Positions 1 to 28,614 of a stretch of DNA of 28,614 nucleotides are shown in pieces. Numbering within the stretch: position 1 is the first letter of the stretch; every line of letters starts with the position of its first letter. Source of the DNA: a virus; the IMG/VR virus record IMGVR_UViG_3300035698_027260, positions 1 through 28,614 of that record. One strand, written 5' to 3'. Both the position numbers and the translations under genes were made by a program. The notes below the pieces were generated by a model. That model was not told where the DNA came from and did no database searches. It saw nothing but the letters and a program-made list of their open reading frames with translations.

Positions 1-594
1 CCCCGCTTTTTTCCCACGCTGGTAGGTGTGTACGGAAGTAAACATCTTCTGCTCTCTAGGTGTTAATTCCTCCAAGGTAATGTCCCCATTGAAAAATGCC
101 CAAAAACGAGCTGCGACATGTGCAGCCCAATAAGCATCCGCCTCATTATGGTTCCATCTACCCTTCCCACCCGCATCCAGTTTGGCAGCTTCTACCATAT
201 CTGGTTTCATCATCTTCCAACCCTTTGGTCGGTCTATGAATTCACGGGCAGCAGCCTTGAGTTGGAGTGGAGAGAAAAAAACCACATCCATACCCGCTTG
301 GCGCAAAGCCTCACTGACATATAGGAACAAGCCATACATGCCTTCACTATAAAGATTATTAAAAACGGGGTACTCAAGACCAACTTGAGTAATGCCATAA
401 AGGGTGCCAAGGCGTTCAACCAACGTCAGGACACTTTCCCGTAATTCACAATATCGATCTATATAAAGCGTTTTAGAACTTGTTTGGAATCTGCCCCTCT
501 CCAAACAACGACCAGGGGAACCCAAAGGCTCCCCTGAATCATGTACGGCATAGCCGAAGTTGGTGAGGGATGGATCAAATCCAATAACCCGCAT
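1..594 (-). CDS. RuvC-like Holliday junction resolvase (partial, 3' end beyond window)
   Basis: Predicted to cut branched DNA such as Holliday junctions during phage replication, recombination or packaging. All 198 codons from the ATG to the window edge are open, so only the C-terminus is missing. The RNase H-fold acidic residues are visible: D7 in VIGFDPSLTNFGYAV, E74 in VGLEYPVF, and E151/D153 in NHNEADAYWAA, the usual RuvC pattern. The start follows the stop of the upstream gene by 11 bases with a weak TAGG ribosome binding site, so it is probably translated as part of an operon with the ssDNA-binding candidate and helicase. Bacterial RuvC is about 170 residues, so this copy is slightly longer, as phage versions often are. 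Family assignment is confident; the precise substrate is inferred. Confidence 0.88.
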   Translation of the reverse strand, partial: MRVIGFDPSLTNFGYAVHDSGEPLGSPGRCLERGRFQTSSKTLYIDRYCELRESVLTLVERLGTLYGITQVGLEYPVFNNLYSEGMYGLFLYVSEALRQAGMDVVFFSPLQLKAAAREFIDRPKGWKMMKPDMVEAAKLDAGGKGRWNHNEADAYWAAHVAARFWAFFNGDITLEELTPREQKMFTSVHTYQRGKKAG

Positions 595-605
595 AGGTAT
601 CGAAC

Positions 606-1337
606 CTAGTCCAACAGGCCGGTAACAACCGAGTCGATATCCGGGGCAGCCGCGGAACCGCTAATAGGCTGTACGGGAGATCCGCCACCAGATGCCAGCT
701 TCTCACGAATCGCAGCAATGGTCATGTCACGACCTACAAAGGTCTGAATGTTCACTGCCAGAGCCTGCACTTCATCCGTAATCCGCTTGGCCATATCAAT
801 GCCCTTCGGGGATGTTAAGCAGTGCCTGTACAGACTTTCCCTGCAGGGAGAGAATGTAAGCTTCTGGAACTGGGTGCCGCCCTCTTCGCACTTGGCAGTA
901 ATGTCGCACTCGTTGAAGCCAAACTCACTATGAATCTGCTTCAAGGTACGATACTTATCCGAAGAGATAACCCAAGGCTTAACCTCGAAGTCACCACTTG
1001 CGAATCTACCCTGGTCTACCGCACCATCCTTATTTGTAGGCCAAATAACGATGATCGTTGCAATACGCTGCCGGGGGGGCTCATCTCCGGCAAGCTTGGT
1101 GTACTCGGGGCCTTTGTTAAAGATATAACCAGCACCCTGAATGAAATTCACTGGGCCACCCGAAAATAATGGGGGCTTCCCACTTCCTGGCTCGCCCATA
1201 TCGGGAAGGCCTTCCTCATCAAGTTCCCACCAAGCAAAGGACAGCCTGTAGGTGTTACCACCCTGTGCTTTCCAAGCCTTGGATTTAACGCCGATGTGGT
1301 CATCTCCGCTCCCGAAACTAAAAGTGTTTTCGCTCAT
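606..1337 (-). CDS. candidate single-stranded DNA-binding protein
   Basis: 243 residues. I cannot assign the family by motif alone. It has a compact N-terminal and central region rich in aromatic and basic residues (FAWWELDEEG, IIVIWPTNKDG, DFEVKPWVISSDKYRTL), then a Gly/Ser/Pro/Ala linker and an acidic-hydrophobic tail ending DIDSVVTGLLD. A flexible linker with an acidic tip is the usual layout of phage and bacterial ssDNA-binding proteins, where the tip recruits partners. Its place between RuvC and the recombination or helicase genes fits. The start has a good site (AAGGAGAG about 8 bases upstream). A divergent copy of the two-part promoter motif lies about 75 bases upstream. Function is inferred from architecture and context only. 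Confidence 0.5.
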   Translation of the reverse strand: MSENTFSFGSGDDHIGVKSKAWKAQGGNTYRLSFAWWELDEEGLPDMGEPGSGKPPLFSGGPVNFIQGAGYIFNKGPEYTKLAGDEPPRQRIATIIVIWPTNKDGAVDQGRFASGDFEVKPWVISSDKYRTLKQIHSEFGFNECDITAKCEEGGTQFQKLTFSPCRESLYRHCLTSPKGIDMAKRITDEVQALAVNIQTFVGRDMTIAAIREKLASGGGSPVQPISGSAAAPDIDSVVTGLLD

Positions 1338-1412
1338 TTTCCTCTCTCCTTCCTAGTTGTTAAGGACGAAACTAGATCAAAAGTGATTTAGGATAAGGTT
1401 CCGTCCTTTGTA

Positions 1413-1437
1413 CTACTCTATTTACAATAAAATGTTC
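1413..1437 (-). promoter_or_regulatory. divergent copy of the two-part phage promoter motif
   Basis: On the minus strand GAACATT is followed after 12 bases by GAGTAGT. This resembles the GGATCATC-N13-GAGTAGT element of the tRNA island, with 5 of 7 matches in the first half, a perfect second half and one base less spacing. It sits in the 106-base gap before the gene starting at 1337, a sensible promoter position. Confidence 0.35.
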
Positions 1438-1443
1438 GGTCTT

Positions 1444-2583
1444 TTAAGGGGTTTCAAAGCCTTCTAAGAACTCTAAAACAGATTCACTGCCCCCAACTAT
1501 GTTTTCGCCCAAAGTATCAGGGATTCGTTGGCTTGGCTTGGCAAACTCGACAATACCCTCTCCCAAAAAAGCATCGATAGCGTCATCCGAAACTGTTGCT
1601 GGAAGGGCCTCCTCCATAGGTAATTCTTCCGCCGTGGATACAAGATCCACTTGCTCCTGTACTTCCGTCTCTGAAATCGCTGCTCCAACCACAAGGGGTT
1701 TTTCATCCAGGGGGGATGCTTCCACTACAGGAACTTCTACAGCCGCTACAGCCGCTACAGGGGACACGGGGGTCTCTACCTCTAGGGGTAACGTCTCGGT
1801 GAATTCCTTTAGGATTTCCTCCAGAGGCATCTCATCGGAAACCGTCTCCGGGGACTCTTTTACAACAGCCTCCAAGGCCTCCCTAAAGATGGCCTCTTCG
1901 TCAACCTCTTCTTCAGCCTCTTCTTGTGCTAAATGGGTCTCCGCCAGCTCAACCCCAGCTATAATCTCCGCAATACCTTGAGCATCGGAGACTACGCCCC
2001 TACTATTTGCTAAGGGATCGTTAGTAACATCAGGAGGTAAACTAGAGCCCCAGTGATGACCCACATCAAGTTCTGTGTTACAGAGGCGAATCTGATCCCT
2101 AAGACGACCTTCTGTATCCTTCAGGTCACTACGTTTAGCCTTGATGACTATTAACACAGCTTCTAAGTCCGAAACTAACACCTCTAAGACGTTCATCTTA
2201 TGGATGTCCTCGGATAATTTACCCGCGGCCACAGCTTCTCTGTCCGCAACGGATCGCCCGGCTCTCGTCTCTGGATCATTTGCGAAAAGACTTTTCTTAG
2301 CCAAATCCAAAGTTGTAGAGACCACCCGGAAAGTACGACGGGCATAGTACAACCTTTTGGACACATCCAAGAAAAGACGCTCACAACGATCCAGCATACG
2401 ACGGACTTCCGCAACTTTACGGTTAAGCCTTTTAGGCCCATAAGCTAAAGGGTCATCGTCCAAAGGTACCCATAAGAGGCCTAGCTCAACGAAGATAGCT
2501 TCCGCTTCACCTACAGAAAGGTCGAAGTCTTTGTCTACAATAGGTTTAGGCTCAGTCACTTTTACCATCCTCTGGTTTGGCAT
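1444..2583 (-). CDS. hypothetical protein, helical N-terminus with long acidic tail
   Basis: 379 residues, not recognised. Residues about 10-190 are predicted mostly helical with charged heptad-like stretches (RRMLDRCERLFLDVSKRLYY, then a segment around VLEVLVSDLEAVLIVIKAKR). Residues about 210-379 are a low-complexity acidic region rich in E, V, A and P, probably disordered. The ATG overlaps the end of the upstream gene by 32 bases; a second ATG five codons in overlaps by 17, so the exact start is uncertain. Position between an ssDNA-binding candidate and an unknown plus helicase suggests a role in recombination or replication, perhaps a mediator, but no motif proves it. The Ser/Thr-rich frame on the opposite strand is a shadow of the acidic tail. 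Confidence 0.7.
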   Translation of the reverse strand: MPNQRMVKVTEPKPIVDKDFDLSVGEAEAIFVELGLLWVPLDDDPLAYGPKRLNRKVAEVRRMLDRCERLFLDVSKRLYYARRTFRVVSTTLDLAKKSLFANDPETRAGRSVADREAVAAGKLSEDIHKMNVLEVLVSDLEAVLIVIKAKRSDLKDTEGRLRDQIRLCNTELDVGHHWGSSLPPDVTNDPLANSRGVVSDAQGIAEIIAGVELAETHLAQEEAEEEVDEEAIFREALEAVVKESPETVSDEMPLEEILKEFTETLPLEVETPVSPVAAVAAVEVPVVEASPLDEKPLVVGAAISETEVQEQVDLVSTAEELPMEEALPATVSDDAIDAFLGEGIVEFAKPSQRIPDTLGENIVGGSESVLEFLEGFETP

Positions 2584-2983
2584 CCGTTGGTTTCTTCTCC
2601 AAAGCCGCTACAATCAACTGACCAAAGTTATTTTCAATGGCCCGTACGGCACCGTCCCGTTGCTCCTTGGAGATATTACCCCCCGAAGCGGAATGATTAT
2701 GTGCCGCTATGTCTGCTTGCATCCCTAAGACTAAAGCTGCAATTTTAGCTTCCTTCAAAGTCATACCCGTTTGGGATTGCGAGATAGCCACATCCCCAGC
2801 ATCTTGGGTTGGCCCTAAGTCGGAAGCCCCGCCAGCGTCATCCTGGATGCTATCCCAAGCTGCGGAAAACCCTACATAGTGATCCCCACGGGGTCCCTTA
2901 ACACTGCGAGTACATACAACCTTAGTGATGCGAAGGTTATCTCGAATTTTTATAAGTGTTGGATGGTTTTTTATATCGCTCAT
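2552..2983 (-). CDS. hypothetical protein
   Basis: 143 residues from the ATG used here. This start is chosen because AAGGAGG lies at ideal distance; the ATG eight codons upstream lacks a good site. The N-terminal part looks like a small beta-rich region (LRITKVVCTRSVKG, HYVGFSAAWDSIQDD), followed by a helical segment (MTLKEAKIAALVLGMQADIAAH) and a charged C-terminus. No catalytic motif is visible. It is translationally linked to the downstream acidic-tail protein through a 32-base overlap and lies directly downstream of the helicase, so it probably belongs to the replication operon. Function unknown. Confidence 0.75.
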   Translation of the reverse strand: MSDIKNHPTLIKIRDNLRITKVVCTRSVKGPRGDHYVGFSAAWDSIQDDAGGASDLGPTQDAGDVAISQSQTGMTLKEAKIAALVLGMQADIAAHNHSASGGNISKEQRDGAVRAIENNFGQLIVAALEKKPTDAKPEDGKSD

Positions 2984-3039
2984 GTGTTCCTCCTTGAACC
3001 TTTCCATGATCTACTCCCCCAACCTCTTTTTGGTTTGTT

Positions 3040-5415
3040 TTAAACCTGAACATCACAGTAGGGCTTAGCCTTTTTCCCTGGGCCAATAACGCTTAGAAGT
3101 CGCTCTTTTAGCATAGTCCCCCGTGAATCCTCACGGGCATTCTGTACCGCTGTAGCCAACGCTGAATGAGTACCTACTAAAACCACACCCTTCTTAGCCC
3201 TTGTAACTGCGGTATAGAGTAAATTCCTTTGGAGTTGTCTCCGGAATGAGTCCATCAAAGGCATGATGATAAACGCATATTCGAGTCCCTGGGCTTTATG
3301 GACAGTACAGGCATAAGCCAACCGAACCGTCTTAGGGACATCCTTAAACTTGATGGTCACCTGTAAACAGCCCCCCGTTATAGAGACGTCTAAAGATTTA
3401 TCCTTCCGGTCTATCCGGACTACCCTGCCAATATCCCCATTGAACACCCCTAAGTTATAATCATTACGGATGATCATAACCCTATCATTCTCACGGATAA
3501 GCATTCCCGACCCGATACTAAACTCTTGTAGGCCAGAGGAGGCCGGGTTTAGCAAGTCCCGAAGCCTTACATTAAGATTAGTAACTCCGGCATCCCCGGC
3601 ATGTCTTGGACTCAAAACCTGAAAATCCTTGCCTTGAGTATGCAAGCTCTGGGCTAACTGCAAGATAACGTCTAAGGCTTGGGTCTCTTCATCCGCAGGA
3701 ACCAATACAAACTCTTTAGAGTCACCTAAAGCCGGGACTTCACCCTTAAAAATACTATGGGCAGCATAAACAATATCGGAAGTATCCTTTTGACGAAAGA
3801 TTTCCCGTAAATCCGTTACAGGAAACACCCCTGAGTTAATGAGATCCCGTAATACATTCCCAGGCCCTACAGAGGGAAGCTGTGCCGCGTCTCCAACTAA
3901 TACAAGGCGTGTGCCTGGGGATGTCCCCCTAAGCAACCTATATAACAAATGCTGGTCCAGCATTGAAGCCTCATCCACAATCACCACTTCTGCCGGATAG
4001 GGGGAATCAGGACTTCCATAACCCCACTGTATATCTTTTTCAGAACTACCAGAATGACCAAACCCTGAACCACCCTCATTCTTCACTAGCCCCACATAAG
4101 ATGAAACTTGATTACCTTTTTCCATCCGTCCGGAGGCCTCAAAAGCCCTATGAATAGTAGAAGCCTTAGCCCCAGTTAAAAACCCTAGGTTCTTTGCGGC
4201 AATTCCCGTGGGAGCACACAGTAGAAAAGGCACCCCGGCATCCTGTAATACATTTACCACAGCCCTAAGACCCGTTGTCTTCCCCGTTCCAGGTAACCCT
4301 GTAAGGATAGAGACGGGTTCCAGCAAAGCATTTATAGCACCCTTCTTCTGGTCATCAGACAGCACTAGGTTGTTTGTTTCCCCCCACTCATTGATCGCTG
4401 TTGAGACTACCTTTGCAAGTTGGGGTCTCTTCTTACGGGTCTCTTTATCGGTAGCCGTACCAAACATCGCTAACCGAGTCAGGTAATCTTTTTTATTGAT
4501 GCCCCCTCTACCAAAACGAGCTTTCTTTATACGTTCCGCCAACATCTCTGCAGAGGTCTTTTCTAAATTATGTGTCCAAGGGTCATACAAAGCGACGACA
4601 CCAGGTTTAACCTCCCTGTCTATAACGATAATGTCATCCTTGTGGCACTCCACCAAAGCCTTTCCCAAGTCCTCACTGGATGCCTCCGGCATCACCATGC
4701 CTAGTTCACCCGCCAATTGTGCCGTATTCATATAGAGGTGTCCCATCCCACGACAACTACGAAGAGCATATACAATAAAGCCCTTCAGTCGCTCGGGACA
4801 ATCCAAAGGAAGATTTAGCCGGACGGCAATCTCATCCGCTTGCTGAAAACTAATCCCGTCTATCTGTGTCATTAACCATGGGTCCTTAGATAACAGAACC
4901 TCTACCTTATCCCCAAATTTGGACCACACCTGTCGGACTAACTGAGGGGGGAGTTTTAGATCCAGTAAAAAATCCAAGCCCTTAAAGAATGCCTGTACCT
5001 TAGTCCAACGCTGGGAAACGTAACCCGCAGTAAAAGTATCCATCCCAGGAACTTCCTCTAACAGATCCGAATCTGACAAAGCAGGTACAAAGTCCTTCTC
5101 TCCAAAGTGCTCCCTAATACTTCTTACAACAAGAGAGCCTACCTCATTGGCAATCAGAGCCTTTGAAGCACTGTCAGCATCCCAAGTCTTACGCATTACA
5201 GGGGCCTTAGTGATAGAAAGTTGCGAGCCAAATTTAGCATGCATCACCCACACAGCCTCAAAACCAAACCAGGTCCCTATCTGAATAGGTAACCCTGGGA
5301 TACTTCCCTTCACGGTCTCTAAACTATCCGTATCATCTATAGATATCTTCAAAATATAAAAGGCTTTCGTGGTGTCCTGATACATAATGGAATGAACTCT
5401 TCCTGAAAAATACAA
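3040..5415 (-). CDS. RecD2-type superfamily 1B DNA helicase
   Basis: 791 residues, the usual size of RecD2/TraA-like 5'-3' helicases. Walker A GLPGTGKTT has its lysine at K379, Walker B VIVDEAS has D481/E482, and the C-terminal UvrD_C_2-type motif CTVHKAQGLEY has K707; a late ARG-containing helicase motif is seen as YTAVTRAKKGVVL. The N-terminus (YFSGRVHSIMYQ...FYILKI) resembles the RecD2 N-terminal OB-like strand, and EEVPGMDTFTAG resembles a helix-hairpin element. The start is TTG, with AGGGGGT six bases upstream. The first ATG, ten codons later, would cut into that strand, which favours TTG. It probably unwinds DNA in phage replication or recombination with the neighbouring RuvC and clamp-loader genes. 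Confidence 0.9.
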   Translation of the reverse strand: MYFSGRVHSIMYQDTTKAFYILKISIDDTDSLETVKGSIPGLPIQIGTWFGFEAVWVMHAKFGSQLSITKAPVMRKTWDADSASKALIANEVGSLVVRSIREHFGEKDFVPALSDSDLLEEVPGMDTFTAGYVSQRWTKVQAFFKGLDFLLDLKLPPQLVRQVWSKFGDKVEVLLSKDPWLMTQIDGISFQQADEIAVRLNLPLDCPERLKGFIVYALRSCRGMGHLYMNTAQLAGELGMVMPEASSEDLGKALVECHKDDIIVIDREVKPGVVALYDPWTHNLEKTSAEMLAERIKKARFGRGGINKKDYLTRLAMFGTATDKETRKKRPQLAKVVSTAINEWGETNNLVLSDDQKKGAINALLEPVSILTGLPGTGKTTGLRAVVNVLQDAGVPFLLCAPTGIAAKNLGFLTGAKASTIHRAFEASGRMEKGNQVSSYVGLVKNEGGSGFGHSGSSEKDIQWGYGSPDSPYPAEVVIVDEASMLDQHLLYRLLRGTSPGTRLVLVGDAAQLPSVGPGNVLRDLINSGVFPVTDLREIFRQKDTSDIVYAAHSIFKGEVPALGDSKEFVLVPADEETQALDVILQLAQSLHTQGKDFQVLSPRHAGDAGVTNLNVRLRDLLNPASSGLQEFSIGSGMLIRENDRVMIIRNDYNLGVFNGDIGRVVRIDRKDKSLDVSITGGCLQVTIKFKDVPKTVRLAYACTVHKAQGLEYAFIIMPLMDSFRRQLQRNLLYTAVTRAKKGVVLVGTHSALATAVQNAREDSRGTMLKERLLSVIGPGKKAKPYCDVQV

Positions 5416-5444
5416 CCTAACCCCCTAAATTCTTTCACTTATAT

Positions 5445-5972
5445 CTATTTTATTTTAGAAATGCTCGCCAAGAAAGACTTCATGGCAGACAACTCATCAA
5501 CCAAACCCCCCAAATCTTTTAGGTCAGGTTTTTCCGGTATCTGGAAATCACTAGTCACAACTAAACGACCCTCATGTTCCGGCATCTCCGAAAAAGGTAT
5601 CTTCACATCGTCTATTGCCCAAGGGCTCTTTGATAAAACACCCGTCGCCTGAAACAATAACATTTTGTTAGGGCTCTCGTGATGTCCCATTGGGCAAACG
5701 GTAGCCCCATTCCTTTGTCTCTCACAACAACCGTAACCCCATTTAGAAGGGTCGAATTTCAAAGGCTGGTAATGCATCACAAAATGAACCTTTGATCCTA
5801 CAAGAGATTCCAGCTCCTTGTGAACCCAGTATTCTGTACCATTCTCAATAACACTAAGCTGGTTGGGGTCCCCCCTAAACAAGCCCGCTAAAAGTACAGG
5901 TCTAAATTCCTTGGGGATATCCCCAAACAATCCGTCCAGGAGTAATGTCTTAAATTGTTCTTCATTAGCCAT
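5445..5972 (-). CDS. hypothetical protein with Cys/His cluster
   Basis: 175 residues, unrecognised. A central cluster (GYGCCERQRNG, then VCPMGHHESP) offers three cysteines and two histidines within about 20 residues and could bind zinc. The surrounding segment has alternating aromatic and hydrophobic residues (VHFVMHYQPLKFDPSKW, KMLLFQATGVL) consistent with a small beta domain. GGAG lies seven bases before the ATG. It sits between the delta clamp-loader subunit and the helicase and is probably cotranscribed with them, so a replication-linked role is possible but not shown. Confidence 0.75.
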   Translation of the reverse strand: MANEEQFKTLLLDGLFGDIPKEFRPVLLAGLFRGDPNQLSVIENGTEYWVHKELESLVGSKVHFVMHYQPLKFDPSKWGYGCCERQRNGATVCPMGHHESPNKMLLFQATGVLSKSPWAIDDVKIPFSEMPEHEGRLVVTSDFQIPEKPDLKDLGGLVDELSAMKSFLASISKIK

Positions 5973-5988
5973 AGTAACTCCTACTCTA

Positions 5989-6978
5989 TTAGTCCCGAAT
6001 GCCCTTACAAGATTTCAGTATACAGGCACTCATGTATTCCCAATGGGTGGTACTCCCACTAGTCACCAAACGAATGGACTTCGCTAAGCCTTGGATGAGA
6101 GGCACTAATTCAAAGGATTGCCAATAACAAAGAGACGGATAGAAGATCTTCTTGAAAAAATACTCATTTTTATCTGCAAGGAAAATAATCTCGGATTCGG
6201 TTTTACCCGCTTCCCTATAGGAAATGGTCTCTATCCAAGTCATGGCAAGACCCCCTATTACCGAGGCTACCGCCATTGTAGGGATGTCCTTAGCCTCTTG
6301 CCGTATTCGACGTAACAAAACGGAAACATGATGTGTGTCCTTTCGCAGTATGGAAGCTGCTAAAAGAGAGGTGTCCGTTAGGGTAAGCGGCGCCATTGCA
6401 CGTTTTACCTGGCTTGCAGTTATCTCCGTGGTCTTTTCTATGTCCGCTAAAGTACAAGCCTTCAACATCTCCATGGAAAGGAACCCTAACTCCGCCCCTA
6501 GACGCTCTACAATAGTTTGAGCAAGGGCTCCGGACAAAGTCTTGCCGTACCGCTTAGCCTCATGCACTACAAACTGTTGTGCGTATTCCTGCTTCTTATA
6601 CTCCTTATCCGGCAGGTTAAACTCTACTTTTACCCCTTTGGGCAACTTTGAGATGAACTTGTGTAGGGCGGAATTCTTCCGGAGCTTCTCCGTCACATTT
6701 AAAAGAAGGACCGTCTCTGCCTCTACAAGTTGTTTCTGATACTGCTCAAAAACAGTAACAGCCACCTTCTCCGGATTTTGCAAGATGATAAGGGTAGGGG
6801 TAGCCACTAGGAAACTGGAACCCACACTTAAAGTTATCTCTAAAGCATCGGAGTTTGCCCCGTTTACATATTCAACACGCCAACCTTTGGCCTCATTGTC
6901 CGTAATCATACTTCGAAGGGTCCGGCGGGTGGAGAATTTATCAGTCCCACTTAGGGCGTAAATAGTTGGTTTTCTCAT
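5989..6978 (-). CDS. DNA polymerase III delta subunit-like clamp loader protein
   Basis: 329 residues, close to bacterial HolA (about 340). The N-terminus KPTIYALSGTDKFSTRRTLRSMI matches the delta-subunit pattern of a P-loop-like strand with degenerate ATP site followed by a helix. FLVATPTLIILQNPEKV and TEKLRKNSALHKFI correspond to the conserved segments in delta that lead to the residues needed for partner contact. The start overlaps the stop of the delta-prime gene by four bases (ATGA), so the pair is translationally coupled; an earlier in-frame ATG would lie deep inside the partner gene and is rejected. It should bind and open a sliding clamp as part of a phage clamp loader. Together with delta-prime it implies bacterial-type replication machinery in this phage. 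Confidence 0.78.
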   Translation of the reverse strand: MRKPTIYALSGTDKFSTRRTLRSMITDNEAKGWRVEYVNGANSDALEITLSVGSSFLVATPTLIILQNPEKVAVTVFEQYQKQLVEAETVLLLNVTEKLRKNSALHKFISKLPKGVKVEFNLPDKEYKKQEYAQQFVVHEAKRYGKTLSGALAQTIVERLGAELGFLSMEMLKACTLADIEKTTEITASQVKRAMAPLTLTDTSLLAASILRKDTHHVSVLLRRIRQEAKDIPTMAVASVIGGLAMTWIETISYREAGKTESEIIFLADKNEYFFKKIFYPSLCYWQSFELVPLIQGLAKSIRLVTSGSTTHWEYMSACILKSCKGIRD

Positions 6979-7616
6979 GTGTCCAATAATAAGGAGGCTA
7001 CAACCTCCAAAGTTGTAGGTTGTTTGCTTTGCAAGGCCTCTCTGACTTGATCCCATAAACGACAAGCATCTAGGTCATCTAATCTAGTCGCTAAGGATTC
7101 CGCCACTAGGCGTAAAAACTCAAGCCCCTTTGCATCCTTCTTTCTTAAAATTTGGATGGCGGAGATTATAGCCGCATAATCCCGTTTTAAAGCTGCCTCC
7201 GTAGCAGACCACGCCGCTGCAAAAACCAGTTCGTCAGCATCGTCTAACGATACGACATCTCGCCCAGGTGCCCACCTTTCTAAACAGCGTGACCGTATAG
7301 TTCTAGGTACACCGCCTAAATCCAAAGCCCATAGGACTGGAATCACAAACCCTGAACCGCCATCTTCTATAGTTTTAAGTAAGGCATCCGAGGACTTACT
7401 AGAAGCTGTCCCATCAAGAGGACCTAACACCACGGCACTTCTACCATCCCCTAAAGGAACGGAGTTAATAAGGTTAACCGCTTCTCTAACTTGGTCTACA
7501 GCTAGACCCTTGGCATCATCCCCAATAGGAGGCACAAGAAGCCTTCCTATACGAATTGCCTCATCACAAGCTGCTGCCTTGGCACTCGGGCCATGGAATA
7601 AAAAACTAGAAGCCAT
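6975..7616 (-). CDS. DNA polymerase III delta-prime-like clamp loader subunit
   Basis: 213 residues, shorter than bacterial HolB (about 330), so probably lacking part of the C-terminal collar domain. FLFHGPSAKAAA is in the position of Walker A but lacks the GKT signature, as in non-hydrolysing delta-prime. The AAA+ core continues with AVVLGPLDGTASSKSSDALLKTIEDG, in the place of the strand-helix that reads L-KTLEEP in HolB, and VPRTIRSRCLERW matches the conserved SRC segment that supplies the arginine finger. The start has AAGGAGG seven bases upstream. It overlaps the delta-like gene by four bases. Weaker relatives such as gamma/tau-type subunits are less likely because the P-loop is dead. Confidence 0.75.
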   Translation of the reverse strand: MASSFLFHGPSAKAAACDEAIRIGRLLVPPIGDDAKGLAVDQVREAVNLINSVPLGDGRSAVVLGPLDGTASSKSSDALLKTIEDGGSGFVIPVLWALDLGGVPRTIRSRCLERWAPGRDVVSLDDADELVFAAAWSATEAALKRDYAAIISAIQILRKKDAKGLEFLRLVAESLATRLDDLDACRLWDQVREALQSKQPTTLEVVASLLLDT

Positions 7617-7638
7617 TAGGAGTCCTCCTTATGACCAT

Positions 7639-7664
7639 CTACTCGCAAATAGCTTAAGTTGTTA
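7639..7664 (-). promoter_or_regulatory. weak copy of the two-part promoter motif before the clamp-loader genes
   Basis: On the minus strand TAACAAC, 13 bases, then GAGTAG. The second half and the spacing match the tRNA-island element; the first half matches at only 4 of 7 positions. It overlaps the 3' end of the upstream gene and lies about 20 bases before the delta-prime start. Could be chance. Confidence 0.25.
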
Positions 7665-7968
7665 TGGTAAAGGTTCGTTTGCAAGTCAGACAGTGATACC
7701 GAACGGTCTGTCCACCTTGAGCGGCTTCAAATGACCCAACAGTGATTTTCCCCATAATAGAATTACTTCGGATACTAGCTATCTCAGCTATCTTACCAGG
7801 ACACCCTTCAAGCGCCCTACAGGTAATCCAAACCGTCTTCTTTGGTTCCAGATGGACATTTACCATCCCTGTATCACTAACAGGTACCTCAACGTCTTCC
7901 GTTATAGGTACATCAACACCTTCCGTCACAGTCACGCTAATCTCATCTTTCTTTTCTGTAGTATCCAT
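7654..7968 (-). CDS. small protein with possible zinc ribbon
   Basis: 104 residues, unrecognised. The N-terminal third is acidic and Val/Thr-rich (probably disordered). The C-terminal part carries CRALEGC and then YHCLTCKRTFTIT, a CX6C...CX2C spacing that resembles a treble-clef or zinc-ribbon fold. The ATG overlaps the stop of the upstream gene by one base (TGATG); a TTG one codon earlier is possible, but ATG has better spacing from GGAGGTGA. It might bind nucleic acid. No further claim is supported. Confidence 0.7.
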   Translation of the reverse strand: MDTTEKKDEISVTVTEGVDVPITEDVEVPVSDTGMVNVHLEPKKTVWITCRALEGCPGKIAEIASIRSNSIMGKITVGSFEAAQGGQTVRYHCLTCKRTFTITT

Positions 7969-8468
7969 CAAGTCACCTCCGGATATTTTAATTTAGGATG
8001 CCCCTCAGGCCAAGTTAACTCTGTATCTACTGAAGGGTAATCCAAGTCTCCTATGAATGCTACCGGCGCACGGATAACAGGAGAAGTAATTATTTGAGCT
8101 AACGCCTCTAAAGTTGAAACTTCCTGCAGAGAAGGATCTCTAGCTCTTATCAAAAGACCCAACCAGGCTCTAGTTAGTAAGTCCCAATCAGGTTGTGGTT
8201 GTTTTAAGGTTTGCTCATAGAGAGCTTTCCCTTCTCCTAGTAGTAATGGCACAACAGTATATTGCCAATAGTCCCAAGGAACCCAAAAAGGAAACCACCT
8301 GTTATCCGATGTCCCTAATGGAGGATTCACATTTCTTCTAAGAACTACCTTCAGAGAAGGAGAACTAGTGGATGATCCTGGGAAATGAAGATTCACTCTA
8401 CCAGCCTGTAGGTAGGTACACCCTAAAGCAATCCTAGTTAAACCTGGTACTTGATATTCATAGCTCAT
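7968..8468 (-). CDS. hypothetical protein
   Basis: 166 residues from the ATG with GGAGG seven bases upstream; the longer reading (five more codons) would include the ribosome binding site itself and is rejected. The protein is rich in aromatic residues and proline (RWFPFWVPWDYWQYTVVPLLLG) followed by a helical region (LYEQTLKQPQPDWDLLTRAWLGLLIRA, shown here only as the visible pattern of W and L). No known motif, signal peptide or clear transmembrane helix. It is translationally coupled to the small zinc-ribbon candidate downstream and appears to be the first gene of the operon that runs leftward through the clamp-loader and helicase genes. Confidence 0.72.
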   Translation of the reverse strand: MSYEYQVPGLTRIALGCTYLQAGRVNLHFPGSSTSSPSLKVVLRRNVNPPLGTSDNRWFPFWVPWDYWQYTVVPLLLGEGKALYEQTLKQPQPDWDLLTRAWLGLLIRARDPSLQEVSTLEALAQIITSPVIRAPVAFIGDLDYPSVDTELTWPEGHPKLKYPEVT

Positions 8469-8483
8469 GTTTCTACCTCCCAA

Positions 8484-9173
8484 TAGTTCTAAAGAATAAA
8501 GGGAAAACCATCAGCAAATTGTAAAGGATATGGTGTTGTAGTCTCAGCTCTACCCCAAAGAGAGGGGGTTTTTCTAAAATGTCTCGTTTCTGGTGTTTTT
8601 TCCTGTGTTGTCGTTATTATTACTGTCGCTATTATCTTGGTCATCAAGGTTAAGGTTAAAAGGATTTTCATTTCAAACATCATTACCATTAAAATTACTG
8701 ATGCTACGAGCATCCTACGGATGCCCTATACTATGTTAAGAGAGGTTACATAGGATAAGGTTTTAAACCATAGGTGCGGGAGGCTATCCAAACAGAAGGT
8801 TATCATCCACCCTCATGGATTCCTCTTGAAGTCCCGTTTACTTTAAGTAAGAGAGGGAATTCGTAGGCGTGCCACCTTTTTTCTCGAGAGGAGGATTATG
8901 ATCTCCCGCAGAGAAAAACTATCTACTTAATAGTCAGAGAACAACAATTTGATTCAGGAGACGTTATGCTTAGCTCAACGGCCTTCTCATCGGTTTCCCG
9001 ATTATCCACCACTCTAGAATTCCAACCTCTTAGAATTTCCAGATAGCCTTCAATTATGACTTCAAAAAGTCAGCGAAAAGAAGCGGTAGGGATACTCCCA
9101 GATAGTTCTGGTTGAATCAAATTTAGTAGATCCATAAGAATGAATACTTCACTAGGAGGAGGGTGTCAAGAAG
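8484..9173. other. 690-base region without a convincing gene; possible structured RNA and gene remnant
   Basis: No frame here looks like an ordinary gene. On the minus strand 8571-8690 contains a D/N-rich stretch typical of a phage protein tail but broken by a TGA and lacking a start. TGCGGGAG at 8775-8782 and CTCCCGCA at 8904-8911 can pair over 120 bases. On the minus strand an ATCGG-GAAA-CCGAT hairpin with a GNRA loop (around 8987-9000) and the near-repeats GGAATTCTAGAG / GGAAATTCTAAGAG suggest folded RNA. On the plus strand ACCCC-N7-GGGGGTTTTT near 8552-8573 looks terminator-like. I can say it is non-coding and likely structured, not what it does. Confidence 0.4.
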
Positions 9174-10349
9174 TTAGACCTGTTGGGTGAGATATTTAAT
9201 GGCAAGTTTCCTAATACGAGTTTGGTGTTCGAAACCTGTCTTGGTAACTCGGGATGGGAAGATCTCACTGGGATTTTTATTCATCACACTATTGGGGTCC
9301 CATTTGATCCCAAACTCAGCGGCTGCTTCCTGTATGTATTTTAGATACTGGGGCTTAGCTCGGAAGTCCTTAAAGAATTTAATCCAGTTAGGTTTCCAAT
9401 GTCTAACCCTGAAGGCTGATGCGGTAATCCCTGCCATTTCAGCTACTTCCCTTTGGGTAGGGAAACGGCCTTGGTTTTCTACCATATCTAACCAGATAAG
9501 CATCGGTTGGGACTTGCTCCAAGAGGCACGCATAAGATTCCTGATGTTACGGCCTACAGAGGTGTCATGGAACCTGATGGTCTCTCCGTTAGGTGCGGCA
9601 GGAAGCCATTGCTTTAGTTTGGAATAGGCTTGGGGGAAGATAGTTAGCAAGAAGAAGGTACCCGCTTCCTGCTCGGCCATTTCTTCAAGGGCTTCCTCAT
9701 CCGTGTTGTCATCCCGATAGTCCATTTGGACGCCTTTCTCGTCTGTCGGGAATAAAACCTCACGTTTTGTTCTGCCGTCCTGGTCCCCATTCTGCATCTT
9801 TTCTTTTCGTTCCTCACGGTACACCCGGTTCTTGAAGTAACGGCAAAGTTTGCTAGAGGCGACTTCCTTAGGGGTTTCCGTGCCCCGCAGGACCCCCCCG
9901 GATACGGTTTGGCCTACGGCATAGGGCAGATGCTTCCCCTCATCCAGATTAGAACCAAGGCCCATAAGACCCATATTAATAATATCCATGGGGTCTACAC
10001 GCCGTAACCCAAGGTTCTTGATCTTAGACTGCACGCAACCAAAGATAATCCTGAAGGTTCCGGTCTCCTCCGTGGAATACCACTCGGGGTCTAGCTCATG
10101 ACCTTTTTCTTCAAACCATGTTTTAGCGTTCTTAAGTCCACGGCGAGGTCTGCTTTCCTTTCCCCAGGTACCTACGGGAACCCCAGCGGCCCCCTCTAGG
10201 ACTTGTATCCTTAAAAGTATGTCAAGGTCCCGTTCAAGGCTGGCCGTCACCCAGCGGGCAGCTAGACGCGTCAGTGGGGTGCTCTTTTCCCCCGAGGCTT
10301 GTCGGGTTTGTAGGTGCTTTAAGAAGCTTGTCAGGATATTTGTATTCAT
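9174..10349 (-). CDS. sigma-factor-like protein
   Basis: 391 residues. RRVDPMDIINMGLMGLGS resembles sigma region 2.1 (pattern D-I/L-x2-x-G-x-x-GL), followed by a helix CRYFKNRVYREERKEK like the basic end of region 2. Later GRFPTQREVAEMAGITASAFRVRH resembles the helix-turn-helix entry of region 3 or 4 (PT-x2-E-x-A-x2-G-I). A charged acidic insert lies between. No ATPase or polymerase motif is present. AAGGGGA lies before the ATG and a perfect TATAAT on this strand lies about 45 bases upstream, implying early transcription by host polymerase. It is divergent from the second sigma-like gene. A DNA-binding regulator that is not a sigma factor remains possible. Confidence 0.5.
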   Translation of the reverse strand: MNTNILTSFLKHLQTRQASGEKSTPLTRLAARWVTASLERDLDILLRIQVLEGAAGVPVGTWGKESRPRRGLKNAKTWFEEKGHELDPEWYSTEETGTFRIIFGCVQSKIKNLGLRRVDPMDIINMGLMGLGSNLDEGKHLPYAVGQTVSGGVLRGTETPKEVASSKLCRYFKNRVYREERKEKMQNGDQDGRTKREVLFPTDEKGVQMDYRDDNTDEEALEEMAEQEAGTFFLLTIFPQAYSKLKQWLPAAPNGETIRFHDTSVGRNIRNLMRASWSKSQPMLIWLDMVENQGRFPTQREVAEMAGITASAFRVRHWKPNWIKFFKDFRAKPQYLKYIQEAAAEFGIKWDPNSVMNKNPSEIFPSRVTKTGFEHQTRIRKLAIKYLTQQV

Positions 10350-10570
10350 TGCTGTCCCCTTAGAGGAAATACCATTCTAAACATCTGATTATTATAGGCC
10401 AAAGATTGATGTAAAAAAGTGAAGGTTCTTCTTGACTCAGTTTGGGGGTGGAGTAAAGTACCAAAGGTTGTGATGGACATTGCTCTTTTTCCCTAGCCTC
10501 GTCCGCGACGTCATAACCGAGGAACCCAAGGTGCCATACCTAACGGCTGTCACCCAAGGAGGACATTTGT
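10350..10570. promoter_or_regulatory. divergent promoter region between the two sigma-like genes
   Basis: For the leftward gene a perfect minus-strand -10 TATAAT occupies 10391-10396 with a poor T-rich -35. For the rightward gene TTGACT (10433-10438) and TAAAGT (10455-10460) are separated by 16 bases, a good primary-sigma promoter. Downstream, AAGGAGG (about 10556) is the ribosome binding site of the rightward gene. Both promoters look host-type, unlike the two-part element used in the tRNA island, which suggests early expression of both regulators. Confidence 0.55.
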
Positions 10571-11599
10571 ATGACAATTAAGCTGCCCACTTCTAGTGGT
10601 TTTCGGGACTCTTTACTTCGGGTCTTGGGAGACCTGTCCAAGAACACCCCTAACAAATTTGTCCTCGTTAAGGACAACCTGCACAAAGCTGTTATCCGCA
10701 AAGCGGGCTACAACCCGTACAAGCTAGGCATCTATGGAACTCCGGAAGCTGGTTGGTGCTTTGAGGGCATTTGTAAGCCTGCAGGGTTTCGACGAAAGAT
10801 CGTTATTGCTTATCAAAAGATGCACAGGGGTAGTAAGAACCCTCTTGTAGTCGGGGGTAATCGGGGGTACTGGGCACTGACTGAGGCGGGTGTGGCTGCA
10901 GCAATGGCTTTAGAGAAGGTGGCTTGTAAACAGCCTAATCTCACCGCAGAATTCCTAGGCCGCAGACTCAAACAAACTAAGGGGGGACTTCTCTCCCTTT
11001 TACGTATCCGCATAGCCGCAAAAATACCCACATCGGCATCTGCTTCTTTAGTGGAAGATCATGTGCAAAATTGTTTGGTTAGGCTTATTCATAGGGACTC
11101 TTTACGTTCCCGTATCTTGTTGGGGCTTCCTATCATGGATCATCATATAGCTTCTTGGGCCGTCAACTCTGCCTATGCCGATGTTCGGAATGATGGAACT
11201 GAGCCCTTGGCCCGAGAATTCCGTGGGAGTAAAACGGAAAAAGAAAAGGCACGAGGCGCCGCCGCTCCCGCCGCTCTTCATCGGAGTTTAGATGACACTA
11301 TTGCCATGTATGACGAAACCGGTGGGTTGCTAGATATTGCTGGGGATGAGAGTCATTTTGAGGATGTCACTACGTTCCGAGCGATTTGGGAAAAAGTCGT
11401 GGGGGTTGTGGAAGAAAAAATGGGTTCCGATAAGGTTCGTTTACTAACCTTACGGGCAAAAGGATATACCCTTCAGGAGATAGCTACCGAAATGGAGATC
11501 CCTAAAACGAAGGTTTCAGTGGCGTTAGCTACAATGAAGGATCTCGCACGTAAAACTGTCATGGCAGATTCCATAGCCATACACGAAATCTTTGCCTGA
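10571..11599 (+). CDS. sigma-70-family-like protein with N-terminal winged-helix-like part
   Basis: 342 residues. SLVEDHVQNCLVRLIHRDS resembles sigma region 2.1-2.2, continued by MDHHIASWAVNSAYADVRND in place of regions 2.3-2.4. The C-terminal RLLTLRAKGYTLQEIATEMEIPKTKVSVAL is a clear region 4 helix-turn-helix (L-x-G-Y-T/S-x-x-E-I-A). The first 120 residues include GNRGYWALTEAGVAAA, the strand-turn typical of a winged-helix wing (compare GKWALTEKG in Mrr-like N-termini). The start follows AAGGAGG at good distance. A hairpin terminator lies about 85 bases past the stop. It probably redirects RNA polymerase to phage promoters; the two-part motif in this window is the obvious candidate target. 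Confidence 0.65.
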   Translation: MTIKLPTSSGFRDSLLRVLGDLSKNTPNKFVLVKDNLHKAVIRKAGYNPYKLGIYGTPEAGWCFEGICKPAGFRRKIVIAYQKMHRGSKNPLVVGGNRGYWALTEAGVAAAMALEKVACKQPNLTAEFLGRRLKQTKGGLLSLLRIRIAAKIPTSASASLVEDHVQNCLVRLIHRDSLRSRILLGLPIMDHHIASWAVNSAYADVRNDGTEPLAREFRGSKTEKEKARGAAAPAALHRSLDDTIAMYDETGGLLDIAGDESHFEDVTTFRAIWEKVVGVVEEKMGSDKVRLLTLRAKGYTLQEIATEMEIPKTKVSVALATMKDLARKTVMADSIAIHEIFA

Positions 11600-11682
11600 A
11601 AAGACCGCCCTGGTTTCAATTCTAAGGGGTGTTGCACTGCTATGAGTGTGAATAGATAGACTTCACTTAAAAGAAGCGTGGC

Positions 11683-11708
11683 GCCCCTAGGAGTTTATCC
11701 GTAGGGGC
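11683..11708. terminator. bidirectional terminator hairpin between convergent genes
   Basis: GCCCCTA at 11683-11689 pairs with TAGGGGC at 11702-11708, extended inside by GGA/TCC. TTTCG follows on the plus strand and CTTCTTTT on the minus strand a little further. It lies between the stop of the rightward sigma-like gene and the stop of the leftward repeat protein, so it can serve both. Confidence 0.65.
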
Positions 11709-11739
11709 TTTCGTACACTGACGGGAGGGGCTACTTAGA

Positions 11740-12960
11740 TTAGGGTCTATCCCAAGCCAACCATTCACTAACTGTAGTAGTATCATCGGAAGCGGATCTT
11801 CCGTGACTCCCTTTGTATTCCGTTTTAGCCTGTGAAAGTTTCTTCGGACGGAAACGTATGTCCCTTTCTACTGCGGGGATGCCATTTTTCTTAGCGTTCT
11901 TCATTTCCCGCAGGCTCATGTAACCAAGCTCAGCGCCGCCATGTCCTAAGTCCGCCCATCCAAAGAAAGTATCTTTCCCATCAAATTCTGTGATGAACCA
12001 AACAGCATCCGACCAGGGACAAAAGAATTTAACATAGACCATAGGGTCTTTCACTTCGTCCTGTGCATAGAGGGCTGGGATTTTCCTAGCTGTTCCCGCG
12101 GGTAAAAACTGGTAGTTACCCGCTTCTTTCTTCTCTTCCATGACTTCTAACTTGTCATAGTATTTAGGGTCTTCCGTGAGATGGTCCATAGCGATTTCCT
12201 GAGCTGTATCAGAATCATCAGTATGCTCCTTCTCTACTTTGGTTCCCTTAGCTAAAGACTTAGTATCAAAGTCGGCAGGTTTTTTACCCTCAGCTAGACC
12301 ACCGGGGATCTTGGAGGCAGCGGCTTTGAAGTTATCCTTATACTTCTCTTTCATGTCATTCCAGATTTTCTTGTCCTCTGGAGTCATGTTTTCAGTAGGG
12401 TCCGCGGGTACGCCTTCCTCAAAGCGGGCTTCTATCTCGTCGCCTTCCTCATCCTCGTCGGCCTCTTTAGGAGTGCCTTCATAGCGAGCCAGTAACAAGT
12501 CTGATGCTTGGGCCAAACGTAGTTTTTCCGTTAGACGAACGCGAGCAACAATAACGGGCTCCTCCGCATGCTGACAAGGGCAACCGGAATCTTCTTCTGG
12601 CCCTGTACCGTCGGGAATCCCTGGGGTGTTCCATCCGGCGCCTTTCTCTTGTGGTTTAGTAGCATCCCCTGGGAGCAAGGATTTAGTTTCCTCTTTAGCA
12701 CCACCACCTGAAAGACTTGTAACTTCCGTGTCGTCTTTAAGGTCAACATTCAGAATAGCTTCTAAGGAGCTGTCTTTAGGGCTTGCTTTTTTGAAGTTGT
12801 CCCTGTTCTTTTCATTCTCATCTACCCAGCGGTCAGCAGCTTCAGGATTGCCGTGGTCCCGTAGATACTCAGGGACATCAATACTAACGCCTTCCTCAAA
12901 CCTACTCTCGTGTTCTTTTTGCTGGGCCATCACTTGTAGTTTCTTTAGATAATCAGACAT
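11740..12960 (-). CDS. modular protein with DUF2958-like domain and internal repeats
   Basis: 406 residues from the ATG with GGAGG five bases upstream; that start overlaps the previous gene by 8 bases. Two related segments beginning RFEEGV (R20 and R179) each run about 40 residues and end in a DNFK motif, with W in the middle. Around 250-277 AQEIAMDHLTEDPKYYDKLEVME resembles a small DUF5661-type helical domain. Around 290-355 PALYAQDEVKDPMVYVKFF and FDGKDTFFGWADLG and ELGYMSLREM match the DUF2958 pattern (LY..D, VKFF, EFDG.DTFFG, ELGY.SL). Linkers are acidic and low in complexity. The function of DUF2958 is unknown. Modular layout and coupling to the peptidase gene suggest an accessory or virion-cargo protein. 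Confidence 0.65.
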   Translation of the reverse strand: MSDYLKKLQVMAQQKEHESRFEEGVSIDVPEYLRDHGNPEAADRWVDENEKNRDNFKKASPKDSSLEAILNVDLKDDTEVTSLSGGGAKEETKSLLPGDATKPQEKGAGWNTPGIPDGTGPEEDSGCPCQHAEEPVIVARVRLTEKLRLAQASDLLLARYEGTPKEADEDEEGDEIEARFEEGVPADPTENMTPEDKKIWNDMKEKYKDNFKAAASKIPGGLAEGKKPADFDTKSLAKGTKVEKEHTDDSDTAQEIAMDHLTEDPKYYDKLEVMEEKKEAGNYQFLPAGTARKIPALYAQDEVKDPMVYVKFFCPWSDAVWFITEFDGKDTFFGWADLGHGGAELGYMSLREMKNAKKNGIPAVERDIRFRPKKLSQAKTEYKGSHGRSASDDTTTVSEWLAWDRP

Positions 12961-15900
12961 TTTCTCCTCCTGAGAGATATCGTTGGGCAATTCGTTTAGC
13001 TTTATCACTAACTTGGGAGGCAACCATTTGACGGCCTTCCGTAGTGATTTCGGGCTGTACTACCATAGCAGGACGTCTTACTAAATAGTCCGGCCATTTT
13101 TCGTACCACTTACCATAGAATTCCGATTTAGGAACTATTCTAACTGTTTCATCCGGATCAGGCATATTTGGGTCAGCCACACTTACGGTGAGATCCTCAT
13201 CCACATCAAAGATTACGGATGCGTGGCTCCATGGACGGCCTTCCGGATTCCAAGCTATCATAACGGGGTAACCCTGGTCAGTATATTCTTTTACCTGCCG
13301 AAGAGTTGCCGGACAGATAAAAGTGATCCGTTGGCCATAATGCTGAGCTGCTGCGAAAGCACTCTCCCAGGAAGCTCCTTGCATAGGCATGGCGCCCATG
13401 ACCTTATTGACTAGCTCTGGGGTTGTTTCCTCCGGAGCTAGACCATTCGCCCTTAGGCACATGGACAAACTGGTTGTCATACAATTATACTGATTCTGCT
13501 GACGGACAGGGGTGACCCCAGCGGCAGCTTGTTTTAGTTTCATTTTTTCTCCTAAAGGATAGCCAGCCTTTGTGACGGCTTTATATAATTCATCTACGGC
13601 ACGTTTCCATTTCTTAGGCGACTTAGCTTTCCAAATTTTAAAATGAGAATTAGTTTCTAAATGCTTGGGCTCTTTTGACATGCCCGTAAAATCTCTAAAG
13701 GCTTCTTGGTGGTTCCTACTGGCGATGTTCCGTATTTTCCGAAGGAAGTTACGGATGGCACCCCCTAAATCCGTTTGGAATTCTGGCTCTTTAAGGGCGT
13801 GTTCCCCTTGACCATGCTGCCTATAAAAGTCTGTTCTGAGATAGCCACCAGGGTTGCGGTCAGGGTCACGCATATTGGAGGGCGGGAGCCCCGCCAAATC
13901 TTTTAGGCCCTTTAGTTCTTTAAGGAGTGTTTGACCTACATGCTGCATTTCATGTGTTAAGGTGGAATCTAATTCTGAAAGCACATCTTTGAAACTCTTT
14001 ACTGATTTGGGTGTTGCGTATATGTCCTTTACGTCTAACTGTTTTTTATTGGGGTCCCATTGTCCGGTGTCCCCGGAGTGCTCCTCGAAAGCCAGCACAC
14101 ATAGGATAGGGGACCAACCCTTTTCTTTAAGTACTTTTTCAGCCTTAATGTTACTTTTGGTATATTTCCAACCTTTCAGATTAAGTGGGAACTTCTTTTT
14201 TGCTGTACTAGAATATGTTCTTGCTTTCTGAGTGTGTTTTAAACATTCACGACGGAGAAGCTGTAATTCAACCATAGAAGTATCTTGGTTTTTATTGGTT
14301 TGGAGTAGTGTTTTGATTTTTTTAAGTATGGTTTTGCCTAGGCGGTTGCACACTTCTTGGGCATCATTAATATTTTGTGGGTATACAGTAGCACCCTTAA
14401 AATTAAGCTTTTGCTTCCCAGAAGCAACTAGAAAATTGTTCCCTACTCTGCGTACTCCGATAGTAAAGGCATCAAAACCAAAAGTAACCGTAATGCTACG
14501 GGTTTGTCTGTTTTTCATCTTATCCATTGTTCGGAGACCATGTAGGAAACCCTCGACTTGCAAGCGGGCTTCTAAAAGGCTTTGTGTTTCCCCAACTCTT
14601 ATGGCATACTTCCTGTTCACAAACACTAAGAGGTTACTTGCATAAATAGATCTCATCCAATTGCCTACTTCCGCAAGCATTGCTGGGGGTGCTTCGAACA
14701 AACCTGCTTGCTTTTTTTGGGCTTCCCAATAACTGGCTACAACATTTGCGGAGGATGTACTTTTTAGTTTCATGGGTCCTCCTAAAGAAAATCCCGCTTT
14801 CTTAGCTTCTTTGAAAAGCTCATTAACGGCTTTCTGCCATTTTTTAGGAGCCCTATTCCTCCAGATTTTGAAATGGCGGTTCAGGGCTAGATACTGTTCC
14901 TGTTTAATGAAAGTCGTTTCCGGAGAGAGCCCCGTAAAATTTCTAAACGCTTGCCCATGTGCTTTTCTAGGAACCTCTTTCATCTGCTGAAAGAACTCCC
15001 GCACAGCATTCCCTAAATCAGTTTGAAATTCAATATCTTGGAGTGTATGTTCCCCACGACCGTAGCTATAAGGTTTGTCTTTGCGATACCCATGTGGGTC
15101 CCTTTCTGGGTCTCGTATTTTTTTAGGGGGTAAACCAGTAGGCTCCTTAAGATCCTTTAGGACTTGCAGAAGGGTTTGACCTACATGGAGCATCTCATGT
15201 TCCACAGTGCCTAGGACTTGTGCCAAACCTAAATGGAAAGTTTCCAACCGTTGTGGTTGTGGCCTGAGCACATCAACCTCCAATTGTTTTTTGGATGCGT
15301 ACCATTGCCCACTACGGGCACGATGACCTTTGAAGTCCAAGAAACAATTGATAGAAGACCAACCCTTTTTTTTCAGCATCGCTTCAGGCTGATCCATGTC
15401 TTTTACATATTTCCAATCTTTCAGATCAATCGTGAATGTCTTTTTTGCTTTGCCAGTATAGTTCTTTGCTTTGGGGGTGTACTTGAGGCATTCCCTTTTA
15501 AGGCGTAGTAGCTCAACCCTGGTGTAAATTTCAGATTCCTTATCCCCATCCCCACGGATTTCTAAGCCCCGTAGCTCTAATTGGAAATCCATAATTTCTC
15601 TTTGAGCTTTCCAGCCTATCCAATTCTGAGCATCTTCTGCGCTATAAGGATATCGTTGGCGTTTGAACGTTAGTCGTTTTTTTCCCTGGTCCACTAAAAA
15701 ACGAGGGGCTTGGTCATCAGGGTACGCTACACGACGGATACCTAAGATTGAAGAGTGGTATAAGGTTTCTATCTTATGTGATCTGGTCTCACCAACTTTC
15801 ATTTTGGTGATGTCATAGTTAATAAAAGCCTCTAGCTCTTTAATATGGTCTTCTAATTGTTTTTTCAGCCCCACCATCCGTTGCAGGTACTTCTCTACAA

Positions 15901-16012
15901 AAACCAGCACATTCCCGGCATACACGGAGGACATCCAGTCTTTGACTTGCTTGGTCATCACAGGTGGAGCTTGGAGTGACCCTGCATCCTTCGTTTTATT
16001 TAGAGAGTTCAT
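12953..16012 (-). CDS. tandem metallopeptidase-like domains plus C39-like cysteine peptidase domain
   Basis: 1019 residues in three parts. Residues about 15-420 and 435-835 are two copies of one domain, each starting near APPxM...W-MxS-x-YA-x-N-LVFV, each with an HExxH zinc motif (HEMLH at 272-276, HEMQH at 687-691) and a later GEH...EFQTDLG that could supply the third ligand. Residues about 838-965 form a papain-like C39-type domain: QQNQYNCMTTSLSMCL with C844 as nucleophile, PWSHASVIFDVDED with H930, and a following D. The C-terminus ends KRIAQRYLSGG. No signal peptide or membrane helix is seen. Duplicated potential proteases fused to a third suggest a virion-packaged or host-modifying enzyme. 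Activity is inferred; the peptidase families beyond the motifs are not identified. Confidence 0.7.
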   Translation of the reverse strand: MNSLNKTKDAGSLQAPPVMTKQVKDWMSSVYAGNVLVFVEKYLQRMVGLKKQLEDHIKELEAFINYDITKMKVGETRSHKIETLYHSSILGIRRVAYPDDQAPRFLVDQGKKRLTFKRQRYPYSAEDAQNWIGWKAQREIMDFQLELRGLEIRGDGDKESEIYTRVELLRLKRECLKYTPKAKNYTGKAKKTFTIDLKDWKYVKDMDQPEAMLKKKGWSSINCFLDFKGHRARSGQWYASKKQLEVDVLRPQPQRLETFHLGLAQVLGTVEHEMLHVGQTLLQVLKDLKEPTGLPPKKIRDPERDPHGYRKDKPYSYGRGEHTLQDIEFQTDLGNAVREFFQQMKEVPRKAHGQAFRNFTGLSPETTFIKQEQYLALNRHFKIWRNRAPKKWQKAVNELFKEAKKAGFSLGGPMKLKSTSSANVVASYWEAQKKQAGLFEAPPAMLAEVGNWMRSIYASNLLVFVNRKYAIRVGETQSLLEARLQVEGFLHGLRTMDKMKNRQTRSITVTFGFDAFTIGVRRVGNNFLVASGKQKLNFKGATVYPQNINDAQEVCNRLGKTILKKIKTLLQTNKNQDTSMVELQLLRRECLKHTQKARTYSSTAKKKFPLNLKGWKYTKSNIKAEKVLKEKGWSPILCVLAFEEHSGDTGQWDPNKKQLDVKDIYATPKSVKSFKDVLSELDSTLTHEMQHVGQTLLKELKGLKDLAGLPPSNMRDPDRNPGGYLRTDFYRQHGQGEHALKEPEFQTDLGGAIRNFLRKIRNIASRNHQEAFRDFTGMSKEPKHLETNSHFKIWKAKSPKKWKRAVDELYKAVTKAGYPLGEKMKLKQAAAGVTPVRQQNQYNCMTTSLSMCLRANGLAPEETTPELVNKVMGAMPMQGASWESAFAAAQHYGQRITFICPATLRQVKEYTDQGYPVMIAWNPEGRPWSHASVIFDVDEDLTVSVADPNMPDPDETVRIVPKSEFYGKWYEKWPDYLVRRPAMVVQPEITTEGRQMVASQVSDKAKRIAQRYLSGGENV

Positions 16013-16082
16013 TTCTTTACAGCACCCCTAGGCTAGTCCTGTTTGGGGCATTTCATAGGCTTAAAAACGGAGGGGGTTTTGG

Positions 16083-16319
16083 TTAGTGTTGTATGTAGTC
16101 GAATCCGTCGGGGCTGTCGTAGGTAGTAACAGTGGCTTTACTGGCATCAATACCAAGGTCTACACCGTCAACTAAACCTTCACCGTAGCCTGCTTGTAGG
16201 CCCAAGTGAAAGGCTTCTTGGGGATCGGTTCCTTCAGGGACGACCCTCTTTCGTAAATCCCGAAAGCGCTCCCAGATGCGTGGGCGGCGTAAGGATAGAA
16301 TGGTATCAAGTAAACTCAT
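16083..16319 (-). CDS. small hypothetical protein
   Basis: 78 residues, unrecognised. N-terminus is basic and helical (LLDTILSLRRPRIWERFRDLRKR), the middle is Gly-rich (HLGLQAGYGEGLVDGVDLGI). GAGGAG lies seven bases before the ATG, which is why I accept it. It lies between a Gly-rich small gene and the peptidase gene, in the same direction, probably in one operon downstream of the chaperonin. Confidence 0.65.
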   Translation of the reverse strand: MSLLDTILSLRRPRIWERFRDLRKRVVPEGTDPQEAFHLGLQAGYGEGLVDGVDLGIDASKATVTTYDSPDGFDYIQH

Positions 16320-16342
16320 AAAACAACTCCTCTACGTCTATA

Positions 16343-16828
16343 CTAACCCTGTTTGGCTACCATTTCCAGCATTTCTCGTGCGGACTCTGGTGACAACTTA
16401 GGTAGACAGGCTCCAATTTGGGTATCAACTTTGGCAGCGAGAGCCTTCGCTAACCATTGTTTTTCAGTGTCGTTGGCTTTTATATAGTTGCCAAGGTATT
16501 CGTCATCTTGTGCTATTTCCATAAGGGCTATTAGGAATGCTTCCCTTCGGACAGCTTCAGTTAGTAAGCCATGGGCAATATGCTGAAACCCACCACCGGG
16601 CCAGCTTGATATGGTTTTCTGATCCTCTGGAGAGGACACATCGTGGAAAGACCTTAGTTGTCCCCGCTCATTTACGGTGAGTGTTATGGTCAGTTTTGCT
16701 GAGGTTGTACCTTTAGCCATTTTCCCAGTTTCCATATTAGCAGCCCCGGAATCGCTCCGAGGAACGCTGCCCCCAGAACCGCCATGCTTAGTATTATTAC
16801 CGTTCCCATCTGTTCCATTTTTATTCAC
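16343..16828 (-). CDS. hypothetical protein with Gly/Asn/Ser-rich N-terminus
   Basis: 161 residues, unrecognised. It starts with GTG overlapping the chaperonin stop by 8 bases, with GGAGG six bases upstream inside the chaperonin gene. Residues 1-35 are flexible (NGTDGNGNNTKHGGSGG), then a short beta segment (AKLTITLTVNERGQLRSF) and a helical C-terminal half (LLTEAVRREAFLIALMEIAQDD; ESAREMLEMVAKQG). Tight coupling to a chaperonin might mean a cofactor, but it does not resemble GroES (no mobile-loop IVL and beta-barrel pattern), so I do not claim this. A near-match to the two-part promoter motif lies just upstream. Confidence 0.68.
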   Translation of the reverse strand: MNKNGTDGNGNNTKHGGSGGSVPRSDSGAANMETGKMAKGTTSAKLTITLTVNERGQLRSFHDVSSPEDQKTISSWPGGGFQHIAHGLLTEAVRREAFLIALMEIAQDDEYLGNYIKANDTEKQWLAKALAAKVDTQIGACLPKLSPESAREMLEMVAKQG

Positions 16829-18416
16829 CCCTCACCTCCTCTACTCTGCGGACCTGTGCGATGCTCGTATTAATTGATAAAAGTGTCGTTGCAACGGAAA
16901 CGGCTGCCTTCAGAGCTTCCCTTGTAACATTAGCCGGATCTATAATTGGGGGGTCCATCAGCAAGTCCCTGGTTGTATTCTCTAAAGCGTCCCATCCATA
17001 AGAAGTTCCTATGGTCTGGGCATCCTGAACCCTAGTCAGAATGTTAAAAGGATCATACCCAGCGTTAGACGCTAAGACCATAAGTGGCTTTGCTAAAGCC
17101 TGCTGTAATATAGTCCATCCTACTAAAAGACCCGCACCCATATCACTAGGGGCCTTTAGATCTGAGGAGATCCCTAATAAAGCGGCGCCCGCACCTGGTA
17201 GGACTCCACCTCGAAGAGAAGCTTTTACGGAAGCTAAGGCATCCTCAACACGGGCTCGTCTTTCTTTGAGGACGTTCTCGGTCTCTCCCCCTACCTTTAG
17301 TATTACTAGGCCCCCCGAAAGTGTGGCCATCCTTTCTTGTATGAGATCCTTGTCATAATCTGAGGGGGAATTCTCTGCTTCAGTTTTCAAGCCATCTAAA
17401 TAAGAACGGAGACCCATAATCTTATCCGGATAGGCCGTGAGTATCGTGGACTTCTGTTTGACGAATGCCGTACGTACTGACCCAAACCATTCGGAATCCC
17501 ATTTCTGTGGGTTTAGTCCGGAGACATTTTCTGCCAAGGTGGCCCCGGTAAGGGCTGCTATATCTTGAAGGGCATCCCTTTTACGGTGTCCAAAACTAGG
17601 ACAGAGGATAGGGATACTTTCCAGTACATCATTCTGAAGGTTCAAGAGTAAGGTGGCCCGAGCTTCATGGGTTACGCTTAAAGCGAATATGATGAGAGCC
17701 CTTGGTTTCCATTGAGAGGCACTTTCTAAAAGCTCTTTGACATCCTTTACGGAACTAAGATGCTCATTGATAACGGCTATCAGAGGACCGTCAAAGGTTG
17801 TTTCCTCCTTTATAAAGGAAGGGTAAGGGCCACGGTCAATCTCCATACCATCTTTGATCTCTAGTTTGACATCAGTACTCTGTCCATCCATAACAATGAT
17901 AGTGCCATCTCTACCTATAGCCATAGCAGCTTCACCCAGGGCCTCCGCCACTTCGGGATCTCCATTAGAAGCTAACCAAGCAACCCTCTCTATCTCTTCT
18001 TGATTTCGTAGAGGGTGACTCATTCCTGCTAATCTAGTATCGACCTCTAGGGCAGCTTCCCGGATACCTTTGCAAAGAAGTTGGGGCAATACTCCTGCCG
18101 CCAACTGTTGCATACCCAAGCGTAAAATCTCAGCGGCAAGGATTGTGGTAGTAGATGTACCATCCCCAACAGTGTCATTTACCCTAATACTGGCATCCCT
18201 AAGAATTCGTGCCCCCATATTTTCAACGGGGTCTACTAAAGCTACTTCTCTAGCAACAGTAACGCCGTCCCGTGTGGGTAGCAGTCCTGCAAATCGTTTT
18301 AGGATACAGATACCTCCACAAGGGCCATAAGTTACTGCAACAGCTTTCGCTAAGGTCATGGCACCTTTTAGGAGACGTCGCCTAGTTTTAAAGCCGTGTT
18401 GTACTTGCACGGGCAT
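16821..18416 (-). CDS. groL: GroEL-type (group I) chaperonin
   Basis: 531 residues, close to GroEL (about 545). Signature segments are in order: TYGPCGGICIL (nucleotide loop, normally TLGPKGRNVVL), TRDGVTVA with the catalytic Asp of the D52 position, NDTVGDGTSTTTILA with the D87-equivalent, apical-domain-like middle, GGLVILKVGGETENVLKERRARVEDAL with the D398-equivalent, GGVLPGAGAAL, and NAGYDP. The C-terminal GGM repeats of bacterial GroEL are absent. GGGAGG precedes the ATG. No GroES-like gene is visible in the window. Phage GroELs are known from a few large phages and are thought to fold phage proteins. Family certain; clients unknown. Confidence 0.93.
   Translation of the reverse strand: MPVQVQHGFKTRRRLLKGAMTLAKAVAVTYGPCGGICILKRFAGLLPTRDGVTVAREVALVDPVENMGARILRDASIRVNDTVGDGTSTTTILAAEILRLGMQQLAAGVLPQLLCKGIREAALEVDTRLAGMSHPLRNQEEIERVAWLASNGDPEVAEALGEAAMAIGRDGTIIVMDGQSTDVKLEIKDGMEIDRGPYPSFIKEETTFDGPLIAVINEHLSSVKDVKELLESASQWKPRALIIFALSVTHEARATLLLNLQNDVLESIPILCPSFGHRKRDALQDIAALTGATLAENVSGLNPQKWDSEWFGSVRTAFVKQKSTILTAYPDKIMGLRSYLDGLKTEAENSPSDYDKDLIQERMATLSGGLVILKVGGETENVLKERRARVEDALASVKASLRGGVLPGAGAALLGISSDLKAPSDMGAGLLVGWTILQQALAKPLMVLASNAGYDPFNILTRVQDAQTIGTSYGWDALENTTRDLLMDPPIIDPANVTREALKAAVSVATTLLSINTSIAQVRRVEEVRGE
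16841..16866 (-). promoter_or_regulatory. near-match to the two-part promoter motif inside the chaperonin 3' end
   Basis: On the minus strand GAGCATC, exactly 13 bases, then GAGTAG. It matches 6 of 7 bases in the first half and all in the second. However it lies in coding sequence and only about 13 bases before the GTG of the next gene, so any transcript would begin at or within the ribosome binding site. It may therefore be coincidence. Confidence 0.25.
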
Positions 18417-18444
18417 ATAAGCTCCTCCCTTTGTTCTAGTCTAT

Positions 18445-18645
18445 CTACTCTGTGGGGGGTGTTAGTAGCGGGCGTAAAAGGTCATCATACCGTGGAAGCC
18501 GGACAAGAAAGGATTCTAATCGTTTGCGTATCTTCTTATCCGTCGGCGCCTTGCAACAGTGACCCATAAGCATACGCCTATAGCGAGACAGCTCAGGATG
18601 AGTGTTAAGGATGTGGGCTAGTCGGGGATAGATAGTTAAAGCCAT
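18445..18645 (-). CDS. small basic hypothetical protein
   Basis: 66 residues, Arg/Leu-rich (YRRMLMGHCCKAPTDKKIRKRLE), unrecognised. The ATG overlaps the preceding stop by one base (TGATG), so it is probably translated by coupling, as no strong ribosome binding site is present. Adjacent to the chaperonin start with 28 bases between them. The stop region contains GAGTAG, but the other half of the promoter motif is missing. Confidence 0.55.
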   Translation of the reverse strand: MALTIYPRLAHILNTHPELSRYRRMLMGHCCKAPTDKKIRKRLESFLVRLPRYDDLLRPLLTPPTE

Positions 18646-19019
18646 CAGGACATATAGGCTAGGACTTCATACTGGTCTTTGTATAACTCTTGGAAAGTCA
18701 TAATGAAATTTGAGTTAATGATGGGGATAGGGGAAAAGGAATCCTCTTCATTTGTAAAAGCCACACTAAGATTGAAGCGTCCTTTTTCAGCATTGAAGAT
18801 GTGGGAACTAGCTATTTCTTCTAACTCAATACCAAAATCACTCATGACCTCGACGGCTTTGGAAAACCCATGCTGTGGTTTCCGGAAACGGCCATTGCCA
18901 TCCAAACCAACTTTTGAGAAGGCACGAGTGACCTTACTTTTAATATTTGGCTTCAGGCGTAACCCTCGTGAGGGCCTTGCCGTGAGATATCGCATTGCTA
19001 AACGGGTGCTGTCTTTCAT
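18645..19019 (-). CDS. hypothetical protein
   Basis: 124 residues, unrecognised. The first residues STRLAMRYLTA followed by a basic stretch resemble the C-terminal KRIAQRYLSGG of the large peptidase. The rest contains a possible alpha/beta domain (DFGIELEEIASSHIFNAEKGRFNLSVAF without recognisable catalytic residues). GGAGG lies nine bases before the ATG, so the start is well supported. It is the first leftward gene after the tRNA-island leader and is probably cotranscribed with the chaperonin group. Confidence 0.68.
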   Translation of the reverse strand: MKDSTRLAMRYLTARPSRGLRLKPNIKSKVTRAFSKVGLDGNGRFRKPQHGFSKAVEVMSDFGIELEEIASSHIFNAEKGRFNLSVAFTNEEDSFSPIPIINSNFIMTFQELYKDQYEVLAYMS

Positions 19020-19101
19020 ATAATATGTCCTCCACCAGTATCGGTTAAATAAACAGGAAAACGAAGTCCTGATATAAGTGAATCTTTTTTGAAGAAAGTT
19101 C

Positions 19102-19130
19102 TTGACAGGGGGTTTCCACCTTTGTTATCT
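19102..19130 (+). promoter_or_regulatory. primary-sigma-type promoter of the tRNA island
   Basis: Perfect -35 TTGACA at 19102-19107, 17 bases, then TTATCT (or TATCTA shifted by one) as a weak -10. Transcription would begin near 19137 and run through the structured leader into the first tRNA. Confidence 0.6.
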
Positions 19131-19136
19131 ATCGGG

Positions 19137-19284
19137 GGTACACAAGAAAGTGTGCCTGAAAAAGGAATTTTAAGATGTTTTTGTTTACCACCTATAGTTG
19201 CTGCCGGATAGAAGAGCTGACATGGTCACTCTATTTATCCGAAAGGCCGGGGGTAAGCTGACAAGCTTATATTGGGAATATCCC
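19137..19284 (+). promoter_or_regulatory. structured leader with antiterminator-like segment
   Basis: The predicted transcript contains a hairpin with CGGATA (19205-19210) pairing with TATCCG (19236-19241), plus inner AGAG/CTCT pairs. GCCGGGGG at 19246-19253 follows and can pair with CCCCCGGC at 19289-19296, the same strand that forms the terminator. TTGGGA-ATA-TCCCAA (19272-19286) would fold inside that alternative helix. This layout is like an attenuator or a riboswitch expression platform. No known riboswitch class is recognised. Confidence 0.45.
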
Positions 19285-19320
19285 AAAACCCCCGGCAGAC
19301 AGCAGTTTGCCGGGGGTTTT
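19285..19320 (+). terminator. strong intrinsic terminator in the tRNA leader
   Basis: AAAACCCCCGGCA (19285-19297) pairs perfectly with TGCCGGGGGTTTT (19308-19320) around a 10-base loop, 13 base pairs with T-rich end. It lies between the promoter and the first tRNA, so it must be read through or regulated for that tRNA to be made. Confidence 0.8.
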
Positions 19321-19342
19321 GTCGTTTAAGAACCTTTTTTTT

Positions 19343-19354
19343 GATCTTTGAAAA
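19343..19354 (+). promoter_or_regulatory. boxA-like antitermination element
   Basis: GATCTTTGAAAA, followed by TTGGAT, closely resembles the boxA of Gram-positive rRNA operons (TCTTTGAAAACT). Related copies lie before other stable RNA genes: GCTCTTTGAAA at 20463, GTTCTTTGG at 20987, GATCTTTGAAC at 21751 and GTTCTTTGATTA at 21995, the last just before the tmRNA. Confidence 0.5.
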
Positions 19355-19363
19355 TTGGATACC

Positions 19364-19393
19364 ATCGGACACATAAGGCTACTTGTGTCCGAT
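19364..19393 (+). other. hairpin directly before the first tRNA
   Basis: ATCGGACACA (19364-19373) pairs perfectly with TGTGTCCGAT (19384-19393), 10 base pairs around a 10-base loop, ending three bases before the tRNA-Leu. It may guide processing of the precursor. Confidence 0.6.
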
Positions 19394-19396
19394 TAT

Positions 19397-19479
19397 GCCG
19401 AGGTGATGGAATTGGTAGACATGCAAGCCTTAGAAGCTTGTGCCCTTTGGGCGTGTGGGTTCGACCCCCACCTTCGGCA
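19397..19479 (+). tRNA. tRNA-Leu (anticodon TAG)
   Basis: Class II cloverleaf: acceptor GCCGAGG pairs with CTTCGGC, anticodon stem CAAGC/GCTTG with loop CTTAGAA, long variable arm, T-arm with TTCGACC, discriminator A. Reads CUN codons, mainly CUA. CCA is not encoded in full (CCG follows). Confidence 0.93.
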
Positions 19480-19497
19480 CCGTTAGTTAAAGTTTTA

Positions 19498-19525
19498 GGA
19501 TCATCTCACAATGGTCTTGAGTAGT
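19498..19525 (+). promoter_or_regulatory. two-part promoter motif, copy 1
   Basis: GGATCATC (19498-19505), 13 bases, GAGTAGT (19519-19525). Lies 14 bases before tRNA-Ser(GCT). It is one of four near-identical copies in the island with exactly conserved spacing and unconserved spacer. Confidence 0.6.
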
Positions 19526-19539
19526 GTGGTTGATAATAT

Positions 19540-19631
19540 GGAAAGGTGGCCGAGCTTGGTTGATGGCGCTCGCCTGCTAAGTGAGTGTGCGGCTTAAACC
19601 CGTACCGGGGGTTCGAATCCCCCCCTTTCCG
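19540..19631 (+). tRNA. tRNA-Ser (anticodon GCT)
   Basis: Acceptor GGAAAGG/CCTTTCC, anticodon loop CTGCTAA, long serine-type variable arm (GTGTGCGGCTTAAACCCGTAC region), T-loop TTCGAAT, discriminator G as expected for serine. Reads AGU/AGC. No encoded CCA. Confidence 0.92.
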
Positions 19632-19644
19632 CTGTTAGTGTTAT

Positions 19645-19730
19645 GGAAGATTGGCAGAGTTGGTCGAATGCTGTGGGTTGCAACCCCACAGACCTTATGG
19701 TCCACACAGGTTCGAATCCTGTATCTTCCT
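19645..19730 (+). tRNA. tRNA-Cys (anticodon GCA) with unusual long variable arm
   Basis: Acceptor GGAAGAT/ATCTTCC, D stem GGCA/TGCT, anticodon stem GTGGG/CCCAC with loop TTGCAAC, T stem ACAGG/CCTGT. Discriminator is T, the cysteine identity base. Between the anticodon and T stems lie 16 bases in which GACC pairs with GGTC, making a class II variable arm. Ordinary bacterial tRNA-Cys has a four- or five-base variable loop. Confidence 0.85.
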
Positions 19731-19746
19731 CTTTGAAAGTTTGTTT

Positions 19747-19834
19747 GGAAGGATGGCAGAGTTTGGTTATCGCACCGGTCTTGAAAACCGGAGGCCCTTC
19801 ACGGGGTCCGGGGGTTCGAATCCCTCTCCTTCCG
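19747..19834 (+). tRNA. tRNA-Ser (anticodon TGA)
   Basis: Acceptor GGAAGGA/TCCTTCC, anticodon stem CCGGT/ACCGG with loop CTTGAAA, long variable arm CCC...GGG, discriminator G. Reads UCA and other UCN codons. No encoded CCA. Confidence 0.93.
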
Positions 19835-19838
19835 CTTT

Positions 19839-19920
19839 GTGGATGTGGTGAAATGGTAGACACGCCGGTCTGAGGGACCGGTCCCGTTTAGGGGTGTGGG
19901 TTCAAGTCCCATCTTCCACA
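19839..19920 (+). tRNA. tRNA-Leu (anticodon GAG)
   Basis: Acceptor GTGGATG with CTTCCAC (one T-T mismatch at position 6-67), anticodon stem CCGGT/ACCGG with loop CTGAGGG, long variable arm, T-loop TTCAAGT, discriminator A. Reads CUU/CUC. Confidence 0.9.
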
Positions 19921-19924
19921 CTTT

Positions 19925-20018
19925 GGAGAGGTTGCCTAGTCAGGATTAAGGTACCTGCTTGGAAAGCAGGCGTAGTTGTCAAAGACTGCCGGGGGTTCAA
20001 ATCCCTCCCTCTCCGCCA
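19925..20018 (+). tRNA. tRNA-Ser (anticodon GGA), CCA encoded
   Basis: Acceptor GGAGAGG/CCTCTCC, anticodon stem CCTGC/GCAGG with loop TTGGAAA, long variable arm with GTAGT/ACTGC-type pairing, discriminator G followed by CCA at 20016-20018. Reads UCU/UCC. It lies 24 bases before the Pth2 start. Confidence 0.92.
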
Positions 20019-20042
20019 AATGAAATTTCTAGAGGGGTTCAC

Positions 20043-20405
20043 ATGAGCGAGTACAAACAAATGATTGTGTTACGCAAAGACTTAGGGATGCGTAAAGGTA
20101 AAATGGTTGCCCAGGGTGCTCACGCTTCCCTAGCAGCTATCTTGGATGGGGCCTCGATACTTTCAGACGACCGCATACGTAAATGGCTTGCTGGCCCTTT
20201 TACCAAGGTTTGTGTGGGCGTGGGTAGTGAAGAGGAACTGCTTGAGTTGCATAAGAAAGCAAAGGAAGCAGGAATGATAACATCATTAATACAGGATGCA
20301 GGGGTTACGGAGTTTGGCGGCGTACCTACATATACCGCCATTGCTATTGGGCCGGATATGCGGGAGAAATTACAACCGTTGACGGGGCATCTGAAATTAC
20401 TTTAG
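20043..20405 (+). CDS. peptidyl-tRNA hydrolase, Pth2 (archaeal/eukaryotic-type) family
   Basis: 120 residues, the typical Pth2 length. It should cleave the ester bond of peptidyl-tRNA that has dropped off ribosomes, freeing tRNA. Conserved segments: QMIVLRKDLGMRKGKMVAQGAHASLAA (the K-x-G-K-x-x-AQ-x-x-HA signature), a helix with EEELLELHKKAKEAGM, and IQDAGVTEFGGVPTYTAIAIGP (the DAG-x-T...T-x2-x-IGP signature). The start follows AGAGGGG by five bases; a longer frame reaching into the tRNA upstream is rejected. Bacteria normally use the unrelated Pth1, so a Pth2 set inside a phage tRNA array is notable and probably protects the phage's own tRNA pool. Confidence 0.92.
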   Translation: MSEYKQMIVLRKDLGMRKGKMVAQGAHASLAAILDGASILSDDRIRKWLAGPFTKVCVGVGSEEELLELHKKAKEAGMITSLIQDAGVTEFGGVPTYTAIAIGPDMREKLQPLTGHLKLL

Positions 20406-20412
20406 ATTTTTA

Positions 20413-20440
20413 GGATCATCAGGGCGACCTTTTGAGTAGT
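20413..20440 (+). promoter_or_regulatory. two-part promoter motif, copy 2
   Basis: GGATCATC (20413-20420), 13 bases, GAGTAGT (20434-20440). Begins 8 bases after the Pth2 stop and is followed by a boxA-like GCTCTTTGAAA at 20463 and then tRNA-Trp. Confidence 0.6.
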
Positions 20441-20480
20441 GTTTATGTGCTATGGAGGTTCAGCTCTTTGAAATGTAGGT

Positions 20481-20530
20481 TGGTTATCAGGAAGGTGGGT
20501 GTCATGAACCTGTATCTTTTCTGATAACCA
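20481..20530 (+). other. hairpin before tRNA-Trp
   Basis: TGGTTATCAG (20481-20490) pairs perfectly with CTGATAACCA (20521-20530). The 30-base loop contains a further AGGT/ACCT pair. It ends 11 bases before tRNA-Trp; possibly a processing signal or small RNA. No T-run follows, so it is not a classic terminator. Confidence 0.5.
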
Positions 20531-20541
20531 GCCCGTTTTAT

Positions 20542-20618
20542 GGGTGAGTAGTTCTAATTGGTAGAACGCGGGATTCCAAATCCCGATGCTGGGGGTTCGA
20601 GTCCCTCCTCACCCGCCA
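20542..20618 (+). tRNA. tRNA-Trp (anticodon CCA), CCA encoded
   Basis: Acceptor GGGTGAG/CTCACCC, anticodon stem CGGGA/TCCCG with loop TTCCAAA, T-loop TTCGAGT, discriminator G and encoded CCA. Reads UGG. Confidence 0.92.
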
Positions 20619-20619
20619 T

Positions 20620-20753
20620 GGGGAAGTAGCCAAATTGGTTTAGGCAACAGTCGGTAAAACTGTCAAGTTAACCGCTTTTCATCTCGGCTCCTTTACAGGA
20701 ACCACTCCGAAAAGCATACAAGCATTATGGAGGTTCGAATCCTTCCTTCCCCA
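20620..20753 (+). tRNA. atypical tRNA-Tyr-like gene (anticodon GTA, G33, giant variable region)
   Basis: Acceptor GGGGAAG/CTTCCCC, D stem GCC/GGC, anticodon stem ACAGT/ACTGT with loop CGGTAAA, T stem GGAGG/CCTTC with TTCGAAT, discriminator A. The anticodon reads GTA but position 33 is G rather than the near-universal T. The variable region is about 64 bases (normally 13-20 in tRNA-Tyr) with GCTTTTC pairing with GAAAAGC. A normal tRNA-Tyr lies 230 bases on. It could be an intron-like insertion, a decaying gene or an RNA with another role. Confidence 0.6.
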
Positions 20754-20772
20754 CTTTTTCTTTTTCTTTTTC

Positions 20773-20849
20773 GCTTGGGTAGCTCAGTTGGTAGTAGCAC
20801 CGGTTTGAAGTACCGGGTGTCGGCAGTTCAATTCTGCCCCCAAGCACCA
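20773..20849 (+). tRNA. tRNA-Phe (anticodon GAA), CCA encoded
   Basis: Acceptor GCTTGGG/CCCAAGC, D stem GCTC region, anticodon stem CCGGT/ACCGG with loop TTGAAGT, T-loop TTCAATT, discriminator A, CCA at 20847-20849. Reads UUU/UUC. Confidence 0.92.
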
Positions 20850-20850
20850 T

Positions 20851-20936
20851 GGGTAGGCTGCGGAGATTGGTGGACCGCACCAGACTGTAAATCTGGCTCC
20901 TTCGGGACGTTGAAGGTTCGAATCCTTCCTTACCCA
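20851..20936 (+). tRNA. tRNA-Tyr (anticodon GTA)
   Basis: Acceptor GGGTAGG/CTTACCC, anticodon stem CCAGA/TCTGG with canonical loop CTGTAAA, class II variable arm of normal length, T-loop TTCGAAT, discriminator A. This is the conventional tyrosine tRNA of the array. Confidence 0.93.
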
Positions 20937-20944
20937 CTTTAGTT

Positions 20945-20972
20945 GGATCATCCTTGGTACTCTTTGAGTAGT
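20945..20972 (+). promoter_or_regulatory. two-part promoter motif, copy 3
   Basis: GGATCATC (20945-20952), 13 bases, GAGTAGT (20966-20972), extended by ATAGATG. It is followed by a boxA-like GTTCTTTGG (20987), a CACA..CAAG/CTTG..TGTG hairpin and tRNA-Leu(TAA). A lone GAGTAGT near 21054 lacks the first half. Confidence 0.6.
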
Positions 20973-21103
20973 ATAGATGTGAGATGGTTCTTTGGTAGAA
21001 AGTTTTCCCACACGGCAAGTCAAGGGCTCGATGCGAACGGGGCTTGTTGTGAGATGAGTAGTAGGTTCCGTTTTGGGGTCCCTTACTTACTATTCAGTAA
21101 TAC

Positions 21104-21187
21104 GCCTGGGTGGTGGAGTTGGTAGACACAAGGGACTTAAAATCCCTCGGGCTTACGCCCTTGCGGGTTCGACTCCCGCCCTAGGCA
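21104..21187 (+). tRNA. tRNA-Leu (anticodon TAA)
   Basis: Acceptor GCCTGGG/CCTAGGC, anticodon stem AGGGA/TCCCT with loop CTTAAAA, variable arm GGGC..GCCC, T-loop TTCGACT, discriminator A. Reads UUA (and UUG). Confidence 0.93.
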
Positions 21188-21208
21188 CTTTTAATATAGG
21201 AGACGGTT

Positions 21209-21370
21209 ATGGGTAATCAAGTAAAGGAAGCCCCCTTAGAGGGGAAAGTAGTAATGCCTGATGATGCCCCACGATGCACCTCTTTTGCTCAAAAGCGAAG
21301 GGATGATAGGCTACGGGGGATGCTAAAAGATCCTGTAGTAATCCTAGAGGGCACAAAAACCGATAGGTAA
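21209..21370 (+). CDS. small hypothetical protein between tRNAs
   Basis: 53 residues, starting MGNQVKEAPLEGK and ending ILEGTKTDR. The ribosome binding site TAGGAGA is at good distance from the ATG and the frame is closed by TAA. The sequence is charged, with a basic middle (QKRRDDRLRG) and no motif I recognise. The 176 bases after it (to the next tRNA) contain no convincing gene. It is too short for automatic gene calls but looks real from its start signal. Confidence 0.55.
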   Translation: MGNQVKEAPLEGKVVMPDDAPRCTSFAQKRRDDRLRGMLKDPVVILEGTKTDR

Positions 21371-21546
21371 ACAGCTTGGGGTGCTAAACCTTTTAGCTTA
21401 CAGTAACCGGAGTGATTTCCGGGGAGGCCTGTCCATACCATGGGCCTTATAAAATTGTATGGATTGAAGAAGAAGCTACTTCTTCCTGTACGCCTCTAGT
21501 AAGGGGCCAAGAGAGGGACGGTCTAATCATCCGAGCCTCTTATTTA

Positions 21547-21630
21547 GCCGGGGTGGCGGAATTGGTAGACGCGCTGGATTCAAAATCCAGTGAGGGTAAC
21601 CTCGTGTGGGTTCGATTCCCACCCTCGGCA
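21547..21630 (+). tRNA. tRNA-Leu (anticodon CAA)
   Basis: Acceptor GCCGGGG with CCTCGGC (one wobble), anticodon stem CTGGA/TCCAG with loop TTCAAAA, variable arm, T-loop TTCGATT, discriminator A. Reads UUG. The array now holds four leucine isoacceptors. Confidence 0.92.
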
Positions 21631-21686
21631 CTATCATTTTAGTATGGCGACCTTGTAGGCGTCTGGTTAAAATGTAGCGAGGCTCT

Positions 21687-21714
21687 GGATCATCCGTAAA
21701 TCTTTTAGAGTAGT
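21687..21714 (+). promoter_or_regulatory. two-part promoter motif, copy 4
   Basis: GGATCATC (21687-21694), 13 bases, GAGTAGT (21708-21714), extended by ATGGATG. The transcript would contain the boxA-like element at 21751, the structured RNA region and the tmRNA. Confidence 0.6.
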
Positions 21715-21779
21715 ATGGATGTAATTATTGTCTTATAAGGCAGCAGGTTTGATCTTTGAACTTTTGACAGGGGTAACTA

Positions 21780-21960
21780 ACAGGACCTAGTAGGGACCGT
21801 AGGTTTTCAACAGTAAAGTCCGATAAGGCAGTCACTTTTGAAAACCAGGTGTTGGTCCGGGGGCTGGCTCGGCTTCCGTCTAGTAGAGCGGTAAATTGGT
21901 GGAGGGTGCAAACCCTATGAATCCATGAGCATCCGTGCGAAATAGACCAAAGTTTGTTAA
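21780..21960 (+). ncRNA. candidate structured RNA upstream of the tmRNA
   Basis: GGTTTTCAA (21802-21810) pairs perfectly with TTGAAAACC (21838-21846); outside it GGACC (21794-21798) can pair with GGTCC (21854-21858). Downstream AGGGT-GCAA-ACCCT (21903-21916) is a five-pair hairpin with a GNRA tetraloop. There is no open frame of note. The family is not recognised: it is not a tRNA, and the conserved parts of RNase P RNA are not evident. The limits given are approximate. Confidence 0.4.
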
Positions 21961-22009
21961 TTACTCCTGTGAGAAGTTCAGAGTGCTATTGAAAGTTCTT
22001 TGATTATTT

Positions 22010-22364
22010 GGGGGCGAATTGGTTTCGACTGGGATGATGTAAGTCCAAGTCGCGTGTCGGGGATGTTCTGAACCTCGTTAAAAAATGGAACAAACTTTAA
22101 TTGCTAACACTATGCAATTGGCTGCGTAAAACGCAACCCGGAAAACCTGGAAAGGCTATGACTAGGATTTTCCGTCATTTATTTGGCCTGCTGCCTGAAG
22201 CCCGTACTCACGGGGCCGATGGAAACAAGATAAACGGGGGATGTTCATTAAGCATTTCTGGCAAAGGTGCTACTTAATGAACGAGAAAAAAACACTTCTG
22301 CCTACACACGTAGACGCTTGTGACAAACCTTTCTAGGACCGGAGTTCGATACTCCGCGCCTCCA
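22010..22364 (+). ncRNA. ssrA: transfer-messenger RNA (tmRNA)
   Basis: Rescues stalled ribosomes by acting as tRNA-Ala and then as a short mRNA. The 5' end GGGGGCGAATTGGTTTCGACTGGG-type tmRNA start (read at 22010-22033) and the 3' CGCCTCC form the tRNA-like acceptor with the usual G-U at the third pair; the T-arm is CGGAGTTCGATACTCCG, discriminator A, CCA not encoded. The tag frame reads MEQTLIANTMQLAA then TAA at about 22134; the exact resume codon cannot be fixed by eye, but the LAA end is the classic protease signal. TTCATTAAG/CTTAATGAA (about 22244-22281) is one of the pseudoknot-region stems. Length 355 is typical. Confidence 0.92.
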
Positions 22365-22388
22365 CAACGATTTTCCGAGCGCCTCCAC
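22356..22388 (+). repeat. direct repeat of the tmRNA 3' end
   Basis: GCGCCTCCAC at 22356-22365 (tmRNA acceptor strand) is repeated exactly at 22379-22388, just before the endonuclease gene. The second copy also forms the left arm of the hairpin that covers the endonuclease ribosome binding site. Confidence 0.7.
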
Positions 22389-22419
22389 TATTTTGACTAT
22401 AGTTCAGGATTAGTGGAGG
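22382..22419 (+). promoter_or_regulatory. hairpin sequestering the HNH gene's ribosome binding site
   Basis: CCTCCACTA (22382-22390) pairs perfectly with TAGTGGAGG (22411-22419), and the GGAGG there is the ribosome binding site for the ATG at 22427. Folding would hide it on transcripts read from upstream, as known for phage homing endonuclease genes. Confidence 0.6.
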
Positions 22420-22426
22420 TATCGGA

Positions 22427-22993
22427 ATGAAAAAGATAACCATCACTTGTGCTGGATGTAATAAGCCTTTTGAAAAGCGTAAAGCAGAATGGGCTAGACA
22501 GCTCCGTAAGGACCCTGACCGTAAATTTTATTGTACGATGTCTTGTTACGGTCAAGTAGGGCAGTACAACCTTGGTGACAAGAGGGGGAAATGCGACCCA
22601 GAAAACTTGTTGCGTGGACGGAAGCTAGATGAGTTTTCGCCTTTCCGGTACTTTATGAACAGGGCAAGGAATAAAAATAGGGGGAAGGGCTATGATGTAG
22701 ACCTGCCTTATTTGAAAGACCTTTGGGAGGGGCAAAAGGGCCTTTGTGCTCTTTCCGGGATGTCAATGGTATTATCGGAGAATACCGCTGCTTTTGAAAA
22801 GGTTGTCCGAAACCCTTGGAGAGCAAGCTTGGATAGGGTAGATTCCTCCCTTGGCTATGTGAAAGGGAATGTCCAGTTCGTGGTCTTGATGGCTAATATC
22901 TGTAAAGGTCTTTATACGGATGAGGAGGTCGTTCAATTTTGTAAAGCCGTTGTGTCTAACAACATTGAAAAGGGGTCATATGGATCACCATAA
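22427..22993 (+). CDS. HNH-type endonuclease (probable homing endonuclease)
   Basis: 188 residues. The N-terminus has a zinc-finger-like CAGCNKPFEKRKAEW...FYCTMSC (CX2C...CX3C). The C-terminal half carries CALSGM, then ASLDRVDSSLGYVKGNVQFVVLMANICKG, the pattern SLDRIDxxxGYxxGNVQxVxxxxNxxK of phage HNH-like endonucleases. It should cut DNA and may spread itself or neighbouring sequence. GGAGG (in a hairpin) precedes the ATG. It lies only 62 bases after the tmRNA, next to a repeat of its 3' end, consistent with arrival by insertion. The second HNH histidine pair is not clear by eye, so catalytic competence is inferred. Confidence 0.8.
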   Translation: MKKITITCAGCNKPFEKRKAEWARQLRKDPDRKFYCTMSCYGQVGQYNLGDKRGKCDPENLLRGRKLDEFSPFRYFMNRARNKNRGKGYDVDLPYLKDLWEGQKGLCALSGMSMVLSENTAAFEKVVRNPWRASLDRVDSSLGYVKGNVQFVVLMANICKGLYTDEEVVQFCKAVVSNNIEKGSYGSP

Positions 22994-23105
22994 AACACCT
23001 AAGCTAAAAGTACCGCCCATTAGAATCATCAATGATACTAATGGGTGCTTGACCACCATCCTTGCCTTCGTATGTGTTGTTGGCTTGGTCTTTTGGATTA
23101 TTTAA
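22980..23105 (+). CDS. small membrane protein with C-terminal transmembrane helix
   Basis: 41 residues: a short polar N-terminus (MDHHKTPKLKVPPIRIINDTNG) and then about 20 hydrophobic residues (from LTTILAF to VFWII) ending at the C-terminus, so a single tail-anchored helix is expected. The start overlaps the HNH stop by 14 bases and has AAGGGG seven bases upstream. A longer frame starting at 22920 exists, but the ribosome binding site favours this ATG. Function unknown. Confidence 0.6.
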   Translation: MDHHKTPKLKVPPIRIINDTNGCLTTILAFVCVVGLVFWII

Positions 23106-23146
23106 CAAGGGGTAGGCAACTATCCCATTAACCTAGGTTTGCTGTT

Positions 23147-23290
23147 ATGCTTACAAGAAACTTAGACACTGAGGCTAACAGAGCTTATTGGTCCGGGATT
23201 GACCAGGTGGTTAAAACAGTAAGTGAGTGGCCCTCTTGGAAAAAGCAGTATTGCCAAAGTAGCTCAGTTGGTAGAGCAACTGATTCGTAA
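23147..23290 (+). CDS. small protein whose stop codon lies inside tRNA-Thr
   Basis: 47 residues. The pattern AYWSGIDQVVKTVSEWPSWKK (W at the start of a helix and WPxWK at its end) looks like the small helical proteins common in large phages, which is why I accept it although its ribosome binding site (CTAGG) is weak. The last 12 codons are read from the tRNA-Thr(CGT) gene and the TAA is in its anticodon loop, so the C-terminus is determined by tRNA sequence. A different start cannot be excluded. Confidence 0.45.
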   Translation: MLTRNLDTEANRAYWSGIDQVVKTVSEWPSWKKQYCQSSSVGRATDS

Positions 23291-23325
23291 CCAGTAGGTC
23301 AGGAGTTCGATTCTCCTCTTTGGCT
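23253..23325 (+). tRNA. tRNA-Thr (anticodon CGT)
   Basis: Acceptor GCCAAAG/CTTTGGC, D stem GCTC/GAGC, anticodon stem ACTGA with CCAGT (last pair A-C) and loop TTCGTAA, T-loop TTCGATT, discriminator T. Reads ACG. Overlaps the end of a small coding frame. Confidence 0.9.
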
Positions 23326-23335
23326 CTTATTTTAT

Positions 23336-23409
23336 GTCCCCGTCTTCCAGCCTGGTTAGGATACCGGCCTTTCAAGCCGATGACACGGGTTCAAATCCCG
23401 TCGGGGATA
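23336..23409 (+). tRNA. tRNA-Glu (anticodon TTC), first copy
   Basis: Acceptor GTCCCCG with CGGGGAT (first pair G-T), anticodon stem core CGGC/GCCG with loop CTTTCAA, T-loop TTCAAAT, discriminator A. Reads GAA/GAG. Begins like the common bacterial tRNA-Glu. Confidence 0.9.
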
Positions 23410-23413
23410 CTTT

Positions 23414-23486
23414 GCCTCTGTAGCTCAATAGGAAGAGCACTCGACTTGTAATCGAGATGTTGCGGGTTCGATTCCTGCCAGAGGCT
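23414..23486 (+). tRNA. tRNA-Thr (anticodon TGT)
   Basis: Acceptor GCCTCTG/CAGAGGC, D stem GCTC/GAGC, anticodon stem CTCGA/TCGAG with loop CTTGTAA, T-loop TTCGATT, discriminator T. Reads ACA and other ACN codons. Confidence 0.93.
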
Positions 23487-23494
23487 CTTTTGCT

Positions 23495-23567
23495 GCCCAG
23501 GTAGCTCAGTGGTAGAGCACCTCCATGGTAAGGAGGGGGTTCGTGGGTTCGATCCCCACCCTGGGCT
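23495..23567 (+). tRNA. tRNA-Thr (anticodon GGT)
   Basis: Acceptor GCCCAGG/CCTGGGC, D stem GCTC/GAGC, anticodon stem CCTCC/GGAGG with loop ATGGTAA, T-loop TTCGATC, discriminator T. Reads ACU/ACC. Completes the threonine set. Confidence 0.93.
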
Positions 23568-23579
23568 CTGGTTTCTTAT

Positions 23580-23653
23580 GGCCCCGTAGGCTAGCGGTCT
23601 AAGCCATCGCCCTTTCAAGGCGGTGATCGCCGGTTCAAATCCGGTCGGGGCTA
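23580..23653 (+). tRNA. tRNA-Glu (anticodon TTC), second copy
   Basis: Acceptor GGCCCCG/CGGGGCT, anticodon stem TCGCC/GGCGG with loop CTTTCAA, T-loop TTCAAAT, discriminator A. It has the same anticodon as the copy 170 bases upstream but clearly different D and T arms, so it is not a recent duplicate. Confidence 0.9.
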
Positions 23654-23685
23654 CTTTTTGATCCTCCTTAGTATAGAGGGTAGCT

Positions 23686-24009
23686 ATGGGTGTGTTTTTA
23701 GAGGGACTAAAAAAGATGTTCGCTGGGGTCCCCCCGGATATAAGGGAACACAACTACACCCAAGATTGTTGGGGCCACAAAGTTACGCTGACCTCGCATT
23801 CCGAGAAGTATGAAAGATTCAACATGTCCGGCTGGGGTTATAGCGTCAAAGTTGGTGACATCATAATACTAACAACTAAAAAGGGAACCACCCCCATTGA
23901 AAAAGACATCGGAAAAATCGCAAGATACAAAGTAATTCGCGTGAAATACTATAATGACCCTTCTGATATGTTTGAAGGCAGGGTGGAGCTGATTAAAGAA
24001 ATACGCTGA
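23686..24009 (+). CDS. hypothetical protein
   Basis: 107 residues, unrecognised. The pattern DCWGHKVTLTSHSEKYERFNMSGWGYSVKVGDIIILTTKKGT followed by ARYKVIRVKYYNDPSDMFEGRVELI (quoted in parts) suggests a small beta-barrel of SH3 or PUA-like type, with the typical VGDIIIL turn seen in domains that bind RNA or protein. GAGG lies six bases before the ATG. It directly follows the tRNA-Glu gene, so it is probably cotranscribed with tRNAs. Confidence 0.65.
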   Translation: MGVFLEGLKKMFAGVPPDIREHNYTQDCWGHKVTLTSHSEKYERFNMSGWGYSVKVGDIIILTTKKGTTPIEKDIGKIARYKVIRVKYYNDPSDMFEGRVELIKEIR

Positions 24010-24023
24010 TTTTGGAGGTTGAT

Positions 24024-24221
24024 ATGAAGAGTAAATCTTGGGAGACTTATTTGGAGCTTCAAAAACAACCTTGGCAGGACAGGAAGCTGTACCCTGGAAG
24101 GGGTCATACCACCCTATCCTTGCGAATGAGTTCTGAGGATAACTTGAGGAAGCTAGACTCACTGCCTGAAGGTGGGGGGTTAGACCCTTTGAAGAACTTT
24201 GCGTCTGGTATCCATGACTGA
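24024..24221 (+). CDS. small hypothetical protein
   Basis: 65 residues starting MKSKSWETYLELQKQPWQDRK. The ATG follows GGAGG by five bases; the longer reading from an upstream TTG would overlap that site and is rejected. No motif recognised. Its stop codon overlaps the start of the next gene (ATGACTGA), so the two are translationally coupled. Confidence 0.6.
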   Translation: MKSKSWETYLELQKQPWQDRKLYPGRGHTTLSLRMSSEDNLRKLDSLPEGGGLDPLKNFASGIHD

Positions 24222-24552
24222 AATCCCCACTCCCTATCCCGCTGCCTATAGGAAACTATGTAAAGAAGCTCGGAAGCATGGTTATGCCTTAGCCATACAC
24301 GGGAGCCTGACTAGGGATTTAGATGTCCTTGCGGTGCCCTGGGTAACAAAGGCGTCCTCAGCAGAGGTTTTAGTGGTAGCTTTAGCTAAGGCTTGTGGGG
24401 CTCTAAACCTTTGTGAGTCGGAACCCGTAGAGCAGTTTCTAGGCACCGTGTCAGAGAAACCCCATGGACGTAAGGCGTGGGTTTTACTTTTGACCCATAT
24501 GGTTGATGGTGGGGCTTATGTGGATTTGGGTGTTATGCCTAGGGAAGGATGA
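24214..24552 (+). CDS. nucleotidyltransferase-like small protein
   Basis: 112 residues. ALAIHGSLTRDLDVLAVPW matches the GS-x4-DxD core of the polymerase-beta nucleotidyltransferase fold (here GSLTRDLD), followed by a helix with SAEVLVVALAKACG and a strand (AWVLLLTHMVDGGAYVDLGVMP) that may bring the third acidic residue. The ATG lies inside the end of the previous gene and the TGA lies 10 bases into tRNA-Ser(CGA). Minimal nucleotidyltransferases modify tRNAs, antibiotics or proteins; here the tRNA neighbourhood makes a tRNA substrate tempting, but this is inference. Confidence 0.68.
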   Translation: MTEIPTPYPAAYRKLCKEARKHGYALAIHGSLTRDLDVLAVPWVTKASSAEVLVVALAKACGALNLCESEPVEQFLGTVSEKPHGRKAWVLLLTHMVDGGAYVDLGVMPREG

Positions 24553-24629
24553 CCGAGTGGCTTATGGTACCTGTTTCGAAAGCAGACGGTCCTTCACGGG
24601 GCTCGGGGGTTCGAATCCCCCTCCTTCCT
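24543..24629 (+). tRNA. tRNA-Ser (anticodon CGA)
   Basis: Acceptor GGAAGGA/TCCTTCC, anticodon stem core CTGT/GCAG with loop TTCGAAA, long variable arm CCC..GGG, T-loop TTCGAAT. Discriminator is T rather than the usual serine G, unlike the other three serine tRNAs. Reads UCG. Its first 10 bases overlap the end of the nucleotidyltransferase-like gene. Confidence 0.9.
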
Positions 24630-24717
24630 CTTTTAGTAGGATAAGACTTGTCCCCCTGGTTATTTTCCTTATAGAGATCCTAAGTTGTGCGGTAAACACC
24701 TGAAAAGGATCTTAAAA

Positions 24718-25488
24718 ATGAACAAGGCAAGTAAAGAACTTCTAGTAAAATGGTTTGGGAAAACAGCTACCCGTAAAGTAAGTCTGCTTTATCAGGACAC
24801 ACTCGAAAAAATCATGCTTACGGCAAAGCGGAATTCAAAAGGTTATGACCTAACTGATATGGATACGCTACTTGATGACCTGGATGAAATTTTGATGCCC
24901 GCGGCGGCAAAAGAAATGGCAAAACAACTGATGGGTTTTGAGTATGATGATGTTGTTTCCTGGGGGGGTGAGATCAATGATGATGGTACCGGTATCTCAG
25001 AGAGATCCAGAACTGGTGATCCACAAGATGCAGAAGAGGAATCCTTTAATTATTCCGTAAAAGCACCAAAGGAACTTGAAATCAGTATGCTTGTTAGATT
25101 GGATGTACGTCCTTTTAAGGAATTACTCATAAAAGCTCTTACAAAAATGGGGTTCCAAGGTATCGACAAAAATCTTTGTGGTAAGTTTGCAAAAAGCATG
25201 GACTTCCTACAGGAAGATATTTTTTATGGTGGGGGTTTAGCTAAGTATGAGACGGCTATCAATAAAAAGTGCTTGGCTGAAATAATGAGGCTAGAATCAG
25301 ATGGCGAGTGGTGGGATGCACTTGATGATGAGGTGGAAGTAGAATCAGATGGTGATGATGATGATGATAATCCTTTATCCGTTTTTCTTTATCCAAAAAA
25401 GGCGGAATTTGATGCGTGGGATGACTGGGAGATGGGGTCAGACTTGTATATTACCCGTAAGGCAACCATCCCCGTGATAATTCAATAG
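24718..25488 (+). CDS. hypothetical acidic protein
   Basis: 256 residues from the ATG with AAGGA eight bases upstream (a longer TTG frame exists). The N-terminal 30 residues are basic and helical; the rest is acidic, with a D/G-rich run near residue 215-225 (ESDGDDDDDNP) that may be a linker. ELEISMLVRLDVRPFKELLIKALTKMG suggests one alpha/beta element, and the final part has alternating aromatic and charged residues. No known motif. It may be a virion or DNA-mimic-like protein, but that is a guess from charge alone. Confidence 0.65.
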   Translation: MNKASKELLVKWFGKTATRKVSLLYQDTLEKIMLTAKRNSKGYDLTDMDTLLDDLDEILMPAAAKEMAKQLMGFEYDDVVSWGGEINDDGTGISERSRTGDPQDAEEESFNYSVKAPKELEISMLVRLDVRPFKELLIKALTKMGFQGIDKNLCGKFAKSMDFLQEDIFYGGGLAKYETAINKKCLAEIMRLESDGEWWDALDDEVEVESDGDDDDDNPLSVFLYPKKAEFDAWDDWEMGSDLYITRKATIPVIIQ

Positions 25489-25547
25489 TATTCCGTAACA
25501 CTCCCCTTCTGTGTTTTCCTCTTCATGATCAATCTTTGACCCCTTTA

Positions 25548-25584
25548 GGATTATCAGTGTGACTTTTAGTGTGATAAGAGTAGT
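25548..25584 (+). promoter_or_regulatory. variant of the two-part promoter motif
   Basis: GGATTATC (25548-25555) and GAGTAGT (25578-25584) are present but separated by 22 bases; at 13 bases there is GTGTGAT instead. TTATCA/TGATAA (25551-25556, 25572-25577) can also form a hairpin here. It lies 24 bases before a small gene with a strong ribosome binding site. Confidence 0.35.
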
Positions 25585-25607
25585 TTAGGATAACAAAGGA
25601 GTTTCAA

Positions 25608-25787
25608 ATGGCAAAGACACCCTCCAAAGTTTTTATCACTCCCGGTCGTGAGACCATCACTTTAACTACAAGAATGATGATAGGCGCTGGACTAGACCTG
25701 TCAGAGCGATCCCGTTTGGAGACGGACCAGAAGTCCTTTAAGATCTCACAGATAAAGCTTGTCCCCAAGGAACCGGAAGCTGGCTAA
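25608..25787 (+). CDS. small hypothetical protein
   Basis: 59 residues, MAKTPSKVFITPGRETITL at the start and KLVPKEPEAG at the end, closed by TAA. AAAGGAG is at ideal distance from the ATG. Thr/Ser/Lys-rich with predicted beta strands; no motif. The variant promoter motif just upstream supports it as an expressed unit with the next small gene. Confidence 0.6.
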   Translation: MAKTPSKVFITPGRETITLTTRMMIGAGLDLSERSRLETDQKSFKISQIKLVPKEPEAG

Positions 25788-25798
25788 AGGAGGCCAAT

Positions 25799-25924
25799 GT
25801 GAAATCCTTTTCTAAATCAGACCTACAAGCAAAAGACACTTCCGCCCGCACGCCTTGGGCAGGTACATACCAACGCTGGGATGAAAAAACTCGGAGTTGG
25901 GTTACCTATAAGGTTGTGGGCTAA
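25799..25924 (+). CDS. small hypothetical protein, GTG start
   Basis: 41 residues: an N-terminal charged half and WAGTYQRWDEKTRSWVTYKVVG, which has the regular W/Y spacing of a small beta hairpin. AAAGGAGG lies five bases before the GTG, directly after the stop of the previous small gene. An overlapping frame starting at 25881 lacks a ribosome binding site. Confidence 0.55.
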   Translation: MKSFSKSDLQAKDTSARTPWAGTYQRWDEKTRSWVTYKVVG

Positions 25925-26035
25925 GACCCACACAGGTTCAAACTACATGGTGTCCAGTTTTTGGGAAGTAAACCACTCTCTTTACTATCGTATATTTGAC
26001 GGTGGGTTTCTTTGGCTTCACTGTAATTCTCCTAA

Positions 26036-26968
26036 TCATATCTTTATCCTAAGACCCTCTTGAGCAAAGGACAGCTCCAGGAATACTGGTAGTCTGCATC
26101 CTGGTGTCCTGTCCATTTCGTCTGTCTTGTCCGCGGCATAGGCTTCTGCCGCCGCTAACATAGCGTCAAGCTTGTTATCGTCGTGCCTGGGGTCGTGGTG
26201 GGTAACCACTAAATGCTTCGCTCCACAAGCCAAAGCCTGGTCTACACAAGATTCCGGAGTACCGTGTCCGAATGTCTGGACATTACCTGCAAGCTGTTCC
26301 TCCGTATAAGCACCATCCATAATGAGAATGTCTACACCCTTACAAAGGGCCGTGATACGAGAGTTGGGATGTCTAAGAGGTTCGTTGTCACAGCAATACG
26401 CTACGGATAGACCCTCATAGTTTAGTCGGTACCCCAAGGCGCCGTCAGGATGGTTCAAGGGGATGGTGGTGACGTTTAATGGGCCAGAACCACAGACACT
26501 CTCTACCCTATAAGAAAAGGTCTCACTGAATTGCCGTTCATGGCTAAAATAGGTTCTTTTAGCGGGAAGACTTTCATGAGCTACGGGGAAATGAGGATTA
26601 CTTTGCTGGTGCGAAAGTATTGCCTCTACCGCTGTCCGGGGTAGATTTTGGTCCTCAAGTCCTGATGGCCTAAAGCCATGGATGTCAAAAGTGTTTTGTT
26701 TTAGGAATAGTGGCACACAGAAGGGCAATCCTTGGATGTGATCCCAATGATAATGGGATAGCAAAATGACACCGTTTAAAGGTATCCTCTTTTTAGCCAT
26801 AAGGTGATCCCCTAAGACGGCTACTCCTGATCCACAATCTAGGATTACAGTATAGGGGCCAGCTTCCACTAAAAAACAATTAGTGTTGCCACCATACTTG
26901 AGGGTACTAAAGCCCTTTCGAGATGGTGATGGGAGAGACCCACGGGAACCGAAGCATGAAACTAACAT
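26036..26968 (-). CDS. metallo-beta-lactamase-fold hydrolase (phosphodiesterase-like)
   Basis: 310 residues. CFGSRGSLPSP...KYGGNTNCFLVE and ILDCGSG followed by SHYHWDHIQG give the HxHxDH zinc motif with H72, H74, D76 and H77. Further ligands are plausible in NHPDGALGYR, in ILIMDGAYTEEQ and in VVTHHDPRHDD. The N-terminal FGxRGSxPxP...YGGNT layout is that of the MBL subgroup containing cyclic-nucleotide phosphodiesterase-like and tRNase Z-like enzymes; it is not a lactamase. AAAGGAG precedes the ATG. Natural substrates could be a cyclic nucleotide, an RNA end or a metabolite phosphodiester. The neighbours do not settle it. Confidence 0.83.
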   Translation of the reverse strand: MLVSCFGSRGSLPSPSRKGFSTLKYGGNTNCFLVEAGPYTVILDCGSGVAVLGDHLMAKKRIPLNGVILLSHYHWDHIQGLPFCVPLFLKQNTFDIHGFRPSGLEDQNLPRTAVEAILSHQQSNPHFPVAHESLPAKRTYFSHERQFSETFSYRVESVCGSGPLNVTTIPLNHPDGALGYRLNYEGLSVAYCCDNEPLRHPNSRITALCKGVDILIMDGAYTEEQLAGNVQTFGHGTPESCVDQALACGAKHLVVTHHDPRHDDNKLDAMLAAAEAYAADKTDEMDRTPGCRLPVFLELSFAQEGLRIKI

Positions 26969-26995
26969 TAGAGAACTCCTTTGGTTAGGTCTGGC

Positions 26996-27181
26996 CTAAG
27001 CGTAACCCTCTACACCCTGAAAGGTTTGCCAAATACCAAGACCTTCCATTACGGTTAGTCGTTGGTATTTGGCAAAGCCTTCCTCCTTTCCAAAACGAAT
27101 CTCCAGATGGCTTTGCAACCAGTGGTTTACTTTTTGAAAATTCTTATAGGTGATGAGAAACCCGTTTGCCCCTAACTGCAT
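26996..27181 (-). CDS. small hypothetical protein
   Basis: 61 residues (MQLGANGFLITYKNFQKVN at the start), with aromatic and basic residues and no recognised motif. GGAGG lies seven bases before the ATG, which supports it. It is followed after 27 bases by the MBL gene and preceded by two small genes with 2-base gaps, so it is part of a compact leftward operon. Confidence 0.62.
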   Translation of the reverse strand: MQLGANGFLITYKNFQKVNHWLQSHLEIRFGKEEGFAKYQRLTVMEGLGIWQTFQGVEGYA

Positions 27182-27183
27182 TT

Positions 27184-27447
27184 TTATACCTCCGCAATAA
27201 ATTCAGCCGCCGTTTGATAGACTAGCTTGAATTCATGGGTAGTCAAAATTTCAGCCTGGTTTGTATCCTCTCTATTTGAAGAGAGGTGGACAAGTACGGG
27301 TGAGCGTTCCGCGAAAGGCCCTTCCGGATGATGGACTGCAAAGACCACTCTGATAGTAGGGCTTTGAGCTGGGTCAGGGGAAGCCCGCTCAAAATGAACA
27401 TTGAGAAGGTCTTCTCCCTGAGTACTTTTGGTAGAACTGCAGCGCAT
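27184..27447 (-). CDS. hypothetical protein
   Basis: 87 residues, unrecognised. Beta-rich character (TIRVVFAVHHPEGPF, SPVLVHLSS) with a charged C-terminus. The start follows AGGGGG by seven bases and lies two bases after the stop of the upstream gene. No catalytic pattern visible. Confidence 0.62.
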   Translation of the reverse strand: MRCSSTKSTQGEDLLNVHFERASPDPAQSPTIRVVFAVHHPEGPFAERSPVLVHLSSNREDTNQAEILTTHEFKLVYQTAAEFIAEV

Positions 27448-27449
27448 AC

Positions 27450-27938
27450 TTAGGCCCCCTGTGAGACGTTAGTGACGACTATGGCTGCTTCATAAGCCTT
27501 AACCGTTTTGGCTACCTTGGTTCTGGGAAGCTTGCTAATGACTTCCGTTTTCACCAACTGGGCGGCTTCCTCTACACCAGCTTGAGCCATAAGGGCCTTG
27601 GAAGCATCCTTATCCAAGTTCAATGCTTCAAGCATTGCTTCCCGGATTAGTGCTAAAGCCTTCTCTTTCCCTATGTCCAGCTTACTGATAAGCAAGGCCA
27701 GTGTAGGAAGCAACGGAATAGCTGCGGTGGGGGCTTTATCAGTATCGTGCCCGATGGTCACTTTACCGATGTTCAGATCTAACGAGATCTTGATATTCTC
27801 CAAGGTCTGGTCAGGGGTTACTTTATCACGGGGGTTTTCACCGCCCATGAAGTCTTTAAGTGCTGACTTAACACCACTTTCCAGGGCCAGTACCATTTCT
27901 GGTGTAAGGCCGACAGGCATTTTCTTTGTTTGCGACAT
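27450..27938 (-). CDS. hypothetical protein
   Basis: 162 residues. The central part ISLDLNIGKVTIGHDTDKAPTAAIPLLPTLALLISKL (read in pieces) resembles small phage proteins with a single beta strand and helical C-terminus; the last 70 residues are helical and Lys/Ala/Leu-rich. GGAGAG precedes the ATG at good distance. It is the first gene of a short leftward operon whose upstream region carries the best minus-strand copy of the two-part promoter motif. Function unknown. Confidence 0.7.
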   Translation of the reverse strand: MSQTKKMPVGLTPEMVLALESGVKSALKDFMGGENPRDKVTPDQTLENIKISLDLNIGKVTIGHDTDKAPTAAIPLLPTLALLISKLDIGKEKALALIREAMLEALNLDKDASKALMAQAGVEEAAQLVKTEVISKLPRTKVAKTVKAYEAAIVVTNVSQGA

Positions 27939-27993
27939 GGTCTAACTCTCCTGTGTTATTTTACGTGTCATCTATTTCACTCATACATACCCT

Positions 27994-28019
27994 CTACTCT
28001 TTTCTGGGGGGCGATGATC
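27994..28019 (-). promoter_or_regulatory. two-part promoter motif, minus-strand copy
   Basis: On the minus strand GATCATC (28019-28013), exactly 13 bases, then GAGTAG (27999-27994). The predicted transcript would start about 50 bases before the ATG at 27938. Its position before a gene on the other strand shows the element is not peculiar to the tRNA array. Confidence 0.6.
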
Positions 28020-28020
28020 A

Positions 28021-28614
28021 TTAGTGTCTCTTCCGGCCCTTAAGTTGTATGTCTACCAGATCATTTAGCTTCCCAACTAATAGATGTGGGAAGTCTTCTA
28101 GGGTGTCCGCCCACACATGGTCAGGGAATAATCTTTTGACATAAAAGGCATCCCTTCCAATACCTACCCCGATTACATGGATACCCTGTTCCGCAGCTAA
28201 GCGTATTTGCCTAACGACAACTTGATCATCATTAGGCTGGCCATCCGAAACCACAAACATAAAGCGGGTAGTCTCAGACCGTTGTAGGAGGGACGAGAGG
28301 GCGAACTGAATGCCGTCTCCCATAGGGGTACCCCCTTCGGCCCTTGTATTAGCAAAACGCCACCTGATAGGCCTTAGCCTTTCGTTCCAACCCTTGAAAA
28401 TGTCATATATAACTCCCCCATACCGATGGTAGTTTCCCTCGTCCCCTTCTTGAGGGTAGGCATAACCACCACCGTCTCGGAAGCCTAAAGCTAATACTGG
28501 ACAACCCAGATTGTCTAAGGGGTCCGTTATAGCCAGGAATATTTTAGCAGCCGTAGTTTTCAGGCCCCCCATGGAGCCAGACTCGTCCATAACAACTACA
28601 GCAGCCATGGTCAG
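28021..28614 (-). CDS. VWA-domain protein, CobT-like (partial, 5' end beyond window)
   Basis: 198 codons open to the window edge; an internal ATG eight codons before the MIDAS is not necessarily the start. The metal-ion-dependent adhesion site is complete: DESGS, then EGGTPMGD with Thr, then VVSDGQPND with Asp. VVVMDESGSMGGLKTTAAKIF, LALGFRDGG and VIGVGIGRDAFYVKRLF follow the order found in CobT-type VWA domains of AAA-VWA pairs (CobS/CobT). In phages such pairs are often annotated as cobaltochelatase-like but need not make cobalamin; the partner ATPase would be expected upstream, outside the window. The C-terminus is basic. Confidence 0.8.
   Translation of the reverse strand: MTMAAVVVMDESGSMGGLKTTAAKIFLAITDPLDNLGCPVLALGFRDGGGYAYPQEGDEGNYHRYGGVIYDIFKGWNERLRPIRWRFANTRAEGGTPMGDGIQFALSSLLQRSETTRFMFVVSDGQPNDDQVVVRQIRLAAEQGIHVIGVGIGRDAFYVKRLFPDHVWADTLEDFPHLLVGKLNDLVDIQLKGRKRH

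Follow-up and report, generated by a model that had tools for sequence, protein, structure and literature searches.

Organization of the fusion gene

The window, i.e. the whole 28,614-nucleotide stretch of viral DNA that was analysed, carries on its minus strand a gene for a protein in which two copies of an HExxH-containing domain precede a C39-like domain. The features of this gene, in window coordinates, are:

12953..16012 (-): fusion ORF, 1019 aa, HExxH copy 1, HExxH copy 2 and C39-like domain; no internal stop
14747..15991 (-): HExxH domain copy 1, residues 8-422; blastp against copy 2
13517..14713 (-): HExxH domain copy 2, residues 434-832; blastp and AlphaFold2
15185..15199 (-): HEMLH, residues 272-276, putative zinc ligands H272 and H276, putative catalytic E273; alignment and residue check
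15029..15031 (-): E328 of copy 1, putative third zinc ligand; Glu in 19/19 rows and residue check
13940..13954 (-): HEMQH, residues 687-691; alignment and residue check
13781..13783 (-): E744 of copy 2, putative third zinc ligand; alignment and residue check
14720..14746 (-): NVVASYWEA, residues 423-431, copy 1/copy 2 joint; read from the sequence
13166..13516 (-): C39-like peptidase domain, residues 833-949; PF13529, E 4.5e-9
13481..13483 (-): C844, putative nucleophile; Cys in the window and in 8/8 C39 relatives read
13223..13225 (-): H930, putative catalytic His; within a WSHAS shared by the window and 8/8 relatives read
13172..13174 (-): D947 of DPN, putative third triad member; DPN in the window and in 8/8 relatives read
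12974..12994 (-): C-terminal tag RIAQRYL, residues 1007-1013, RVAxR[FYW]L type; terminal pattern count

The domain layout proposed in the initial annotation holds. The two copies of one domain, described as of about 400 residues each, span residues 8-422 and 434-832 and are identical in 174 of 422 aligned columns (41%, blastp, E 1e-105); the HExxH motifs lie exactly at 272-276 and 687-691, as HEMLH and HEMQH; the later EFQTDLG is present in each copy, headed by E328 and E744; and Cys844 and His930 are exactly placed in a C-terminal domain that scores 37.5 bits against PF13529 (Peptidase_C39_2; curated cut-off 24, E 4.5e-9). On this sequence evidence, the chain consists of two protease-like zinc domains joined to a cysteine-protease-like domain. 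The annotation's three protease-like domains in one chain stand as regards their conserved active-site residues, from which their activity is predicted.

In the C39-like domain, Q838/Q841, C844, H930 and D947 are kept in all eight C39 relatives read, and this Gln/Cys/His/Asp set presumably has the active-site roles of its counterparts in the C39 family. Compared with Peptidase_C39_2, whose cut-off it exceeds and whose Q, C, H and D it conserves, the window domain lacks ABC transporter parts and is fused to zinc domains, and its C39 relatives, unlike Peptidase_C39_2, carry phage-specific linkers and a tag. An 'SGG' near the C terminus was considered as a C39 double-glycine site and rejected: the GGAGGAG there, in the last codons of the fusion gene, resembles a site for ribosome binding to the next, overlapping gene, and GG is rare in the other tags. 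Elsewhere, an ORF directly before an intact C39 gene (L006:4067-5005) repeats the C39 start up to the catalytic Cys and continues into unrelated repeats, a pattern that suggests a mobile element inserted at the active-site codon. On the 301-kb contig L049, a 133-aa protein that is C39-like by eye (L049:5741-6142) is encoded about 2 kb upstream of an HExxH gene.

Predicted active site and structure of the zinc domain

The two His and the Glu of HExxH, the Gln three residues on and a downstream Glu are identical in 19/19 aligned rows of the zinc domain, some pairs of which are only near 20-25% identical; the rows are a chosen sample, and most of the 31 and 43 tblastn records described below lie outside this motif count. 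When the fusion protein was shuffled with composition kept (20,000 trials), at least one HExxH arose in 3.2% and at least two in 0.05% of cases; the motif goes beyond chance because these five residues are the same in 19/19 members. The equivalent of E328/E744 is Glu in every row, 37-59 residues after the first His, and from the alignment Glu328/Glu744, the E of EFQTDLG, is likely to be the third zinc ligand. The D of TDLG is not conserved across the zinc-domain alignment.

Duplicates were removed before counting (L045, the same as L044; L007 and L010, as L006; L009, as L008; L048, as the contig of L002), and the start of the first L046 ORF was set at an internal MNLSH (residue 95). Partial HMM matches in G010, G011 and G003 and a weak second RAS14 match (E 0.009) were kept outside the tree; 121Q_51, which is without the domain, is outside the 19 rows.

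Structures were predicted with AlphaFold2 for HExxH copy 2 and for its core (pLDDT 83.7 and 82.6, respectively). The initial annotation had named HExxH residues placed apart as evidence against its proposal; in both models they lie on one long helix (residues 236-266 for copy 2 and 73-103 for the core, model numbering), as far as helix positions go, and in both the conserved Glu opens a later helix (307-325 for copy 2). The best PDB fold match of the core model by VIA, for which, according to the tool's note, Z under 8 may reflect a mere common arrangement, is weak (the HExxH domain of ChlB, Z 5.2, 5.0 Å over 153 residues), as are those to the lethal factor catalytic domain (Z 4.4), IrrE (3.8) and ACE (3.4), with unrelated helical structures ranking between the HExxH enzymes. 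Foldseek matches to the PDB are likewise weak (E 0.23 or worse), and the top viral match is a 'structural protein' of Serratia phage BF (probability 1.00, E 1.9e-3), the 528-residue length of which is that of BF_0319.

Since the recognisable matches of the core model are mostly HExxH enzymes, the modelled zinc domain is likely to have a gluzincin-like site. The model resembles gluzincin-like peptidases, e.g. the lethal factor catalytic domain and IrrE/PprI, in its HExxH helix and in the Glu on a later helix, but differs from them in having no Pfam or PDB sequence match and Z values of only 3.5-4.4. That the top VIA match is to an alpha-ketoglutarate oxygenase, ChlB, favours a different explanation, in which the HExxH domain would be a metal-dependent enzyme of another kind than a peptidase (e.g. 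a 2-oxoglutarate oxygenase of the ChlB kind), or else a non-catalytic virion scaffold. However, at this level of Z only a common arrangement may be meant, the HExxH peptidases listed above lie within 1-2 Z units of ChlB, and the general-base Glu of HExxH is kept in 19/19 rows, which argues against a mere scaffold; we consider this explanation rather improbable. Judged by its conserved residues, the domain is probably an active zinc peptidase.

Relatives of the zinc domain

The window zinc domain matches no Pfam family above cut-off, of zinc peptidases or otherwise, and no PDB sequence; the SprT and ArdC families are absent from its Pfam matches at E<=1, and the window protein matches 0 PHROG families at E<=0.01. 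Among 84,980 genomes of bacteria and archaea that were scanned, 35 pattern matches arose, none of which was confirmed as a relative. Viral scans yielded a single-copy relative in the 536-kb contig L002 and then relatives in L044/L045, L046, L047, L049, L050 and L051, with two adjacent genes of the family in each of L046 and L047.

An HMM built from 11 metagenomic rows of the zinc domain (A7) finds, beyond its own rows, a match in Stenotrophomonas phage RAS14 (E 2e-16) and a pair of neighbouring genes in phage BF (1.1e-6 and 5.8e-5), together with partial matches: further copies in G010 and G011, and one C-terminal match in G003. RAS14 is directly linked to CBB_322 (E 4e-7), and by tblastn BF_0319 and BF_0320 lead to 31 and 43 phage records, respectively. 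In a profile-profile comparison, A7 matches the jumbo-phage set at 98.1% (E 8e-14), and the alignment pairs the HExxH motifs and the later Glu of the two groups. By these profile comparisons, the window zinc domain is homologous to the HExxH family of the RaK2-like jumbo phages. A 263-aa homologue of BF_0320, 121Q_51 (gp51, L076:4072-4863), keeps both ends but has no HExxH; therefore the domain is dispensable somewhere.

The RaK2-like proteins CBB_321/CBB_322, BF_0319/BF_0320 and 121Q gp50 have the same HExxH...E domain as the window protein, also in tandem. By contrast with the fused window chain, they are encoded by separate adjacent genes, have long C-terminal parts of their own and lack a C39 fusion; the GenBank, RefSeq and PHROG labels seen for them mention no protease.

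Neighbourhood and origin of the fusion

The genes around the fusion gene are:

11740..13023 (-): downstream gene with DUF2958 and DUF5661; likely ATG overlaps the fusion-gene stop
16821..18416 (-): GroEL-like gene, upstream of the fusion gene; phrog_5725, E 1.5e-100; PF00118; same order in L002
18645..19019 (-): 124-aa protein with N-terminal tag TRLAMRYL; relationships by eye

The downstream gene has an orthologue after the C39 gene in L002 (L002:10254-12434), and an RFEEG..ADPT..M(S/T)PE motif recurs in the two. By eye, the 124-aa protein is related to a gene that stands separately, and tagged, in L002, and to the C-terminal end of the C39 proteins in L005 and L011. Elsewhere in the window, a cluster of 17 tRNA genes and a tmRNA (tag ANTMQLAA) is interspersed with small ORFs (19397-24630, +), and two adjacent ORFs (5989-7616, -) resemble clamp-loader subunits by eye.

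The order in L002 is tagged 204-aa protein, 70-aa protein, HExxH, GroEL, 146-aa protein, 85-aa protein, C39 and repeat protein. In the window the neighbours are the same, but its HExxH slot before GroEL is empty and a doubled HExxH domain is fused ahead of C39. Since the zinc domain and C39 are separate genes at one locus in L002, the window shows duplication plus fusion. In the tree, the two window copies are sisters (support 100/99), apart from the L046, L047 and RaK2-like pairs, and tandem doubling of the zinc domain, as judged from this tree, therefore probably occurred more than once. Single-gene relatives have an RVAxRYL-type tag at the place matching the copy 1/copy 2 joint, and NVVASYWEA (423-431) is, by eye and without a statistic, a possible remnant of such a tag at the N terminus of copy 2.

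Probable virion association and candidate targeting signals

The BF_0319/0320, CBB_321/322 and 121Q gp50 proteins are annotated as structural, and the jumbo-phage rows match phrog_22033 (6/6) and phrog_18596 (5/6), both labelled 'virion structural protein'. CBB_322 was detected by MS in purified virions, 30 unique peptides giving 43.57% coverage, and CBB_320, encoded next to it, was represented by 4 peptides (PMC5259590); the adjacent HExxH paralogue CBB_321 is unnamed in the CBB text and virion MS table, so far as accessible (PMC5259590). Similarly, the XacN1 homologue ORF117 was not seen among the virion proteins in the accessible XacN1 text. The 'structural' labels are not independent, because, in the accessible part of an Erwinia study, structural genes were predicted by similarity to earlier MS work (PMC7760394).

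The T4 targeting consensus is (L/I)xE. In 9/9 jumbo-type relatives (RAS14, XacN1, SCTP-2, CBB_321, CBB_322, BF_0319, BF_0320, 121Q_50 and L051), the zinc domain starts with P or PP closely after an LxE-A/S/G site; that of XacN1, missed by the mechanical count, was taken from the annotated start. The RAS14 protein, for example, begins MTQSFKQFLIEA. The base rate of LxE[AGS] within the first 20 residues is 2/99 mechanical ORFs in one BF stretch, and both RAS14 (E 1.1e-23) and BF (1e-20) encode a gp21-type protease. In T4, the internal proteins and Alt have an N-terminal targeting propeptide that is removed by gp21, and enter the host (PMC7411985).

The window protein, which begins MNSLNKTKDAGSLQAPP, has no LxE targeting propeptide and no clear tag at its N terminus. 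In place of the T4-type LxE site of the RaK2-like proteins, the window's huge-phage group has an RVAxR[FYW]L tag, which in L046 and L047 (two genes each) and in L050 is N-terminal and immediately precedes the same PP start, and which in L002 and the window is C-terminal; the L049 HExxH gene is without it, and L044 has only MPRVAG. At protein ends, RVAxR[FYW]L gives 9 matches among 727 ORFs of G001 (0.2 expected) and 5 among 102 of G003 (0.0 expected), a looser RVA pattern gives 9 matches in 7/118 ORFs of G009 (0.18 expected), and RVA-type tags occur in 3/43 ORFs of G013 (0.02 expected), 3/38 of the window (0.1) and 0/139 of G014; these counts were made on mechanical ORFs split at 20-kb borders, and part of the excess is circular, since these same contigs supplied the pattern. 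In G014, an N-terminal MKLYxILFE-like tag is present in 11/139 ORFs (0.2 expected by shuffling), clustered around the HExxH gene. A roughly ten-gene island there, on both strands, has this type of N terminus, and most of its proteins are without a Pfam match (L054:7033-19319, G014 47-60 kb).

A zinc-domain relative, CBB_322, occurs in jumbo-phage virions, and therefore the fusion protein is probably head cargo. Association with the virion, or the injection with the DNA that the initial annotation suggested, gains indirect support from the homology to CBB_322, a protein detected in virions by MS, and from the PHROG labels, the capsid-targeting-like N termini and the shared terminal tag.

The composition of the tagged set could also fit a protease that is not packaged but acts within the cell on host factors or defence proteins, the tags then serving another localisation or a complex. 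The tag is found on proteins that look like enzymes (GNAT/AAT, topoisomerase IB, tRNA nucleotidyltransferase), and no clear case of a known virion protein came up among those scanned, one of which has weak tail-fibre matches. The virion MS of CBB_322 with the PHROG labels, and the LxE sites in 9/9 jumbo relatives, speak against this, and we regard it as very unlikely; packaging in the phage head appears quite probable.

Among the tagged enzymes, very long topoisomerase IB proteins with internal RVAxRYL-type tags are encoded at L060:14528-18931 and L043:405-7178, the tag lying directly before the topoisomerase domain in one of them. A 770-aa neighbour in L044, tried as a terminase, was assigned by HMMs to an interrupted tRNA nucleotidyltransferase; the insertion (L044:4088-6400) is apparently intein-like, by eye.

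Proposed role

The reading that we prefer, with a probability of about 0.5, is that the fusion protein is a head-packaged, probably ejected multi-protease steered by a shared terminal tag. On this reading, the two zinc peptidase domains, of the HExxH...E (gluzincin-like) type, stem from a lineage-specific duplication and are joined to a cysteine peptidase that is C39-like and has a papain fold. The C-terminal RIAQRYL tag would steer the chain into the prohead, in the manner of the T4 capsid-targeting sequence on internal proteins; the protein would stay in the mature head and most likely be ejected with the DNA, after which its peptidases would cut host proteins. The proposed logic (short tag, packaging, ejection) is like that of T4 IPI-III and Alt, the likeness proposed being one of logic: the T4 internal proteins have an N-terminal targeting sequence, whereas the window protein has no T4-type sequence and its tag is C-terminal.

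Alternatively, the zinc and C39 domains may cut head or scaffold proteins inside the prohead and not be meant for the host. HMM searches of the RVA-type contigs, with RAS14 and BF as the positive controls for gp21 and gp23, gave no gp21, gp23 or S78 family match, which in such fragments does not prove absence; a maturation role would fit the missing gp21 or S78 protease, the position of the tags at protein ends and domain joints, as expected of cleavage sites, and the adjoining GroEL-like gene. A role of this sort has been put forward, in the accessible part of the paper by Iyer et al., for a different zincin found in group 1 jumbo phages (PMC7824862). However, phages RAS14 and BF have a gp21-type protease in addition to the HExxH family, 121Q_51 is without the HExxH domain, and lineage-specific copies and fusions fit variable cargo better than an essential maturase. 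We therefore think maturation unlikely as the protein's role; given packaging and an active peptidase, action in the host is somewhat favoured over action in maturation.

A broader and more tentative proposal, which we hold to be possible but rather doubtful, is that cargo selection in the window's group of huge phages follows a second capsid-targeting code with no sequence relation to that of T4, in which RVAxR[FYW]L at cargo ends and at fused-domain joints would load an enzyme arsenal for delivery, some of it as chains cut at the tags. If so, the arsenal would comprise the twin zinc peptidases, the C39 peptidase, an acetyltransferase, a topoisomerase and a tRNA nucleotidyltransferase.

Head-packaged, capsid-targeted phage cargo is a known kind; within the literature searched, the enzyme family and the architecture are new. 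SprT-like and ArdC-like jumbo-phage zincins are, from the accessible part of the report describing them, also zincin-like, variable in copy number and with proposed host targets (PMC7824862), but the window domain has no SprT or ArdC match of the kind noted above. In the literature searched, which comprised few subscription texts and no supplements, there is no description of these virion proteins as metallopeptidases, nor of the RVA tag. Through the present analysis, a family of cultured jumbo phages that bears the label 'virion structural protein' becomes a candidate zinc peptidase of the phage head, its predicted active site now defined. The RVA tag is a candidate for the signal that sorts proteins for delivery into cells in uncultured huge phages, and such a signal would let other delivered enzymes be predicted from sequence. 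If ejected, the window protein would be a testable new type of phage-delivered enzyme.

Follow-up and report, generated by a model that had tools for sequence, protein, structure and literature searches.

Five exact copies of a two-box element, GATCATC-N13-GAGTAG, are present in the window, the whole 28.6-kb stretch of phage DNA analysed here, where about 0.001 would be expected (13 fixed bases, equal base frequencies). Four of them lie on the plus strand as GGATCATC-N13-GAGTAGT, each followed by a TG at a conserved offset. Copy 1 (19498..19525) has its predicted start at G 19532, 8 nt 5' of tRNA-Ser(gct) at 19540, and precedes a unit (19540..20405, +) of tRNA-Ser, Cys, Ser, Leu and Ser genes and the gene for peptidyl-tRNA hydrolase Pth2. 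Copy 2 (20413..20440) is located directly 3' of the Pth2 gene, with a predicted start at 20447 and tRNA-Trp downstream at 20542. Copy 3 (20945..20972; predicted start 20979) is followed by tRNA-Leu(taa) at 21104, and copy 4 (21687..21714; predicted start 21721) by a tmRNA gene (22010..22367, +). Copy 5, on the minus strand (27993..28020), reads TGATCATC-N13-GAGTAGA with the exact core at 27994-28019 and the TG in place; it comes directly after the stop codon of a VWA/CobT-like gene (28021-28608, -), has a predicted start at 27986 and stands 56 nt ahead of the ORF at 27450-27938 (-). A preliminary description of this DNA had listed all five copies, and each was recovered as claimed.

We then allowed up to three mismatches. 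The results showed 16 matches in the window compared with 6.0 ± 2.4 in shuffled sequence, and none of 100 shuffles reached 16. The same description had named four weaker relatives, of which one may be real: the minus-strand site at 16841-16866 (16840..16867 with flanking bases), GAGCATC-N13-GAGTAG, has one mismatch and a TG at the right offset, and lies inside the 3' end of the GroEL gene, ahead of the ORF at 16343-16828 (-). The other three were at chance level. The site at 7639-7664 has three mismatches, 1413-1437 (N12) gives no match at N13, and at 25548 the first box remains GGATTATC-like but GAGTAG is absent at N13.

In related large IMG/VR phage contigs, the motif was massively repeated, with 48 copies in one 188-kb record and 112 copies over seven records. 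The spacer was 13 bases in 112 of 115 cases in these seven records, so the fixed spacing first noticed in the window holds far outside it, and the reversed pattern gave no match in 11 records. The motif family was absent from Rctr197k, PaBG, Lu11 and the huge phage LR745208. A nucleotide search of the phage collection returned no match, and a text search of the literature for GATCATC produced no relevant paper among the matches listed.

The position of the copies relative to genes was assessed with a codon-usage gene caller; a greedy longest-ORF caller was dropped because it produced antisense false genes. The results showed that 82 of the 112 sites lie 6-70 nt ahead of a start codon on the same strand, against 5.9 ± 2.5 expected (2000 circular shifts, maximum 22). 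Likewise, 85 of 112 copies were intergenic (16.9 ± 3.9 expected), and the following gene was on the same strand in 106 of 112. All six distinct close back-to-back pairs were divergent. A T-G (T33/G34) is conserved at a fixed offset after the GAGTAG box in separate lineages, 6-7 bases past GAGTAGT and within the range of 6-10 nt that the preliminary description had predicted for transcript 5' ends. Because of this fixed offset, the two boxes can be placed at -35 and -10. As that description had also stated, GGATCATC and GAGTAG with a 13-base spacer do not resemble the host sigma-70 pattern TTGACA-N16-18-TATAAT. Placement and orientation support the prediction that the motif copies behave as promoters, and the earlier promoter reading is thereby strengthened in silico by the related records.

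The window also encodes a candidate reader, a divergent sigma factor of 342 aa (10571..11599, +), which the preliminary description had not seen although it had proposed a sigma-like factor reading two half-sites. We located the gene through weak region-4 matches read by eye and then tested it with TIGR02937, Foldseek, VIA-align 2 and hhalign. The protein comprises an N-terminal region of about 110 aa, region 2 (about 121-205), a linker and region 4 (about 259-336). It matched TIGR02937 (sigma70-ECF) nearly end to end (E = 0.0015), and this model, spanning regions 2 to 4, was the best NCBIfam match for all four phage proteins. Their scores of 15.3-24.1 bits are below the curated cut-off of 42.9 and the single-protein E-values are weak; therefore, we did not file the protein as an ECF sigma factor. 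The best 20 of 350,542 PDB chains in Foldseek were all sigma factors or sigma-containing models, and hhalign against RpoE/FecI gave a probability of only 64%. Regions 2 and 4 were modelled in the predicted fold, which is of low confidence elsewhere (linker 203-258, pLDDT <50). Fold and profile thus both match regions 2 and 4, each score being weak alone, and this phage-encoded distant sigma factor is likely to be the reader of the motif, redirecting host RNA polymerase.

Searches of 12 records found no match to Pfam Sigma70_r2 and no RNA polymerase beta subunit. Among the motif-bearing records, the sigma gene was detected only in G000, in G009 and, as a shortened and very remote version, in G001; the motif-bearing fragments G002, G004, G005, G007 and G024 gave no match. 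For this short protein of G001, the AF2 model was of too low quality and was left out. Other weak region-4 matches in G001 and G002 resemble ordinary HTH or homing-endonuclease-like proteins and were rejected as sigma factors.

Upstream of the window sigma gene, we identified a host-type promoter-like box, TTGACT-N16-TAAAGT (10432..10459, +; 0.005-0.014 expected per 250 nt). Its aligned position is shared with G009 and G012, and a TTGAC(A/T)-N16-TANNNT box stands before these three sigma genes. This arrangement suggests a cascade in which the sigma gene is under a host-type promoter.

The record G012 was obtained solely by homology to the window sigma. Its sigma protein shows about 32-38% identity and has the N-terminal region duplicated. 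GATCATC-N13-GAGTAG was not found in G012; the top de novo gapped word there was GGCTTAGC-N13-GKGTAG (14 versus 0.05 expected), which has the same two-box architecture in other letters and keeps the 13-base spacing. These findings provide one clear case in which the motif varies with the sigma factor, and a hybrid motif in G042 is consistent with it.

We considered whether a host alternative sigma factor adopted by the phages could read the promoter. The motif is shared by phages that differ considerably in G+C (46-59%) and several motif-rich fragments have no detected sigma gene, as such a factor would allow. However, a host regulon should show many copies, and the extended motif did not exceed chance expectation across about 85,000 bacterial and archaeal genomes, one per species (9 single matches versus about 30 expected), with no contig carrying two. 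In G012, moreover, motif and phage sigma have changed jointly, and we regard this explanation as improbable. Alternatively, GGATCATC might be read by a MotA-like phage activator and the downstream box by a modified host holoenzyme. This would accommodate the low conservation of the region-4 recognition helix between G000 and G009, whose -35 boxes are identical, the additional N-terminal region of the sigma (about 110 aa, duplicated in G012), and the unassigned small HTH proteins present in G001. GAGTAG, however, differs from the sigma-70 -10 box, the 13-base spacer leaves almost no slack, and the encoded sigma has both DNA-reading regions, which together make the activator unlikely.

The element could also be an oriented site other than a promoter, such as a signal for RNA processing, a site of recombination or packaging, or a motif encoding protein C-termini. 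Its high copy number, its strict orientation and its occurrence between tRNA genes fit such roles, and in 17 of 112 copies the TAG doubles as stop codon for the gene upstream. Against this, the copies sit just ahead of start codons and are followed by a conserved TG that resembles an initiator, and back-to-back pairs are divergent. The tRNA arrays hold no coding frame and only those 17 copies end a called gene, and we rejected a conserved coding motif. The two boxes lack complementarity and thus imply no hairpin, and an Rfam search at the element returned only tRNA and tmRNA; the hairpin or RNA-family reading was not supported. A non-promoter function of any of these kinds is very improbable.

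We favor, at a probability of roughly 80%, a promoter of a phage-specific transcription programme, read by the divergent phage sigma factor on host core RNA polymerase within a host-sigma to phage-sigma cascade. Such a programme would operate in a group of very large tailed phages whose records yielded no RNA polymerase. Of the two boxes, (G)GGATCATC would span about -35 to -27 and GAGTAG(T) about -13 to -7; the conserved TG, 7 bases beyond the second box, would supply its purine as the transcription start. The sigma protein, expressed from its host-type sigma-70 promoter, would read both boxes through regions 2 and 4 together with host core enzyme. The predicted order would run from host sigma to phage sigma to phage promoters. 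In the relative with a diverged sigma, the boxes would have shifted to GGCTTAGC and GKGTAG at unchanged spacing.

The best profile and fold matches were to ECF (group 4) sigma factors, including E. coli RpoE and M. tuberculosis SigL, which have regions 2 and 4. The window sigma differs from them in falling below the family cut-off and in its long linker and N-terminal region, and the first-box core in the present phages is GGATC or GGCTT rather than the GGAAC standard for ECF -35 boxes. In SPO1, gp28 and gp33/34 form a cascade from host sigma to phage sigma to two-box phage promoters; the scheme is alike, whereas the boxes differ by eye from the SPO1 consensus. Set side by side by description, the closest known system is Salmonella phage 7-11, whose SaPh711_gp47, a divergent sigma with region 4, redirects host RNA polymerase to late promoters of the form GTAAtg-(16)-aCTA, with the start a few bases past the second box (PMC8948821). 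Both systems pair a divergent phage sigma containing region 4 with two-box phage promoters, but boxes and spacing differ, 7-11 has eight promoters (PMC8948821) against 48 in one 188-kb record here, and the extra N-terminal region is unlike gp47 as described. In phiEco32, gp36 likewise steers host core to phage-only promoters, but these are single-box (tAATGTAtA, start 6-8 bp downstream) and gp36 is without a region-4 match (PMC8948821), whereas the window system combines a sigma containing regions 2 and 4 with two boxes. As in 7-11 and phiEco32, the motif is repeated, oriented, phage-specific, placed before genes and unlike host promoters. Jumbo phages without RNA polymerase also encode sigma factors, including PaBG gene 118 (PMC7412058) and group 2 (PMC7824862), and resemble the present phages in this respect; PaBG and Lu11 lack the window motif family, and the relevant passages of these two papers give no promoter motif.

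Most large uncultured phages have no transcription map, and this motif allows many transcription units, tRNA and tmRNA arrays included, to be called from sequence and points to their likely reader. The comparable phage sigma regulons described in PMC8948821 are small (six to eight promoters), whereas this one is large and unusually rigid. We think it reasonably likely that the protein represents an undescribed phage sigma family with an extra N-terminal region, serving about 80 promoters, all nearly invariant in their 13-base spacing, across roughly 400 kb that may belong to a single huge-phage genome. Sigma and boxes would have co-diverged to mutually exclusive lineage specificities, giving natural orthogonal sigma/promoter pairs. 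Such joint change between lineages would open the evolution of sigma specificity to direct testing, and the pairs may find use as orthogonal promoters.

The four plus-strand copies and one minus-strand copy of GATCATC-N13-GAGTAG reported for the window in the preliminary description were all confirmed exactly, giving 5 matches vs about 0.001 expected (13 fixed bases; our own arithmetic). Most of the weaker relatives listed with them were at chance level, and only 16841-16866 (minus strand) may be a sixth copy. The window, a virus record of 28.6 kb, encodes a RecD2 helicase, GroEL and peptidyl-tRNA hydrolase, together with a tRNA gene array and a tmRNA. A 134-nt tRNA-like gene at 20620-20753 was detected by Rfam and, having an oversized insertion, not by ARAGORN, and a 16-bp inverted repeat (20478-20533) lies immediately 5' of tRNA-Trp.

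An IMG/VR scan for the motif returned mostly lone chance-level matches, while a small number of contigs had it many times over. Of the 11 records searched, G001, a related phage contig of 188 kb, had 48 exact copies, G002 27, G003 19, G004 15 and each remaining record 3-10; the reversed pattern matched none of the 11. The 30-kb contig G024 carried 8 exact and 9 one-mismatch copies. The fixed spacing proposed for the two boxes was kept in these related records: the spacer measured 13 bases 112 times, 12 bases twice and 14 bases once, and lengths of 8-11 or 15-19 did not occur. A prior-free search of all gapped five-mer pairs ranked the motif top in G001, G004, G005 and G024. The motif-bearing records are partly non-independent, one divergent pair being counted twice. 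G001 and G002 overlap by 2.5 kb, and G002 and G007 by 6.5 kb, at 100% identity, so these three contigs may be fragments of a single phage genome of roughly 400 kb. They also hold 1.4-kb repeated stretches (76-90% identity), possibly mobile elements. G023 (L205-L206), with a single motif copy, contains dense direct repeats, GGCTC-N13/N19-GGCTC and AGCGT-N7-AGCGT.

Genes were called with our own codon-usage caller, not a standard program. By these calls, the next gene was on the same strand at 106/112 motif sites, and motif-to-start-codon distances peaked at 17-24 and 28-43 nt. The element had been described as promoter-like, and an enrichment check before genes in the related records bore this out: a same-strand start lay 6-70 nt 3' of the motif at 82 of the 112 sites vs 5.9 +- 2.5 (maximum 22) in 2000 circular shifts, and 85/112 sites were intergenic vs 16.9 +- 3.9. 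All six distinct back-to-back pairs less than 150 bp apart were divergent. A T-G pair (T33, G34) was kept at a fixed offset 3' of GAGTAG, including in 5/5 window copies, and G34 is the putative transcription start. With G34 taken as the start, GGGATCATC would occupy -35 to -27 and AGTAGT -12 to -7, matching the normal positions of sigma-read boxes. In 17 of the 112 copies (records G000-G009), the TAG of GAGTAG doubles as the stop codon of a called gene lying 5' of it, so that promoter and gene end overlap economically.

The likely reader of the motif is the product of window ORF 10571-11599(+). This ORF and a 203-aa ORF of G001 (171478-172089, minus strand) gave weak sigma region 4 matches; the G001 protein is very distant from the window sigma, and the two may not be counterparts. 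NCBIfam sigma70-ECF, spanning regions 2 to 4, was the best match of the window, G001, G009 and G012 proteins, with E-values of 2.3e-5 to 0.012, all below the curated cut-off. In hhalign, regions 2 and 4 aligned collinearly with RpoE/FecI at 64% probability (E 6.5e-5). The AlphaFold2 model of the window protein was poor overall (pLDDT 53) and better in regions 2 and 4. The best 20 Foldseek matches among 350,542 PDB chains were all sigma factors or sigma-containing models, led by E. coli sigma-E (E 0.02, probability 0.98); since none individually reached E <0.001, this support rests on the uniform kind of the matches. In a VIA-align re-check every row was a sigma chain, and region 4 alone gave Z 9.2 (1.9 A, 75 residues). 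The sigma gene was not found in several motif-bearing fragments searched, all incomplete. The N-terminal 110 aa or so of the sigma (window 10571-10900) also occur outside it, in phage proteins whose C-terminal part is cysteine-rich, at G001 14808-15785(+), G004 11044-12078(+) and G012 59234-60223(-), and are present twice in the G012 sigma.

The only ground for choosing G012 was that it carries a gene for a sigma related to that of the window (32-38% identity). It had zero exact copies of GATCATC-N13-GAGTAG, and its top gapped word was GGCTTAGC-N13-GKGTAG followed by A (14 vs 0.05 expected). The degenerate form of this motif had 22 copies and 0 reversed, with N13 spacing only, and the window and G012 motifs have GG-T-A-C and G-GTAG in common. 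Another contig, G042, carries GGCTTAGC-N13-G(A/G)GTAG, with TG at the same position in most copies. The strongest argument that the motif would be set by the phage sigma, and by no host factor, comes from this pairing of sigma and motif, one clear case. Cellular genomes argue against a host sigma regulon: across about 85,000 species, one genome each, the extended motif (17 fixed bases) had nine single matches vs about 30 expected by chance (our own arithmetic), although the phage's true host may lie outside this set. The region-4 recognition helix of the window sigma differs from that of G009 while the -35 box is identical, and therefore an accessory factor may read the -35 box. For the phage sigma itself, use of the host core RNAP is likely, because a search for the RNAP beta subunit found none in the phage records.

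A phage-encoded sigma with its own promoters is an already known kind of system. Among the reports consulted, the closest case is gp47 of phage 7-11, with promoters GTAAtg-(16)-aCTA, and gp36 of phiEco32 uses a single-box promoter (PMC8948821). Sigma factors are known from large RNAP-less phages, and the parts of these reports consulted give no such motif (PMC7412058, PMC7824862, PMC13282480). The present system departs from these cases in its motif sequence, in a 13-base spacer that hardly varies, in how many promoters it has and in the way sigma and boxes have diverged as a pair. We left the window sigma outside the ECF family because it falls below the curated cut-off and its -35 box is unlike the usual ECF one. 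Virus Rctr197k (KX853510.1, L210-L213), a relative without the phage motif, has 14 TGGCA-N7-TGCT copies directly preceding start codons, for example at 129905(+), 134242(+) and 15597(-), usually continuing with ATMAAGT; its best gapped word occurred 16 times vs 0.06 expected. The layout matches the -24/-12 arrangement of sigma-54 promoters, and the element may be a further phage-specific promoter type. The same virus has a CRISPR-annotated array (L212 10803-12317, KX853510.1 110803-112317) whose repeats hold an inner palindrome (GTCTCAGAN5AAAGATCTGAGCTTCTGTTGTGAG).

Upstream of the sigma genes of the window, G009 and G012, the phage motif was found in 0/3. A host-type box, TTGAC(A/T)-N16-TANNNT, is located about 140 nt before the ATG at aligned positions in all three records (expectation 0.005-0.014 per 250 nt), which suggests that the sigma is probably an early product of the host enzyme. 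The system would then work like an alternative-sigma cascade, in which the host enzyme probably transcribes the phage sigma gene early and the phage sigma would activate the phage promoters, including those preceding the tRNA, Pth2 and tmRNA genes of the window.
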